In this document: positions 1-64,000 of the stretch, piece by piece
Position numbering within the stretch: position 1 is the stretch's first letter
How the letters are laid out: each line of letters begins with the position of its first letter
Assembly: GCA_002842095.1 (NCBI GenBank)
Contig: PHCB01000009.1
Coordinates: forward strand, 133,468 to 197,467
Direction: 5' to 3'
Source: a candidate division BRC1 bacterium HGW-BRC1-1
GTDB lineage: Bacteria > Sumerlaeota > Sumerlaeia > Sumerlaeales > Sumerlaeaceae
Length of the DNA: 64,000 nucleotides
Translations under genes and position numbers: made by a program
The notes under the pieces: model-generated
What the model was told of the DNA's origin: nothing
Seen by the model: the letters and a program-made list of their open reading frames with translations, nothing else
Databases searched by the model: none

Positions 1-176
1 CGGATACCCAGCGCCTCGTCCATCTCGTGGATGGGGAAGGGCGAGTAGGCGTCCATGCGCGCGTAACCTTCCAGCCGTGCAGCGCGAGCCGCGGCCGTCA
101 GCGCCGAGGCGTCTTCGAAACGCGCCGCCATGCCGTGGATGGGAGGTCCCACTGGTTTATGTCCGTGAGCGGTCAT
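1..176 (-). CDS. actD: Alternative Complex III subunit ActD, N-terminal part (truncated by window edge)
   Basis: Reverse translation from ATG at 176 gives MTAHGHKPVGPPIHGMAARFEDASALTAAARAARLEGYARMDAYSPFPIHEMDEALGI, typical of ActD/DUF3341; ATGA overlap with the upstream actC stop. Confidence 0.85.
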   Translation of the reverse strand, partial: MTAHGHKPVGPPIHGMAARFEDASALTAAARAARLEGYARMDAYSPFPIHEMDEALGI

Positions 177-1579
177 TTCTCCACCTCCTTCACCCGTGCC
201 TGCGGCAGCAGGGTGCGCAGTTCAAAGATGGATATCATGGGCACCGCCCGCACGAAGAGGAACATGGACGTAAGGAAGAAGCCGATGGTGCCGATGAACA
301 TCGCGATGTCCCAGAAAGTGGGGTAGTACATGCCCCAGCTCGAGGGCAGGTAATCCGCATGGAGGCTGGTGATGACAATGACGAAACGCTCCAGCCACAT
401 GCCGACGTTTATGATGATCGACAGGATGAACAGCGCGAACATGTTCGTGCGCACCCAGCGGAACCACAGCACCTGCACCGAGATCACGTTGCACAGGATG
501 AGCATCCAGTAACTCCAGCCGTACGGCCCCAACATGCGATTGTTAAACACGAGATATTCCTCGTAGCGACTGGCGCTGTACCAGCCGAAGAAAACTTCCA
601 TGGAGTAGCCATACGCCACGCACATGCCCGTGGCCAGCAACACCTTGGCCATGTTCTCCATGTGGCGCAGCGTGACCAGACCCTCCAGGCCGAAATACCA
701 GCGGATCGGGATGGCCAGCGTGATAACCATGGCGAAGCCCGAGAAAATAGCACCGGCCACGAAGTACGGTGGAAACAGTGTGACGTGCCAGCCGGGGATG
801 AGACCCACGGCGAAGTCGTAGCTGACGACCGTATGCACCGACACAACCAGCGGCGTGGCGAGACCCGCCAGCAGCAGCGAGGCCATTTCGTAGCGGTGCC
901 AGTGGCGCGCGCTACCGCGCCAACCCAGCGCCAGCATGCCCGTGAGAAACTTGACCAGCTTGTTCTTCGCGCGGTCGCGCATGGTGCCCAGGTCGGGCAC
1001 CAGCCCCACATACCAAAACACGATTGAAACCGTGGCATAGGTCGACACGGCGAAAACGTCCCACACCAGCGGGCTGCGAAACTGCGGCCACATGCCCGAC
1101 GTGCTCGGGTACGGAAATAGGTAATACGCCATCCACGGGCGGCCCGTGTGCAGCAGCGGGAAAAGGCCCGCGCAACTGACGGCGAAAATTGTCATGGCTT
1201 CCGCAAAGCGGTTGATGCTCATGCGCCATTGCTGACGCAACAGCAGCAGAATGGCGCTGATGAGCGTGCCGGCATGGCCGATGCCCACCCACCAGACGAA
1301 GTTGATGATGGCGAAACCCCAGCCCACCGGCGAGTTGATGCCCCAAATACCCACACCGCGATACAACAACCACACGATGCTGAGCAGCAGCAGGTTCATG
1401 CCGCCAAAGGCGATGAGGAACCCGACCGCCCAACCCATGCGAATGTTTTTAGAGAGCGGGATGCCCGCGATGGTTTCGGTTACACTTTCCATAGTGTAAC
1501 CGGGTGCCATTACGGGGGCGTTTTCGCGATCGTTACCAATGGCGCGTTGTTCAGCTACTTGTTCGGGAGAGAGTGACAT
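173..1579 (-). CDS. actC: Alternative Complex III subunit ActC (NrfD/PsrC-like quinol-interacting membrane protein)
   Basis: 468 aa polytopic NrfD-like protein directly downstream of actB and upstream of actD. Confidence 0.9.
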   Translation of the reverse strand: MSLSPEQVAEQRAIGNDRENAPVMAPGYTMESVTETIAGIPLSKNIRMGWAVGFLIAFGGMNLLLLSIVWLLYRGVGIWGINSPVGWGFAIINFVWWVGIGHAGTLISAILLLLRQQWRMSINRFAEAMTIFAVSCAGLFPLLHTGRPWMAYYLFPYPSTSGMWPQFRSPLVWDVFAVSTYATVSIVFWYVGLVPDLGTMRDRAKNKLVKFLTGMLALGWRGSARHWHRYEMASLLLAGLATPLVVSVHTVVSYDFAVGLIPGWHVTLFPPYFVAGAIFSGFAMVITLAIPIRWYFGLEGLVTLRHMENMAKVLLATGMCVAYGYSMEVFFGWYSASRYEEYLVFNNRMLGPYGWSYWMLILCNVISVQVLWFRWVRTNMFALFILSIIINVGMWLERFVIVITSLHADYLPSSWGMYYPTFWDIAMFIGTIGFFLTSMFLFVRAVPMISIFELRTLLPQARVKEVEK

Positions 1580-1584
1580 GACGC

Positions 1585-4500
1585 TCAGCCCCTCCCTGCA
1601 ACGTGTGATTGAGCGCTTGTGGCAGAGGAGACGCCCGAAGTCATTTCATCGCCATGGGCCGGCGCACCGTGGGGACCTTCACCGTGACTGTTACTCGCGG
1701 GAGCTAAATTCTCTGCCAGCGACGGATGCGGGTTACGCACCGCCGCCATATATGTCGTGCGGGGACGCACGTTCAACTCGGCCAGCATGGCATAGTTCAA
1801 CGGATGCGCTGCGGCCCGTGCGATCTGGCTTTTGCTGTCGTTCAGGTCCCCGAAGACGATGGCATCGGTCGGGCACGATGCCTGACACGCCACCACCACG
1901 TCGCCATCGCGAATCATGCGCCCCTCGTTTTTCGCCTGAATGCGCGCACCGCTGATGCGCTGCACGCAGTACGTGCACTTTTCCATCACGCCGCGCTGAC
2001 GCACCGTAACGTCGGGGTTGCGCACCATCTTCAAGGTCTCTGTGTTCCAATCCTGATACTGCAGGAAGTTGAACCGGCGAACCTTGTACGGGCAGTTGTT
2101 CGCGCAATATCGGGTGCCCACGCAGCGGTTGTAAACCATCGCGTTGAGACCCTCGTCGTCGTGGGTCGTGGCCGCCACGGGGCAGACCATTTCGCACGGC
2201 GCGTTCTCGCAATGCATGCACGGAACCGGCTGGTTGAGAGCGCGGGGATTGTCCGGATCGCCCTCGTAATAGCGGTCGACCCGCAACCAGTGCATCTCGC
2301 GTCCGCGCAGCACCTGGTCGCGACCCACCACGGGGATGTTGTTCTCGCTCTGGCAGGCCGTCACGCAGGCGTTACAGCCGTTGCACAGACTCAGGTCCAG
2401 CGACATGCCCCATTTGTAGCCGTCGTACGCAAATTTGAAATCATGGATACTGATGTCAGCGGTGGCGCCATGCACTTCGCTGGCCGCCGCGAACTTCGGG
2501 TTGGCTTTATACTCCGCCAGCGTCGCCTCGCGCACCAGATCGCGCCCTTCCATCAGGAAGTGGCTTTGCGTGCGCGCCAACTCGTGTTTCTTGCCCGTGC
2601 CCGTGGCCTTGACTCCGGCGACCACATAAGGCGAAGCGAGGGAACGTATCGGATAAACATCCACGCCCACATCGTTGCCCACCTGACCCGCGCGCCGGCG
2701 ACCGAAACCCAGTCGCACCGTCACGCTGTCGGGCGCGTGGCCCGGCGTCAGCATCGCGGGAAGCTCAACCGTGCGACCGCCCACGTCCAGACTCACCACA
2801 TCGCCTTCCTTCACGCCCATACCCTCGGCCGTCTTCGGCGAAAACTCTGCTGCGTTGTCCCACGTCAGGGTCGAACCCGGACGGGGCAACTCCTGCATCC
2901 AGCCGTTGTTGGCGAAACGGCCATCGTACACGGCCGAGTCGGTGCGGAAGATCAATTCCAGCCCGCCGGCCTCGGGCACGCTTACGCGTCCCAGTGCTGC
3001 CGCATCCGCTGTCACCGCGACACCCGCCACTGCGGGCAGGGTCGTGTTTTCGGCAAAACCATTATGCAACGCGCGACGCCACCACGCCTCGAAGTCCGCG
3101 CCTACCACGCCCGCGCCAGCCGTTTTCCAATAGTCGCGCACGAGGTCGTAACCCGTTTTCGCCGGAATGCCGTTCATCAGCGCCATCACTTCCAGCGCGC
3201 TGTGGCCCCCATATAAAGGCGCGATGAGCGGCTGCATCACCGTCACCGTGCCGTCCAGCGCGCGGGCGTCGCCCCACGCTTCCAGCGTGTGCGCCTCGGG
3301 GATGTGCCAGTGGCAATACTCGCTCGTCTCGTCGTTCCAGCCCGAGAGATGCGTCTTCAGCGCCACGCGATCCATGGCCTTCACAAATTCCAATTCCGGC
3401 GGCGCGTTGTACACCGGGTTGCCGCCGAGGATCATCAGCACCTGAACCTTGCCGGCGCTCATGTCATCGGTCAGTTGGCGCAAGGCGGCAAACTGGTCCG
3501 TCGGCTCCGCTTCCAGCGGCTCGCGATATTCCACCGTCGCGCCCGCGTTGCCCAGCGCCGCATTCATGGCATGGGCCAGAGCGTGCAGTGTCGCGGGCGA
3601 TTGCTCGCCGGCCACCACCACGCTGCGTCCGCGTGCGCCCTTCAAATCTTCCACCAGCGCGTTGAACCACGCCTCGGGCACCTGCGCCGGACGGCTCGCC
3701 TCGCCACCCACCGCCACGCCCAAAGCCGCCGCGGCGGCCCGTGCAAACTGTTCCAACACCGACGGCTTCAGCGCCAACCGATGCTCGGCCAGTGTGCCTG
3801 TCGTCGTCGGGTGGCTTTCCACCGCGTACATCCGGTTGGGCGTCACATCGCCGTCGCGCAGCTTGCGTCGCTTGGCGTAGGCCTTGGCGTAATTCAGATG
3901 CCCCGGACCCTCCACCATGAAATCTGCATCCAGCGAGAGAATGACATCGGCCTTTTCAAGCTGCAGCACAGCATCCACCGGTCGCCCAAACGCCGCCATG
4001 GCCCCGGCCCGCGCCGCGTGTCGGCCCGCCGGTTCCCACTGCACCCATTTCGCTGCCGGATACTTGGCGCGGAACACCTTCAACTGGTCTGCCAGCGCGG
4101 GGCTGGTCACGGTCTCCGTGAGGATGCGCACGCCCTCGCCGCCGTTGGCCGCCGACGCCGTCAGCACGTTCGCCAGGTTCTCTGCAAACTCATCGTAGGT
4201 GCGGATGGAACCCAGCCGCGACACCGTGGTCGCCCGGTCGGGATCGTACAGATCCAGCACCTGCGCCGCCAGCATGGCCGTGGCCGCGCCCTGGCTGGCC
4301 GGATGCTCCGGGTTGCCCTCGATCTTCGTCGGGCGGCCCATGTGGCTCTCCACCAACACCGGAAACGCCACGCCACTCAGCAAAACCGCCGTGGCGTAAT
4401 AAAGCGCCTCGCCGGGGATGATGTTCTCGGGCTGCTGCACGTAAGGCAAAATCTTGTTGGCCGACGGACGCGTACACGCCGTGAGCCCCGCCAACCCCAA

Positions 4501-4707
4501 GCTGGCCGCCATCAGCACCATGAACTTGCGGCGGCTTACGGGGTCGATAAACTGCGGCAACTGGCTGGGAAATTCCCGCTCCAGATAATCCTGAAAATCC
4601 GGCGTCTCCGCCAGTTCCTCCAGGCTACGCCAATAACGCCGTCCGCCCACCGACGCCGTGCGACTGCGCGCGGCAACCGGAAGTCCCATGGAGTCTGATC
4701 CGCTCAT
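1585..4707 (-). CDS. actB: Alternative Complex III subunit ActB (fused molybdopterin oxidoreductase-like and 4Fe-4S ferredoxin domains)
   Basis: Fe-S motifs CNGCNACVTAC, CMHCENAPCEMVCP, CVGTRYCANNCP, CTYCVQRI...CQASCP in the C-terminal part; N-terminal SRRKFMVLMAASLGLAGLTAC signal. Start chosen at 4707 because it overlaps the actA stop as ATGA. Confidence 0.9.
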   Translation of the reverse strand: MSGSDSMGLPVAARSRTASVGGRRYWRSLEELAETPDFQDYLEREFPSQLPQFIDPVSRRKFMVLMAASLGLAGLTACTRPSANKILPYVQQPENIIPGEALYYATAVLLSGVAFPVLVESHMGRPTKIEGNPEHPASQGAATAMLAAQVLDLYDPDRATTVSRLGSIRTYDEFAENLANVLTASAANGGEGVRILTETVTSPALADQLKVFRAKYPAAKWVQWEPAGRHAARAGAMAAFGRPVDAVLQLEKADVILSLDADFMVEGPGHLNYAKAYAKRRKLRDGDVTPNRMYAVESHPTTTGTLAEHRLALKPSVLEQFARAAAAALGVAVGGEASRPAQVPEAWFNALVEDLKGARGRSVVVAGEQSPATLHALAHAMNAALGNAGATVEYREPLEAEPTDQFAALRQLTDDMSAGKVQVLMILGGNPVYNAPPELEFVKAMDRVALKTHLSGWNDETSEYCHWHIPEAHTLEAWGDARALDGTVTVMQPLIAPLYGGHSALEVMALMNGIPAKTGYDLVRDYWKTAGAGVVGADFEAWWRRALHNGFAENTTLPAVAGVAVTADAAALGRVSVPEAGGLELIFRTDSAVYDGRFANNGWMQELPRPGSTLTWDNAAEFSPKTAEGMGVKEGDVVSLDVGGRTVELPAMLTPGHAPDSVTVRLGFGRRRAGQVGNDVGVDVYPIRSLASPYVVAGVKATGTGKKHELARTQSHFLMEGRDLVREATLAEYKANPKFAAASEVHGATADISIHDFKFAYDGYKWGMSLDLSLCNGCNACVTACQSENNIPVVGRDQVLRGREMHWLRVDRYYEGDPDNPRALNQPVPCMHCENAPCEMVCPVAATTHDDEGLNAMVYNRCVGTRYCANNCPYKVRRFNFLQYQDWNTETLKMVRNPDVTVRQRGVMEKCTYCVQRISGARIQAKNEGRMIRDGDVVVACQASCPTDAIVFGDLNDSKSQIARAAAHPLNYAMLAELNVRPRTTYMAAVRNPHPSLAENLAPASNSHGEGPHGAPAHGDEMTSGVSSATSAQSHVAGRG

Positions 4708-5387
4708 CGGTGGCATGTTGTACAGGTCACCTTGCTCTGAATATCGTATTCTTCCACCAACTGGGCGCCCAGCGCCTTCTGGTCCACCGCCGTCCACGCC
4801 ATGTTAAACACCTCGTCCTTCGGCCTCACGAAACGCTCCGGCTCGCGGTGGCACTCCAGGCACCACGACATCTGCAACGTCTCGTTCTGGAACATCAGCC
4901 TCATGTCATCCACCTGACCGTGACACGAAGCGCAGCCGACGCCCTTGTTTATGTGCGCGCTGTGATTGAAATAAGCGTAATCAGCCAGACGGTGCACCTT
5001 CTGCCACTCGATGCTCTCGCCCGTGCGGTAACTCTCGCGCACCGGCTCCAGCACCCCGGCCTCGGTCCAAACCTGACTGTGACACGTCATGCAGACGTGC
5101 GTGGGCGGGATGCCGGCATAGGCCGACGTCTCAACATTAAAATGGCAGAAGCGGCAATCGATCCCCAGCCCCGCCACGTGATGCTCGTGGGAAAACGGCA
5201 CCGGCTGGCTGCGCACCACATTCTGATTGGTGTAATAAGGCGACCGATAAAACAACGCCCCCACCGCACCCGCGCCCGCCAACGTAAAGACGCCGATGAT
5301 GATCGACATCCTTGCCAGTGAATTTGCGCTTTTGGAAAAAAGCTGAGTCACGAACCTCTTCCCGCCGTCTTCGAAATGAACTGCCAT
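4704..5387 (-). CDS. actA: Alternative Complex III subunit ActA (pentaheme cytochrome c)
   Basis: Five CxxCH motifs (CRFCH, CMTCH, CASCH, CLECH, CTTCH) plus an N-terminal TM helix; first gene of the act cluster. Confidence 0.92.
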   Translation of the reverse strand: MAVHFEDGGKRFVTQLFSKSANSLARMSIIIGVFTLAGAGAVGALFYRSPYYTNQNVVRSQPVPFSHEHHVAGLGIDCRFCHFNVETSAYAGIPPTHVCMTCHSQVWTEAGVLEPVRESYRTGESIEWQKVHRLADYAYFNHSAHINKGVGCASCHGQVDDMRLMFQNETLQMSWCLECHREPERFVRPKDEVFNMAWTAVDQKALGAQLVEEYDIQSKVTCTTCHR

Positions 5388-6036
5388 GCCACGCTGCCCG
5401 GGCTATGCAATAACCCGCGCAGCAAAACTCTTTAAACCGATGATTGGAACAGATGCTTAAATCAAGACCGTTTTGGTGCTCTTCCTCGATGCACACGCCC
5501 CATAGGGCTGCAAAGTGGAAGCTATTCACGAACCTTTAACACACAAACATCAAGACCGAAAAGCATGTCCCGAAAGACTTTATCACTGCAACTAACGCCC
5601 CAACGAACGCTTGAGAGTGGCAACCTTGGCGAAACAAAACCGCGTTTGTCCAGTATCAAATGCGCCACCCACCACTTTTTTCGCACCAATTGAGCCACCA
5701 CCGGCGCAAACCAGCCACTTACGGCGCAAATGCACCAGCAAGGTTCGTCCACAGATGGCGCAGATGAACGCAGATAGACTGCGGAGCAGGCAAGGGAAGT
5801 AACCCGGGGTGCAGGAAGCGCAGCGACCGGAACCCTGGGTAACCCGCCAATCACGTCCCGTCCCGGAGGACCGGCGGAACCAAAAGGTGCAATATTCCAC
5901 ACCCCCAAACCCTTTTTTCTCGACTCACGCGACAACCCTCCCCCCACATAAGCGACGACGAAGAGGCAACGTGCTGCGTGAATTATCGCCTCCCATTGCC
6001 CGATTGATGTTCAGCAAGGAAACCGCGTAGAGTCCC

Positions 6037-7278
6037 ATGGCAAACAATCTTAAAACGACCTTCGCCCCGCGCAATGTCTGCGTGGTGGGTTTGGGCTACA
6101 TTGGCCTCCCGACAGCGGCCATTCTCGCGTCGCGTGGTCACCATGTTACCGGAGTCGATGCCAACAGCGCTGTGGTCGACACCATCAACGCCGGTGGGGT
6201 TCACATCGTGGAACCCGATCTGGACCTGCTGGTCAAAACCGGCGTTCAATCGGGTCGCCTGAAAGCCTCCATGACTCCCGTCGCTTCCGATGTTTTCATC
6301 CTTTGCGTTCCCACGCCATTCCATCCGGAATCGAACCAGCCGAACATCGACTACGTGCGTGCAGCCGCCGAGTCCATCGCACCCCACGTGCGCCCGGGCA
6401 ATCTGGTCATTCTCGAATCGACATCGCCGCCAGGCACGACACTCGATGTGGTGGGGGGCGCGCTGCAAGCCGCGGGCCACAAGGCCGGACAGGATTACCA
6501 CCTCGCCCACTGCCCCGAGCGTGTGCTGCCCGGTGCCATCCTTCGCGAATGCGTGGAAAACGACCGGGTGATCGGTGGCGCCACGCCTGCATGCTCGGCA
6601 GCCGCCGCGGAATTTTATGCGACATTCGTCAACGGCGACATCGTGCTGACGGATTGCAAAACCGCCGAGACCGTGAAGCTGGTCGAGAACGCCAGCCGCG
6701 ACGCCCAGATCGCTTTTGCCAATGAACTGTCGCTGATTTGCGACCGCCTCAACCTGGACGTGTGGGAAGTAATCCGACTCGCGAACCGTCATCCCCGGGT
6801 GAACATCCTCCAGCCGGGGCCGGGAGTGGGCGGCCACTGCATCGCTGTCGATCCGTGGTTTCTCGTCGCCGCGGCACCCGACGCCACCGCTTTCATGCGC
6901 GCCACCCGCGAGCGCAACAATGCCATGCCCGCCGAAACGGCAACCCGCATCGCCCGCGCCGCCCACCAAACCGGGGCGAAGACCGTGGCCCTTCTCGGGA
7001 TGGCGTACAAAAACGACATAGACGATTTCCGCGAAAGCCCATCCGTGGCTGTCCACAAACATGTGCTCGAGCAACTGCCCGATGTGAAGGTGTGGGCATG
7101 TGACCCCTACGTGCATGCCATGCCGGGCGTGGAACTGAAATCCTTCGAAGAGTGCCTCGCCCATGCCGATCTGCTGGCGCTGTTAGTGGCCCATCGACCC
7201 TTTCGTTTCTACGACTGGTCCCAACTGCGACCCGATCAAACGTTGATCGATTTCAAGGGCGTGCTGCAAACCGGCTAA
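6037..7278 (+). CDS. wecC: UDP-glucose/GDP-mannose dehydrogenase family, UDP-N-acetyl-D-mannosaminuronate dehydrogenase-like
   Basis: VCVVGLGYIGLPTAAILASRGHHVTGVD Rossmann motif; HCPERVLPG and PGPGVGGHCIAVDPWFL family motifs. Confidence 0.88.
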   Translation: MANNLKTTFAPRNVCVVGLGYIGLPTAAILASRGHHVTGVDANSAVVDTINAGGVHIVEPDLDLLVKTGVQSGRLKASMTPVASDVFILCVPTPFHPESNQPNIDYVRAAAESIAPHVRPGNLVILESTSPPGTTLDVVGGALQAAGHKAGQDYHLAHCPERVLPGAILRECVENDRVIGGATPACSAAAAEFYATFVNGDIVLTDCKTAETVKLVENASRDAQIAFANELSLICDRLNLDVWEVIRLANRHPRVNILQPGPGVGGHCIAVDPWFLVAAAPDATAFMRATRERNNAMPAETATRIARAAHQTGAKTVALLGMAYKNDIDDFRESPSVAVHKHVLEQLPDVKVWACDPYVHAMPGVELKSFEECLAHADLLALLVAHRPFRFYDWSQLRPDQTLIDFKGVLQTG

Positions 7279-7420
7279 AGCGTTTTCGATTCAAATGATT
7301 ACAGACTCGTGGTGCGCTGGGATGTCGAATTGTGACCGCCCTTCCCTGATGTCGGTGGCCATCACGGCAGCGCACGGGTGCCTGATGCTACCGCCTCCCA
7401 CTTGCCCACTTGCTGACGGC

Positions 7421-7474
7421 GTGCAACCGGTGTGCAACCGGTGTGCAAGCGGTGTGCAAGCGGTGCAAGCGGCG
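7421..7474. repeat. 11-nt tandem repeat GTGCAACCGGT, about four copies (family R3, copy a)
   Basis: gtgcaaccggtgtgcaaccggtgtgcaagcggtgtgcaagcggt. Confidence 0.85.
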
Positions 7475-7621
7475 CGCAATTGGCAAGCCGTTATCCACAC
7501 AGAGGTCTGCCTCAGGCCTCCACGCAGCCTCCAGTTTGCCCTGCACGCACAGTCGCCCCGAACCGAATGCTCCAACTATTTCGAGATTGCAGGAGATGTT
7601 AACACTTACGTCAAAATCGCT

Positions 7622-8824
7622 CTAAGGGCGCTCATCCGCTTTGGCGTTTTTCTTTTCCAACGCAGCATTGAGCGCATCGAGCACCGCATCCACCCGCGCC
7701 TCCCACGATGCATCGGCCACGGCCGCCTGCTGCACCTCCGGCACCGGTGGGTCCGCGAGCACCGCATCGATGGCTGATTCAAAACCATCCGCACCCAGCA
7801 CCAGGGAGACATTAGCCGCGAAGGGCCGCATGGCCGGTAAGTCCGTGGAAACCACCGGCAACCCCGCCGCCAGATACTCCCGCAACTTGATGGGGTTAAG
7901 GTCGCGCGTGAGGTCGTTCACCAGAAATGGAATAAGGGCGACATCCAACCCCTTCAGATAACCGGGAAGCTCTTCGTATTTCTTCGGCCCAAGATAATGG
8001 ATGTTGGGCTCGGCGACAAGACAACTGATGTCGGTTTGCGGGCGACCAAAAAGAACAATCTGAAAATCTCGCCGCGCCCGTGCCAAAGTCACAAGGAGTT
8101 GAAGATCAACCGAATCATGCGGAATGCTTCCCATAAAGCCAATGCGCGGTTTTGGAAGATGCCCCATGTCAGCAGGGACCACGGTTTCTTCGCGACGAGC
8201 CGCCGCGAAGTGTTCGATATCAACGCCGTGCGGAGAAAAAATAATGTCTTCGCGAAGGGCGGAACGATCATTCACCAAAGTCTGAGCCGTAGCAAAAACG
8301 ACATCGGCCCGTTTCAATGCCTCGGCTTCCAAGTCCCTCATTGCTGACTGTTCAACATCCGCGAAAGCCGCGTAATTGTCCACAATGTAGTAGGCCGCCA
8401 CACTCTCGCCCAACCTGCCTTGCAGCCGAATCCCCGTGGGCATGAAGTAAAGATAGACGGGTGACTTCATCTTTAACGCCTTGAGATGACGCCGCAGATA
8501 CCAGGGCACCAGAACCTTGTTTATGGCTGCCGCCACCTTCAATTTCGGGAAGGGCAAGTAAATCGGTGCCACACAATGCAGACCAGGAAGTGGCGCTGTT
8601 CTGCCACCGGCAAACTTACGCAACACACGCCAGGCTTTGTTGAAATCTCGTGCACCCTCACTCCCGAATGACCGCATGCTGATGTTCTCAACATATAAAA
8701 CACGGCTACCGCGCGAAAGTAACTGCCGGACAATATGATGCTTGGAGGTTTGGTTTCCGCTTTCCCATTTCTCCGAGGCAACGACCACAAAATCTCGTTG
8801 GTCTGTAGTGATATTAGCGCACAT
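7622..8824 (-). CDS. glycosyltransferase (GT4-like)
   Basis: Contains PRIGFMGSIPHDSVDLQLL and NPIKLREYLAAGLPVVSTDLPAMRPFA. Start set at MCANITTDQRD (8824); the longer ORF would run into the divergent methyltransferase. Confidence 0.8.
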   Translation of the reverse strand: MCANITTDQRDFVVVASEKWESGNQTSKHHIVRQLLSRGSRVLYVENISMRSFGSEGARDFNKAWRVLRKFAGGRTAPLPGLHCVAPIYLPFPKLKVAAAINKVLVPWYLRRHLKALKMKSPVYLYFMPTGIRLQGRLGESVAAYYIVDNYAAFADVEQSAMRDLEAEALKRADVVFATAQTLVNDRSALREDIIFSPHGVDIEHFAAARREETVVPADMGHLPKPRIGFMGSIPHDSVDLQLLVTLARARRDFQIVLFGRPQTDISCLVAEPNIHYLGPKKYEELPGYLKGLDVALIPFLVNDLTRDLNPIKLREYLAAGLPVVSTDLPAMRPFAANVSLVLGADGFESAIDAVLADPPVPEVQQAAVADASWEARVDAVLDALNAALEKKNAKADERP

Positions 8825-8939
8825 GGCTTCGCACCTCAATGCCACATCAGATTTCTGTCCATAAGAATTCGTTCCGTTTTTCCTCATGACCCCATTTGGG
8901 GTTGAGTTCCTGCACCTGATCGCCACTTTCGGCTCCATC

Positions 8940-9842
8940 ATGAAGGATGGAAACCAACTGCAAACCTCCGCGCTGACCGATGTTGCCACTTTTTGGTCAA
9001 CCCATCCCTGCAACTCCGCGCTGAGTTCTGAGGCTGACCGTCGGGACTACTTCCTCGACATAGAGCAACAACGCTACAAGGCCGAACCACATATTCCTTC
9101 AGTCGCCCGCTTCGACGAATTTTCGGACCGCGATGTTCTGGAGATTGGCTGCGGTGTGGCAACAGACGGACGCCGTTTCGCCGCCTGTGCTGCAAACTAT
9201 GTGGGGATCAATCTCGACGAAGGGAGCACCGCCCTCGCCCGCGAAGCATTTGCCGTGTTCGGCCTCTCCGCCACGGTTGAACAAATGAACGCAGAGCAGA
9301 TGAGTTTCCCCGACGAATCCTTCGACCACGTATATTCTTTCGGCGTCATCCACCACAGCCCCGACCCACCCGCCATTGTTAACCAGATGATGCGAGTACT
9401 GCGTCCGGGAGGCAGCTTTACCGTGATGCTTTATAATCGCACCTCGATAAACTACCTCTTCGAAATCATGTTCCTGCGAAAGATGTTACGCCACGCTCTT
9501 CGTCCCGACATCGCCCCGCGATTACTGGCGAAACTAACAGGTTTGGATCCTGCGATCCTTCAACGCCATCGCGAGATATTACTCGAAGGAAACATGACCC
9601 ATGATCGCTGGGTTTCCATAAACACAGACGGGCCGGATTGCCCGTTAGCCCGGGTGTATAATGCGAGAGAAGCTCTGGCGCTGTTCTCTCATGCTGGTTT
9701 TGCCGACCTTCAGACCTACGTGCGATTCTTCGACGCACGCCATTACGGGCGCATGCAACGCATGTTCCCTGCATCTCTGATTCGATTCCTCGGCAACCAC
9801 TGGGGCTGGCACCGTATGGTGGAAGGACGCAAACCGCTTTGA
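8940..9842 (+). CDS. class I SAM-dependent methyltransferase
   Basis: DVLEIGCGVATDGRRFA motif I, FDHVYSFGVIHHSPDPPAIVNQMMRVLRPGGSFTVMLYN. An earlier in-frame start at 8886 is possible. Confidence 0.8.
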   Translation: MKDGNQLQTSALTDVATFWSTHPCNSALSSEADRRDYFLDIEQQRYKAEPHIPSVARFDEFSDRDVLEIGCGVATDGRRFAACAANYVGINLDEGSTALAREAFAVFGLSATVEQMNAEQMSFPDESFDHVYSFGVIHHSPDPPAIVNQMMRVLRPGGSFTVMLYNRTSINYLFEIMFLRKMLRHALRPDIAPRLLAKLTGLDPAILQRHREILLEGNMTHDRWVSINTDGPDCPLARVYNAREALALFSHAGFADLQTYVRFFDARHYGRMQRMFPASLIRFLGNHWGWHRMVEGRKPL

Positions 9843-10678
9843 CAGAGCAAGGTGCCTCTCCCCCCCACTACCGCGAGGCTTTACAGATTGCGTTGGGCGA
9901 GGTGGATCTGGCGCGGCGGTTTTATTTTTTCGAGGACATTGCTTCCACCAGTGATTTTGCGCGCGACCTTATTGCCCGCGCCGGGGGGGCGCGAGCCGCC
10001 GCCGATCTGCATGGCACCGTGGTGGTGGCGGATCATCAGTCGGCCGGACGCGGGCGCTTCAACCGCGCATGGCTGGCGCCGCCGGGGACGGCGCTGCTGT
10101 TCACGCTCATTCTCGATCGCGCCCAGGTGCCCGCGCCGCCGCTGCTGACCCTCGCCCTGCCCGTGGCCGCCGCCGAGGCCATCACCCGCGTCACCGGCCT
10201 GGCCGCGCGCATCAAGTTTCCCAACGACATCCTCATCCACGAACGCAAAACGGCGGGCATCCTTCTGGAGCAACCGCCCGGCTCGGGCGTATTGCTGGCG
10301 GGCATCGGCGTGAACGTCCACCAGACCGCCGACCAACTGCCGCCCCCCAGCCACGTGCCGCCCACATCGCTGGAGTTGGAACTGCAACACGCGGGCGCGG
10401 GATCCGTCCAGCGCCCCACGCTGCTGGCCGCGATTCTCCAGCGCCTTGGCACCCTGCTCGCCACACCCGATGCCGCCGTCGATCTGCCCCGTCGCATGAA
10501 CCAACTGTGCGACACCCTCGGCCGCCACGTGGAGGTAACCACCCCCGACGGCATCCTGCGCGGCGTGGCCCTGTCCATCACCCCCGACGGCGCGCTGATG
10601 GTCCGCACCGACGCCGGCATGCAACGCCCCATCTACAGCGGCGACATAAAACAACTGACCGCCCACCACCCCGGGTGA
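9839..10678 (+). CDS. birA: biotin--[acetyl-CoA-carboxylase] ligase
   Basis: DHQSAGRGRFNRAWLAPPGTALLFT and KFPNDILIHERKTAGILLE motifs; TTG start overlaps the preceding stop. Confidence 0.88.
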   Translation: MTEQGASPPHYREALQIALGEVDLARRFYFFEDIASTSDFARDLIARAGGARAAADLHGTVVVADHQSAGRGRFNRAWLAPPGTALLFTLILDRAQVPAPPLLTLALPVAAAEAITRVTGLAARIKFPNDILIHERKTAGILLEQPPGSGVLLAGIGVNVHQTADQLPPPSHVPPTSLELELQHAGAGSVQRPTLLAAILQRLGTLLATPDAAVDLPRRMNQLCDTLGRHVEVTTPDGILRGVALSITPDGALMVRTDAGMQRPIYSGDIKQLTAHHPG

Positions 10679-10745
10679 AGCAGGCTTTTTACCTGCCTCC
10701 CCTCTTCTGCTTTTCTTTGCGCGCTTTGCGTCTTTGCATCAAAGT

Positions 10746-12176
10746 TTAGCTTTTTCCCAACACCCGCCGCACTACTTCCCTGTCCACCGTCAGCGCCATG
10801 CCCCCCGCGAACACCGCCGCCACGGCGCAACCCGCGCCCACCCGCAGCCAGGCGTTGTCCACCGGAACCGCCAACATGGCCCCCGAAACCAGCGCCACGA
10901 ACAGCACAAACTCGCCGACCAGCCGCACCTGCAGATGCACACCGCGCCGCGCCAGCAGCACCGTGTCGATCACCGTGGCCGACGCCTCACCCGCCACCAG
11001 CGCCACCGCCGCGCCCAGCGCACCCCAGCGCGGAACCAGCACCAGGTTCAGCACCAGGTTCACCACGAAACAGAACACAAACCGCTGCACCACCCGCCAC
11101 TCCGCGTTCATGCAGATGAGCAAATTAGCCAGCACATATTGCATGGCGGAAAGAAACACATACGCCCCGAACCACCGCAGCACGGGCGCCGCCACCAGAT
11201 ACTCGGGTTTGAACATAAGCCGGATGAACCACTCTGTTTCCCACACGAAGATCGCCGCCGCCGTCAGTGCAATGAAGCCCAGATAGCGAACGAGAAGTGA
11301 ACCGTAGCGACGCAGCAGCGCGGAGTCGGAATGGTGACGCGACAGATAAGGCACGAGCGCGTTAACCGCAGCGAGAGGTATGAACGACAGCGCCTCGGGG
11401 AACTTGGCCGCCGTGTTGTAGTAGCCCACCGCCTCCTCGCCCGCCATTTTCGACAGCACGAACGTGCCCATGCGCAGATACATCATCCCCACCACGCCCA
11501 ACGCCGCCAGCGGGGCCGCCACCCGAAGCGTGGCAGTTATCCCCCGCACATCGAAACGATTAAACAAATGAACAGGTGCACATTTTGACAAAACAACATA
11601 TTGACCGACCACCTCCACCAGCGCCCCCGCGATGTGCGCCAGCGCGATGTTTACGATGGTCAGGTGCCCCGTGCGTTGCAGCGCAATCACCAGCGCCAGA
11701 ATCCCCACGCGCCCCGCCGTGCTCCACACCGCCTCGGTGCCCATGCGTTCGCGGGCGCGTAGCCCCGCCTTGCAGATGAACGACACGGAATCGATGAGCC
11801 CGTACACCATGAACAACGCCACGAAGGCCGTGGCCTGCGCATCGTAACCGCTGGCCCGCATGGCCGGCAGCGCCAGCACCAGTGCGCCCGCCCCCGCCAA
11901 AAGGCGCGCGTTCAGCGCATGACCAAACGCCGTCCGCGTGGCCGCTTCATCGTCGCGCTTGCGCGACAACTCGCGCACAAGCCAGCCGCGCAGCCCGAAA
12001 TCTGTGAGCAACATAAACGTCGTGCCGAAAATATACGACTGCTGCAGCAGGCCATTGGCGGGAACCGTGAGCGCTTTGATAATGACAAGGTTCGCCACCA
12101 GAAAGAGCCCCTTGCCCACCACCGCCGCCAGCAACAAGGCGACGGTGTTACGCGCATGGCGCCGCGCGTTACTCAT
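10746..12176 (-). CDS. polysaccharide flippase (Wzx/MATE-like oligosaccharide transporter)
   Basis: About 475 aa polytopic protein with flippase-type composition and length; start at MSNARRHARNT is preferred over the longer ORF start at 12251. Confidence 0.75.
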   Translation of the reverse strand: MSNARRHARNTVALLLAAVVGKGLFLVANLVIIKALTVPANGLLQQSYIFGTTFMLLTDFGLRGWLVRELSRKRDDEAATRTAFGHALNARLLAGAGALVLALPAMRASGYDAQATAFVALFMVYGLIDSVSFICKAGLRARERMGTEAVWSTAGRVGILALVIALQRTGHLTIVNIALAHIAGALVEVVGQYVVLSKCAPVHLFNRFDVRGITATLRVAAPLAALGVVGMMYLRMGTFVLSKMAGEEAVGYYNTAAKFPEALSFIPLAAVNALVPYLSRHHSDSALLRRYGSLLVRYLGFIALTAAAIFVWETEWFIRLMFKPEYLVAAPVLRWFGAYVFLSAMQYVLANLLICMNAEWRVVQRFVFCFVVNLVLNLVLVPRWGALGAAVALVAGEASATVIDTVLLARRGVHLQVRLVGEFVLFVALVSGAMLAVPVDNAWLRVGAGCAVAAVFAGGMALTVDREVVRRVLGKS

Positions 12177-12316
12177 GCTCGCGCGAACTCGCCCGTCGGG
12201 CGCGCTGCTGGGTCGGGCGTTTCGTGGGACTTGCTTTCCATGGAAAAACATCCCTTGCCCGCAACCCCCAAGGAGGCAAGCGCGATGTTGCGGTGGAGGC
12301 GGGAACGGGGCGAATG

Positions 12317-12365
12317 ACCGAATGGACGAGATGGACTTTATGGACGATCATGGACGCTATGGACA
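12317..12365. repeat. 9-nt-period ATGGAC repeat (family R2, copy a)
   Basis: aatggacgagatggactttatggacgatcatggacgctatggac. Confidence 0.8.
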
Positions 12366-12410
12366 ACAGCCAACCGCCCACCCCCTAATGCTTTTCCAAA
12401 CAAGCTTAAA

Positions 12411-12502
12411 CTTTTCTTTGCGCTCTTTGCGTCTCTGCGTCAAAGTTTTGGCTTCTGCTTTTCTTTGTGACTTCGTGACTTTGTGTCAAAGCATCAGCTT
12501 CT
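12411..12502 (+). repeat. dispersed TTTCTTTGCG..TTTGCGTC..AAAG repeat (family R1), two adjacent copies
   Basis: ttttctttgcgctctttgcgtctctgcgtcaaagttttggcttctgcttttctttgtgacttcgtgactttgtgtcaaag; same motif at 10711, 18481(-), 20511, 23041(-), 27378, 29848(-), 29924, 32564. Confidence 0.85.
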
Positions 12503-12554
12503 TTTACTATTGCCCCCGCGCCCCGCCTGTGCCTTTTCTGTCCCACGCAAACTC

Positions 12555-13397
12555 ATGCTGCTCGCCATCGACATCGGAAACACGAACATCACCCTCGGGC
12601 TCTTCCGCGAGGAACAATGCGTCTTTTTTGGCCGTCTCGCGTCGCACACGCGCCGCACCGCCGACGAATATGCCATCCTCTCGCGCCAGCTGCTCGAACT
12701 GCGCGGCGTGCCCTACTCACACATCACCGCCGTGGTGATGGGCAGCGTGGTGCCCGCCCTCACCGGCGTGCTCGACGACGCCATGCACCTCGCCTTCGGC
12801 CTGCGCGCCTTCAACGTCACCCACACCGCGCGCCTGCCCGTGCGCAACCTCTACGCCAAACCCGGCGAGGTGGGCATCGACCGCATCGCCAACGCCGCCG
12901 GCGGCATCGCCCGCCACGGCGCGCCCCTGCTCGTGGTCGACCTCGGCACCGCCGTCACCATCGACGTCCTCTCGCGCGACCGCGAATACCTCGGCGGCGC
13001 CATCCTGCCCGGCATTGCCATGAGCAGCGAGGCCCTCTCGCGCGGCACCGCCCGCTTGCCCCTGGCCAAGCCCCGCATGCCCGACCAGGCCATCGGCCGC
13101 ACCAGCGTCGAAAGCATCCGCTCGGGCATCATGCACGGCCTCGTCGGCGCCATCGACCACCTCATCGACCTCATCTGGGCCGAACTCGGCTACACCACCG
13201 CCATCGTCGCCACCGGCGGCCAGGCCCCCGCTATCATCGCCGCCTCGCGCCACGTGAAAGTCGACGACCCAGAAATTACCCTCTTCGGCCTCGCCGCCAT
13301 CTGGCGTCTGAACCACGACGCCCAAGGCCACCGCCTGCCCCCCGAAACACCCCCCGCGCAAGACGATCCGCCCAAAACCAAAGGCGACGCGGAATAG
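12555..13397 (+). CDS. coaX: type III pantothenate kinase
   Basis: MLLAIDIGNTNITLGLF start, GEVGIDRIANAAGG, LLVVDLGTAVTIDVLS, ATGGQA motifs. Confidence 0.93.
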   Translation: MLLAIDIGNTNITLGLFREEQCVFFGRLASHTRRTADEYAILSRQLLELRGVPYSHITAVVMGSVVPALTGVLDDAMHLAFGLRAFNVTHTARLPVRNLYAKPGEVGIDRIANAAGGIARHGAPLLVVDLGTAVTIDVLSRDREYLGGAILPGIAMSSEALSRGTARLPLAKPRMPDQAIGRTSVESIRSGIMHGLVGAIDHLIDLIWAELGYTTAIVATGGQAPAIIAASRHVKVDDPEITLFGLAAIWRLNHDAQGHRLPPETPPAQDDPPKTKGDAE

Positions 13398-13438
13398 CGT
13401 GCCCCCCAAACCGCTAACATAAGCATCACCCCCCGAGT

Positions 13439-13522
13439 GCGGGCGTGGCGAAATGGCATACGCACCAGACTTAGGATCTGGCGGGGCAACCCATGGAGGT
13501 TCAAGTCCTCTCGCCCGCACCA
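13439..13522 (+). tRNA. tRNA-Leu (anticodon TAG), CCA encoded
   Basis: Acceptor GCGGGCG/CGCCCGC, anticodon arm CCAGA-CTTAGGA-TCTGG, long variable arm, T-arm GAGG-TTCAAGT-CCTC, 3' ACCA. Confidence 0.95.
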
Positions 13523-13929
13523 ACAGCGCAGACCCCTTGCCACCCAAATTTCAAATTAGTGCAGTTTTTTTCGGGGCGATTACCCTTCCTCCGTTATTTT
13601 GAGCGTCCCTTTTTTATGCAGCGATACAGACAAAGCCTGAAGGGTTTTTGAAAACAAATAACTAATCGCCCAAAAGAGCGTCCGCGCAAATCGATATAAC
13701 AAAATTACTTGCCTCCACGTCCCGTTTTAAGACACCGGTACTCTCAACCGCTTTTCGTCCGGTTTTCGGTCATCACAATCTCAACCACCCATTAACATGT
13801 CATGCACTTTTCCCTTGACGAATGACTACATCTATAGCGAAGACACTTCACCAAGCGACATATATGGCTACCAAGGAGCTGGAAAACGTCGCCCGAGAGT
13901 GTTCTTTGACAACCCCAAGTTTGGCACCC

Positions 13930-14024
13930 GGGGCGGTACTCAAGCTATCGAAACGAAGAGCGAGCGGTTCGAGTGTTTGAGCTTTTATGACCCATTCAGG
14001 GCTGCACCATACCGCCCCTTTTTT
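13930..14024 (+). ncRNA. candidate structured RNA ending in an intrinsic terminator
   Basis: GGGGCGGTA (13930-13938) pairs perfectly with TACCGCCCC (14010-14018), followed by TTTTTTC; nested helices CTCAAGC/GTTTGAG (13939-13945/13975-13981), TCGAA/TTCGA (13948-13952/13968-13972) and CCC/GGG (13991-13993/13999-14001). Confidence 0.4.
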
Positions 14025-14223
14025 CTTTGTGGATTTGACAATTCGTCCGCAATTCATCTTCTCTGACCACTCTCTCTCCTTCCGCTGCGGCGCCGGTTTT
14101 TTCTCCTTGTTTTCCGGCGTTGCGGCGTTTTTTTTTGCGCCAACCCTTTCGCGTCGATCGGACCCATTTTTTGCGTTTGCCCTCGCCCCGCCGCCGGGTG
14201 TAGGCCTCTGAACCCACAACTCC

Positions 14224-15333
14224 ATGACTCTCCCTCTCGACGCATACTACCTCGCCGCCGCGGCCGCCGCATTTTTCATCACCTTTGCGCTCACGCCCCT
14301 TGTGCGAAGCGCGGGGCGCCGGCTGGGTTTTATGGACGCCGTGAACCCCGCGAAAATCCACACGGCACCCATGGTGCGTTGCGGTGGCGCGGCGATATTT
14401 TTGTCGTTCATGGTCACCATCGCGCTGGCCCTCGCGGCGCTTTTTTCCGCCCCCGCACATTTCGCCCCGCCGGGCACCGCGGCGCATCTGGCAAACATTC
14501 CGGCCATGGCGCCGCGCATCGCCGCGCTGCTCGGCGGTGCCACGCTGCTCTTTCTCACGGGCCTGGCCGACGACCGTTTCAACTTGCGCCCCCTCACGAA
14601 ACTCACGCTGCAAATTGTCTCAGCGCTGCCGCTGGTGGCCGCGGGCATCACCATCAAATGCTTCATCCCGGGCGTGTTGCCGTCGGCCCTGCTCACCATC
14701 GCGTGGGTGGTGCTGCTGACCAACGCCTTCAATTTTCTCGATAACATGAACGGCCTCACCTCGGGCGTGGCGGTGGTTTGCGCGCTCAACTTTTTTCTCG
14801 TGTCGCGCCTCGGCGGCGAGTTTTTCATGATGGCGATGTTCGCCGTGTTGCTCGGTTCCATCGCAGGGTTCATCCCGTGGAACTTCCCGCGCGCGCGCCT
14901 GTTCATGGGCGACAGCGGCTCGCTCTTCATCGGTTACATGCTGGCGGCCCTCAGCATCCTCGTCACGTATTACCGCGAGGGCGTGCCCACGCAACTGCCC
15001 GTGGTGGCGCCGCTGGTTATTCTCGGCGTGCCTATTTTCGATTCCGCCTCCGTCATGTTCATCCGCTGGCGGCGCGGGCTGCCGCTCATGAAGGGCGACC
15101 AGAACCACTTCTCGCACCGCCTGGTGGCGCTCGGATTTTCGCGCCCGGGCGCCGTGCTTTTCATCCACCTGGTCACGCTCACCGTGGGGTTGTCGGCGGT
15201 AAACCTGCCGCGCCTGGGGTGGGCCGGTGCAGCCATCGCGCTGGTTCAGGTGATGTTGTTTTTCCTTCTGATTTTCGTGCTGGAAAGCGTCGGTAAACGA
15301 CGCATGGAAAACGCCGCAAGAGAGGCCCGATGA
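14224..15333 (+). CDS. MraY-like/WecA-TagO family undecaprenyl-phosphate glycosyl-1-phosphate transferase
   Basis: AFNFLDNMNGLTSGVA, FIPWNFPRARLFMGDSGSLFIGY and PVDHFSHR-like KGDQNHFSHRL motifs. Confidence 0.88.
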   Translation: MTLPLDAYYLAAAAAAFFITFALTPLVRSAGRRLGFMDAVNPAKIHTAPMVRCGGAAIFLSFMVTIALALAALFSAPAHFAPPGTAAHLANIPAMAPRIAALLGGATLLFLTGLADDRFNLRPLTKLTLQIVSALPLVAAGITIKCFIPGVLPSALLTIAWVVLLTNAFNFLDNMNGLTSGVAVVCALNFFLVSRLGGEFFMMAMFAVLLGSIAGFIPWNFPRARLFMGDSGSLFIGYMLAALSILVTYYREGVPTQLPVVAPLVILGVPIFDSASVMFIRWRRGLPLMKGDQNHFSHRLVALGFSRPGAVLFIHLVTLTVGLSAVNLPRLGWAGAAIALVQVMLFFLLIFVLESVGKRRMENAAREAR

Positions 15334-15734
15334 TGACGAACCAAACGCTTACCCCCGCCGACCACGAACTGCTGGCCGAGGCCCGCGCCGCCCGCGAGAT
15401 GGCGTACGCGCCGTACTCGAATTTCCACGTGGGCGCGGCGATCCGCACCGGCGACGGGCGCATCTTCCGCGGCTGCAATGTGGAGAACGCCAGCTATGGC
15501 CTGAGCATTTGCGCCGAGCGTGTGGCCATCGGGAGCGCCGTGGCGGCGGGCAGTCGCGACGTGGAAGCTTGCGCCGTGGTGCTGCCCGATGGCCTGCGCG
15601 CCACCCCCTGCGGCGCGTGCCGCCAGTGGCTGACGCAATTCAATCCGCAGATGCGCGTGCTGCTGGTGGGATCCGATGGCACCGTGGAAGTGACGACCGC
15701 CGCAGCGCTGCTGCCCGGAGGATTCGAGTTGTGA
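15330..15734 (+). CDS. cdd: cytidine deaminase
   Basis: YAPYSNFHVGAAIRTGDGRIFRGCNVENASYGLSICAERVAIG...PCGACRQWLTQF; ATGA overlap with the upstream gene. Confidence 0.95.
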   Translation: MMTNQTLTPADHELLAEARAAREMAYAPYSNFHVGAAIRTGDGRIFRGCNVENASYGLSICAERVAIGSAVAAGSRDVEACAVVLPDGLRATPCGACRQWLTQFNPQMRVLLVGSDGTVEVTTAAALLPGGFEL

Positions 15735-16711
15735 GCCGGGGCGCGGACCTGCCCTTTGCGTCGTCGCCGGAGTACCTGCACATCGCGCCCGCAGTGGACG
15801 CGGCCCTCGCCGCCGAGGAACCGGTGGTGGCTTTGGAAACAACCATCCTCGCCTTCGGTCTGCCACACCCGCTGAACCGCGACGTTGCCCGCGACTGCGA
15901 AGCCACCGCCGCCGAGCAGGGCGTGGTGCCCGCCACCATCGCCATTCTGGATGGCCGACTGCGCGTAGGTTTGTCGCCCGGGGAAATCGAATTTTTCTGC
16001 GCACCCAACCCCGACATAGTGAAGGTGAACCTGCAAAATTTCGCCGCCGTGCTGGCGTCGGGCCGACCCGGCGCGCTGACCGTGGCCGCGTGTCTGCAGG
16101 CGTGTTCGCTGGCGGGCATCCGGGTGTTTGCAACCGGCGGCATCGGCGGCGTGCATCGCGGATCAGCCACGCTACCCGACGTATCCGGCGACCTTCCCGC
16201 ACTGGCGCGCTTCCCCGTGGCCACGGTGTGCGCGGGGGCGAAGTCGATTCTCGACGTGGCGGCCACGCTCGAGTGGCTCGAAACCCTCGGCGTGCCCGTG
16301 GCAGGTTTCAACACCGGGAGCTTCCCCCTGTTTCACGCGCGCGAAAGCGGACACCCGCTGGACGTAACCTTCACAGAGATCGCAGCCCTCGGCAATTTTG
16401 CGAAAACGCACTTCGCGCTGGGTGCGCGTGCCGGCGGGATTCTGGTGGTAACGCCCGTGCCCGTCGATGCCGCCATCGCTCCGGAAGAATTGAACGTATG
16501 GATCGACGAAGCGCTTGCGCGCGCCGACCAAAAAAACGTGCGCGGCAAAGCCGTCACACCGTTTCTGCTCCACGAACTTGAGGCGCTCTCCGACGGACGC
16601 ACCCTCGTCGCCAACCGCGCCCTGGTAGTAAACAACGTAACCCTCGCCGCACGCCTCGCCACAACCCTCGCAAACCCACCAGACCCATCCGAGCGTAACC
16701 CACTTCTTTAA
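15731..16711 (+). CDS. psuG: pseudouridine-5'-phosphate glycosidase
   Basis: [59 protein letters not shown] motifs; GTG start overlaps the cdd stop (GTGA). Confidence 0.92.
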
Positions 16712-16767
16712 ATCAGCATTTGTCTGTTGCACACCTGCGCCGGGTCGGTCTTGTTTCTGGGGTTATC

Positions 16768-18477
16768 ATGACCGAACCGACACCCCCAACCCCTGATAAC
16801 GCTGCGCGCCCGCAGGATTTCGTCCGCAAAATCGTGGCCGAAGACCTCGCCTCGAACAAATGGAACGGTGCCGTGGTCACCCGCTTCCCCCCGGAACCCA
16901 ACGGCTACCTCCACATCGGCCACGCCAAGAGCATCTGCCTCAACTTCGGCATCGCCGCCGAAAACAACGGCCGCTGCCACCTGCGCTTCGACGACACCAA
17001 CCCCACCAAAGAGGAAATGGAATACGTCGAATCCATCCAGGAAGACGTGCGCTGGCTGGGCTGGGACTGGGGCACCGACAAATTTTTTGCGTCCGATTAT
17101 TTCCAGCAACTTTACGATTACGCCGTCCAGCTTATCCGCGACGGCAAGGCCTTCGTGTGCGATCTCACCGCCGAGGAAATCCGCCAGCGCCGCGGCACCC
17201 TCACCGAGCCCGGCACCGAAAGCCCCTTCCGCAACCGCTCCGCCGAGGAGAGCCTCGACCTCTTCGCCCGCATGCGCGCCGGCGAATTCGACGAGGGCAC
17301 CCACACGCTGCGCGCCCGCATCGACATGACATCGCCCAACCTCAACATGCGCGACCCGGTCATCTACCGCATCCTCAAGGCCACCCACCACCGCACCGGC
17401 GACGCGTGGTGCATCTACCCGATGTACGATTTCGCGCACCCCATCAGCGACTCCATCGAGGGCATCACCCATTCCATCTGCACGCTCGAGTTCGAGGATC
17501 ACCGCCCGCTTTACGACTGGGTACTGCGCGAGCTGGGCATCCACCATTCGCAACAAATCGAGTTTGCCCGCCTGAACCTGACCAACACCGTGATGAGCAA
17601 GCGCAAGCTTCTGATGCTTGTGCGTGACGGCCACGTGAGCGGCTGGGACGACCCCCGCATGCCGACGATCTCCGGCATCCGCCGGCGCGGCTACACGCCC
17701 GAGTCGATGCGCGACTTCTGCAGCCGCATCGGCGTGGCGAAAAGCGACAGCGTGGTGGATTTCGCCATGCTGGAGCATTGCGTGCGCGAAGACCTCAATC
17801 GCCGCTCGCCCCGCATGATGGGCGTGTTGCGCCCGCTGCGCGTCGTCATCACCAATTACCCCGAAGGCCAGACCGAGATGTGCGAGGCCGTCAACAACCC
17901 CGAAGACCCGGCCGACGGCACGCGCCAGGTGCCCTTCGGGCGCGAGCTTTTCATCGAGCAGGACGACTTCCGCGAAGTTCCGCCGCCCAAATATTTCCGC
18001 CTCACCCCCGGCCGCGAAGTGCGGCTGCGCTACGGCTACTTCATCACCTGCAACGAAGTGGTGAAAGACGCCGACGGCAACGTCGTGGAGGTCCGCTGCA
18101 CCTACGACCCCGCCACGCGCGGCGGCGATTCCCCCGACGGACGCAAGGTGAAGGCGACCATCCACTGGGTGAGCGCCGCCCACGCCGTGGACGCCGAGGT
18201 GCGGCTGTACGACCACCTGTTCGCCGCGGAGTTCCCCGACAACGTGCCCGAGGGCGGCGACTTCACCGACAACCTGAACCCCGCCAGTCTCGAAGTGCTG
18301 ACCGGCTGCAAATTGGAACCGGCCCTGGGCGAAGTGAAACCCGGCGGCATCCCCGTGCAGTTCGAGCGGCTGGGCTATTTCCACCTGGACCCGATAGACA
18401 GCGCCCCCGGAAAACCTGTCTTCAACCGCACCGCCACCCTGAAAGACGCCTGGCAAAGAGCGCAAAAAAAAGCATGA
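16768..18477 (+). CDS. glnS: glutaminyl-tRNA synthetase
   Basis: [34 protein letters not shown] and VMSKRKL class I synthetase motifs. Confidence 0.95.
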
Positions 18478-18554
18478 AGCCAATGCTTTGACACAAAGAC
18501 ACAAAGAAGAGCAAAAGAGGGAAAAGAACCACCGGTAGTTGAATCGGCTTTTGT

Positions 18555-18578
18555 AAGGGTGATTCACGAATCGCCCTT
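18555..18578. terminator. palindromic stem-loop between convergent genes
   Basis: AAGGGTGATT-cacg-AATCGCCCTT; possible bidirectional terminator or a copy of a GGGCGATTCnnGAATCGCCC-type intergenic palindrome. Confidence 0.5.
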
Positions 18579-18657
18579 CTAGCGCAGAGCAGGAACACCA
18601 TTCCGCTCCCGAAATGCCAGATACCTCACTGCAACCAGCGAGGGTGCCGGTCCCATA

Positions 18658-20346
18658 TCAAGCGTCCTCATCCACCTCTACACTCAGGAGGTTTTCCACC
18701 GCGCCGCGAGGTGGGGCTGGGCTGTTTATTTGCCAGCCGGTGCGGTGGGCATGCCACATCACCAACGGCAGCAACACGACCCCCATATAAACAGCCAGCA
18801 TCGCCGCCAGGTACCCCGCTTGTTTCGCAAACTTTGCAGGATCATCAACCGCAACAAGGACGGCCACGCCCCCAAGCATCGCCAGCACCAACACCGTCAT
18901 TAATGCTGTCAGGCCCGCCACACGTCTCAAGTCCTTCTCATGCAGGCTCAACCATTGGATGCCATTATAGATAAAATACGTCTCGGCATACAATGCGACC
19001 ATGACAAAGAACAACCACCACGGCCCCGCCCCGGCGGCGGTGGTAGCGAGGGCAACCGCTACGTTTACCCCCACAAGTTGCCGTCCACTCTTACGAAATT
19101 GCTGACGCACCAAAACAGGCCATCGGCCCGGCAGACAGTGCGCCTCAAAACCCGGCGCCTGAACCAGACCCACGGGAATGAAAATCCACAGCAAACCGAA
19201 GCTGCGCACCAGTATTAAAAATCTGTCCCAGGTGAGGTATCCCTCAAAATACATCCCGATCAGAACTCCACAAAAGACCACCAGCATGACAGTTAGCCAG
19301 TGCTTCGCCACAACCGGGCTATCGTTTTCCAACACCGCTTCGGGGGTGGCCCCCTCCATGTAAGACTCATCCCCCTGCTTCAGTTGTTCAAAGGTGGGCG
19401 CTTCGTCGTTTTCCTTCCCGTCGTCTGCGCCCTCGACATCGTCTCTCCGTGCCTGGTCCACCGCACCTATTCGACCGAGATAAGTCGAAGACGGGCGGTC
19501 CGCTTGAAACGCATCGAACTCCGCGGTTTCCAATTCACGGATGGGTGCACGCAGAGTGCGCCACACCGACACCGCAGCGGCCACCGCCCCGGCAACCAAA
19601 ACTCCCTGCAGCGCCAGAGGCATCCACGGTGGAGCATCGCCCAATTGCAACCGCCAGATGGAGCCAATGGGGCTGATGAAGAAGTAAGCAACTTCAGCCA
19701 GAGGATTACTGCCGAGGGGGCGCTCGATGAAAGTTTTCAGCCAGGCACCCGGATAAAACAGCATAACGAGAGCCACGCCGATCAAAAACAAACCGAGACA
19801 ACCAGTACGTTTCACAATCCATAACCATGCATGCCCCATTGCACGCAGAGCGAAAAGGGGAGCATCCCATGGCGCGGGATTGACTTGGTGGTTGATCCCA
19901 AGCAGCACCGCGGTCGCACACGCAATGAAGACCACGATGGCTTGCTCCACCGTCACATTGCCAAAATAAAAGAATCCCCAGGCCAGCGCCGAAGGCAAAA
20001 CAAGCGCATAGAGGGCCCACAAGGCCAAGTTAACGGGACTGAGCCAAATCTGTCGCCGCGGAATAACAGGCAGAACAAGCCAAGTCTGACTGACGAGATC
20101 CGTATTGTTACCACCCAATACACCCACCGCTACCATAAGAACGTACGGCAACAACAACGCGGGGCCATGGGTTAGTGTAAGAACCTTCATTAACGGAATT
20201 GATAATCCGAAGGTCAAAAGACCGCACAGTAAGGCAACCAGGCAATAGATGATAAAGACACCAACCCAGCGCAGTATCATCACTCGCACAGGTAGCCAGC
20301 CCAACTTCTGCGGCTTGCGGCGAGGCTCGACGCGCGGGGCGCTCAC
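18658..20346 (-). CDS. putative ABC-type membrane protein (paralogue of 20559..22250)
   Basis: Polytopic protein sharing blocks with its neighbour (ATYLGRIGAVDQAR vs ATYLGHLGGMDTAR; HCLPGRW; EGATPEAVL vs ENASPEAVM). GTG start at 20346 overlaps the stop of a 33-codon ORF as GTGA. Confidence 0.7.
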   Translation of the reverse strand: MSAPRVEPRRKPQKLGWLPVRVMILRWVGVFIIYCLVALLCGLLTFGLSIPLMKVLTLTHGPALLLPYVLMVAVGVLGGNNTDLVSQTWLVLPVIPRRQIWLSPVNLALWALYALVLPSALAWGFFYFGNVTVEQAIVVFIACATAVLLGINHQVNPAPWDAPLFALRAMGHAWLWIVKRTGCLGLFLIGVALVMLFYPGAWLKTFIERPLGSNPLAEVAYFFISPIGSIWRLQLGDAPPWMPLALQGVLVAGAVAAAVSVWRTLRAPIRELETAEFDAFQADRPSSTYLGRIGAVDQARRDDVEGADDGKENDEAPTFEQLKQGDESYMEGATPEAVLENDSPVVAKHWLTVMLVVFCGVLIGMYFEGYLTWDRFLILVRSFGLLWIFIPVGLVQAPGFEAHCLPGRWPVLVRQQFRKSGRQLVGVNVAVALATTAAGAGPWWLFFVMVALYAETYFIYNGIQWLSLHEKDLRRVAGLTALMTVLVLAMLGGVAVLVAVDDPAKFAKQAGYLAAMLAVYMGVVLLPLVMWHAHRTGWQINSPAPPRGAVENLLSVEVDEDA

Positions 20347-20444
20347 TGCGGTGCGTCCAGTCGGACGAGTTTCGTGCAGGCGCGCATGTCCCCGCACTTG
20401 TGCGAAGTCTTCATCGCCTCAAGAATCATTTCCGCACCAAGCAT
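20343..20444 (-). pseudogene. ABC ATPase relic: 33-codon ORF with N- and C-terminal ends of the neighbouring ATPase
   Basis: MLGAEMILEAMKTSHKCGDMRACTKLVRLDAPQ*: start matches MVSSEVILEAKGISRKF and end matches TRAFMKLAGQDAPE* of the ATPase at 22247..23014. Leader GGAAGGGGaGGTTCATG vs GGAAGGGGcGGTTCATG, and the GTGA overlap, are also shared. Confidence 0.75.
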
Positions 20445-20558
20445 GAACCTCCCCTTCCTTGAATCAGAGGGTTAACTGCCAGAGAAACAGCCTCGACCAA
20501 TTTCCATCTTTGGCTTTTCTTTGTGTCTTTGTGTCAAAGTTTTGGCTTTGGCTTTAGC

Positions 20559-22250
20559 CTACGAGATAAGGGGTTCCTGCGCCTTGTTTGTGCTGCCCGG
20601 TTTAAGCGCGGGAGCGTTCATTTGCCAGCCCGTGAGGCGGCCTTGTCTGAGGCATAGCGGCAGCAAGACTGCGGCGATGTAAACGCCCACCAGAAGCACA
20701 ATACCCATCAAGATTGCCTCAAAAGAGCCGAGTCTTTTATTTTCATTAAGTAAGATCAACACAGCCTCAGCACCCAGAATGCCAATCACCCCCGACGAAA
20801 CCGCGAAGTACCCCTCGGGTCTGTTCAACTTGCTTTCGTGCAGCATCAACCACTTAAACCCCAATGCGATGAGACTCGCTTCTAACAATAAAGCAAAGTA
20901 CACAAAGAAAACCCACCACGACGGGCGAAACACAACCGTAGCCGCCGCCGCAATCGCGATGTGCGCGCCCATCAATTCCCAGCCGGACACTCGCAGTTGT
21001 TCTCGCAACAGGGTCGTCCAGCGGCCTGGTAGACAGTGTGCAAAAGGCATCGGTCGTAAAAATATTAAACATGAGAAACAGCCCCAAATCACATAAGTCT
21101 GGAGCATCACCTGTGCAGCTGACTTCCAGTTAAATCCTTTATCCTGATATTCAAACCAGCCCATAACCCCAGCCATGGCAAGTATCATCAAAATCAACAT
21201 GCGCGTTCGCAGCGGAAACGCGCGAGCCATCACCGCCTCGGGCGAGGCATTCTCCATGTAAGACGTCTTGGTCTTCTTTTCCAGCGCATCCAGTGTCGAG
21301 TCACCCCCGCCGGTGGTTGCGCTCTGCCTGGCATCATCGCCTGAGCCATCTCTCGCAGTGTCCATCCCACCGAGGTGGCCAAGGTAAGTTGCGGCGGGAA
21401 GACCCTTCTGAAACGCTTCGTATTCCGATCGCTCCAGAATCTCCATCGGTTGCCGCAGGGTATGAACGATGGAAAAATAAGCTGCCACTGCTGCTGCCAA
21501 AAGCACACCCGTGAGACCCAGCGCGACCCAGGGGAAATGCCCCGATTCTATCCGCCAAATGGACCCGATGGGGTTGATAAAAAAATACACAACTTCGCCA
21601 AAGGGATGGGTACCCGCTGCGGAGTTGAAAAAGCCCAACTCTACCCGGTTCATGTTAAAAATTAGTACGAACAACCACATAAACGGCACCAAAAGCCTCA
21701 TGGGCTTCTTATTGACCGCCCACTTGAATAGCGGGTAAGCGCCTGAACGCAGACAGAAAAAAGGGATGTCCCATGGGGCGGGTTTCAACATGTGGCTGAG
21801 TGTTAAAAGTGCAGAAGTGACACAGCCCAAACAAACGAAGATAGCTTGCAATAGAGTTAACTGGGCGAAATTATAAAGCGTTAATGAGATTGCAACAAAA
21901 GGAAAACCGATTGCATACGTACCAAGCAAGACCCGGTCATAAGTCCGCGATAATATAAATCTGCGGGGAGAAACAGGAAGAGCCAGCCCTGTTTCCTCAA
22001 GGCGCTGGCGGACCCTGTTAAGATGCCAGATCACAATCAGCGCTGAAAAATACGGAAACATCCCTATAACCTGATCAACCGGCATCAGTTTTCCCAGCGG
22101 TAGAAATAAGACTAATCCCGCATAGAAGAATATTATGCTCCACCCGATCTGGGCGAAGAATTCGCGCAGAACATAGCGTTGCCGGGCCCACTCTTCGACC
22201 CGGTCGAGGAGAAGCAAGTTAGCCCGCTTATCCGACGGAACTGTTCTCAC
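20559..22250 (-). CDS. putative ABC-type membrane protein partnered with the downstream-coordinate ATPase
   Basis: Polytopic protein VRTVPSDKRANLLLLDRVEEW...; GTG at 22250 overlaps the ATPase stop (GTGA). The longer ORF start at 22778 lies inside the ATPase in another frame. Confidence 0.7.
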   Translation of the reverse strand: MRTVPSDKRANLLLLDRVEEWARQRYVLREFFAQIGWSIIFFYAGLVLFLPLGKLMPVDQVIGMFPYFSALIVIWHLNRVRQRLEETGLALPVSPRRFILSRTYDRVLLGTYAIGFPFVAISLTLYNFAQLTLLQAIFVCLGCVTSALLTLSHMLKPAPWDIPFFCLRSGAYPLFKWAVNKKPMRLLVPFMWLFVLIFNMNRVELGFFNSAAGTHPFGEVVYFFINPIGSIWRIESGHFPWVALGLTGVLLAAAVAAYFSIVHTLRQPMEILERSEYEAFQKGLPAATYLGHLGGMDTARDGSGDDARQSATTGGGDSTLDALEKKTKTSYMENASPEAVMARAFPLRTRMLILMILAMAGVMGWFEYQDKGFNWKSAAQVMLQTYVIWGCFSCLIFLRPMPFAHCLPGRWTTLLREQLRVSGWELMGAHIAIAAAATVVFRPSWWVFFVYFALLLEASLIALGFKWLMLHESKLNRPEGYFAVSSGVIGILGAEAVLILLNENKRLGSFEAILMGIVLLVGVYIAAVLLPLCLRQGRLTGWQMNAPALKPGSTNKAQEPLIS

Positions 22251-23014
22251 TCCGGCGCGTCCTGCCCGGCGAGTTTCATGAAGGCGCGGGTGAAGGCGCG
22301 CGGTTCGCCGGGGGAGATTCCCGCCTCGGCGATCAGCGAGTCGGGTTTGTCGCAGAAGCGCACACCGCCTTTGTCGAGGAGCAGCACGCGGTCGGCGGCT
22401 GTTTCGGCCTGGTCGAGCACCTGCGTGGAAAATACCGTGGCAGACCCGTGGCGCTCGGACGCCTCGGCGATCCAGCGGTAGAGCACCTCCATGCCGGCAG
22501 GGTCGATGCCCCACGCGAACGGCTCGTCGAGGATGCGCAGTTCCACCTCGGGCAGAAACGCGGCGATCAGCCCCGCCTTGCGCACCTGACCCAGCGACAG
22601 TTTCTCCCACACGCGCCCGAGCTGCCCCATGTAGTCGAGCTGCGGGCAGAGTTCCTCCAGCCGCGCGTGGAACGTGGCCTTGGGCAGGCCGTAGATCTGC
22701 GCGATAAACCGCAGGTATTCGTAGGGCGTGGCCTGTCCGCCATAGGGAAACGTGACCGGCAGAAAAAACGACCGGCACCGGATGGCAAAATTGTCACGCC
22801 AGCGATGGAGGCCGAACACATGGATGTCGCCCGTGGTGGGGTAGAGCGCGCCCGCCATCATGGTGAGCAGCGTCGTCTTGCCCGCACCGTTCAAGCCGGT
22901 CACGGTAAGCACCTCGCCGGCCCGCAGGTCCAGGTCCATCGGCAACACCGCCTGCGTGCGCCAGAACTTGCGCGAGATACCCTTCGCCTCAAGAATCACT
23001 TCCGAAGAAACCAT
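22247..23014 (-). CDS. ABC transporter ATP-binding protein
   Basis: Walker A GLNGAGKTTLLT, LSLGQVRKAGLIAAFL signature, ELRILDEPFAW Walker B; start MVSSEVILEAKG. Confidence 0.88.
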   Translation of the reverse strand: MVSSEVILEAKGISRKFWRTQAVLPMDLDLRAGEVLTVTGLNGAGKTTLLTMMAGALYPTTGDIHVFGLHRWRDNFAIRCRSFFLPVTFPYGGQATPYEYLRFIAQIYGLPKATFHARLEELCPQLDYMGQLGRVWEKLSLGQVRKAGLIAAFLPEVELRILDEPFAWGIDPAGMEVLYRWIAEASERHGSATVFSTQVLDQAETAADRVLLLDKGGVRFCDKPDSLIAEAGISPGEPRAFTRAFMKLAGQDAPE

Positions 23015-23302
23015 GAACCGCCCCTTCCGTGGGAGAACAAAAAAGCAGAAGCCAAATTTTGACGCAAAGATGCAAAGGACGCAAAGAAAAGCAGAAACAT
23101 GAGTGCCCTGATTGGAGGGCAATTAAGTTTACCCATTCTCTGAAAAGATTTATGTCAAGACATTGGCATGTCCTTTTCACGTTTCCTCGAGGAGGGAGTG
23201 GTTGCGCATACATAGAGAGGCAAAAAAAACGAAAACCTAATCTCACTGCAGAGGCACGGGGTCCAGACGGGAATACAATCTCAGGGCGGGCGTTTTGGAG
23301 GC

Positions 23303-23350
23303 TTGCACACCGGTTGCACACCGGTTGCACACCGGTCGCACACCGGTCGC
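23303..23350. repeat. 11-nt tandem repeat GCACACCGGTT, about four copies (family R3, copy b)
   Basis: gcacaccggttgcacaccggttgcacaccggtcgcacaccggtc; reverse complement of the 7421..7474 unit. Confidence 0.85.
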
Positions 23351-23558
23351 GATTCGACGAAAAAGTGGGGCACGATGCCGACTTGGAGAGGAGGCGGGAT
23401 TACTGAAGAATCCACGGCCGCTCCGGGCGTGATGTTTGCATGGATCCCATCACCTCCAATTGCAACGCGTTACCCCGACTTGCAGTTGAAAAAACCGTCA
23501 AAAGGACTCATCCTGTTGCGGAAACAGAAAAATCAGCAATTCCTTTGTGGAAAAGTTT

Positions 23559-24044
23559 TTACGGCTTTTCGGCTTTGTTTTCCTTCACGGCTTCCAGCGC
23601 TCCGGCCATGGCGGGGCGGACGTTTAACAGGGTATCCGTCACGCGTTCCATGGGGGATTGTTTCTCGTCGGACCCCGCCACGCTTCGGGCGCGCAGGTCG
23701 TCTTGCATGCGGCGGGCGGCTTCTTCCGAGGGTTGCGTGCGCGGGACCACGGCCAGCGCCGCCATGGGTGCCGTCATGGTTTCTTCGCGCGACTCCACCA
23801 TGCCCAACTGTTTCACGGCGTACTCGCGCAACTGGTCGGGGCCGCACAGTTTTTCGTTTTCCAGTTCCAGCGTCGTGAGGCGCTGGAACAAATCGCGGGT
23901 CTGGGTTTGCAACTGGCGGTGCGCCAGCTTCTGGTCGTTGACGGCAAAGCGCAGCGACACGTGGCCCACGCCCAGCCCGGCCGCGAGAACGGCCACCACC
24001 ACGCCATAGATCACGCGGTTTGGCGTCAGCGAGACCGACGGCAT
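23559..24044 (-). CDS. hypothetical protein with one TM helix and coiled coil (FtsL/DivIC-like topology only)
   Basis: Short N-terminus, one TM (VIYGVVVAVLAAGLGVGHV), heptad-like region QTRDLFQRLTTLELENEKL. Family not identified. Confidence 0.5.
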   Translation of the reverse strand: MPSVSLTPNRVIYGVVVAVLAAGLGVGHVSLRFAVNDQKLAHRQLQTQTRDLFQRLTTLELENEKLCGPDQLREYAVKQLGMVESREETMTAPMAALAVVPRTQPSEEAARRMQDDLRARSVAGSDEKQSPMERVTDTLLNVRPAMAGALEAVKENKAEKP

Positions 24045-24187
24045 GACCGGCGTTGAGCACAGCGTAATGCGGGGAGACCCGCGCCTCCCACCCTGTTCCG
24101 TAAACATTTTCAGTAAGATGCCTAAGGCGTGCATCTCATCCCGCTCCGAGAACATGATAGCGCACACAAATCCACGAAACCGAAAAA

Positions 24188-24259
24188 GTGGCACGGGCGA
24201 GGAAAGGAGAGGAGCAGGAACTTGAAACCTCGCTGCGCGGGAGAGGGGACCCGTGCCAC
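24188..24259 (-). terminator. long inverted repeat with T-tract on the minus strand
   Basis: GTGGCACGGG (24188-24197) and CCCGTGCCAC (24250-24259) perfectly paired, nested CGAGG/CCTCG; minus strand continues into TTTTT. Confidence 0.45.
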
Positions 24260-24633
24260 ACCGGTGTCGCGGATTACCACCCCCGCCCAAAAAAGCGGGG
24301 GCAGCCGCGAAACTATTTAGTCATGCAAACTCGTGAGAGGGTGCGATGTCCAACCTGAAAGTGAGCCGCAAATGCCCACGCGGAAGGAGGCGCCATTCAC
24401 AACCCGCCGCGGGTGAAGAACCCCCGCAGGGCTCTGCGCCCTCGGCCCCATGATGCCTCGACCTCCGCACAGCCCGGCAGAGGGGGAAGCATCAACGGGT
24501 CGACGGCGCGCGTACACGCCATGCCGCTTCCACGGGGGTCGCCTGACGACTCCCGGATCAACCCGCCCTGCGTGCCGCCCCGCGGTGCGGGGGGACCAGA
24601 ACCGGCCTGCTGCTTTACAACGTCAAACTTGCA

Positions 24634-27009
24634 TCAACCGCACTTGCTGAAACCGCAGGAACGGCACGTCATGCAGCCTTCTGCCATCTCCAGGTTGCTG
24701 CCGCACTCGGGGCACGCCGGGGTGGAACGCCCGCTGCTGATGGTCGGGCCCGTTGCCTTACCCTCGATTACCAGCTTCACGCCCGACGAGGCCATGCCGG
24801 ACGATGCCGTGAGATGCAGCGGCACGTGGGCGCCGTTGTCGGCGACCAGCGTAAGGCGTCCGCTGGCGGCCAGGCCAGCCAGACTGGCGGCGTCGCCTTC
24901 CACGCGGTAACGTTTCACCAGCGGGTCGTTGGTGGCGCTACCCACGGCCACGCCACCGGCGCTGATACCCACCGAGGCTCCGCCCACCGTGAGGCGCAAA
25001 CCCGTGGGGGTAAGCTCGGCCGCCGAAACGCTGTGGCCACCGTTGCCGTTACCATTGGCGGCCTTGCTGTTGCCGTTGCCATTGCCGTTACCGTTCGATT
25101 TAACCACAGCCGATGCCTCAACCTTGGACTCTTCCTTCTTGCCCGAGCCAAGGTTCAGCACCTGGATGTCGCGCGATCCGTCGCGGTAAATCGTGGTGCC
25201 TTTGCAGCCCTTCTTGTAGGCGAGGATGTAGACCTCGGCCACGTCGTCGCGGGTGGCGCTGTTGTTGAAGTTAACCGTCTTGCTGACCGCATTCTCGCAA
25301 TGGCGCTGGAAGCCAGCCTGATGCTCAAGATGCCACAGGGGCGAAATGTCGTGGGAGGTGACGAAGACCTGGCGCACGTCCTCGGGCACATCGGCGATGG
25401 ACTCGACGCCGCCGTGCATCGCCACTTCCTGCATGAGAGTCTCGCTGAAGAACCCGCGGGCCCGGGCGACCTCCTCGAAGAAGGGGTGCGCCTCCACCAG
25501 CGTGGCGCCGTCGAGCACCTTGCGGTGGAAACAGAGCGCGAAGAGCGGTTCGATGCCACTGCTGCAGCCGGCGATAATCGAAATCGTACCCGTGGGGGCG
25601 ATCGTCGTCACGGTGGCGTTGCGGCGGGGGACGCCGTTGTTGTACCAGGCGTGGTCCGCATCGCAGAACGCCGATTGCGCATGGTTGCCGAAGGCACCGC
25701 GCTCGCGCGCCAGCTCCTCGGAAGCCCGCGCCGCGTGCTCGTTGATGAAACGCATCATGCGCTCGCCCAGCGCCACGGCCTCGTGGCTGCTGTAGGGGAT
25801 GCCCAGCATGTAGAGCAGATCGGCAAAGCCCATCACGCCCAGACCAATCTTGCGGTTGCCGTGCTTCACGATGTTCGTGATGGCCGGCAGCGGGAAATCC
25901 GACATCTCGATGACGTTATCGAGGAAGCGAATCGACAGCTCCACGCGGGCCGCCAGCTTCTCCCAGTCGATGACCCAGCAGGTGCCGTCGTGCATGGGGT
26001 TGCGCGAGGTGTAGCCGTCGGCGGTCAGTTCCACCGGGCCGGGGGTCTCACTCACCACTTCGCGGCGGGTCATCAGGGCCAGGTTCAGGCTGCCCAGGTT
26101 GCACGCCTCGTAGGGGAGCAGGGGTTGCTCGCCGCAGGGGTTCGTGCTTTCCATGGGGCCGACCTGGGGGGTCGGGTTGTCGCGGTTGATGCGGTCGATG
26201 AAAACGATGCCGGGATCCCCGTTGCGCCAGGCGTTGTCGACCATCTTGTCGAACACCTCGCGGGCGTTGAGCGTGCCAACCACCAGACCATTCTTCGGGT
26301 TCACGAGGTCGTAATCGCTTTCCGCAAGCACGGCCTCCATGAACTTCTCGGTCAGGGCGACGGAAATATTGAAGTTGGTGACCGACGTCATGTCGGCCTT
26401 GCACTCGATAAACTCAAGAATATCAGGGTGATCCACGCGCAGGATGCCCATGTTGGCTCCGCGACGGGTGCCGCCCTGCTTCACAGCCTCGGTGGCGGCG
26501 TTGAAAACTTTCATGAAGGAGACGGGGCCGCTGCTGATGCCCTTGGTGCTGCGCACGCGGTCGTTCTTGGGGCGCAGGCGCGAGAAGGCAAAACCAGTAC
26601 CGCCGCCGGTCTTATGGATAATCGCGGCATGCTTCACCGCGTCAAAAATAGAGTCGATGGCATCCTCAACAGGAATAACAAAACAGGCGCTTAACTGCTG
26701 GGGACGGCCTTTACCAGCATTCATCAGGGTCGGGGAATTCGGCATGAACTCGCAGGACGCCATCAACTCGTAATACTGCTGTCGCACTTCTTCGAAACGA
26801 GCACGGTCAGCATTGAAATTCAACTCGCCCTCGGCGATGTTCGACGCGACACGCCACACCAACTCGGTGGGCGTCTCTATCGGTTCCCCGGAATCATTTT
26901 TGATCAGGTAGCGTTTCTCGAGAACGGTAACGGCATTCGGACTGAAAGAGGGCTCGGGAATGGACGACACGTCTGGACGCGTCGAATTGTGGATGGTCTG
27001 CACCGACAT
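24634..27009 (-). CDS. nrdJ: adenosylcobalamin-dependent ribonucleoside-diphosphate reductase
   Basis: PNSPTLMNAGKG, SACFVIPVEDAIDSIFDAVKHAAIIHKTGGGTGFAFSRLRP, NPCGEQPLLPYEACNLGSLNL, ATVTTIAPTGTISIIAGCSSGIEP; C-terminal zinc-finger-like CPECGSNLEMAEGCMTCRSCGFSKCG. Confidence 0.93.
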   Translation of the reverse strand: MSVQTIHNSTRPDVSSIPEPSFSPNAVTVLEKRYLIKNDSGEPIETPTELVWRVASNIAEGELNFNADRARFEEVRQQYYELMASCEFMPNSPTLMNAGKGRPQQLSACFVIPVEDAIDSIFDAVKHAAIIHKTGGGTGFAFSRLRPKNDRVRSTKGISSGPVSFMKVFNAATEAVKQGGTRRGANMGILRVDHPDILEFIECKADMTSVTNFNISVALTEKFMEAVLAESDYDLVNPKNGLVVGTLNAREVFDKMVDNAWRNGDPGIVFIDRINRDNPTPQVGPMESTNPCGEQPLLPYEACNLGSLNLALMTRREVVSETPGPVELTADGYTSRNPMHDGTCWVIDWEKLAARVELSIRFLDNVIEMSDFPLPAITNIVKHGNRKIGLGVMGFADLLYMLGIPYSSHEAVALGERMMRFINEHAARASEELARERGAFGNHAQSAFCDADHAWYNNGVPRRNATVTTIAPTGTISIIAGCSSGIEPLFALCFHRKVLDGATLVEAHPFFEEVARARGFFSETLMQEVAMHGGVESIADVPEDVRQVFVTSHDISPLWHLEHQAGFQRHCENAVSKTVNFNNSATRDDVAEVYILAYKKGCKGTTIYRDGSRDIQVLNLGSGKKEESKVEASAVVKSNGNGNGNGNSKAANGNGNGGHSVSAAELTPTGLRLTVGGASVGISAGGVAVGSATNDPLVKRYRVEGDAASLAGLAASGRLTLVADNGAHVPLHLTASSGMASSGVKLVIEGKATGPTISSGRSTPACPECGSNLEMAEGCMTCRSCGFSKCG

Positions 27010-27042
27010 CTGGGTTTACTCCGGATATAATCGTTAAAGGGC

Positions 27043-27073
27043 TGTGAATAAGCTGTGTACAAGCTGTGAGCTA
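27043..27073 (-). promoter_or_regulatory. three DnaA-box-like 9-mers at 11-bp spacing upstream of nrdJ
   Basis: Minus strand reads TTATTCACA (27043-27051), TTGTACACA (27054-27062), TAGCTCACA (27065-27073); the first matches TTATNCACA exactly. Confidence 0.45.
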
Positions 27074-27274
27074 TTTATGCAACGAATAGCCATATCTGGT
27101 ACACAACAGGGGCAAGGTAATGCTATATGTTGTAGGGGGGGTCAACAAGAATCTTCATCCCCACCCCCCGCAGGTAAGTTCAAGTAAGCCAAATCTTCAC
27201 CCCCACGGCACCACCTTTTTACGGCGAAAGGCCAAAAAAAATCGTAAAATCGGGGCAAAAAGATGGGGGGAGGG

Positions 27275-27320
27275 ATGGACGAAATGGACACTATGGACAC
27301 TATGGACGCGATGGACAAGG
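27275..27320. repeat. 9-nt-period ATGGAC repeat (family R2, copy b)
   Basis: gatggacgaaatggacactatggacactatggacgcgatggac. Confidence 0.8.
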
Positions 27321-27377
27321 CCTGACCGAGGCAACGACAACCGCAATTCCCCCGAAAGTTTTTATTTTTTTCCCTGC

Positions 27378-27450
27378 CTTTGCTTTTCTTTGCGCCTTTG
27401 CGTCTTTGCGTCTTTGCGTCTTTGCGTCAAAGTTTTGGCTTTTGTGTTTT
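27378..27450 (+). repeat. dispersed repeat R1 (tandem TTTGCGTC variant)
   Basis: ttttctttgcgcctttgcgtctttgcgtctttgcgtctttgcgtcaaagttttggctttt. Confidence 0.85.
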
Positions 27451-27470
27451 GTTATGCCGATGGTCTTCCC

Positions 27471-29894
27471 ATGAAACGCAATCTCACCCGCTTCTTCCCC
27501 CTGCTGCTGCTGGCTGTGGCGCTCGTCGTGCCGCTGATGGAGTTGTGGTACTCGGGTGCCCACGGCTCGCCGGGGATCGCGCGGTCGGATTACGAATTCT
27601 ACTTTTCCCCGCAGCGTGTTTTTCTCACGCGATGGTTTCACCGGGGCGTGTTTCCCTTCTGGAACCCCCATCTCTTTTGCGGTTATCCCGTGGTGGAAAG
27701 CCTGCAGACAGCCTTGTTTTATCCGCTGAACTCGCTTTTTCTTATGACGCTGCCGCCCGCCCCCGGGTTGCTGGTGTTTCTTTCGCTGCACATTGTGGCC
27801 GCCGCCGCCGCGACCTGGTTTGCGCTGCGTCGTGCGTTGCGGTTCATGCCAACGGCCGCCGCCGCAGGCGCGCTGGTGCATGTGCTGGGGGCCGTGTTCG
27901 CATCGCGTTTCCTTGCGGGACACCTGATCTCCACCTGCGCGCTCACATGGATGCCCCTCGCCGTGGCGTCGCTCATGCGCCACCTTGAAGACCGGCGACG
28001 AGACGGACCCACCGCCGAGGATCGCAGCTATCTGTTTCTCTCGGTAGCCGCCACCGCGCTTATCATCCTCTCGGGCGCGCCGCAATACGCCCTGTACACG
28101 CTCTGGATGCAGGCCACGGTGGCGGCCTTCGCGCCGGGTACACCGCGTCGCACGCGACTCGCTTCGTGCCTCACCATCTGGTTCTGGGCCGCGCTCATTG
28201 CCGCGCCGCAACTCGCCCCGGTCATCCTTTACACGCCTTATGCGAACCGTGGGTCGGGGTCGTATTCCGCCGTCACCTCGATTCTCTCGCTGGTCTCCGC
28301 GGCCTTCGAATTCGTTTTCCGCTATCCCGCCGGCGACGGCATCACACGGGTTCACCTGAATCGCCGCGGCATTTGGGATCACGCCGGATACTGCGGCACG
28401 GCGGCGCTGTTGCTGGCCGCTGCGGGGGCGGCGGCGACGCTCGCCCACCTGCGCACGCGCCGGGGGGTGCAGGCGCTGCAGGCATGCGCAATCCTTGCGC
28501 TGGGCGTCATTCACATCACACTGGGATGGCTGCCCGGCTTCGAGTTTTTCCGCGAACCCATGCGCGCGCTGGGTTTCATGATCGTCGCCGTCGCCATGCT
28601 GTCAGCCCTCGCCCTCACGCTGCTGGCCGAGGGCGGTGATGGGGCCCGGCGAGTGCACCGCGCACTGGTGGCCTTTACCGCCCTGTTTGCCGCGGGCACA
28701 GCCACCGCCGCTCTGTGGGCGACTCTCGCCCCGGCCGCTGTCGCACAGATGCTTCTCACGCTGGGCGAGGTGCGGTCCGCCCTACACCCCAGCGTGTTCG
28801 CGCTGATCGAATCCATCGGGCGCGACCCACGCATCGTGGCGGGGCCATTCGCTGCGGCAATGTTGCAGGGAACGGGCCTGGCCGCTGCCACGCTGATTAT
28901 CACACTCTTCGCACGCCGACGTTCCCGCGCCGCAGTGGCCGCTTTTGCACTGCTCATAGCCGCCGACGTCACCACCGCCAACCATCTCTTCTTCCGCAGC
29001 TGGCTGCGAGGCGACCAAACCGGCTGGTCTACCGGGGCGCGCACCGCAGCCGAGGCGATGGTCGCCCCCGCCCGCGCCGGGGAGGCAATGCCCGCACGCA
29101 CGAGCCTGCCGGGCGAAATGTCCAACGCGTCGCAACTTATCGAGGGCCTCTCGGAGCCCTTCGGTTACGACCCCCTCCAGCCGCGCCTCTCCGGAGCCCG
29201 CGGCCCCACATGGATCAGCGACGGTCAGCCCATTAACGAACGCCCCGCCAGACCTGCCGGCCGACAACAGCGTCAGCAGGCTCTGGGCATCCGCTACGAA
29301 ATCGCCGCCATTCCCGGCACCGAGAACCTGCCCGAGGAAACCCTGCAGACCGATCGTCGCTACCAAGTGACGGACAACGACCCCGCTGCGGGCATCGCCA
29401 CACTGGCCGCCGCCGCCGCCGAGCGACCCGTGGATGAACCGGCGTTCGGTCCCCTCAATGGCACACTGGATATTGTGCCCCCCGGCACGCTGCCCGCCGA
29501 CCTCGTCACCACGGCACCCCCCGCAGCCGCACTCGCCGGCGCCATGGGCCACGTGCGCCATGTGCCCGTGGACACCCCCAATGCGCTGCGCTTCGACACC
29601 GTCACCACCGGCCCCGCACTTCTGATGGTGCGCATAACCTGGCTGCCCGGCTGGAGCCTGACCCTCAACAACCAACCCGCCCCGCCGCCCGTGCGCGCCA
29701 ACGGCTGGATGATGGCCATCCCCCTGCCCACCGGCCTCACCCACGTGCAACTAACCTACCGCCCACCCCACTTCGCGCTATGGCTGATCATATCCCTCAC
29801 CACCACCCTCCTCCTCGCAGCGGCAACGGTAACGCGAAATAAAATCATGACGCAAAGGCGCAAAGAACGCAAAGAAAAGACTCTTTATAATTAA
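27471..29894 (+). CDS. YfhO-like bacterial membrane protein
   Basis: Polytopic; YSGAHGSPGIARSDYEFYFSPQRVFLTRWFHRGVFPFWNPHLFCGYPVVESLQTALFYPLNSLF motif block; C-terminal beta-rich region. Last ~15 codons lie in an R1 repeat. Confidence 0.75.
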   Translation: MKRNLTRFFPLLLLAVALVVPLMELWYSGAHGSPGIARSDYEFYFSPQRVFLTRWFHRGVFPFWNPHLFCGYPVVESLQTALFYPLNSLFLMTLPPAPGLLVFLSLHIVAAAAATWFALRRALRFMPTAAAAGALVHVLGAVFASRFLAGHLISTCALTWMPLAVASLMRHLEDRRRDGPTAEDRSYLFLSVAATALIILSGAPQYALYTLWMQATVAAFAPGTPRRTRLASCLTIWFWAALIAAPQLAPVILYTPYANRGSGSYSAVTSILSLVSAAFEFVFRYPAGDGITRVHLNRRGIWDHAGYCGTAALLLAAAGAAATLAHLRTRRGVQALQACAILALGVIHITLGWLPGFEFFREPMRALGFMIVAVAMLSALALTLLAEGGDGARRVHRALVAFTALFAAGTATAALWATLAPAAVAQMLLTLGEVRSALHPSVFALIESIGRDPRIVAGPFAAAMLQGTGLAAATLIITLFARRRSRAAVAAFALLIAADVTTANHLFFRSWLRGDQTGWSTGARTAAEAMVAPARAGEAMPARTSLPGEMSNASQLIEGLSEPFGYDPLQPRLSGARGPTWISDGQPINERPARPAGRQQRQQALGIRYEIAAIPGTENLPEETLQTDRRYQVTDNDPAAGIATLAAAAAERPVDEPAFGPLNGTLDIVPPGTLPADLVTTAPPAAALAGAMGHVRHVPVDTPNALRFDTVTTGPALLMVRITWLPGWSLTLNNQPAPPPVRANGWMMAIPLPTGLTHVQLTYRPPHFALWLIISLTTTLLLAAATVTRNKIMTQRRKERKEKTLYN

Positions 29895-29923
29895 AAGATT
29901 TATTAAGAAATTCTCTTTATTAC

Positions 29924-30008
29924 ATTTCTTTGTGTCTTTGTGCCAATGCTTATGCTTTATGCTTTTCTTTGCGCCCTTTGCGTCTTTGCGTCTTTGCGTC
30001 ATTGTTTT
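29924..30008 (+). repeat. dispersed repeat R1
   Basis: tttctttgtgtctttgtgcc...gcttttctttgcgccctttgcgtctttgcgtctttgcgtcattgttttt. Confidence 0.85.
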
Positions 30009-30057
30009 TAACCTCCCCCCGAATTGCTCCGTTGCCCTATTTGTAGCTTATGAAACC

Positions 30058-30552
30058 TTGAAGACAGAAACCCTTACCCGGCCGCGGAAGGCTATCGTGA
30101 CGGACGTGCCGAAGATGCAGAAGATCATCAACCACTTCGCCGACCGCAACGAGATGCTCCATAAAAGCCTTAACGAGCTTTATGAGCATATCCGCGATTT
30201 TACCGTGATGGAGGAGGACGGCGAAATTCTCGGCTGTGCCGCCATCCATGTGGTGTGGGACGATCTCGCAGAACTCAAATCGGTGGCTGTGGCTTCCACT
30301 GCCCAGGGGCGCGGCGTGGGCAAAACACTTGTCGACCACGTTCTGGGAGAAGCCCGCGAACTGGGCCTGAAGCGCGTGTTTGCCCTTACCTATGTGCCCG
30401 ACTTTTTCGCGGCCCGGGGCTTCCGTCTCATCGATCGCAACATGCTGCCCCACAAAGTCTGGGGCGAGTGCATCAAGTGCCACAAGTTCCCCAACTGTAA
30501 CGAAATCGCCATGATGGTGCACCTCGACGCCCCCCACGTCGAAACGAACTGA
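30058..30552 (+). CDS. GNAT N-acetyltransferase (ArgA-like single-domain)
   Basis: EEDGEILGCAAIHVVWDDLAELKSVAVASTAQGRGVGKTLVDHVLGEARELGLKRVFALT. TTG start inferred. Confidence 0.75.
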   Translation: MKTETLTRPRKAIVTDVPKMQKIINHFADRNEMLHKSLNELYEHIRDFTVMEEDGEILGCAAIHVVWDDLAELKSVAVASTAQGRGVGKTLVDHVLGEARELGLKRVFALTYVPDFFAARGFRLIDRNMLPHKVWGECIKCHKFPNCNEIAMMVHLDAPHVETN

Positions 30553-30656
30553 GCGAAACGCTCACACCAACGGGAACCATCTTCGCGCACAAGTTTCCAA
30601 CTCCACAACCCACCGGCAGAAAATCCCTCCGCCGGCGGCAACCGACAGGAGCACCC

Positions 30657-32537
30657 ATGAACCAGCGCCTTTGCACGTTGATCACCGCATCTCTGCTTGC
30701 CTTCGGCAGCATCCTTCCCGTGGCCGCAGCTGAGTCCGCCACCAAAGAAAAATCCAAATCCGCCACCAGCGACCCCGTCGCGAAAGAAATTAACAAGGTC
30801 GACTCCAAAGCCGGCGGCGATTCCAAATCCAAGCTGATCGTGGTGCCCATCCACGGGACGCTGCCCGAGCGCGGCGTCACCCTCACCCTGTTCGGTAACC
30901 GTTCCGACAGCCTGAAAGATTATCTGGACCTGCTGCGCCGCGCCCGCGCCGACAAGAACGTGGAGGGCGTGGTGCTGCGTTTCACCGACCTCACCATCGG
31001 TCTGGCCGCCGTTCAGGAACTGCGCCAGGCGGTGGACGACCTCCGCGCCCACGGCAAAAAAACCACTGCGCTGCTCGAAACCGACTCGCAAGCCGCCTAC
31101 ATCATCGCCTCGGCCTGCGAGGAAATCGTGATGCCCCCCAGCGGCTACCTCATGCTTCACGGCGTGAAGGCCGACAGCTACTTCCTCAAGGGCCTGCTGG
31201 CCAAGCTGGGCGTGCGCGCCGAGGTAATCCACATCGGCCAGTATAAGGCCGCCGGCGAGATGTTTACCGAGGACTCCTTCACCACCCCGGCCCGCGCCAA
31301 CATGAACGAAATGGTGGACGACCTGTTCGACCAGATGACCACCATGGTGGCCCAGTCGCGCAAGATGACTCAGGAGCAGGCCGTGGCGGCGATCAACCAC
31401 GGACCCATGAGCCCCGACGAAGCGACCTCCATGGGCCTCATCGACCGCGTGGCCTATGCCGAGGAAGTTTACGAAACAAAAGAAGACGACGGCGCGAAGA
31501 TCGTGCAGATGGACGATTACGACAACGCCAACGAGTCGAAATCATCCGATCTCTCCCCCTTCTCGCTGCTGCTGGGTCTGGCGTCGCCCTCCTCCATGAC
31601 GGCCTCCTCCGGCGCCGACAGCAAATACCCGCAGGTGGCTGTGGTGTACGCCACCGGTCCCATCGTGGGCGGCACCGCCGAGGGCATGCTGGGCGGCGAC
31701 GAACAGATTGCCGCCGAGGATTTCATCGAAACGCTGGAGGAGATCCGCGCCGACGACAAAATCCGCGCGGTCATCCTGCGCGTGAGCAGCCCGGGCGGGT
31801 CGGCCTTTGCCAGCGACCTCATCTGGCGCAAAATGGAAGAGTTGAAAAAGGCCAAGCCAGTCGTGGTTTCCATGGGCGACGTGGCGGCCTCGGGCGGCTA
31901 TTACATTGCGATGGGCGCGAACCGCGTGGTGGCCCAGGCGGGCACTCTGACGGGCTCCATCGGAGTGGTGGGCGGCAAGGCCGATCTGGCCGGTCTGTAC
32001 GAAAAGGTGGGCGTGAAAAAGGAAACCATCTCGCGCGGCGACTACGCCGGGCTGCTGTCGGAGACGGGGGGTTTCTCGCCCAAGGAGCACGACGCCATCG
32101 AGCGCATGATGCGCCAGACCTACGACGAGTTCGTGGCGAAGGCCGCCGCCGGACGCAACATGACCCCCGAGCAGATGAACGAACTGGCCCAGGGTAAGGT
32201 GTGGACGGGCCAACGCGCCAAAGACGTGGGTCTGGTGGATGCGCTTGGCGGCATGGGCCTCGCCGTGGATGAAACAAAAAATCTGCTGGGTATGAAATCC
32301 GACGACAAAGTGGGCCTGGTGTCCTACCCCAAGGAAGTGGGTCTGATGGACATGCTGCGCAAGGCCATCGGCAAAGATGCCACCATGGCCATGAACCCGC
32401 TGACTGGCGGCGCATCCGTGGCCGCGCTTCTGCCCGAAGGTCTGGCCTCCGCCCTCACCACCGCCCGCTCCGCAGCGGCCCTGTTGAACAAGGAGCGGGT
32501 CATCATGATGATGCCCTTCCTCCCCGTTATCCGCTGA
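30657..32537 (+). CDS. sppA: signal peptide peptidase SppA, 67K-type
   Basis: Duplicated S49 peptidase domains; RVSSPGGSAFASDLIWRKMEELKKAKPVVVSMGDVAASGGYYIAMGANRVVAQAGTLTGSIGV. Confidence 0.92.
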   Translation: MNQRLCTLITASLLAFGSILPVAAAESATKEKSKSATSDPVAKEINKVDSKAGGDSKSKLIVVPIHGTLPERGVTLTLFGNRSDSLKDYLDLLRRARADKNVEGVVLRFTDLTIGLAAVQELRQAVDDLRAHGKKTTALLETDSQAAYIIASACEEIVMPPSGYLMLHGVKADSYFLKGLLAKLGVRAEVIHIGQYKAAGEMFTEDSFTTPARANMNEMVDDLFDQMTTMVAQSRKMTQEQAVAAINHGPMSPDEATSMGLIDRVAYAEEVYETKEDDGAKIVQMDDYDNANESKSSDLSPFSLLLGLASPSSMTASSGADSKYPQVAVVYATGPIVGGTAEGMLGGDEQIAAEDFIETLEEIRADDKIRAVILRVSSPGGSAFASDLIWRKMEELKKAKPVVVSMGDVAASGGYYIAMGANRVVAQAGTLTGSIGVVGGKADLAGLYEKVGVKKETISRGDYAGLLSETGGFSPKEHDAIERMMRQTYDEFVAKAAAGRNMTPEQMNELAQGKVWTGQRAKDVGLVDALGGMGLAVDETKNLLGMKSDDKVGLVSYPKEVGLMDMLRKAIGKDATMAMNPLTGGASVAALLPEGLASALTTARSAAALLNKERVIMMMPFLPVIR

Positions 32538-32555
32538 TTTCGCAGGGTTTGTTTC

Positions 32556-33542
32556 TTATGAGCGCTTTTCTTTGCGCCTTTGCGCCTTTGCGTCAGAGTT
32601 TTTACTCTTTGCTTTGAATCCGAAATTGTTCAGATCGAAATCCGTTTTGCGCCAGTTCTTGCGCACCTTTACCCATAGCTCCAGATACGCTCCGCGGCCC
32701 GTCAGTTGCTCGATATCCACGCGCGCTTCCTGCCCGATGCGTTTGAGCATCGCGCCGCCGTCGCCGATCACGATGCCCTTCTGGCTTTCGCGCTCCACGT
32801 AAATTGTCACGCGGATGAAGTCCTTGTTGGGCCTCTCCGTGAACTCCTCCGTCTCGGTGAAAATCGCGTACGGCACCTCATCGCCGAGGTTTGTGAACAC
32901 CTTCTCGCGCACAATTTCCGCCACGAGAAACCGCTCGTCGCGGTCGCTCAGTTGCTCGGGATCGTAATAGCGCGGCCCCGGATTGAGGCGCGCAACGGTG
33001 GCTTCCATCAGCGCCGGCACGCCGTCGCCGGTCAGCGCGCTGATGGCGAACATCTGCGTGTAGCGTTCCGGGTCCAACCCCAGCCTCAAGGCCGTTTCCC
33101 TCACCACGTCCACCCCCTCGATCTGGCGCAACTGGTCGGTTTTGTTCATCACCAGAAAACGCGAGGGGACCCGCACCCCGGCCAGCAATTCCTCCAGCCG
33201 CTCGTTGGCCGGTTCGCGGTCGGTGGCGTCCACCAGATGGATCAACACGTCCAGCGACTCCAGCGCCTCGCGCACGCGAAACATCAGCGCCTCGTTGAAA
33301 CGGTCCGTCGGCACGATCACGCCGGGGGTGTCGACAAACACCACCTGATAGTCGTCCGTTGACACAATTCCCGTGATGCGGTCCCGCGTGGTTTGCGGTT
33401 TATCGCTCACGATGGCAATCTTTTCACCCACCAGCGCGTTGAGCAAAGTGCTCTTGCCCGCGTTGGGTTTGCCCAATATGGCCGCAAAACCCGAACGGTG
33501 CCCCGGGCCGACCTCACCAATTTTATGTAATGATTCTTCCAT
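32556..33542 (-). CDS. era: GTPase Era
   Basis: AILGKPNAGKSTLLNALVGEKIAIVSDKPQTTRDRITGI, VDTPGV, VMNKTDQL, C-terminal KH domain; C-terminal tail lies in an R1 repeat. Confidence 0.93.
   Translation of the reverse strand: MEESLHKIGEVGPGHRSGFAAILGKPNAGKSTLLNALVGEKIAIVSDKPQTTRDRITGIVSTDDYQVVFVDTPGVIVPTDRFNEALMFRVREALESLDVLIHLVDATDREPANERLEELLAGVRVPSRFLVMNKTDQLRQIEGVDVVRETALRLGLDPERYTQMFAISALTGDGVPALMEATVARLNPGPRYYDPEQLSDRDERFLVAEIVREKVFTNLGDEVPYAIFTETEEFTERPNKDFIRVTIYVERESQKGIVIGDGGAMLKRIGQEARVDIEQLTGRGAYLELWVKVRKNWRKTDFDLNNFGFKAKSKNSDAKAQRRKEKRS
32564..32612 (+). repeat. dispersed repeat R1 overlapping the 3' end of era
   Basis: gcttttctttgcgcctttgcgcctttgcgtcagagttttt. Confidence 0.8.
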
Positions 33543-33589
33543 TTGTTATGTCTAATGCAGACACAGTGCCTGAAAATTAACTCACGAGG

Positions 33590-34810
33590 ATGAACATCAT
33601 GAAACAAATCTTCAGCGTTTGCGTGGCCCTTTTGCTGGCCACCGGCGCGTTTGCCGAAACAACCGCCGATGTAACCGTGGCGCGAAGTGGTGACTCCGTC
33701 AACCTGGCGGGCAACGTCATCAGCTTCAACGCCTCCCGCAGTGCCACCGCCCCCAATTCGTTTATGCTGCGCGACGCCGCCGGCCAGACCCGCGTGGCCG
33801 TGTGGCCCGATGTGTTTGCCGGTGTGGTGGGCCGCGAAGGCCTTGTGGCCGGAGCTCAGGTTTCCGTTAAAGGCGAAATTGCAGAATTCAAAGGTCGCGC
33901 CGAAGTGCACGTAAAAGACCCTGCCGGATTAAAAATCGGCGCTGCCCCCGCCGCTGCTGCGGCTGTGGCGAAGGCCGCCGCCCCCGTGGCCGCCGTGGTG
34001 GATAAAGCCGCCACCGCCCTCACTTCCGCGCCGCTGGCCGCGGGTGGTGCCATCGTGACCGCGACCACCGTCACCGCCAACGTGGCCGCAGCGGCCATTC
34101 AGGCTGTGGCCGGTGCCCCCGCAGCCGCGGGTATCACGCCCCTCGGCGCCATCACCGCCGCCCAGAAGGGTCAGACCGTCACCGTTCGCGGCACCGTGTT
34201 GAGCGCCCGCAAACCCCGCACCGACACCGCGCCTTACGTCATCAAGTTGCAGGGCACCGACGGCGGCACCCTCGACATGGTCTTCTGGAAAGACACCGCC
34301 GACCAATTGAAACCAGCCCAACAGGTCAACGTGGGCGATCAGGTGCAGGCCACCGGCGAGGTGAATGAGTACCGCGAATCGCTTCAGTTGAAACTGGCCA
34401 GCCCCGAAAGCCTGAAAACCCAGAAGAGCGACCCGGCCATCTTCACAGCCCCCGCTGCGGCACCCGGCGCACCGGCTGCACCCGCTGTTGGCGCACCCCA
34501 GGCCAGCGCCGCCAGCCTCACCGGCACCAGCGCATTCGCTCAGGCCGCCGTTAATTCCCGCACGGTGGTGGAGGGACTTGTGATGAAGGTTGAACCCATC
34601 CACCTGGGCCGCAAAGTGCAGGTACGCGAGCGCAACGGCGCCACCGTGGACCTGCTCATGTGGGATACCGCCGACGCCGGCAACCCCACCGTGCGCAACC
34701 TCGTGCCGGCCGCCAGCCAAATGAAAGTCGCGGGCGTCGTCCTTCCCGTCCAAGGCACCAACACCCTCGTAGTCTCCCAACCCGAAGAGATTATTTCCGT
34801 AGTTCAGTAA
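33590..34810 (+). CDS. secreted protein with repeated OB-fold-like domains and Ala/Val-rich linker
   Basis: Signal peptide MKQIFSVCVALLLATGAFA; OB-like blocks VNLAGNVISFNA...VKGEIAEFKGRAEVHV, VTVRGTVLSARK...VQATGEVNEYRESLQLKL, VEGLVMKVEPIHLGRKVQVRERNG. Confidence 0.6.
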   Translation: MNIMKQIFSVCVALLLATGAFAETTADVTVARSGDSVNLAGNVISFNASRSATAPNSFMLRDAAGQTRVAVWPDVFAGVVGREGLVAGAQVSVKGEIAEFKGRAEVHVKDPAGLKIGAAPAAAAAVAKAAAPVAAVVDKAATALTSAPLAAGGAIVTATTVTANVAAAAIQAVAGAPAAAGITPLGAITAAQKGQTVTVRGTVLSARKPRTDTAPYVIKLQGTDGGTLDMVFWKDTADQLKPAQQVNVGDQVQATGEVNEYRESLQLKLASPESLKTQKSDPAIFTAPAAAPGAPAAPAVGAPQASAASLTGTSAFAQAAVNSRTVVEGLVMKVEPIHLGRKVQVRERNGATVDLLMWDTADAGNPTVRNLVPAASQMKVAGVVLPVQGTNTLVVSQPEEIISVVQ

Positions 34811-34833
34811 CACGCAGGAACGGATAGTGCAAC

Positions 34834-34880
34834 GCGCGTGGGTCGGATGAAAATGTTTCTCCGACCCACGCGCTTTTTTT
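34834..34880 (+). terminator. intrinsic terminator
   Basis: GCGCGTGGGTCGGA-loop-TCCGACCCACGCGC followed by TTTTTTT. Confidence 0.93.
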
Positions 34881-35041
34881 GCAGGTGGGAAGATTAGTTT
34901 TTCAGCCGCAATGATGCAAAAAACACATCATATTGTGTCCCGATAAAGATCTTGGTACAATATATGGCATTTTGCTGTGTACTTGTTGCAGTGCATGCGT
35001 TTCCTGCATAGCAACTTTTACTGGATAGGAGTTCTACACAA

Positions 35042-35272
35042 ATGGCAAAAGGCAAAAACCAGCATGTCACGCCCCATCCAGGAGGCGGTTGGCAAGTGAT
35101 TGGTGGCGGAAACAGTAGGGCCACCAGCCGTCATCCGACTCAGAGTGAGGCGATCGACGCTGGTCGTGACATCGCACGGAACCAAAGTTCTGAACTGGTT
35201 ATTCATCGGCCTAACGGGCAAATCCGTGACTCTGACAGTCACGGTCATGATCCATGCCCACCAGAGGGTTGA
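35042..35272 (+). CDS. DUF2188-like small protein
   Basis: MAKGKNQHVTPHPGGGWQVIGGGNSRATSRHPTQSEAIDAGRDIARNQSSELVIHRPNGQIRDSDSHGHDPCPPEG. Confidence 0.8.
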   Translation: MAKGKNQHVTPHPGGGWQVIGGGNSRATSRHPTQSEAIDAGRDIARNQSSELVIHRPNGQIRDSDSHGHDPCPPEG

Positions 35273-35290
35273 TCCTCAACCGTAATCCCG

Positions 35291-35325
35291 AACACGGCGC
35301 GTGCATTGGACGCGCCGTGTTTTCC
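35291..35325 (+). terminator. intrinsic terminator
   Basis: AACACGGCGCG-tgcattgga-CGCGCCGTGTT followed by a T-rich tract. Confidence 0.85.
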
Positions 35326-35559
35326 TTTCCCATTGCAACTGGTTAGAGAATCAAACTGCGGTTGCTCTCGTGACTTGCGTATCCGCTGCGCCGCGTTTAG
35401 TTTTCCGTTTATCCAGATCGCCAACACTTGCGCGATCCGGCAAAACGATTGGGGGAGCACGTCTCACCATGGCGAAGCAACAGCGCAACGGAGCCGACAT
35501 AAAGGCCAACGCCAACACCGGCGCAATGGAAGGTAAAATGCCACGCCAAGGGAGCCCCC

Positions 35560-38500
35560 ATGCACCCCGTTGAACAGTATCTGAAGAACCTCTCCGAGAT
35601 TCACTGCACCGGGGGCGCGACGGCGGAGACCTCCTATTACGCCCGACTCGAAACGCTGCTCAACGAAGTCGGCGCAAAACTCAAGCCCAAGGTCCGCGCC
35701 GTCGCCCAACTCGCCAACATGGGCGCGGGTTCGCCCGACTTCGGACTCTTCACCGCCAATCAATTCCAGAAAGCCAAAGACGACAAGCCCCTCAAAGGCG
35801 TGCCACCCGAGCGCGGCGTTGTCGAAGTCAAGGGCTGGACCGACGATTCATTCGTCACCGCCAAGACGGAACAAGTCTCTAAATACTGGAAACACTATGG
35901 GCTGGTGCTCGTCACCAATTACCGCGATTTCGTGCTCATCGGCCGCGACGAAGCCGGCCAGCCGCTCCGCCTTGAAACCTACCGCATGGCCGATTCCGAA
36001 AAAGAGTTCCGCGTCCTGCTGGCCCATCCGCGTAAGGCCGCCGACACGCAGGGTGAACGGTTGCTCGAATTCCTGCGCCGCGTCCTGCTCTACGAGGCCG
36101 CCCTCACCAACCCCGAAGACCTCGCCTGGTTCCTCGCCTCCTACGCTCGCGAAGCCCGCCACCGCGTCGAATTCTTCGCCACGCTACCAGCCCTCGACGG
36201 TCTGCGCAAGGCGCTCGAAGAGGCCCTCGGCATGACCTTCGAGGGCGACAAGGGCGAGCACTTCTTTCAGGCGACGTTTGTCCAGACCCTCTTCTATGGC
36301 ATCTTCTCCTCGTGGGTTCTCTGGTGCCGCGAACACCAGGGCCAGCCCAACACCCCCTTCGACTGGCAGAAGGCTGCATGGACTCTCCACGTGCCCATGG
36401 TAAAAAGCCTCTTCGACCAGATAGCCACCCCCACCAAGCTGAAACCGCTGGACATCGAAGAGGTGCTCGACTGGGCCGGGGCCGCGCTCAACCGGGTGGA
36501 CCGCACCGCCTTCTTCGCCAAGTTCGAGGAAGAGCACGCCGTCCAGTATTTCTACGAGCCTTTCCTCAATGCCTACGATCCCGAATTGCGCAAGGAACTC
36601 GGCGTCTGGTACACCCCGCCGGAAATCGTCCGCTATCAGGTCGAGCGAGTCGACCGTGTCCTGCGTGAGGAATTGAACCTACCCGACGGCCTGGCCGACG
36701 ACAACGTCGTCGTGCTCGATCCCTGTTGCGGCACCGGCGCCTATCTGGTCGAGACGCTCAAGCGCATCCACAAGACGCTCAAAGAGAAAGGCGGCAGCGC
36801 GCTGACGGCGCAGAAACTCAAGACCGCCGCCATGAAACGCGTCTTCGGCTTCGAGATACTTCCCGCGCCATTCGTCGTCGCGCACCTACAGCTCGGCCTG
36901 ATGTTGCGCCAACTCGGCGCGCCCCTCGATCACGACACCGACCAGCGCGCGGGTGTGTACCTGACCAACGCCCTGACCGGCTGGGAACCACTCAAAAAGC
37001 CCAAGGACGAAATACCCGGCCTCTATCCCGAACTGAGGGAGGAGCGCGACGCCGCCAATAAGGTGAAGCAGGAAGCCCCGATCCTCGTCATCCTCGGCAA
37101 CCCTCCCTACAACGGCTATGCGGGCTTTGCGATGGAAGAGGAGCGCGACCTCGTGACCGCCTACCGCACGACCAAGCGCGCGCCCAAACCCGAGGGTCAG
37201 GGGCTTAACGATCTCTACATTCGCTTCTTCCGCATGGCCGAGCGCCGCATCGTCGAAAAGTCAGGCAAAGGCGTGGTCTGCTATATCTCCAATTACTCCT
37301 GGCTCGAAGGCCTCAGCCATACCGGCATGAGGGAGCGGTATCTGGAAGTATTCGACCGCGTGTGGATTGACTGTCTCAATGGCGACAAATACAAGACGGG
37401 CAAGCTAACTCCCTGGGGCGAATCCGACCCGAGCATCTTCTCCACCGATTCAAACCGCGAAGGCATTCAGGTTGGGACGGCGATCAGCCTGCTCGTTCGT
37501 AAAGAGAAAGGCGCCATGAAAGACGGCCTGCGTTGTGGCGCTCCCCGGTTTCGCCATCTCTGGGGCAAGGCCAAGCACGCCGAGATTCTCCGCAACGCGA
37601 CCGGACAGGAGAAGGCAAAATACGAATTGCTCTCGCCCTCAGTAGAGATTGGCTATCCCCTGATGCCTGCCCAAGTGGATGCAGGGTATTTGACATGGCC
37701 GCAACTGCCCAAGCTCTTCCCTGTTTCCTTTCCCGGAGTGAAGACCAGCCGCGACGAGTTTCTCGTGGACATCGACCGCGCGGCTCTTGAAGAGCGCATC
37801 GGCGCTTACTTTGATCCATCCCTGTCCCATGAAGAGATCGCCCGCCGTTGGCCATCGGTCATGGAGGAACGTGAACAATACAAGGCCCGCAAGATTCGAG
37901 ACTACCTCGTACGGCGCGGCCGCACAAAAGGCCATATCGTCCGCTATGCCTATCGCCCTTTCGACGTGCGCTGGCTCTATTGGGAACCGGAAACAGATTT
38001 ACTCGATCGAGAGCGCAGCGAGTATTTCCCGCAGGTATTCGAGGGGAATTATTGTTTGGTTTCCCAACAGAAACCACGAAGGGATTGGTCACGCCCGCAA
38101 TGTGTTATGCCCATTGGCTGCCTTGATCTTTTTGATCGAGGCGCAACCTGCTTTCCTTTGCTTGTTCGACAAGGCCACTCCGCCAATGATCTATTCAGTA
38201 TGGAGGCAGAGGAAAATCCGCCAAATGCTTCTCCTCTTCTTCAAGAATACTCAAAGCAATTTCCTGCTTCGCCTGATCTGGTGTTTCACCATGCAATAGC
38301 GATAATGCACGCGGCAATCTACAACCAAAACAATGCTGGTGGGCTTCGCCAGGACTGGCCGCGTATCCCGCTCCCCGCGAAGAAGAAGGCTTTGCTCGAT
38401 TCCGCCGCGCTGGGCCGCCGCGTCGCTGCGCTGCTCGACACCGAGAAACCAGTCGATGGCGTGACCTGCGGCAAGATCGACGCACGGCTGAAGCCGCTGG

Positions 38501-38919
38501 GCGTGATCCGCAAGGCAGGTGGCGGTGCACTCGACCCCGGCGCGGGCGCGCTGGAGCTGACGGCGGGCTGGGGACATGGCGGCAAGGGGGGTGTCTGCAT
38601 GCCCGGACGGGGCAAAGCCGAAGAGCGAGAGACAAAAGACGAAGGGCAGACAAAAGCCTTTGGCGACGCGACGCTCGACATCTATCTCAACGGCGAGGCG
38701 TATTGGGAGAACGTGCCTCTGGCCGTGTGGGACTACACCATCGGCGGGTATCAGGTGATCAAGAAGTGGCTGAGCTACCGCGAGAAAACGATGCTGGGGC
38801 GCGGCCTGACGATGGAAGAAACCGAATACGTAACTGAAATGGTCCGCCGCATCGCCGCGCTGATCCTGCTCCAGCCCGAGCTTGACGCAAACTACCAAAC
38901 CGTCAAAGCCGAGACCTAG
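35560..38919 (+). CDS. single-chain Type IIG / Type ISP-like restriction-modification enzyme (N6-adenine methylase plus N-terminal PD-(D/E)xK-like domain)
   Basis: N-terminal GAGSPDFGLF...GVVEVKGW; VVLDPCCGTGAYLVETLKRI; catalytic ILGNPPYNGYAGF; ISP-like C-terminus LVFHHAIAIMHAAIYNQNNAGGLRQDWPRIPLP. Confidence 0.85.
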   Translation: MHPVEQYLKNLSEIHCTGGATAETSYYARLETLLNEVGAKLKPKVRAVAQLANMGAGSPDFGLFTANQFQKAKDDKPLKGVPPERGVVEVKGWTDDSFVTAKTEQVSKYWKHYGLVLVTNYRDFVLIGRDEAGQPLRLETYRMADSEKEFRVLLAHPRKAADTQGERLLEFLRRVLLYEAALTNPEDLAWFLASYAREARHRVEFFATLPALDGLRKALEEALGMTFEGDKGEHFFQATFVQTLFYGIFSSWVLWCREHQGQPNTPFDWQKAAWTLHVPMVKSLFDQIATPTKLKPLDIEEVLDWAGAALNRVDRTAFFAKFEEEHAVQYFYEPFLNAYDPELRKELGVWYTPPEIVRYQVERVDRVLREELNLPDGLADDNVVVLDPCCGTGAYLVETLKRIHKTLKEKGGSALTAQKLKTAAMKRVFGFEILPAPFVVAHLQLGLMLRQLGAPLDHDTDQRAGVYLTNALTGWEPLKKPKDEIPGLYPELREERDAANKVKQEAPILVILGNPPYNGYAGFAMEEERDLVTAYRTTKRAPKPEGQGLNDLYIRFFRMAERRIVEKSGKGVVCYISNYSWLEGLSHTGMRERYLEVFDRVWIDCLNGDKYKTGKLTPWGESDPSIFSTDSNREGIQVGTAISLLVRKEKGAMKDGLRCGAPRFRHLWGKAKHAEILRNATGQEKAKYELLSPSVEIGYPLMPAQVDAGYLTWPQLPKLFPVSFPGVKTSRDEFLVDIDRAALEERIGAYFDPSLSHEEIARRWPSVMEEREQYKARKIRDYLVRRGRTKGHIVRYAYRPFDVRWLYWEPETDLLDRERSEYFPQVFEGNYCLVSQQKPRRDWSRPQCVMPIGCLDLFDRGATCFPLLVRQGHSANDLFSMEAEENPPNASPLLQEYSKQFPASPDLVFHHAIAIMHAAIYNQNNAGGLRQDWPRIPLPAKKKALLDSAALGRRVAALLDTEKPVDGVTCGKIDARLKPLGVIRKAGGGALDPGAGALELTAGWGHGGKGGVCMPGRGKAEERETKDEGQTKAFGDATLDIYLNGEAYWENVPLAVWDYTIGGYQVIKKWLSYREKTMLGRGLTMEETEYVTEMVRRIAALILLQPELDANYQTVKAET

Positions 38920-39072
38920 GATTGGCCGAAGGGGTGAGTGCGGATAGTTTTTTGCAAGTCTGATTACCCCCCGCACCACCGTTGACAACGGCGCTTTGCC
39001 GGTGCGTTTGTGGCGGGTACACACCGCTGCGGGGTTTGTCGGGCGGGTCTCGGTGGCGAAAGGCTTGGGTTC

Positions 39073-40359
39073 TTGAGAACAGTTCTGAAATTTGTGCTGA
39101 TCGTTGCGGTGGTGGCGGGGGCGTTCTATATTTACCAGCGCGTGAAACCTGCGCGCGAGACTGCGGTCACCACCCCCGAGCTGCGTGAGGTGGTGGAGGT
39201 GGTTGTGGCCAGCGGCAAGTTGCGGGCGCGGCGGCGCAGCGAACTGGGGGCCGAGGTGGCCGGGGTGGTGGAATCGGTGTCGGTGGAAGAGGGCGCGCAG
39301 GTGACCACGGGTCAGGTGGTCGTGCGCCTGCGCGACGAGGAAGCGCGGTTGCGACTGGCGCAGTCCGCCTCCGCTCTCGACACCGCCCGGGCAAATCTCG
39401 CCAAGGTGGAGGCGGGCCCACAGCCCGAGGAGATCAAGCGGGCCGAGGCCGACGTGGTGCGCGAAGAGGCGATGCTCCTCCAGCGCGAACAGGATTTGGA
39501 TCGGCTGCAGAAGTTGTTCGAGAAGAACATCGTGAACACGGCCGACTACCAGAAGGCGCGCAACGAGCGCGATGTGGCGCACGCGGCCGTGGACGCCGCC
39601 CAGCGCGGCGTGGATTTGCTGAAGGCTCAGCCGCGCGCCGTGGATCTGGAACTGGCCCGCGCCCGCGTGGCCGAAAGCCAGGCCGCCCTGGCCGCCGAGC
39701 GCGAGCAGCTCGACAAGCGCACCGTGCGCAGCGCGCTGGCCGGAGTGGTGACCACGCGCAACGCCGAGCCGGGCCAGGCCGTGAGCGTCGGCACCAGGCT
39801 GCTGGCCATCGACGACATGAGCGACCCCGAGGTGCTGGTGGAAACCGACGAAAATAATCTGGCCAAGCTGCGCGTGGATCAGCCCGCCACCATGGTGGCG
39901 CCGGCATTTCGCGACCAGCCCATCACGGGCACGCTGCGCCAGATTGGCCCCGAGGTGGATTACGAGCGCGGCGTGGTGGCGCTGCGCCTGACACCGGGCC
40001 CGCTGCCCGAGTTTGCGCGACCCAACATGACGCTCGACACGAGCATCGAGGTTGGGCGCTTCGCCGACGCGGTCTCCGTGCCGGTGTCGGCGGTGGTGCG
40101 CCGCGACAACGGCGAGTTTGTGGTGGTGGTGGAAAACGAACGCGCGAGGCTGCGCAAGGTGACGGTGCTCGGGCGCAGCCCGGAGTACGCCGCGTTGGAG
40201 AACCTCGACGCGCCCGCCGTGGTGCTGCGTGCTGCATCCGTGGAAGAGGGCGAGCGCGTGAAGGCGGTCAGCGGCGAGCAAGCCGCCGAGGCCGAAGCAT
40301 CCGCCCGCGCCGCCGCCACCCCCGTGGAACCATCCAGCGCCGCGGACCGCCGCCCGTGA
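39073..40359 (+). CDS. efflux membrane fusion protein (HlyD/MacA-like)
   Basis: N-terminal TM, VVASGKLRARRRSELGAEVAGVVESVSVEEGAQVTTGQVVVRL lipoyl-like domain, coiled-coil hairpin. TTG start inferred. Confidence 0.8.
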   Translation: MRTVLKFVLIVAVVAGAFYIYQRVKPARETAVTTPELREVVEVVVASGKLRARRRSELGAEVAGVVESVSVEEGAQVTTGQVVVRLRDEEARLRLAQSASALDTARANLAKVEAGPQPEEIKRAEADVVREEAMLLQREQDLDRLQKLFEKNIVNTADYQKARNERDVAHAAVDAAQRGVDLLKAQPRAVDLELARARVAESQAALAAEREQLDKRTVRSALAGVVTTRNAEPGQAVSVGTRLLAIDDMSDPEVLVETDENNLAKLRVDQPATMVAPAFRDQPITGTLRQIGPEVDYERGVVALRLTPGPLPEFARPNMTLDTSIEVGRFADAVSVPVSAVVRRDNGEFVVVVENERARLRKVTVLGRSPEYAALENLDAPAVVLRAASVEEGERVKAVSGEQAAEAEASARAAATPVEPSSAADRRP

Positions 40360-41612
40360 TCGACCGCTTCTCGCGCTCGGTGGCGTTGCGCAATCTCGGG
40401 TTCAATCTTGGCCAGAGCGCGCTCACGGTGGGCGTCGTTGCCATCAGCGTGACGCTGGTTATTTTCCTCGGTGCGCTCATCGGTGGGTTACAGCGGCGGC
40501 TCATCAGCAGCGTCACGGGCAGTGTGCCCCACGTGGTGGTGCGCCAGGCCGAGCGCGACCCCGTGGCCGCGTGGGACCTGCCCCGCACCGGCCCCGACGC
40601 GCCCATCGTGGTGGGCGAAGAGGTGAAGCTGCAACAGCGCAAAATGAAGATCGAAGATTGGGCCGTGTGGACCAGCCGCCTGCGCGATTTCGACCCGGAC
40701 ATTCTGGCGGTGTCGCCCGTGGTGGAGGGTCAGGCGATCCTCGCGCGGGGCGAAAAGCGCCAGTCCATTTCGGTGACGGGAGTCACGCCCGAGTTGCACA
40801 ACAAGGTGGTGGAGATCGAGGACAAGCTGGTGAGCGGGCGGTTCTTCGGGCTCAACGGCGGCGAGGCGGCCATCGGGTTCAAGCTGGCCGAAGAGTTCGC
40901 CGTGCGGCTGGGCGACAAAGTGCGCATCACCAGCTCGGAGGGGACGGTGGGCGATTACACCGTGGCGGGGATTTTCGACACGGGCTTCGCCGCCGTGGAT
41001 GGCCGCACGGTGTTCGTGACGCTGCGCGATGCGCAGTCGCTGTTCCAGCTGGGCGGCGCGGTGACCAGCATCGGGCTGAAGCTGCGCACGATTTTCGAGG
41101 CGGACACGCTGGCCGCGCGCCTGATGACGCAGATGCCGTACGAGGCCGAGTCGTGGATGGAGCAGAACCAGACGCTGCTCAGCGGCCTGCGGGCGCAGTC
41201 GCAGTCGAGCAATTTGATCATCGGGTTCACGGTGGTGGCGTCGGGGTTTGGCATCGCCGCCATTCTCATCATGGCGGTGGTCAGCAAGCTGCGCGAGATC
41301 GGGATTTACAAAGCCATCGGCGCCACGCGTCGGCAGATTCTCGCCACGTTCACGTTTCAGGGCACGCTGCTGGCGCTGGTGGGCAGCCTGGTGGGCACGG
41401 CGCTGGGGGTGGGGCTCACGCTGGGGCTCATGCAGGTGCGCATGGCGGCCAGTTCCACGGGGCGCACGGTGGAGGTGTTCCCCATGATGCTGACCGGCGG
41501 GCTGATCGCCACGGCCATCGGCATGGCCACGGGGGTTGGGTTTCTGGCGTCGCTGTATCCGGCGTGGCGGGCCGCGCGGGTGGATCCCATCGAGGTGATT
41601 CGGGGGGCATGA
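40356..41612 (+). CDS. FtsX/MacB-like ABC transporter permease
   Basis: MacB-PCD-like periplasmic domain and C-terminal FtsX permease (VVSKLREIGIYKAIGATRRQILATFTFQGTLLALVGSLVG); GTGA overlap with the upstream gene. Confidence 0.85.
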   Translation: MIDRFSRSVALRNLGFNLGQSALTVGVVAISVTLVIFLGALIGGLQRRLISSVTGSVPHVVVRQAERDPVAAWDLPRTGPDAPIVVGEEVKLQQRKMKIEDWAVWTSRLRDFDPDILAVSPVVEGQAILARGEKRQSISVTGVTPELHNKVVEIEDKLVSGRFFGLNGGEAAIGFKLAEEFAVRLGDKVRITSSEGTVGDYTVAGIFDTGFAAVDGRTVFVTLRDAQSLFQLGGAVTSIGLKLRTIFEADTLAARLMTQMPYEAESWMEQNQTLLSGLRAQSQSSNLIIGFTVVASGFGIAAILIMAVVSKLREIGIYKAIGATRRQILATFTFQGTLLALVGSLVGTALGVGLTLGLMQVRMAASSTGRTVEVFPMMLTGGLIATAIGMATGVGFLASLYPAWRAARVDPIEVIRGA

Positions 41613-42349
41613 GCGGGGGGATGGACGGTATGGACACTATGGACGAAATGGACGCGCGGGCGGCGGTTGCGGGCGACGATGATGCCGCGACGCAGGTGTT
41701 TGATATCGACAAGATTTTCACCGATGGGATCACCACGCAGGTGTTGTTCGATGTGAACCTGACGGTGCGGAAGGGCGAGTTTCTGGCGATCATCGGGGCG
41801 TCGGGCAGCGGCAAAACCACGCTGCTGAACATCATCGGCCTGCTGGACAAACCGACCCGGGGGCGGGTGATGCTGAGCGGACGCGATGCCGCGGCGTTGA
41901 GCGAGGACGAGCGCGCGCGGATGCGGCGCGATTATCTCGGGTTCATCTTTCAGTTCCATTATTTGTCGCCCGAGTTCAACGTGCTGGAAAACGCGCTCAT
42001 GCCCTGCCGCCTGCGCGGTCGCGCCGCCGAGCGCGAAAACACCGACCGCGTGCAGGGCCTGCTGGAGCGCGTGGGTCTGGGCGACCGACTGCGCAACCGC
42101 CCGTCGCAGCTATCCGGCGGTCAGCAGCAGCGCGTAGCCATCGTGCGCGCCCTGGCCAACGACCCAATGCTGGTCCTGGCCGACGAACCCACCGGCAACC
42201 TCGACAGCAAATCCGGCCGGGGCGTCTTCGACCTGATGCGCGAGTTGAACCAGGCAACAGGCAAAGCCTTCGTCATCGTCACCCACGACGAAATGTTCGC
42301 CAAAGAAGCCGACCGGGTGGTGCACATCGTGGACGGAAGGATCGAGTAA
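41609..42349 (+). CDS. LolD/MacB-like ABC ATPase
   Basis: GASGSGKTTLLNIIGLLDKPTRG, QLSGGQQQRVAIVRALANDPMLVLADEPTGNLD; ATGA overlap with the permease. Confidence 0.9.
   Translation: MSGGMDGMDTMDEMDARAAVAGDDDAATQVFDIDKIFTDGITTQVLFDVNLTVRKGEFLAIIGASGSGKTTLLNIIGLLDKPTRGRVMLSGRDAAALSEDERARMRRDYLGFIFQFHYLSPEFNVLENALMPCRLRGRAAERENTDRVQGLLERVGLGDRLRNRPSQLSGGQQQRVAIVRALANDPMLVLADEPTGNLDSKSGRGVFDLMRELNQATGKAFVIVTHDEMFAKEADRVVHIVDGRIE
41621..41656 (+). repeat. R2 9-nt repeat inside the coding sequence of the ABC ATPase
   Basis: atggacggtatggacactatggacgaaatggac, translated MDGMDTMDEMD. Confidence 0.8.
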
Positions 42350-42378
42350 CCGAGCTTAGGCCACCGGCTCCGCTTCAA

Positions 42379-42414
42379 CCGTCCATCGTGTCCATATCGT
42401 CCATTTCGTCCATC
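42379..42414. repeat. R2 9-nt repeat (copy d)
   Basis: ccgtccatcgtgtccatatcgtccatttcgtccat. Confidence 0.8.
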
Positions 42415-42428
42415 CCCCCCGCCACCCT

Positions 42429-44105
42429 TCACAAACCCGTCTTGGCCTTGTTTTTCCAGGGGCCGGTGCTCAGGGCGTTGCGTTGTTCCGGGGTCAGGGC
42501 GTTTTCGCTGAAGAGGGCTTGTCCGACGGTGCCGGCGGCTCGCGAGGCTTCGATCTGTTCGATCAGGCGGTCGGCGCTGAAGCCCAGGAACGGGCCCAGG
42601 CCCACCATGATCGGGGGCTTCTGGCCGATGATTTCCAGCGCTTCCCGCGTCACGTTTTCCACGCCCTTGGCGTCGGGGCGGTAGGCCATCGTGCAGACCA
42701 GATCCAGCCAGCCCTTTTGCGACCACCTGAGCCAGTTCTGGTGTTTGCCCGTCACCGATTCCTCGGGGTCGGGCACCACGGCGGCGGATACCACAATGCC
42801 CGGGCGCGCGGCGTGCAGACGCGAATGGGCGGCTTGCACGAAGCTCGTCACGCGATCCTCGCGCCAGGTATTCCAGCGCGCCCACAGTTCCTTGTCGCGT
42901 TTCGGGTCCAGCTTGCGCGGGTCGGCGCCGGCCTCCGCCTTGAAGGTTTTTCGGCAATAGTCGCAGTAGCAGAAACCGTCGTCGGGGGTGACCGCGCCGG
43001 GATAGCGGATGTAGTCGAGTTGCACGCCGTCGAGTTCATACGCCTTCGCCAGCCCTTCCAGTTGGCGCAGCAGGAACTCGTGCACCTCGGGCCGCGCGGG
43101 GCAGACGTAAAAGAAGTTCTCCTCGGTGTTGGCGTTGCGCCGCCCCAGACGGTCCAGCGCCAGCCACTCGGGGTGCATGGTCAGCAGGCTGGGTTCCCCG
43201 TCCTGAATTTTCGGCGGGCCTATGAAGAAGATTTCGCACCACGCGTGAATCTCGATGCCGTGGGCGTGGCCCTCGTCGATCATCGTGCGCAGGGGGTCGG
43301 TGCCGCGGTGGCCTTTGTGCTGGGGCATTGAGTCGGCCTCAACAGGCGGGTTGATGGTTCGGCTCCAATAGATGGTCTCGGGGAAAAGCATGTTGGCGTT
43401 CAGCGCGCGGGCGCTCTCAACGGCCTGATGGGCCGACTTCGGGTTGTCGCGGTCGAGGCGCAGCCACAGCGCGCGCCCTTCCGTGGTGGGCGACGCCACG
43501 GCGGCGTAGCTGACGGCCCGGGCCAAAACCACAGCCTCATCGAGCATCGGGCGCGCATCGGCTTCCTTCGTGCCGGCTGCCAGAGCGGCGCTGGCTTTGG
43601 ATACCAGCTCCCGCGCCAGCGCGGCGGAGGTGGCCGCGTCACCCTCGGGCTTGGGCGATTTCGCCAGAAGCTGCTCCGCCTGATAAACGAGGGACTGGGG
43701 CGTGATACGCGCCAACACCCGCTTGCCCTTCACAGATACCTCGGCCCCCACGGGCATGCAATCCAGCACCCATTCGGCGCCCTCGCCATGGCCAGACACC
43801 ACAAAACCGTCGGCGGGGATGGGCGAATCGTTGCCATCGATCGACACAACCACTCCGGCGCGCACCACGGATTCGGCCCCGTAGGGGTTCGTGCCGGTGG
43901 ACGTGCTACCGGAATCGGGGGTGTACAACACCAGGTCGTTCTCGCCGCGACCACCCGGGTAGGTGCGATCGGTGGGATTGGTCTTCGTAATGATGGTTGA
44001 AGTTGTGGCGCCGCTTGAAACTGCGGTCGCTGGAGGGGCCGCAAACGTGAGTGCCGCCGTGAGAAGAAACACCGTACCCGCCGCCAGTAAACGAAAACGC
44101 ACCAT
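42429..44105 (-). CDS. glycoside hydrolase-like GHL10 (DUF187-type) secreted protein
   Basis: Signal peptide; ANMLFPETIYWSR, HGIEIHAWCEIFFIG, YELDGVQLDYIRYPG, VSAAVVPDPEESVTGKHQNWLRWSQKGWLDLVCTMAY motifs. Confidence 0.85.
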   Translation of the reverse strand: MVRFRLLAAGTVFLLTAALTFAAPPATAVSSGATTSTIITKTNPTDRTYPGGRGENDLVLYTPDSGSTSTGTNPYGAESVVRAGVVVSIDGNDSPIPADGFVVSGHGEGAEWVLDCMPVGAEVSVKGKRVLARITPQSLVYQAEQLLAKSPKPEGDAATSAALARELVSKASAALAAGTKEADARPMLDEAVVLARAVSYAAVASPTTEGRALWLRLDRDNPKSAHQAVESARALNANMLFPETIYWSRTINPPVEADSMPQHKGHRGTDPLRTMIDEGHAHGIEIHAWCEIFFIGPPKIQDGEPSLLTMHPEWLALDRLGRRNANTEENFFYVCPARPEVHEFLLRQLEGLAKAYELDGVQLDYIRYPGAVTPDDGFCYCDYCRKTFKAEAGADPRKLDPKRDKELWARWNTWREDRVTSFVQAAHSRLHAARPGIVVSAAVVPDPEESVTGKHQNWLRWSQKGWLDLVCTMAYRPDAKGVENVTREALEIIGQKPPIMVGLGPFLGFSADRLIEQIEASRAAGTVGQALFSENALTPEQRNALSTGPWKNKAKTGL

Positions 44106-44308
44106 GGAAAAACCCGCCTTGTGGAAATTGGAATGTTAGCAAAGCCATCGCCGTGCGAGGCGAGGCTTGCAAGCAAAACGGGGAGGGGGCGGGTGAGGGT
44201 GAAGATGGACGAAATGGACCAACTGCAACGGCAGGAGAGGGGGGCGGAAAGAGAACGACAACCAAATACTTTTGCCCCGGTTCAAATGATCATTGAATCC
44301 ATCGCCTG

Positions 44309-44475
44309 CTCGCGCATTATTTGCATCATGGGTCGGACTAACGGAAAGCGGTGTGAATCCGCTGCGAGTCCGTCGCCGTAACCGGAGACAAACGCCACAC
44401 CAATGCCACTGGGCTTCACGCCCGGGAAGGCGCGGCGCGAGGTTGACCCGGAAGCCGGAAGACGAGTTCGAAACC
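44309..44475 (+). promoter_or_regulatory. cobalamin (AdoCbl-type) riboswitch
   Basis: CGGACTaacggaaAGCGGtgtgaatCCGCTgcgAGTCCG (44334-44372), CCGTAACCGG, B12 box GCCACTG (44405-44411), GGGC-ttcac-GCCCGGGAAGGCG, GTTGACCCGGAAGCCGGAAGAC: consensus order of the cobalamin riboswitch. Boundaries approximate. Confidence 0.9.
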
Positions 44476-44513
44476 CACAACATTATTCCTTCGAGACCAA
44501 GGAGAATTGAGCC

Positions 44514-45191
44514 ATGCGCACTCCGGCGGATGTCGGATTCACGCTCATTGAACTGCTGGTGGTGGTGGCGATCATCGCCATTCTGGCGCTCATCGCGACG
44601 TTCAACATGCGCCACGCAGTGGAGCGTTCGCTGCGCGCAGCCGACGCCGCGAACCTTCACACCATCGCCACGGCGCTGCAAACGTACATGGTGGACCACA
44701 ACACGCTGCCCCCGGGCGACCGCGAGGCGGGGCCGTTCACGTCGCACGATTTCAGCAACACGTCCATCGGCAACGGCCCTGCGGCGGGCGGCTCATGGGA
44801 CGGCCTGCCTTGGTTGCTGGTCGAACAGCGCTATATCAGCGACTGGAAAACCATGTTCTGCCCCAAGTACCTGCGCCTGTATAAAGGCGGCAAAACCATG
44901 AAGAACGACAACCCCCGGTATCACAATTTTCGGTACGCCTACAACAGCTCGGCGCTGTCGAGCGGCGGCCACGCGGGAGGGTCCGGCATCATGACTGGCA
45001 CCCAATGGCTGGTGCGCGATCTGTATCTGCCCCCCCGCAGCGGGTGGTACGGCCAGAGTTATCCGAACTTCCCGGCGGATTACACGTACCCGTGGGGCGA
45101 AGGGGAATGGGAAAATAAGCTGGAGCTGGCCATATACGCAGACTTCGGCGTAAAGCTGATGGTGGGCGGCACGGATAAACCGGCGCCGTGA
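44514..45191 (+). CDS. type IV pilin / type II secretion pseudopilin-like protein
   Basis: Prepilin peptidase site and helix MRTPADVG|FTLIELLVVVAIIAILALIATFNM; globular C-terminus of unknown function; RBS AAGGAG upstream. Confidence 0.88.
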   Translation: MRTPADVGFTLIELLVVVAIIAILALIATFNMRHAVERSLRAADAANLHTIATALQTYMVDHNTLPPGDREAGPFTSHDFSNTSIGNGPAAGGSWDGLPWLLVEQRYISDWKTMFCPKYLRLYKGGKTMKNDNPRYHNFRYAYNSSALSSGGHAGGSGIMTGTQWLVRDLYLPPRSGWYGQSYPNFPADYTYPWGEGEWENKLELAIYADFGVKLMVGGTDKPAP

Positions 45192-45300
45192 CGCGGCAAC
45201 AGCGGTTCATAAAATAATGCCAAGTGTTTGTTCCCCCCAGTAAAACAGGTGTGGGACCGGCGGGCACAAACCAATCACCCCGGCACATTCTCGCCAGCGT

Positions 45301-48156
45301 TTACCTCGTGGAGATTGCGGGGCCGAAGCCGGGGGGCGGGGGGGCAGGGGTGGACTGGGGTGCGGAGAAAGCATCATCGCTCTTAGGGTTGCTTCTGCCT
45401 TCGCGGGAACTACGGGCCATAACGGGTTGCCCGACCTTCACGGCGCCGGGATCGGCGCGCCGCACGCTGGCACGACCGTTCTGGTTGGCGCCGGCATCGC
45501 CCCGGCGGACCGACGCGCCGGAGCCTCCCGAGGGGGACTTGTCATCGCCGGGCTTAATCACCTCTCCGTCGATAATGACTTTCCCGTTTAGCTGTGCTGT
45601 GTCGAAAGCCGATTTCCTCAACACCAGACGCACCCCGTTTTCCACATTGGGTCGAGCGCCTTCATAACCCGGCGCCGGTTCGTCTATCTCTACGAGTTTG
45701 ATAATGCGCCACCCTTTGGCGGTCTTGATGGGCTCACTCACCATCCCCGGTTTCATGTTCACGAGGGCTTCGGCCATCTCGGCGGTGATGGGCGAATGGG
45801 CGTCGATCCATCCGATATCGCCCCCCCGTTCCTTGCTGGGTGCCTCGCTCAGTTGGGAGGCAAGCTGCGAGAAGTCCTCGCCTTTTCCGGCCTTTTTCGC
45901 CACGTCGCTCAGTTCATCCTTGGCGCCGTCGCCCGCCTTATAAATCTCCTGCACGTGCAATCGGCGGCTGGCTGCGAAGTGGTCGGGATTCGCCTGATAC
46001 ACTTCGCGCAGTTTCTTTTCGTCGAAGTTTTTCTGATACGCGATTTCGATAAACTTTTCTGCCAGGGCAGAGTCGCCCATTTCCGCCATCATTTCAGCCT
46101 CGGTCATACCGGCGTTTTTAAACGTTTCTTCAAACTTGGGGCCGATACGTTTCTTCAGTTTGTCGCGGTAGGCCGCTATTTCGGCATCGGTCAGCGTCAC
46201 GCCCTGACGGCGCGCTTCCGAGGCGATGGCGGTCTTTTCCGCCCAGTCTTGCTTGATGAAGCCGGCCATTTCCACGCGCGTGGCTTCGTCGGCGTTGGCG
46301 CGTCCGCGCAGCGCGAGGGCTGCTTGCACACGCTTGTTGATGTCTTCTGCGGTGAGGGAACGGTCATCAACCTGTGCGCCCTGCTGGGCCACGGCGGCGG
46401 CCAGGGCAGCCGTGGCACTGAGGCGTTTGGCCACCTCGGGCGGGAGCGCCGCTACCTGCTCGGGCGTAAGGGCCGCGGCTGGATCGCCGGGCTTGGCGCC
46501 ACCGAGGGCCGTGGCGAGTTGGTCGCCATCGGGGTTGAAATTGGGCGTGGGAGAAGGTTGGGCGGTGTTCGCCATCACCGGAGCGCCGGGGGCGGCCGGA
46601 ATGCCGGTAGTGGCAGGACCAGCCGGGACAACCGGCGCAGGCGGCGGCGGCTCCCCTGCGTGAATTGCCGCCCGGATTTCAGGCGGAAGCTGGGGCAGGG
46701 GCGACGCAACGCTGGAGCTGGTGCCGCCATCGGGTGCCTCGTCGAGGGTGCGCAGCCCTCCGCGGGCGTTGGAAATGGTGACCTGCGCACCGGACCGCTC
46801 GATGGTGAGGGCCGTGGTGCGGGTGGCGGCCGGATCGGATGGGGCGGTCGCGCCGGATATTGCGCCGGTGGCCGCTTCCGGGTCATCCACCACGACACGG
46901 GGTTTGGTGGCTCCCGGGGGGGTGGGGGCGGAATAGTTCGACATGGCCGCCGCCAACTCAGCGGAGGCAGGGGTGTTGCGTCCCGGTGGGGTGACGGCGG
47001 CATTGCCGTCCAGCGGTGGCAGTTCCATTTGCGCATCCATTAGTCCGCCGGCAGCGGGCGTGGAGACGGGCAGAGGTTTGCCCAGTTGAGGCTGCGACAC
47101 GCGCACATCCGGGCTGGTGCCGGGAGCGGGGGGAACGGCGGACCACGGAGTGGCCGTAACAGGAGGCACGGTGGCGGGCATTTCGATGGGCAACTCGGCC
47201 GGTGCCAAGGCATCGGGCGTGGGGCCGGGGGTGCCCATCATGGGCGGGAGGATGGGCCGGTTGGGGTTCCCCTCCACGGACGGCCCCTGAGGCGCGCCGG
47301 GGTCATGATCCACGGGGTTTTGCGGCGAGCCCCAGCGGGGCAGTGATCCGGGAGGAAGGGCGGCATCGGGCAACGTGGCGGGCATATCGGAGGAGTTGCC
47401 ACCCATGTTGGTTTGGATGGGCAGGGGCCCGGGTCTGGGGGTGGGCTCGCTCATTCTGCTCGGGCCGGTCATGCTCACCGCCCCGGCGGATGGCGCATTG
47501 CTCGCAGTGGAGGGATCGAGCACCCCCCGGGGCACCGCAAAACCGGGGACAACACCGGTTACTGAAGCTGGTGTGGCGAGAGGTGGTGTGGCAACAATTT
47601 CAGGCTCGGAAGTCTGCGTGAGGGCCGCAGCGGAACGGGCCTGATAGGCACTGAGCGCCTGATCGAAGGCATCGCCGCTGGCTGCGGGAGTCGAGGCTGC
47701 GCCCGGGTCGGAGGATTGCAGGGTCGTGGGGGCCACCGAGGATGCGACCGTTCCCGGTTCCACGTCGGCTTCCACGGCGAGAATCTGTGTGGGCGCGCTT
47801 GCCTGGGTCATGGGTGTGGCGGCCACCACGGGCACAGCGCGGGCGGCCAGTTCGGGGGGTGGCATGGGCGATGAGGAGGGAGACGCGGTGGCGCGGGAGG
47901 TAACCGGTCTCGCTGTGGGCGCCGGTGTGACAGCGCCGGCGGGAACACGCGCACCCATCGGGGAGCGGCCATCGGCGGCTCCGCCTTGCAGCGACATGAT
48001 GGCCCGTTGATCCGCCGCAGCCATGGCGGGGTCCGCCGCCACGGACGGACCGGACGAGCGCGACCGTCCCTGCATCAGCAGCATTGCGGTGATGATGCAA
48101 ATCAGGATTCCGCCGCCCAGCAGCGCCAGATTAAAATTGCGATTCTTGCTCTTCAT
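45301..48156 (-). CDS. membrane-anchored SurA/PpiC-like peptidyl-prolyl isomerase with long Pro/Ala/Thr-rich linker
   Basis: N-terminal TM; ~550 aa low-complexity region; C-terminal ASRRLHVQEIYKAGDGAKDELSDVAKKAGKGEDFSQLASQLSEAPSKERGGDIGWIDAHSPITAEMAEALVNMKPGMVSEPIKTAKGWRIIKLVE parvulin domain. Confidence 0.82.
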   Translation of the reverse strand: MKSKNRNFNLALLGGGILICIITAMLLMQGRSRSSGPSVAADPAMAAADQRAIMSLQGGAADGRSPMGARVPAGAVTPAPTARPVTSRATASPSSSPMPPPELAARAVPVVAATPMTQASAPTQILAVEADVEPGTVASSVAPTTLQSSDPGAASTPAASGDAFDQALSAYQARSAAALTQTSEPEIVATPPLATPASVTGVVPGFAVPRGVLDPSTASNAPSAGAVSMTGPSRMSEPTPRPGPLPIQTNMGGNSSDMPATLPDAALPPGSLPRWGSPQNPVDHDPGAPQGPSVEGNPNRPILPPMMGTPGPTPDALAPAELPIEMPATVPPVTATPWSAVPPAPGTSPDVRVSQPQLGKPLPVSTPAAGGLMDAQMELPPLDGNAAVTPPGRNTPASAELAAAMSNYSAPTPPGATKPRVVVDDPEAATGAISGATAPSDPAATRTTALTIERSGAQVTISNARGGLRTLDEAPDGGTSSSVASPLPQLPPEIRAAIHAGEPPPPAPVVPAGPATTGIPAAPGAPVMANTAQPSPTPNFNPDGDQLATALGGAKPGDPAAALTPEQVAALPPEVAKRLSATAALAAAVAQQGAQVDDRSLTAEDINKRVQAALALRGRANADEATRVEMAGFIKQDWAEKTAIASEARRQGVTLTDAEIAAYRDKLKKRIGPKFEETFKNAGMTEAEMMAEMGDSALAEKFIEIAYQKNFDEKKLREVYQANPDHFAASRRLHVQEIYKAGDGAKDELSDVAKKAGKGEDFSQLASQLSEAPSKERGGDIGWIDAHSPITAEMAEALVNMKPGMVSEPIKTAKGWRIIKLVEIDEPAPGYEGARPNVENGVRLVLRKSAFDTAQLNGKVIIDGEVIKPGDDKSPSGGSGASVRRGDAGANQNGRASVRRADPGAVKVGQPVMARSSREGRSNPKSDDAFSAPQSTPAPPPPGFGPAISTR

Positions 48157-48254
48157 AACAAACCCCAGCCTCTGCCCGACAGCGGTTCACTGCATGCCGC
48201 CGGTGGCTTAACTATAATATACGGTTGCGGGGAAAAACTCATGGGTGCTTGGGA

Positions 48255-49712
48255 TCAAAGATCCGTGGTTTCGTGGAGGCCGTCAGCGATGGTGGGGGTT
48301 TGGGCCAGCGCTTCCTCTTCGGGTGAAACCACGCGGATGTTGCGCCAGGCTCCGGACCTGTAACGCAGATAAAACATGCCCGACGCCCCGAGAATGATAA
48401 AGACCACGGTGGTCCAGGCGGTCTCGACGCTGGTGTGGAAATAGTGCAGCAGCAAAATTGCCGCACCCACGAGGATATAGTGGAAACCCACGGATAATCC
48501 CATGGCCCACAGCGTGTCGCCTGCAGCGCGCAGCGCTCCGCTGAAGACCAGCGAGGTCGCATCGGCCAGCACGTAAATGCTCACGAGGCGCAGCATCACC
48601 ACCGCCAGCGGGGCCACCCGATCGAACAACTCCGCATGCTCCGCCGGTCGGAACACCATCACGAGGGGGTGCGCAAAGAGCGAAAAGATGAGCAGCATGA
48701 TGAAGGAATAGCTCCAGCCGAGTTTCAGCCCCGACATGGTGGCGCGGTGGGCGGTGTCGGGTCGGCCCGCGCCCATGTAGCGACCCACGAGACTGGTCAC
48801 GCCGATGTTCACGCCCAGCAGGGGAATGAACGACACCATGTCCCAATTGAAAACCACCGTGGTGGCGGCGGCGGCTTCCAGCCCCCGGGCGTGAAAAGCA
48901 AGGATGAGCATGTTGAAAGCCAGCAGGTTGAGGAACAACTCCAGCCCGGCCGGATAGCCGAAGTGGATGAGCTTGCCCATGGCCGACCGGCTGAACCGCC
49001 AGGCCTTCATCACGGCGAACTCGCGGCGGTTGGCGGGCCAGAAGTATCCGCCCATCAAAATGAGAAGCCCCACGGCGCTGCCGAAGATGGTGCCATAGGC
49101 CGCGCCCGCGATGCCCAGTGGGGGGAAACCGCCCTTGCCGAAGATGAGCAGATAGTTTGCCACAATGTTGGCAATCATGGCGCCGAGGGCCGACATCATC
49201 ACGATGCGTGTGCGCCCCAGACCGGAGAAAAACGCCGCGAAACATTGCCGCAGAAGCCCCACAATGGCGCCCCACACGAGGATATCGAAATAGATGCGCT
49301 GGGGGATGGCCTGCGTGGGGTCGAGATTAGAGTGGTCGAAGAGGTAATAGCCCAGCGGACGCATGAGCAGAATGATGGGGTACGCGAACAGGCAGATGAT
49401 GAGCGCCTGCGTGAGGGCCAGCGCGCATTTATCCGGGCGGCGCGCGCCGAGATATTGCGCCACGATGGCTGTGGTGTAACCGGTCAGGCCCACGAAGAAC
49501 GTCATGAGCATGAACGCCGTGAGGCCGCCGGCCATGGCCGCGCTCATAAACGGTGTGCCGAGACGACTGAGAAACAGGCGGTCGGTGAAGGTCATCACCG
49601 TGTCGCAGGCCGCCGACGCGATCATCGGCAGCGCAACGCTGAGCATCTCGCGCACCCCCCCCGGGACGTAGGAAGGGCGCGAGCGCAATGAGAAGTCGGT
49701 GGAGGGAGTCAT
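48255..49712 (-). CDS. MATE family efflux transporter
   Basis: LPMIASAACDTVMTFTDRLFLSRLG, TAIVAQYLGARRPD, GVTSLVGRYMGAGRPDTAHRA. Confidence 0.88.
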   Translation of the reverse strand: MTPSTDFSLRSRPSYVPGGVREMLSVALPMIASAACDTVMTFTDRLFLSRLGTPFMSAAMAGGLTAFMLMTFFVGLTGYTTAIVAQYLGARRPDKCALALTQALIICLFAYPIILLMRPLGYYLFDHSNLDPTQAIPQRIYFDILVWGAIVGLLRQCFAAFFSGLGRTRIVMMSALGAMIANIVANYLLIFGKGGFPPLGIAGAAYGTIFGSAVGLLILMGGYFWPANRREFAVMKAWRFSRSAMGKLIHFGYPAGLELFLNLLAFNMLILAFHARGLEAAAATTVVFNWDMVSFIPLLGVNIGVTSLVGRYMGAGRPDTAHRATMSGLKLGWSYSFIMLLIFSLFAHPLVMVFRPAEHAELFDRVAPLAVVMLRLVSIYVLADATSLVFSGALRAAGDTLWAMGLSVGFHYILVGAAILLLHYFHTSVETAWTTVVFIILGASGMFYLRYRSGAWRNIRVVSPEEEALAQTPTIADGLHETTDL

Positions 49713-49833
49713 AAGAAAACGCGGGAGGAAATACCTCCTGCATGGCAAAAACTATGGCAGAACCTCGCAAAGAGAAGAAGTAAAGCCACCAAAAACCGCG
49801 CATCAGGGGGGCGGGTTAAGCCCGGAAAATAAA

Positions 49834-49867
49834 AATGTGGGACCAGCACGTTCGCCGGTCCCACATT
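49834..49867 (-). terminator. intrinsic terminator of the 49888..50676 gene
   Basis: AATGTGGGACC-GGCGAACGTGCT-GGTCCCACATT followed by a T-rich run on the minus strand. Confidence 0.8.
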
Positions 49868-49887
49868 AAAAGCAGCAACACAAGCCC

Positions 49888-50676
49888 CTACTTCAGGTCG
49901 TACTTTATATCGGTCACATCCACCATGAGCTTAGGATATCCATCGTCGGTGAAAATATTGAACTGGATGGCCGTGGGAAGAGGCAGCCCTTTTACCATGG
50001 TGGTGCCGGTGAAGGTTGTTTCCTGGTACGACTTGTTACCCTCTATTATTATACGGTCGCTTAACAACTGGCCGGTCGATGCATCCACGACACGCTCACG
50101 GACCGGTTTGCCTTTATAAATTTCCGTCAATGTAACCTTACCGCCAGACTCTTCCATTTCGACCTGTCCGAAATGCGACCCCGCCAAGACCACCGGGATA
50201 AGGGGGGCGGGAACCGCAGCGAACATAAGAGGAATCACCACCCTCAGACCGCTTTGTGCATCCAAACCACCTGCTGCGGTTTTCGGGAGATCAAATTGTT
50301 TGCTGATTATTCTCTCCCCACCATAATCCGCCCTCATCGCGGCTTCGCCCGGCTTAAGGATCAACTCACCCTTGCCTTTCAGCACGACGACGGCACTGGT
50401 TTCCGCGCTTTCTTGTAAGACCTCAGTTAAAGCACCCGGTATGCTTGCGAGCTTTACCTTTTTGCGGCCGCCTCCAAGGTCTTCCACAATCTCACCGGCA
50501 GGATAGTATGACATTTGATTCGTTTCATACGTCACCGTGCCCACCAGGCCCACCACGGCTTCGTACTGGTGTTCTGCCCTCTCGCGATATTCCGCCGACA
50601 CCCCGCCAGCCTGGACCACCGCAACACCCTGCATCAAAAATCCGATAACGGTCAGCACTACGACGGTACGCTTCAT
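49888..50676 (-). CDS. secreted hypothetical protein
   Basis: Signal peptide MKRTVVVLTVIGFLMQGVAVVQAG; no family recognised; followed by a clear terminator. Confidence 0.65.
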   Translation of the reverse strand: MKRTVVVLTVIGFLMQGVAVVQAGGVSAEYRERAEHQYEAVVGLVGTVTYETNQMSYYPAGEIVEDLGGGRKKVKLASIPGALTEVLQESAETSAVVVLKGKGELILKPGEAAMRADYGGERIISKQFDLPKTAAGGLDAQSGLRVVIPLMFAAVPAPLIPVVLAGSHFGQVEMEESGGKVTLTEIYKGKPVRERVVDASTGQLLSDRIIIEGNKSYQETTFTGTTMVKGLPLPTAIQFNIFTDDGYPKLMVDVTDIKYDLK

Positions 50677-50861
50677 GGCTCTATATCCCCTTCGGTTAAT
50701 GTTGGCACTTGGATCTGTTGCAAAAAAAAAACCGATCTGTCATTCTCTTTGTCCTTGGATTTACTGTGAGTCAAGCGAAGTTCGTTGGCGAGAGAGGTTG
50801 AACATTCGAAGGACGGCAACGCCCCCGTGATGAAACCCCCTCGCTGGTGGTTTGGTTTCTT

Positions 50862-51677
50862 ATGCGCTTACCACACCTGTTGTTGCTGTTTGCCCTGTTG
50901 TTTGCTTGTGCTGAATCTCGCTGCCATGCGGCCAAGGCGGGTTCAACCAATCCACCGGCAACCTCGAAACGCGCCGACGCCACCTCGTCCGTGGTGTTTC
51001 TTCTCCACGGGTTGGGGAAGGGGCCGCTGGATATGACGCCCATGGAGATGACGCTTCGTCATCACGGTTGGGAGGTGGTGAACTGGCGGTATAACTCGAC
51101 GCAGAAAACCATCGACGAACTGGCCACCGATCTGGCCTCGGCGCTGGTACCGTACGCGGACCGCCTCGTGGATTTCGTGGGGCATTCGATGGGCGGCATT
51201 GTGGTGCGCACGTACCTGCAGCGCTACCACCCGACCAACGCGGGGCGGCTGGTGATGATCGGGTCGCCCAATCACGGCGCCACCATCGCCGGGATGTTGG
51301 GTGATTTGATGGCGTATCGTCTGATGCTGGGTCCGGCAGGGCAGCAGCTTCGGCGCGACAGCCGTTTCCTGTCGGAGTTGGGGCCGCCCACGTGCGAATT
51401 TGGCATTATCGCCGGGGGCAGGGGCGACGGTGTGGGCATCCTGAAACTACTGCCGGGCGATAACGACGGCATTGTGGAGGTGGAAAGCACGCGTCTGCCC
51501 GGGGCGGCGGATTTTGTGCTAGTGCCGTTCATGCATGCGGCGCTGCCCATGATGCCCCTCGTGGTGCGCGAGACGGAGTATTTCCTGCGCACGGGCGAAT
51601 TTGCCCACGACGCCCGCCGCGCCGCCGAAGCCGCGCGAGTGCCCAAGGTAAGGCGAGCGCTGCCACTGGAGCCGTGA
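50862..51677 (+). CDS. alpha/beta hydrolase (lipase-like), secreted
   Basis: Signal peptide MRLPHLLLLFALLFACAES; VFLLHGLGKGP, DFVGHSMGGIVVRTYLQRYHP, IGSPNHGATIAGML. Confidence 0.85.
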   Translation: MRLPHLLLLFALLFACAESRCHAAKAGSTNPPATSKRADATSSVVFLLHGLGKGPLDMTPMEMTLRHHGWEVVNWRYNSTQKTIDELATDLASALVPYADRLVDFVGHSMGGIVVRTYLQRYHPTNAGRLVMIGSPNHGATIAGMLGDLMAYRLMLGPAGQQLRRDSRFLSELGPPTCEFGIIAGGRGDGVGILKLLPGDNDGIVEVESTRLPGAADFVLVPFMHAALPMMPLVVRETEYFLRTGEFAHDARRAAEAARVPKVRRALPLEP

Positions 51678-51682
51678 GGTGG

Positions 51683-51785
51683 GAGAGGATGGGAGGAATG
51701 GGACTTATGAAAAACCATTTCAGCCATTTCACCCATAATTCTCATTACTCCCATCCTTCCCATTCCTCCCATTCTTCCCATCCTC
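51683..51785. repeat. 9-nt-period TCCCATNCT inverted repeat
   Basis: gggagaggatgggaggaatgggactt...tactcccatccttcccattcctcccattcttcccatcctc. Confidence 0.75.
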
Positions 51786-51829
51786 TTTTTTCGCTCGATT
51801 TCACCGCCTTGCGCTGAAACCTTTTCCCC

Positions 51830-52720
51830 ATGACTATTCGCAGCATGACGGGCTTCGGCTCGGCACTGGCTTCATCTCCGGCGGGCGAGTTTGCCGTCGA
51901 GATCAAGGCCGTGAACAACCGGTTTCTCGACCAGAACGTGCGCCTGCCGCGCGAGCTTAACTTCCTCGAACCCGCGATTCGCGACGAGGTGAAGGCGCGG
52001 GTGCGGCGTGGCAAGCTGGACCTCTTCGTGCGCTGGTCGCCCGCCGCCGGCGCGGCTCCGCTGGCCGAGGTGAACGGTCCGCTGCTGCGATATTACGCGA
52101 CCCAGATTCGCCAGGCGCTGGATTTGCCAACCTCCGCGCCGGTGGACATTGCGGCATTGTTGCAATTGCCCGGCACGGTGATTTCCACATCCGCCGCCGG
52201 CGACGACGAGGCGCTGGTGGAGGCCGCGCTGCAACCGGTGCGCGCCGCCCTGGAGGCGCTGGACGAAACCCGCCGCCGCGAGGGCGCCAAGCTGGCCGCC
52301 GCGATCCTCGAAGTGGTAACCGAAATCGAGCGCATGGGCGCCGAGGTGGAGGCGCTGAAAGACACTCTGGTCGAAGAGACCCGCGTGCGGATTCGCGAAC
52401 GGCTGGATCAGATCGAAAAAAACACCGGCGTGGTGCTGGACCCAGGTCGGCTGGAGGCGGAGGTGATTCTCTTCGCCGACAAAGCCGACATCACCGAGGA
52501 GGTGGTGCGTCTGGCCGCCCATGTGGGAGCCATGCGCCGTTTGTGTGGCGGGTCGCAGACCGAGGGCGTGGGCAAGACGATGGACTTCCTCGTGCAGGAA
52601 CTACTGCGCGAGGTGAACACCATCGGCAACAAAGCCCGCGGGTTGGAGATAGCCCAACGCATCGTGCGCATGAAAAGCGAGATTGAGAAGATACGCGAGC
52701 AGGTACAGAACATCGAATGA
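51830..52720 (+). CDS. yicC: YicC/YloC family endoribonuclease
   Basis: MTIRSMTGFGSA...FAVEIKAVNNRFLDQNVRLPREL; C-terminal QTEGVGKTMDFLVQELLREVNTIGNKARGLEIAQRIVRMKSEIEKIREQVQNIE. Confidence 0.94.
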   Translation: MTIRSMTGFGSALASSPAGEFAVEIKAVNNRFLDQNVRLPRELNFLEPAIRDEVKARVRRGKLDLFVRWSPAAGAAPLAEVNGPLLRYYATQIRQALDLPTSAPVDIAALLQLPGTVISTSAAGDDEALVEAALQPVRAALEALDETRRREGAKLAAAILEVVTEIERMGAEVEALKDTLVEETRVRIRERLDQIEKNTGVVLDPGRLEAEVILFADKADITEEVVRLAAHVGAMRRLCGGSQTEGVGKTMDFLVQELLREVNTIGNKARGLEIAQRIVRMKSEIEKIREQVQNIE

Positions 52721-53019
52721 GTAACGTGGAATACATCTTCACGCTGCCTCTGCTGCGCGATCTGGGCATGCAGATCATGTGGCTGTTGCTGTTCAACGCC
52801 GCCCTCGTGACGGCCATCATTTATTTCGCCTGCAAGGCCGACAGGGAAACCAAGCGCGCCGATGCCCTGCAGGAGCAGTTGAGCAAAATTTCGCGCGAAA
52901 TGGATGACACCGACCCCATCATGCCCGTGCTGCCTCCGCGCGGACCGGCGATCCCGCTGTCGGACGACCACCCGATACCCTTGGTCAAGGATGCACGGGA
53001 CAGCCAGCCAAGACGTTAA
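52717..53019 (+). CDS. small single-TM hypothetical protein
   Basis: ATGA overlap with yicC; TM helix MWLLLFNAALVTAIIYFACKA. Confidence 0.6.
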   Translation: MSNVEYIFTLPLLRDLGMQIMWLLLFNAALVTAIIYFACKADRETKRADALQEQLSKISREMDDTDPIMPVLPPRGPAIPLSDDHPIPLVKDARDSQPRR

Positions 53020-53181
53020 CCGCAAGACCCATGTAACGCCTGAAACTTTTCTTAATTAAATGAAATCTGGTCTTGGGTGCATTCGTTGGGTGAGGGGCAG
53101 TTGCCCTCGGTTGCGGTTGCATGGCCGCTCCTGCAAGAAGTTGACTTTACTCTTACCGCTCTTATAGCGCAGGATGGGCAG

Positions 53182-54330
53182 ATGAAAAGAACGATTGTTA
53201 TCCTCGTGATGTTGGCTGTTGTTGCCACGGCGCTCGCCGGGGGCTTCGCTTTCATTCTCCAGCAGAACAAGCTCGGCAAGCTGAAGCGCATTGCCGCGCA
53301 GGCCGAGGAGAAGGTGGAGACGAAGGATTACGAGCCCGCGGTGGTTCTGCTGAAACAGGTGGAAGAGGCGGGTGGCACAGCACGGTCGACCTTCCTCCTG
53401 GGCAAAATTTATTTCGACATGGGCAAGCCCTCCGAGGCGATGCCGTATTTCAAACGGATCGAATCGAAGTACGGGCGCAGCACGTTTGTGCCCGACTCGA
53501 TGCTCTATCAGGCCCGCTATGCGCTGGAAGTGGAGGGCAAGGCCAAGCCCGCGCGGGAGACATTCCTGCGCGTCCTCGAGCAATATCCGGACTCGGAGGC
53601 TGCCGATCATTCGCTGCTGTATCTGGCGGGGATGAGTTACGACGAGGGTGACGTGAAAATGGCACGTCGAAACCTGGAGCAGATTGTGCGCCGCCCCGAT
53701 TCGCCCGCGCGCCAGGAGGCGGAGTTCATCCTCGGCGACATCAACATGAAACAATTGCGCAGCCCCGATCCCGGCCCCAACGACGAGCTGTACACGATCA
53801 AAAAGGGCGACGCGCTGTGGAACATCTCGCGCAAGTATAACGTGCCGGTGGATATGCTGGAGGGGATCAACAACATCAAGGCATCAACCCTCAGCATCGG
53901 CCAGCAGATCAAGATCCCGCGGTTGAACCTGTCCGTTGTGGTGGACAAGGCGCACCGCACGCTGACGCTGCGCAACAACAACCAGTTCCTGAAAAAATAT
54001 CGCGTGTCGATCAACCGCACCGACACCAAGGTTCCTGCGGGCGATTATGCCATCCGGACGAAAAGTGGAAAGGGGATCGACTACACGGATACCGACACGG
54101 GCGTAATCACGAAGGCCGGCGACCCGGCCAACCCCATGGGCAGCCGCGCGCTGGAACTGCGCCGGGGCGTGATGATCCATGGTGGCGCAACGCCGGAGAC
54201 CATGGGCCAGTATGCGGCGAATGGCACCATCGGCATGGCGAATCAAGACATTGAGGAAATGTACCCGCTCGTGAACACGGGCACGCAGGTTACCATCAAG
54301 GGCAAGAATCTGATGGAAGATAAAAAGTAG
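53182..54330 (+). CDS. TPR-like + LysM + L,D-transpeptidase-like (YkuD) protein
   Basis: N-terminal TM; Lys[44 protein letters not shown]; YkuD-like [37 protein letters not shown]...VMIHGG. Confidence 0.8.
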
Positions 54331-54404
54331 GACGCCGTATCACCCCGCAATTTTGCGACATCCCCATTCTCAGAACAATCCCACACGAAACGGAAATTAC
54401 TAAC

Positions 54405-55313
54405 ATGACGAACACCAAGAGCGCCAAGGCGGAGGAGAAGTCTCCTGTGTTGAAGTTGGGACTGCCCAAGGGCAGCCTGCAGGAGGCGACGTTGTCGCTG
54501 TTTCGCAAGGCGGGGTTCAGCTTCGCCATCGGCTCGCGCAGCTACACCGCCTCGTGCGATGATCCGGAAATTTCCGCAATTCTGATTCGCGCCCAGGAAA
54601 TGAGCCGCTACGTGGAAGAGGGGATTTTCGACCTCGGACTGACGGGGCTCGATTGGATCAAGGAGAATCATTCGAAGGTCCACGAAGTGGAAGACCTGGT
54701 GTATGCGAAAGCATCCATGCGTCCGGTGCGCTGGGTGCTGGCGGTGCCGGAGTCGTCGCCGTTTGAAACCGTGAAGGACCTGAAGGGCAAGCGCATCGCG
54801 ACGGAAGTGGTGAACATCACGCGCGATTATCTGGCCGCGAACAAGGTGAAGGCCGACGTGGAATTCTCGTGGGGGGCCACGGAGGCGAAGGCACCGGATC
54901 TGGTGGATGCCATCGTGGAAGTGACCGAGACGGGCAATTCGCTGCGGGCGAACAAGTATCGGATCATCGACACGGTGCTGGAAAGCTGGACGAAGCTGAT
55001 CGCCAACCCGAAAGCAATGCGCGACCCGTGGAAAAAGGCGAAGATCGAGAACATCGCGCTGTTACTGAAGGCCGCCATTGAAGCCGAGGGCAAGGTGGGC
55101 CTTAAAATGAACGTGGAGCGGCGCAAGCTGGAGGCTCTGCTGAAGGTGCTGCCGGCGCTGACATCGCCCACAGTGTCAAACCTGACCGACGAGAAGTTCG
55201 TGGCGCTGGAAACGGTGATTCAAGAATCGCTGGCAAAGCGTCTGATCCCCGATTTAAAGCGCGCGGGCGCAACGGGGATTATCGAGTATCCGTTGAACAA
55301 GGTGATTTATTAA
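54405..55313 (+). CDS. hisG: ATP phosphoribosyltransferase (long form)
   Basis: [67 protein letters not shown]-terminal regulatory domain. Confidence 0.93.
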
Positions 55314-55357
55314 AACACACTGTTCGGGCTGACCCGGTCGCAGCGCTCCCGTTTCAG

Positions 55358-55400
55358 GTCCATTATGTCCATCTCGTCCATAATGTCCATGGCGTCCATT
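55358..55400. repeat. R2 9-nt repeat (copy f)
   Basis: ggtccattatgtccatctcgtccataatgtccatggcgtccatt. Confidence 0.8.
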
Positions 55401-55515
55401 TAAAAATCCGCGTCCATTCGCGGTTGGCCTTTGCGCTGCTGTCGCTTTTGTTTTGATTGGGTGGTTTGGTCGCTTTTTATTACGGGCAATAACCCTGTTG
55501 TCCCGGAGAGAGACC

Positions 55516-58329
55516 ATGTCGTTTTTACACCGTTCGTTGCGTTGCCTGTCGTTAATGTTACTGGCGGGTTCCGCGCTACTGAACCCCATGGTGTCGCGCG
55601 GTGCTGAACCTGCAGCGGTTGAGAAGATGGTCGACCCGGCCATCGACGCGACGGGCCCCTTCTGCTATCTGGCTTATCCGAACTTCAACATTGGCGTGAT
55701 GGGCGTGGGCAAGGGCTCGCAGGTCACTTTCGACGGCGCCATTTTTGCCGGTGGCAACGAGGTGGCGTTCTTCACCGGTGCCGACCACCAGCCGGTGATG
55801 GCGCGCCAGAAGCTGCTGCTGGATGACTGGCTGCCGGTGATTCGCTGGGGCGTAAAAAACGCCGGAGTGGCGTATGAGTTTGAAGCCTTCGCCGCGCCCC
55901 ATGACGACAATCCCCTCTCCAACACGACCAACTTCATCCGCGTGACCGCCCGCAACGAAAACGACACCCCCACGCGGGGCATGGTGACGGTGGCCAATCG
56001 ATTCGCGGTGGATGATCACCGGTTCGGTTACATGCGACAGTACCCCTTTTCGCCGTCGTGGAAATATGAAATGTTAGATGACGCGATGGTGCGCGACGGC
56101 AAGATCATCCTCCTGTTTCCTGCGGGTGGAACGCGCGAGGCCGTGGCGGGCAAACCGTATGAAAGTCCATTTTCCGGGGCTGACTTTCACGTGTCGGACC
56201 GCACCGAAGTCGGGCTGATTACATACGACTCCATGCTGGAACCGGGTGAGAAAAAAACCATCGAATTCAAGATGCCGTCGTTCCCCGTGGCGGCCGACGA
56301 TGCCGTGCAACTGGCGGCTATCCGCGAGAGTGACTACGAAACCAAGCGCCGCGACACGGTCGCAACCTGGCGCAATCTGGAAGACCAGGGAGCGCGCCTG
56401 TACGTACCGGAGGAGAAGGTGGCCCATGCGCACCGGGCCAGCCTGATGTACAACTGGATCGCCATCTGGACGAGCAAGGTGGGCGACTGGGCGCAGGGCG
56501 TGAACAAGACGCAGTACAACTGGTTCTGGCTGCGCGACGGGGCGTGGATCGTGCGCAATTATGACCTGTGGGGCTTTCATCAGGTGGCGGCAAAGTGCCT
56601 CGACCACCATCTCACATTTCAGAAGGACAACGGAAATTTCCAAAGCCAGGAAGGGCAGACCGACGGGTTCGGGCAAACGCTGTACGTGCTGGGCCAACAC
56701 GCGCTGCTGACAGGCGACAAGGCGTTCGCCCGCGACATGATCCCCAGGTTTGAGAAGGCCATAGAGTGGCTGAAAGGCGCGCGGGCCGAGGATCCGGACC
56801 ACATCATGCCGGCCACCAATATGCTGGACAACGAATACGTGCATGGGCACTTGCCGGGTCATAATTTCTGGGCACTGGCGGGGGTGCGTACTGCTGTGCG
56901 CACAGCCATGCTGGTGGGCGATAAGAAAAACACAGCTGCGTGGCGAGCCGAATTCGATGATTTTCACCGCGCCTTTATGGAGAAACTGGTGAAGGAGTGC
57001 GGGACGGATCGCCCCATTCCGCCCAGCTTCGAAACCACCGGCGGTCAGGACTGGGGAAACCTGCTGGCGTTATTTCCAAGCGAGGCGCTGGGACCCGACG
57101 ATGCCCGCGTGGCGGCGACCATGAAAAAAATGCGCGCAGAAAAATACGCCGAGGGTCTGATGACCTACAAGGGTCAGCTCCACCATTACGTCACTGTGAA
57201 GGCGACACACAATTTCCTCGTGCGAAACGAGCAGGAGGAAGTGCTCCGCGATTTTTATGCGATCCTGCTGCACATGGGATCGTGCCACGAAATGTTTGAG
57301 TGGGAAACGGCCCCCTGGGGGGCGCGCGACACGGGCCGCAACCTGCCGCCCCACGGCTGGGGCTCGGCGATGTTCAACACGCTGCTGCGCAACATGCTGG
57401 TGATGGAGCGCGGCGGCGATGGCGGTCTGGACGGGCGCGAAATCTGGCTGTTCAACGCAGTTTCGCCGACATGGGCCAAGGCCGGCCAACGGGTTGCTTT
57501 CGAAAGAATGCCGACGGAGATGGGACCGGTATCGGCGGAGATGCGATTTGAAGAAGATGGCGCGTCGGTGCGCATCGAGGCGAGCTGGCGCACGTGGCCC
57601 ACGCAACTGGTGTTGCCGATACCGTATTGGGCGGAGTTGGAGTCGTTTCAAAGCGACGCACGGCAGTCACGCCACGAGGGCGATTTCATCTATCTGACGC
57701 CGGATGCAAGTCGCGTTTCGCTCAAGTGGAAGCTGCGCAATGAGATTGAGCCGCTGAGTTTTGTGCGGGCGGTGGAACTGTTCAAGGATGAGTATGCGCG
57801 CAAATTTGCGGAGTACCGGGCGGCGGGACACGAGGCCTCACCGGTGGTGGCTCCGACAATGCAGACCGCAGAGGAGCGCGAGAAGCGCTGGCGTGAGGTA
57901 TTCTCGCCGGCAGCAACGGGCATGGCGGTGGGCAAGACAGTGGAGGCCAGCACGGGCAAGGACACCGCCAGCCGCGCCGTGGACGGCAACGCGGTGGATC
58001 CGCAGCGTTCAAGCTGGGTGACAAAAAAGGCCGATTGGCCGGCGACGCTGAAGATTGATCTGGGCGCCGAAACCACCGTGACCCGCGTGCAGGTGGTGCC
58101 CGATTATTTATCCGAGCAGACGTTCCGTTACAAAGTGGAGACGTCGGTGGACGGCGAGAAGTGGGGCGTGATCGGTGACATGCGTGAGAACAAGGTGCGT
58201 GCCACGGACAAGGGCGACTTGTTCGAGGTGAAGGAGCCGGCGGCGGTGCGGTTTGTGCTGCTGACGCAGGAAGGTGTTGCCTGGGGCGAAAGCGCCGGGT
58301 TCACGGAAGTGCGCGTGTTTGGGAAGTAG
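55516..58329 (+). CDS. secreted six-hairpin-glycosidase-like protein with C-terminal discoidin (F5/8 C) domain
   Basis: Signal peptide; NWFWLRDGAWIVRNYDLWGFHQVAAKCLDHHL; C-terminal SRAVDGNAVDPQRSSWVTKKADWPATLKIDLGAETTVTRVQVVPD. Confidence 0.72.
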   Translation: MSFLHRSLRCLSLMLLAGSALLNPMVSRGAEPAAVEKMVDPAIDATGPFCYLAYPNFNIGVMGVGKGSQVTFDGAIFAGGNEVAFFTGADHQPVMARQKLLLDDWLPVIRWGVKNAGVAYEFEAFAAPHDDNPLSNTTNFIRVTARNENDTPTRGMVTVANRFAVDDHRFGYMRQYPFSPSWKYEMLDDAMVRDGKIILLFPAGGTREAVAGKPYESPFSGADFHVSDRTEVGLITYDSMLEPGEKKTIEFKMPSFPVAADDAVQLAAIRESDYETKRRDTVATWRNLEDQGARLYVPEEKVAHAHRASLMYNWIAIWTSKVGDWAQGVNKTQYNWFWLRDGAWIVRNYDLWGFHQVAAKCLDHHLTFQKDNGNFQSQEGQTDGFGQTLYVLGQHALLTGDKAFARDMIPRFEKAIEWLKGARAEDPDHIMPATNMLDNEYVHGHLPGHNFWALAGVRTAVRTAMLVGDKKNTAAWRAEFDDFHRAFMEKLVKECGTDRPIPPSFETTGGQDWGNLLALFPSEALGPDDARVAATMKKMRAEKYAEGLMTYKGQLHHYVTVKATHNFLVRNEQEEVLRDFYAILLHMGSCHEMFEWETAPWGARDTGRNLPPHGWGSAMFNTLLRNMLVMERGGDGGLDGREIWLFNAVSPTWAKAGQRVAFERMPTEMGPVSAEMRFEEDGASVRIEASWRTWPTQLVLPIPYWAELESFQSDARQSRHEGDFIYLTPDASRVSLKWKLRNEIEPLSFVRAVELFKDEYARKFAEYRAAGHEASPVVAPTMQTAEEREKRWREVFSPAATGMAVGKTVEASTGKDTASRAVDGNAVDPQRSSWVTKKADWPATLKIDLGAETTVTRVQVVPDYLSEQTFRYKVETSVDGEKWGVIGDMRENKVRATDKGDLFEVKEPAAVRFVLLTQEGVAWGESAGFTEVRVFGK

Positions 58330-58343
58330 CGGGGCAGTAGGAT

Positions 58344-58387
58344 GATGGACGGTATGGACAAGATGGACACTATGGACGCAATGGACA
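58344..58387. repeat. R2 9-nt repeat (copy g)
   Basis: gatggacggtatggacaagatggacactatggacgcaatggac. Confidence 0.8.
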
Positions 58388-58532
58388 CCGTGGGCAGACC
58401 GACAGGCTGAGCTTTAACTGAGCCAGCGGGGCGGCTGTTCAAGGAGCAGTGACGTAGTAAGTCCACATTAAAAACAGAAACGCAAAAGTGCGTGAACGAA
58501 ACTGTACCGGCGTGCAATTCGCACGCTGAGAG

Positions 58533-60377
58533 TTAATGCCGCATGGACAGCGGGATGTCTTTCATTTCCTCGGCCTGGGCCAGACGGTGGCGGGCCTGCG
58601 CAAGCACCGATTCGGGGGTACGGAAGAGGCAGCCAACCAGGAAGGTGATGCCGGCGCCCACGAAAGCGAACCACGTAAACGAAATAACCGGCACCCACGT
58701 CGGCATGGCGAACACGATGCGATCGGATTTTTCCACGACGTGCAGACCCGTGATGTGCACATACCAGGGAAGATCGCGATACACCGCGGCCACACCGTCG
58801 CCACCCGCAGACACCAGATGCGCTGCCAGCCATGCGGCTTTCTCTACCTCGCCGGTGGCTCCGGCCAGCGCACTGGCCACCTCGCCGTGTTGTCCGGTGA
58901 TGATGAAAACTCCGAACAGGCCAAGACTGATGGCGAGCATGTTGCCCAGATCGTGACCGCGTTTACGAGTGAGCATGCCCACAAGGAACACACCCAGCAT
59001 GGGACCGATGAACAACCCGGCCACACCCAGCGCGATCGGGATGAGCCGCTGGTTGGGATCGCGCACGTTCATAAACGCCGTGAAACCGGCGATAACAATC
59101 ATCAGCACGGCAAAGAAAGCCGTGAAAAACCGCGCCGCACTAATGTGCTGAACCTCGCTATGCTTACCCCCGAAGTATGGCAGATACCAGTCGTTGGTGA
59201 CACTGGTGGCCAGCGCATTGAGGGCCGCCGAGAGACTGCCCATGGCCGTGGCGAAAAGGCCCGCAAGAACGAACCCGCGCAGGACGAACGGCATGACGCT
59301 GAGGATGTAGACGCCGAAAACATCGTTGGGCTTCTCGGGGCGAAGCTCGGGCATTTGCGTGTAGAAGACGATGAGCAGCACGCCGATGAAACTGAAGGCG
59401 GCGGCGATGGGAATATCCATGAAGGCGCTGGCGAGCAGCGAACGCCGCGCGCGGCGGTAGTCGGTCGCGGTCAGCATGCGCTGCACCATGTCCTGATCGG
59501 TGCCGAACATGCCCATGTTGTTCACCGTGCTGGCGATAAGCGCGCTGAAGATGGTGTAGGGGCTGGCGAGGACGGCCTTGGTGTAATCCCACCACGAGCC
59601 GCCGGCCGGGGCGGCCTCGAAGCCCGAGCGCAGATAACCTTTCCACGATTTCATCTCGGGCACCTGATCGCCCAACACCTTCAGCCCCTTGAAGAGGTTC
59701 AGGTCGTTGCCGCCGATGGTGTAAAGCAACGCGCCGATAGCCACGATGGCGCTGCCGAACATGAGGGTTGCCTGAATGACGTCGGTCCAGATGACAGCCT
59801 TGATGCCGCCGAGCATGGTATAGGCGCCTGTGATAAGAACGAGGACGATGATGGCCACCACATAGGGCATCCAACTATCGCCCAGCGCCATGTCGCGCAC
59901 TTCCACGCCCTGCACAAACAGCCGCCACGCCAGCACCATGACGAGGGCCGGCACGTAAACGCGCACACCCATGGCGAGGGTGCGGAAAATGAGGAAGAGA
60001 ATCGAGACGTAGTTCTTCGACCGCGACCCGAACCGGATGGCGAGATAATCGTACACTGTGTAAACGCGATAGTCGTAGTAGGGTTTCAGGAAGATGATGC
60101 CCACGAGGATCCGGGCGATGATCATGCCCACGAAAATCTGCACGTAGATGATGCCGCGGAACGTGTAGCCCTCGCCGGGGACGGTGAGGAAGGTGGCCGC
60201 GCTGGTTTCGGCGGCGATGATGGACGCCATGACGGCCCACCACGGGATGGAGCGTCCGCCCAGGGCGTAGTCCTTCAGGGTTTTTTCGCGGCGCCCCATG
60301 TAAAGCCCCAGCGCGGTGATGGCCACAAAGTAAACAAGGATGATGGTGCCGTCGATGACGAGTTTGTAGGTTTCCAT
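58533..60377 (-). CDS. sodium:solute symporter (SSS/SGLT-like)
   Basis: YFVAITALGLYMGRREKTLKDYALGGRSIPWWAVMASIIAAETSAATFLTVPGEGY; AGLFATAMGSLSAALNALATSVTNDWY. Confidence 0.9.
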   Translation of the reverse strand: METYKLVIDGTIILVYFVAITALGLYMGRREKTLKDYALGGRSIPWWAVMASIIAAETSAATFLTVPGEGYTFRGIIYVQIFVGMIIARILVGIIFLKPYYDYRVYTVYDYLAIRFGSRSKNYVSILFLIFRTLAMGVRVYVPALVMVLAWRLFVQGVEVRDMALGDSWMPYVVAIIVLVLITGAYTMLGGIKAVIWTDVIQATLMFGSAIVAIGALLYTIGGNDLNLFKGLKVLGDQVPEMKSWKGYLRSGFEAAPAGGSWWDYTKAVLASPYTIFSALIASTVNNMGMFGTDQDMVQRMLTATDYRRARRSLLASAFMDIPIAAAFSFIGVLLIVFYTQMPELRPEKPNDVFGVYILSVMPFVLRGFVLAGLFATAMGSLSAALNALATSVTNDWYLPYFGGKHSEVQHISAARFFTAFFAVLMIVIAGFTAFMNVRDPNQRLIPIALGVAGLFIGPMLGVFLVGMLTRKRGHDLGNMLAISLGLFGVFIITGQHGEVASALAGATGEVEKAAWLAAHLVSAGGDGVAAVYRDLPWYVHITGLHVVEKSDRIVFAMPTWVPVISFTWFAFVGAGITFLVGCLFRTPESVLAQARHRLAQAEEMKDIPLSMRH

Positions 60378-60638
60378 GGGGACGAACGCAGCCTCCTGCG
60401 GCAAACGGGCATTGAAGAAACAGCATTAAAAGCCCAACCGCCGCACGGTGGGAATTGCAAGGCGAGTTTGAGGAAGCGGGAGAAAAGCAGGAGGGTTGTT
60501 TAAAGGGAATTTCCCCGGGATAGGCCGGAGAAACCGAAATCCCGAATTCAGAGCCTCCGGTGGTGGACTCGTTTCGGGTTGCGAATCGGGGGGTGGGGAG
60601 GCGACTTTAGTTGTAACGTTTTTTCCGAGGGACATTTT

Positions 60639-62933
60639 ATGCGACGTTTTTTCCGGGCGCTTGCTGCGCTTGCCATGCCGCTTTGCTTTATGGCGGCTCC
60701 GATATCTGCCGGGGGGCAAACGCCAGAGGTCCGCGCCATCTGGGCGTCGCGATTTGAATGGCCCAGTTCCAACCAGACCACGGCGAAGGCGAACATCGAC
60801 CTGATGATGCAGCGCGCCAAGGACAACAACTTTAACACGGTCTTCTTTCAGGTGCGCGGCGAGTGCTCGACCCACTATCCTTCACCGGATGAGCCCTGGG
60901 CCTCAACTTACGGATACACCAACCCCGGTTGGGATCCACTGGCTTATGCCATCAACGCTGCCCACGCGCAGGGGTTGAAGCTTCACGCCTACATAAACAC
61001 CCACGTGTTTACCTCCAGCGGAGCCACTCCTCCTGCATCCACCACGCCACAGCATCCGTATAATGTTCACGGGCCCTCTGCCACCGGAACCAACACCTGG
61101 GCATTGACAGACGATCTGGGCGACAAATCGGCCACCGATAGCTACTACTGGATTTCTCCCGGCCACCCGGGGGCCAGCGAGTGGACGCGCCGCCAGATTA
61201 TGTACGTCGTGAAAAACTATGACGTCGACGGCATCCATCTCGACCGCATCCGCACGCCCGGCACCAATTACAGCTACGACGCAACCACCGTGAACCGGTT
61301 CAACGGAGCGGGGAACCCTGACAGCCTCGGATGGGCGGATTTCATGCGCAGCCAGATCACCCGTGACCTGCGCCACCTGTACGGCGAAATCCAGTACTAC
61401 AAACCCAACGTGCTACTGTCGGCGGCGCCTTTTGGCATCATGTACAAAGATGCCACCACGAACTATCAGGGCACGGGGACACAAGCCTATCACAGTTGGT
61501 ATCAAGACGGTTGGGGCTGGATGCAGGCGGGAGCCGTGGATTTTATGGTGCCGCAGATCTACTGGCTTGTGGGAAGCTCGCACCCGTTTGAAGATTTACT
61601 GGCCGACTGGCAGGACCATCGCTACGGGCGCTACGTTGTGCCCGGCAGCACCACAAGTGGTGGCTCGGTTTCGGTCGCCGCCATGCTGGCCATGACCGCC
61701 GAAAGCCGCAGCCAGGGCGCAAAGGGCCACACGATCTTCTCCTACGGCAGCATGACAAATTACTGGAACGCCTACAAGACCGGCCCCTACGCGCAGACGG
61801 CGGCCTTTCCTGACATGCCGTGGAAGACCACGCCAACCAAGGGCACCATCATCGGCTACGTGAAAGATGGCCTCGGCAACCCGGTGCTGGATGCGCTGGT
61901 TACGCAACCCGGCGATACGACGAAATATCTCTCGGCAAGCGACGGGCTGTTTGCCATTCTGAACGTGACGCCCGGCACAAACCTGTCGGTAACCGGCTCG
62001 AAGTCCGGAGTGGGCACGGCAACCGCCACGTCCATCAGTGTAACCGCCGGCGGCACCACGCTGGTTAACATCACCCTCGGAGTGACGAGCGCGGGTCAGG
62101 TGGAACTGGACAAGACCAGCTACGGCTTTGGAGCCCTGGTGGGCATCACAGTGAAGGACTCTGATCTGACAGCGCCGACCATAAGCGTAAACGCCAAAAC
62201 CAATGCCACACCGGCCGGGGTAGCCGTAACACTTAACCAACTATCTTCGGGCGTTTACACCGGATCCGTGGGGCTGAAGAATCCGGCGGACGCGACTGCT
62301 TCGGATCCCCTGGGTGCAACGGCAGGCGACACAATCACCGTTACCTACAACGACGCAGATTCCGGAAGTGGCTCGCCCGCAGTCGTGACAAAAACAGCGA
62401 CAATCACCAATCCTCCCAACATCATCCTCGAAAGTCGTAACAGCTCGGGGGGCCTCACGCCCAGCCCTGATTATGTGGAGTGGGCACCGTCGGGTTCAGA
62501 CTTTGCCAACAGCACCGCCAAAAGCACAGCACCGGGCCTCTCGGGCACGGGCAGCCGTTACATTGGTGAAGGCAGCCAGGGTTGCTATGCGGAGTTCACC
62601 TTCCCGGTGGAAAACCGCGCATTTTATGACCTCCAGATAACTCTGGGCTCTGGCACCAATCACAACTCGCCCGGTGCCAGCTACCGTCTCCAGCAGGCCG
62701 GCCACGCCGACGTAACCGGCACCTTTGATCTGTCACGCTTTACCACGGGCCTGGTCAATGACTGGTACGGTCTACACTCTGGCGTTCTGCTGGACCGCGG
62801 CACGGCGGTGCTCCGCATCACCAATAACAACCCGTTATCCGCAGGGTCGGGTGAGCGCTTCAACATGGATGCGGTGCGGCTTCAATATGAGATTCACGCG
62901 CCCGTGGCCCTCAGTAGCTTCAGTGTGGAATAA
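60639..62933 (+). CDS. GHL10-type glycoside hydrolase-like protein with C-terminal Ig-like/carboxypeptidase-regulatory-like domains
   Basis: Signal peptide; EVRAIWASRFEWPSSNQTTAKANIDLMMQRAKDNNFNTVFFQVRGEC, GLKLHAYINTHVF, YDVDGIHLDRIRTPG; GTIIGYVKDGLGNPVLDALVTQ. Confidence 0.85.
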   Translation: MRRFFRALAALAMPLCFMAAPISAGGQTPEVRAIWASRFEWPSSNQTTAKANIDLMMQRAKDNNFNTVFFQVRGECSTHYPSPDEPWASTYGYTNPGWDPLAYAINAAHAQGLKLHAYINTHVFTSSGATPPASTTPQHPYNVHGPSATGTNTWALTDDLGDKSATDSYYWISPGHPGASEWTRRQIMYVVKNYDVDGIHLDRIRTPGTNYSYDATTVNRFNGAGNPDSLGWADFMRSQITRDLRHLYGEIQYYKPNVLLSAAPFGIMYKDATTNYQGTGTQAYHSWYQDGWGWMQAGAVDFMVPQIYWLVGSSHPFEDLLADWQDHRYGRYVVPGSTTSGGSVSVAAMLAMTAESRSQGAKGHTIFSYGSMTNYWNAYKTGPYAQTAAFPDMPWKTTPTKGTIIGYVKDGLGNPVLDALVTQPGDTTKYLSASDGLFAILNVTPGTNLSVTGSKSGVGTATATSISVTAGGTTLVNITLGVTSAGQVELDKTSYGFGALVGITVKDSDLTAPTISVNAKTNATPAGVAVTLNQLSSGVYTGSVGLKNPADATASDPLGATAGDTITVTYNDADSGSGSPAVVTKTATITNPPNIILESRNSSGGLTPSPDYVEWAPSGSDFANSTAKSTAPGLSGTGSRYIGEGSQGCYAEFTFPVENRAFYDLQITLGSGTNHNSPGASYRLQQAGHADVTGTFDLSRFTTGLVNDWYGLHSGVLLDRGTAVLRITNNNPLSAGSGERFNMDAVRLQYEIHAPVALSSFSVE

Positions 62934-63016
62934 TCTCCTTTGCTCGCCGGGGTGAACTTTTTCGCCCCGGAGCGGCTATCTTTTTTTGAAGGCGCACGAC
63001 GCCTTCCTACGAACGG

Positions 63017-63838
63017 ATGGTTTACAACGAAGTGAGTTCACAACTGCGGGTGTTGCTCGTGGGCGACGCCGTGGGGCGGCCCGGTCGGCGCGCCCTGAAG
63101 AAGTTCCTGCCGGCATGGAAGCGCGAAGGTCGGGCAGATTTTATCATCGCCAACGGCGAGAATTCCGCCCACGGCAAGGGGATCAGCGGCGACACCGCCA
63201 GCGAGATGTTCGACGCCGGGGTGGACGTGATTACCACCGGCAACCATGTGTGGGACAACAAAGACGTTTTCCGGTTCATCGACGATGAGCCGCGGCTCAT
63301 CCGCCCCAACAATTATCACCCGGCGGCGGAAGTGCCCGGACGCGGTTACGGCGTGTTCGAGTGCGAGACCACCGGCTTCACCATCGGCGTGGTGAACGTG
63401 ATGGGGCGTGTGATGATGGAACCGCTCGAGTGTCCGTTTCGCACAACGCGCGCGGCGATCACGCAACTGCGCCAGCGCACCAACATCATTTTCGTGGACC
63501 TGCACGCCGAGGCCACGAGCGAAAAAATTGCGTTGGGCTGGTACCTCGACGGCACGGCGACGTGCGTCTTCGGCACCCACACCCACGTGCAAACGGCCGA
63601 CGAGCGGCTGCTGAACCAGGGCACGGCGTTTATTAGCGACCTCGGCATGACGGGCGCCCACGACAGCGTCATCGGCATGAAGTATGAATCGGTCATCAAC
63701 CGCTTCCTGCGCGGAATGCCCAGCCGGTTCGAAGTGGCCGAAGACAACGTGCAACTGCGCGGCGCGCTGGTGACCGTGGACCCCGACACCGGCAAAGCCA
63801 TCAGCATCGAGCGCGTGGTGGAGAAACTGGGCGGGTAG
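63017..63838 (+). CDS. YmdB family metallophosphoesterase
   Basis: VLLVGDAVGRPGRRALKKFLP, IANGENSAHGKGI, VITTGNHVWDNKDV, FVDLHAEATSEKIALGWYLDGTATCVFGTHTHVQTADERLLNQGTAFISDLGMTGA. Confidence 0.92.
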   Translation: MVYNEVSSQLRVLLVGDAVGRPGRRALKKFLPAWKREGRADFIIANGENSAHGKGISGDTASEMFDAGVDVITTGNHVWDNKDVFRFIDDEPRLIRPNNYHPAAEVPGRGYGVFECETTGFTIGVVNVMGRVMMEPLECPFRTTRAAITQLRQRTNIIFVDLHAEATSEKIALGWYLDGTATCVFGTHTHVQTADERLLNQGTAFISDLGMTGAHDSVIGMKYESVINRFLRGMPSRFEVAEDNVQLRGALVTVDPDTGKAISIERVVEKLGG

Positions 63839-63869
63839 TCCAGGACATTCCGGGAAAAAGATCCGCTGT

Positions 63870-64000
63870 TTACAAATCCTCTTCCACGCGGAGGATGAAC
63901 GGCTCTTCGCGGGTGATGCCCATTTTGGCGGTGTCGGCCAGGGCGGCTTGCACGTCGTGTTCCACGGCTTTGTGGGTCACGATGATCACGTCGGCAGCAG
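63870..64000 (-). CDS. homoserine dehydrogenase-like, C-terminal fragment (truncated by window edge)
   Basis: Reverse translation AADVIIVTHKAVEHDVQAALADTAKMGITREEPFILRVEEDL*, an ACT-like C-terminus. Confidence 0.55.
   Translation of the reverse strand, partial: AADVIIVTHKAVEHDVQAALADTAKMGITREEPFILRVEEDL

Follow-up and report, generated by a model that had tools for sequence, protein, structure and literature searches.

A 33-codon in-frame remnant of an ABC transporter ATPase overlaps a permease gene in a BRC1 bacterium and may serve as its translational minicistron

A cassette for an ABC transporter in the uncultured candidate division BRC1 bacterium HGW-BRC1-1 contains one intact ATPase gene, two large permease genes, and a second ATPase gene that has been reduced in frame to a stub. 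The interpretation that we favor, with rather better than even confidence given the arrangement of the genes and their signals, is that the stub is a translated minicistron that feeds a permease with 12 predicted transmembrane (TM) segments by termination-reinitiation. Bringing ribosomes to the permease gene would then probably be its sole role.

Organization of the cassette

The window is a stretch of 64,000 nucleotides from contig PHCB01000009.1 (positions 133,468 to 197,467) of a draft assembly that comprises 34 contigs and is 94.76% complete; this single genome carries the locus. On the minus strand the order of genes is ATPase, permease, stub, permease, with the following parts (window coordinates; SD, Shine-Dalgarno).

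23015..23032, minus strand: ATPase leader with ribosome binding site, 15/18 identical to the stub leader, with which it is homologous; SD energy, -9.1 kcal/mol
22247..23014, minus strand: intact ABC ATPase, the first gene of the cassette, 255 amino acids; Pfam ABC_tran, 4.4e-16, scored on a translation 7 codons longer at the 5' end
20559..22250, minus strand: partner permease, 563 amino acids, 12 predicted TM segments; its start overlaps the ATPase stop as GTGA
20445..20462, minus strand: stub leader with ribosome binding site, GGAAGGGGAGGTTC; strong SD, -12.3 kcal/mol
20343..20444, minus strand: ATPase stub, 33 codons, peptide MLGAEMILEAMKTSHKCGDMRACTKLVRLDAPQ followed by a stop; 77/102 nt identical to the ATPase ends, with a single junction near codons 16 to 20
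18658..20346, minus strand: orphan permease, 562 amino acids, 12 predicted TM segments; GTG start without an SD

The start of the open reading frame first assigned to the ATPase (22247-23035) is corrected to the ATG at 23014, which gives a gene of 768 nt. Its best NCBIfam match is the DrrA subfamily, far below the cut-off, and its relatives within the class have at most 35% identity. GC3 is unequal across the cassette (18658-23014), at 0.85 for the ATPase versus 0.63 and 0.59 for the permeases.

The predicted TM segments of the two permeases lie at matching places, and neither protein matches a Pfam or NCBIfam family. Sequence and profile searches for relatives of the permeases returned none from 38 other genomes of the class, the phylum, about 384 related genomes, GTDB 220 (two scans), or plasmids, apart from marginal matches over short stretches in two of the related genomes (E, 0.003-0.007). 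Profile matches in the PDB were short stretches in receptor/cytochrome b562 chains and were judged to be due to chance. The predicted structure of the permease has a mean pLDDT of 41.7, too low for use.

The stub joins the two ends of the ATPase gene

The 33-codon reading frame (20444..20343, minus strand) has the sequence originally quoted for it. At CAGTGAGC, its TGA (20345-20343) overlaps the GTG of the orphan permease (20346-20344), an arrangement characteristic of coupled pairs. When both ATPase ends were placed on the stub with one junction, 77 of 102 bases were identical, which is above the best of 50,000 codon-shuffled stubs (mean, 38.0; standard deviation, 3.9; maximum, 55); furthermore, none of the unrelated 102-mers of the window had more than 54 matches to the ATPase ends. 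The stub is the best match in the window, after self, for the ATPase 5' arm (-18 to +57; 56/75, with 37 for the next match), for the 3' arm (last 45 nt; 35/45, with 27 for the next), and for the 18-nt leader alone (15/18 versus 13). A BLAST search of the whole genome with the stub DNA returned only the stub itself and the 5' end of the ATPase (79% over 66 nt; E = 2.8e-9); the length of the 3' arm is insufficient for a match to pass in such a search.

Approximately 16 to 20 codons of the 5' end and 13 to 17 codons of the 3' end of the ATPase are joined in frame in the stub, and 666 nt, or 222 codons, have been lost between them. Walker A, the signature motif, and Walker B all fall within the missing core and are absent from the stub. 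Exact deletion breakpoints and microhomology could not be assigned, with junctions from codon 16 to codon 20 scoring nearly equally. The similarity extends from about -18 to the stop codon, and the flanks on either side show no visible relationship. The stub has no Pfam match, and BLASTP of its peptide against the ATPase peptide returned nothing, so the evidence for homology is at the DNA level. Overall, the alignment, the arm matches, and the SD energies support the claim of the sequence-only reading that this is an in-frame ATPase remnant that keeps the ribosome binding site, start, stop, and GTGA overlap, and the anatomy of the stub is confirmed.

Duplication history

A single tandem duplication of an ATPase-permease pair had been proposed as the origin of the locus, a proposal that the silent sites do not support as it stands. 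The two permeases have 35-36% amino acid identity and are near saturation at these sites: agreement at third codon positions is 0.365, versus 0.27 expected from composition, and the same codon is used at 71 of 177 identical residues. The stub and the ATPase are nearly unchanged there, with an agreement at third positions of 0.81-0.88 and the same codon at 13 of 14 identical residues (P = 1e-5 at saturation). This comparison of ages rests on 32 codons of the stub; the best 33-codon block of the permease pair reaches 0.67 at third positions. Because the stub is far closer to the ATPase than the permeases are to one another, the two pairs cannot both be accounted for by one old duplication followed by a deletion. 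Instead, the copies of the ATPase may have been homogenized, for example by gene conversion, or one copy may have come late. Late copying of the leader and ATPase to a position before the permease would be an alternative that needs exact hits on both gene borders. Under either history, the deletion is, as judged from the third positions, younger than the permease split.

Within the permease pair, a region near SYMEGATPEAV (residues about 305-370 of the orphan permease) shares the codon at 12 of 16 identical residues, above the remainder of the alignment, and is a possible small conversion tract. In those family genomes where both flanking genes, glnS and nrdJ, were found, they are on separate contigs or approximately 330 kb apart; they are not adjacent, so there is no empty site for comparison.

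A dispersed repeat, CTTTGTGTCTTTGTGTC, is found after the orphan permease (18490-18506) and, in the opposite orientation, between the units (20519-20535), and a degenerate version lies upstream of the ATPase at about 23050-23090. The genome contains 26 matches to it with no more than one mismatch, versus 0 for a reversed control. The repeat may have taken part in rearrangements.

Constraint on the stub and the orphan permease

The stub and the ATPase differ at 25-27 bases. Codon positions 1 and 2 account for 21 of these differences and position 3 for 4-6, a pattern that gives no indication of selection at the amino acid level; changes that alter the amino acid are no rarer than silent changes. 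Several of the stub changes (K-G-I-S-R-K-F to M-K-T-S-H-K-C) depart from the usual N-terminal pattern of ABC proteins and are therefore assigned to the stub branch. In neutral simulations, the start, frame, and stop were all kept in 40% of cases with 12 changes and no indels and in about 4% with 25 changes and 15% indels. Thus, the open 33-codon frame alone is weak evidence of selection.

The frame of the orphan permease is open over 562 codons. A neutral copy with 0.1-0.15 changes per site, a rate derived from the 102-nt alignment, would hold about 5-7 stops, and only 0-0.75% of simulated neutral copies had none. The length of the open frame suggests that the orphan permease is probably under selection. 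If the divergence of the stub represents the time since the deletion, then selection has acted on the permease ever since that event, and the permease must be translated. The earlier suggestion that selection keeps the coupling is plausible in the light of the intact permease, although the open frame of the stub is itself compatible with neutrality in 4-40% of simulations. Selection on the stub is plausible by this indirect route, in that the intact permease is probably selected and needs the signals that the stub provides. A stronger version, in which the protein function is lost and selection holds the stub only as a ribosome-loading minicistron, preserving its start signal, frame, and overlapping stop, with its core deleted and its remaining codons drifting, is offered tentatively and falls somewhat short of an even chance.

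The same data bear on the possibility that the stub is a neutral relic, a young ATPase pseudogene with a frame that is open by chance, preceding a permease that either is decaying or is initiated independently without an SD. The survival of the frame in the simulations with 12-25 changes, the unconstrained peptide, and the presence in the window of genes without a clear SD are all consistent with such a relic. We nevertheless consider it unlikely, roughly a one-in-four proposition in our judgment, since a neutral gene would have acquired stops in the open permease frame and the stub has a stronger SD than the ATPase.

Translation signals

Of the four starts, that of the stub has the strongest anti-SD pairing (-12.3 kcal/mol), followed by the ATPase (-9.1), the partner permease, with a modest -6.5, and the GTG of the orphan permease (-3.0). 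For random sites, the median is -3.5 and the 1% quantile is -12.1. The permease downstream of the stub, at the GTGA overlap, thus has no SD of its own. Strong SDs are not universal among the genes of the window. A sigma-70-like promoter was not found in the region, a result of little weight in this group.

Other in-frame starts near the N terminus of the orphan permease have SD energies of -5.0 or weaker. One of these is a GTG at 20397, inside the stub; the permease frame is open that far and the SD (-5.0) is slightly better than that at 20346, and its use would make the stub DNA partly permease coding. Such a start is improbable, given that the permease of the intact pair likewise starts at a GTGA and that the distance from the N terminus to the first TM segment is similar in both permeases.

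A strong ribosome binding site and a short open reading frame directly before a transporter gene would also fit a regulatory leader peptide, in which translation of the stub acts as a sensor and attenuates the permease, as described for bmrB and bmrCD (PMC4191407). However, no terminator-like site, which an attenuation leader would be expected to have, was found in or near the stub, and the stub RNA folds no better than shuffled sequences (z = 0.30). Together with the lack of amino acid constraint, this leaves the earlier suggestion of selection on a leader peptide unsupported, and we regard this form of regulation as highly improbable. Finally, a misjoining of reads from two ATPase copies, conceivable in a draft of this kind, is scarcely credible, because its product would nearly equal the intact copy, whereas 25 of the 102 bases of the stub, as well as its leader, depart from that copy.

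Proposed model

In the minicistron interpretation, the locus would once have held two ATPase-permease units. The permeases would have split long ago, with the second ATPase copy remaining like the first through gene conversion or later ATPase copying, and this copy would then have lost the 666 nt in frame. Ribosomes would bind the strong SD of the stub, translate it to its end, terminate within the GTGA, and start again at the orphan permease. The stub peptide itself would probably be functionless; the intact ATPase would probably serve the orphan permease as well. Each permease could sit on two copies of this one ATPase; heterodimerization of the permeases is not needed, because each has 12 predicted TM segments.

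Comparison with known systems

Of 14 overlapping gene pairs, 13 were strictly coupled in translation (Huber et al. 2019, PMC6728339), and in Escherichia coli the last 15 nt of the upstream gene are described as sufficient for reinitiation (Huber et al. 2023, PMC10666635). Since so little upstream coding sequence is needed, a 33-codon minicistron would be enough in principle. As in the termination-reinitiation pairs with 4-nt overlaps, for which short upstream 3' parts suffice, the stub has a GTGA overlap and a downstream start without a clear SD. In those pairs the upstream gene is a working one, whereas the upstream partner in this putatively coupled pair is a 33-codon remnant.

The bmrB gene of bmrCD in Bacillus subtilis resembles the stub as a short open reading frame directly before an ABC transporter gene but is presented as a sensor with terminator and antiterminator structures (PMC4191407), none of which were seen at the stub. 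The stub also differs from bmrB in its derivation from an ATPase gene.

ABC exporters with one ATPase gene and two permease genes also exist, for example in lantibiotic immunity operons. The present cluster is similar in having one intact ATPase and two permeases, but its permeases differ from that type: each has 12 predicted TM segments, and neither matches a permease family in Pfam or NCBIfam.

Published descriptions, covered mostly through their abstracts, yielded no example of an ATPase remnant preserved as a minicistron. If the model is correct, the locus would be a natural case that exposes the cost of breaking a coupled pair, in which the upstream protein can be dispensed with but its start, frame, and stop cannot. 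The locus would also suggest a rule for reading operon "pseudogenes," and more cases could be found by looking for remnants, still in frame, whose 3' ends overlap an intact gene by 4 nt. Coupling of the type proposed here is already known; what is unusual is the derivation of the minicistron from an ATPase.

Follow-up and report, generated by a model that had tools for sequence, protein, structure and literature searches.

The textbook route of vitamin B12 across the outer membrane is the receptor BtuB powered by TonB, and ordinary porins are too narrow to pass free B12. Competence pili offer a precedent for a (pseudo)pilus and a secretin moving a substrate inward across the same membrane, and pilin genes are commonly controlled by riboswitches of the c-di-GMP class. 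Among known systems, those closest to the locus reported here are the cobalamin-riboswitch operons of Bacteroides thetaiotaomicron, which carry BtuG1 together with BtuB and BtuFCD; BtuG1 is itself a fusion of BtuG and BtuH, and both halves bind cobalamin (PMC12751083). In Geobacter, a cobalamin riboswitch precedes biosynthesis genes, not a pilin (PMC13194489). In the literature library searched, no paper was found on a pilin controlled by a cobalamin riboswitch or encoded within a B12 operon, and the genome paper on the Sumerlaeota (PMC8092238) makes no mention of B12, pili, or TonB in its main text.

The DNA considered here is a 64,000-nucleotide stretch (the window) from a bacterium of this phylum, in which an earlier note, made from the sequence alone, had pointed out a cobalamin riboswitch directly controlling a lone prepilin-like gene. 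The gene is compared below with its relatives in 40 genomes of the same phylum and 14 of a second one, and the comparison argues for a role in B12 acquisition.

The Riboswitch–Pilin Locus

The features of the window on which the argument rests are the following, the last one lying apart from the others.

44343..44463 (+): cobalamin riboswitch aptamer, a Rfam covariance-model match (RF00174, model positions 47-167)
44487..44504 (+): candidate hairpin sequestering the Shine–Dalgarno (SD) sequence, TCCTT (44487-44491) with AAGGA (44499-44503), from predicted leader structures
44514..45191 (+): 225-aa prepilin/pseudopilin of the B12-operon family, from PF07963, TIGR02532, and the alignment of the C-terminal domain family
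44538..44699 (+): hydrophobic helix at the N-terminus of the mature pilin (residues 11-62 in the AlphaFold model)
24634-27009 (-): class II ribonucleotide reductase, adenosylcobalamin-dependent (cut-offs of NF006417 and TIGR02504 exceeded)

When the whole window was searched with RF00174, the segment 44343-44463 (+) scored 75.7 bits (E 7.7e-17) against a gathering score of 31.5, which bears out the riboswitch recognized earlier from the letters. The match takes in the B12 box GCCACTG as well as the expected helices and is the only riboswitch found in the window; from its sequence, it is predicted to bind cobalamin and to control expression. The aptamer ends 50 nt before the prepilin ATG, with no intervening gene, and the SD sequence AAGGAG (44499-44504) lies 9 nt 5' of this codon. 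Since the downstream neighbour (45301-48156, a PpiC-type isomerase) is convergent, the prepilin unit is monocistronic at this locus. The ribosome-binding site, the direct adjacency, and the single-gene unit described in the earlier note are thus all confirmed. The SD-covering hairpin, together with similar CCTT...AAGG hairpins 3' of the riboswitch in two relatives (G036 and G037), suggests translational control of the prepilin. We infer a regulatory role for the TCCTT/AAGGA hairpin of the window; because the stability of the folded leader is close to that of shuffled sequence (z about 0), this role is suggested only.

The prepilin itself matches both Pfam N_methyl (PF07963, residues 8-28) and the NCBIfam prepilin cleavage/methylation model TIGR02532 above their cut-offs, so that the cleavage site proposed for the 225-codon reading frame holds and cleavage is predicted at G8|F9. 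With E13 as position 5 of the mature protein, the class III signal (G|F, E5) followed by a hydrophobic helix makes the protein prepilin-like, a member of the type IV filament superfamily. The C-terminal domain is conserved and family-specific, with the conserved stretches GNGPAAGGSWDGVPWLL and NFRYAYNSSA. AlphaFold confidence is low across much of this domain, and neither its sequence nor its fold matches a solved structure; the helix alone finds matches (best E 0.41 by fold). A scan of genome contigs with the prepilin mostly picked up the general N-terminal pilin motif, the sole close match being a Sumerlaeota record (53% over residues 7-79). Identity with the major pseudopilin GspG was considered and rejected, TIGR01710 reaching 32.8 bits, over the N-terminal part only, against an equivalog cut-off of 88.85. 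The term filament, used previously for the structure to which the protein might belong, is not retained here, as the protein may act as a minor pseudopilin without ever being built into a long pilus.

Several other genes of the window can be mentioned in passing. At 173-4797 (-) lies a fused molybdopterin/iron–sulfur oxidoreductase, a TAT-variant and QrcB/QrcC-like, which adjoins a multi-helix membrane protein; together, the two resemble a portion of alternative complex III. The region 42429-44105 (-) codes for a GHL10 glycosyl-hydrolase-like protein (PF02638), and the N-terminal half of a larger protein at 60579-62933 (+) is similar to it by eye. The 1119-aa protein encoded at 35560-38919 (+) shows the DPCCGTGAYLVE / NPPY pattern characteristic of N6-adenine DNA methyltransferases, seems to stand alone, and has no NCBIfam match at E 1e-10.

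Distribution and Genetic Linkage of the Pilin Family

The family was defined by an HMM (alignment A2, 15 rows with the window protein among them) restricted to the C-terminal domain, which keeps the widespread N-terminal motif from driving its matches. Exactly one copy is found in 36 of the 40 genomes of the phylum, and all 20 near-complete ones (at least 90% complete, at most 5% contaminated) carry it. In the window's own genome, the HMM gives E 2.7e-84 for the window protein, itself a row of A2, and no second match. Outside the phylum, one matching genome was found in a set of 291, most of them from other phyla; in the second phylum, to which that genome belongs, the family is present in 13 of 14 genomes. 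The window prepilin belongs to the family on two counts, by its single-copy match to A2 and by its linkage to a cobalamin riboswitch or B12 genes. A tree of 44 rows, 43 of them distinct, places it inside a group of 17 with 100/100 support whose other members come mostly from different families of the class, and five members of its genome's own family form a separate 100/99 group. This conflict between pilin sequences and family grouping suggests transfer or differential loss. The pilin of G002 (L183) likewise groups with those of other families and not with its own.

Within the phylum, 28 of the 36 pilins lie downstream of a same-strand cobalamin riboswitch, seven of them without an intervening gene (G000, G013, G014, G023, G036, G037, and G039); by a rough binomial estimate that treats genomes as independent, the chance of such linkage is about 6e-77. 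No riboswitch was found near the pilin in G002, G016, G022, and G033, and the pilin of G002 adjoins a BtuF gene. The pilins of G008, G009, and G018, also without a linked riboswitch, follow genes for secreted proteins S1, S2, or S3 (see below) near contig ends. Upstream of the G008 pilin lies an Acido-Lenti-1 RNA (RF01687, an sRNA family of unknown function; L224, 600-646, -). In the second phylum, a cobalamin riboswitch stands directly before the pilin at 9 of 14 loci (L267, L287-L300), with 84-169 nt between its end and the prepilin motif at the loci measured. As a control, a prepilin motif occurs within 1.5 kb of none of 12 cobalamin riboswitches from other phyla. The earlier note named absence of the riboswitch–prepilin pairing from all close relatives as grounds for refutation; the pairing is present there and recurs in two phyla.

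The linkage extends to the genes of the inner-membrane B12 importer. In seven genomes (G013, G021, G026, G029, G031, G032, and G035), the riboswitch operon comprises the pilin with BtuF, BtuD, and/or BtuC; these units carry BtuF, and most of them also have BtuD and BtuC, 3' of the pilin. The genes of the G031 operon overlap head to tail and give matches to Pfam Peripla_BP_2 (PF01497), ABC_tran, and FecCD; among B12-specific NCBIfam models, BtuF fits the binding protein best. The order riboswitch, pilin, BtuC, BtuD is seen in the second phylum at L294 and L296, and at L267 riboswitch and pilin are followed by a CobT-like gene. The window locus is itself devoid of BtuF, BtuD, and BtuC; the genome encodes its own BtuFDC elsewhere (L232), where no riboswitch was found.

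The description of the pilin gene as lone is correct for the window locus but not for the genome as a whole, which has three cobalamin riboswitches. The two others control S1 and S2, the usual partners of the pilin, with which it shares one operon in relatives. A joint operon S1-S2-pilin behind one riboswitch is seen in G010, G019, G024, and G028, whereas G001, G003, G004, and G005 have the genes split into riboswitch-S1 and riboswitch-S2-pilin. The window locus holds the third member of this conserved set, which in this genome is dispersed. Across lineages, the pilin is constant while the secreted partners vary.

Secreted Partners and Their C-Terminal Tag

The secreted partners fall into several unrelated families (S1, S2, S3, S4, and S5). 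Those of the window's own genome, each under its own cobalamin riboswitch, are S1, with 367 aa and a repeat-like sequence from which we infer a beta-propeller, and S2, with 266 aa. S3 appears to have BNR-like repeats, and S4 is a PQQ-type propeller (PF13360). Sequence profiles of S1, S2, and S3 found no solved relative, that of S2 none in the PDB. The AlphaFold model of S2 is of medium confidence (mean pLDDT 72); its best PDB match is 8blw_B, the lipoprotein BtuGH of the B. thetaiotaomicron BtuB1-BtuG1 complex (E 4.2e-5, probability 1.00), followed by the B12-binding lipoprotein BtuH (7biz, E 2.7e-4, probability 1.00), so that a similarity to the BtuH fold is found, with a low TM-score (TMq 0.39). 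Judged by this model, S2 looks like a B12 binder.

A C-terminal W-x-x-[YF] tag is present on 52 of the 56 riboswitch-controlled secreted partners, which represent at least four unrelated families; the W-x-x-aromatic form occurs on 5 of 312 background ORFs and on none of 54 pilin or Btu proteins. Its consensus is W-x-L-[YF]-E-stop, with neither a hydrophobic segment nor a basic tail. That the tag might be special to B12 proteins was rejected, as it is found genome-wide in several relatives. At the DNA level, W-x-x-[YF]-E-stop has 33 sites in G012 versus 7 for the reversed pattern, and in six genomes 30 of the 42 sites checked end ORFs of 150 codons or more. Many tagged ORFs encode long secreted multi-domain proteins (L242-L286, e.g., L272, L277, and L284 in G012). 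The tag is rare in the window's own genome, with 3 sites, 2 of which are credible protein ends; an example of the tag there is L199/L233 (C2:329831). The tag has the look of a sorting or secretion signal that has not been described before and that lacks a hydrophobic anchor.

Uptake and Assembly Machinery

The ribonucleotide reductase encoded in the window depends on adenosylcobalamin, and the organism therefore needs B12. No TonB plug (PF07715), and thus no BtuB/TonB-type receptor, was found in its genome, which is 94.8% complete. Plug domains are absent from 36 of the 40 genomes of the phylum, this one included, and present in the other 4; in the second phylum, 7 of 14 genomes have them. Most of these receptor-bearing genomes of both phyla still keep the pilin. 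A strict substitution of BtuB by the pilin was rejected, because some pilin carriers also encode TonB plugs. Secretins are encoded in all 40 genomes of the phylum and FecCD permeases in 39. The window's own genome has three secretins, one of them clustered with PilM and PilO, and PilM, PilO, and PilQ-type genes are all represented.

Proposed Role and Alternatives

That the pilin serves B12 acquisition is well supported. The earlier suggestion of a B12-responsive surface or secretion apparatus tied to corrinoid capture or uptake has gained substance from the pairing in two phyla, the operons with BtuF, BtuD, and BtuC, and the secreted partner resembling BtuH and BtuGH. The protein is probably a (pseudo)pilin dedicated to the step of this acquisition at the outer membrane, with an inward role preferred. 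When intracellular cobalamin is scarce, the riboswitch would permit translation of the prepilin, probably by exposing the ribosome-binding site, and a prepilin peptidase would trim the product. A type IV pilus or type II secretion machine, for which machinery genes are present, could then build a pseudopilus beneath the outer-membrane secretin. Pseudopilus and co-regulated secreted proteins would serve the outer-membrane stage that is elsewhere the task of BtuB and TonB, and B12 would be passed on to the BtuFCD importer, to which the pilin is genetically linked in relatives. In the preferred version, the pseudopilus would help to bring B12, or a B12-loaded capture protein, inward through the secretin. 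This direction is preferred because the pilin occupies the position that other B12 operons give to BtuB, because it stays constant while its secreted partners change, and because in the second phylum it can sit directly between the riboswitch and BtuC/BtuD.

A pseudopilin made under B12 scarcity could instead work in a type II secretion-like machine that exports the capture proteins to the cell surface, with B12 entering by other means. This version draws its support from the terminal tag shared by the partners, as would be expected of unrelated families using one export or anchoring route, and type II export of surface proteins with C-terminal sorting tags is known (GlyGly-CTERM: PMC13393428, PMC6219818). 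However, the tag is also carried by many proteins without a B12 link, which would need export even when B12 is plentiful, and a pilin repressed by B12 can therefore not be the general exporter; an exporter would also have to be reconciled with a pilin that is constant and cargoes that differ between lineages. On balance, export as the main task seems unlikely. The pilin could also belong to a surface filament, as its subunit or its tip, and there display or itself bind corrinoids while playing no part in translocation, an idea that goes back to the earlier note. Its conserved, family-specific C-terminal domain would agree with this, but the domain offers no fold evidence for corrinoid binding, and a single-copy pilin would be doing what separate binder-like proteins are already there to do, which makes such a scaffold improbable. 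Finally, an ordinary type IV pilin or pseudopilin may have acquired B12 control by coincidence, e.g., for attachment switching, as pilins are often under riboswitches of other classes (c-di-GMP), but the pilin is present in one copy per genome and, in several lineages across both phyla, linked to BtuF, BtuD, BtuC, and surface binders, which leaves this hardly credible.

Under the preferred inward role, movement of B12 through a secretin by the pilin, if real, would define a new class of importer. We propose only tentatively that a starvation-induced pseudopilus, a secretin, and tagged surface binders take up B12 together across the outer membrane, free of BtuB and TonB; that this importer would serve diderm phyla mostly without TonB-dependent receptors is, in the same way, conceivable rather than expected. 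The finding bears on how bacteria with an outer membrane and no TonB receptors get B12, since it provides, in two phyla, a single-copy and near-universal candidate gene for the outer-membrane step, together with its regulator, its likely partners, and an inner-membrane importer. It also extends the list of cobalamin-riboswitch targets. If the inward role is true, the import of a small cofactor would be added to the tasks of type IV filament machines; if binders are exported, the pilin would be one of nutrient-regulated secretion.

Comparison with Known Systems

The cobamide-uptake operons of B. thetaiotaomicron are similar in their cobalamin riboswitch, their surface B12 binders, and their co-operonic BtuFCD (PMC12751083), the last an arrangement found here in relatives and not at the window locus, and the model of S2 resembles their BtuH and BtuGH. 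They differ in that a pseudopilin here takes the place of BtuB, with no TonB plug in the window's own genome, and in the C-terminal W-x-x-Y tag of the secreted partners. With the type II pseudopilins GspG and GspH and the type IV pilins, the window protein shares the prepilin cleavage motif and the long N-terminal helix. Unlike them, it has a C-terminal domain that matches no solved pilin by sequence or fold, falls far below the equivalog cut-offs, and is tied genetically to B12 genes. Competence (DNA-uptake) pili are a functional analogy only, as what would be taken up here is a cofactor or the protein that binds it rather than DNA. The tag of the secreted partners recalls GlyGly-CTERM, MYXO-CTERM, and PEP-CTERM in being a short C-terminal signature on many unrelated secreted proteins, but W-x-L-[YF]-E is set apart from these by having neither their hydrophobic segment nor their basic tail.
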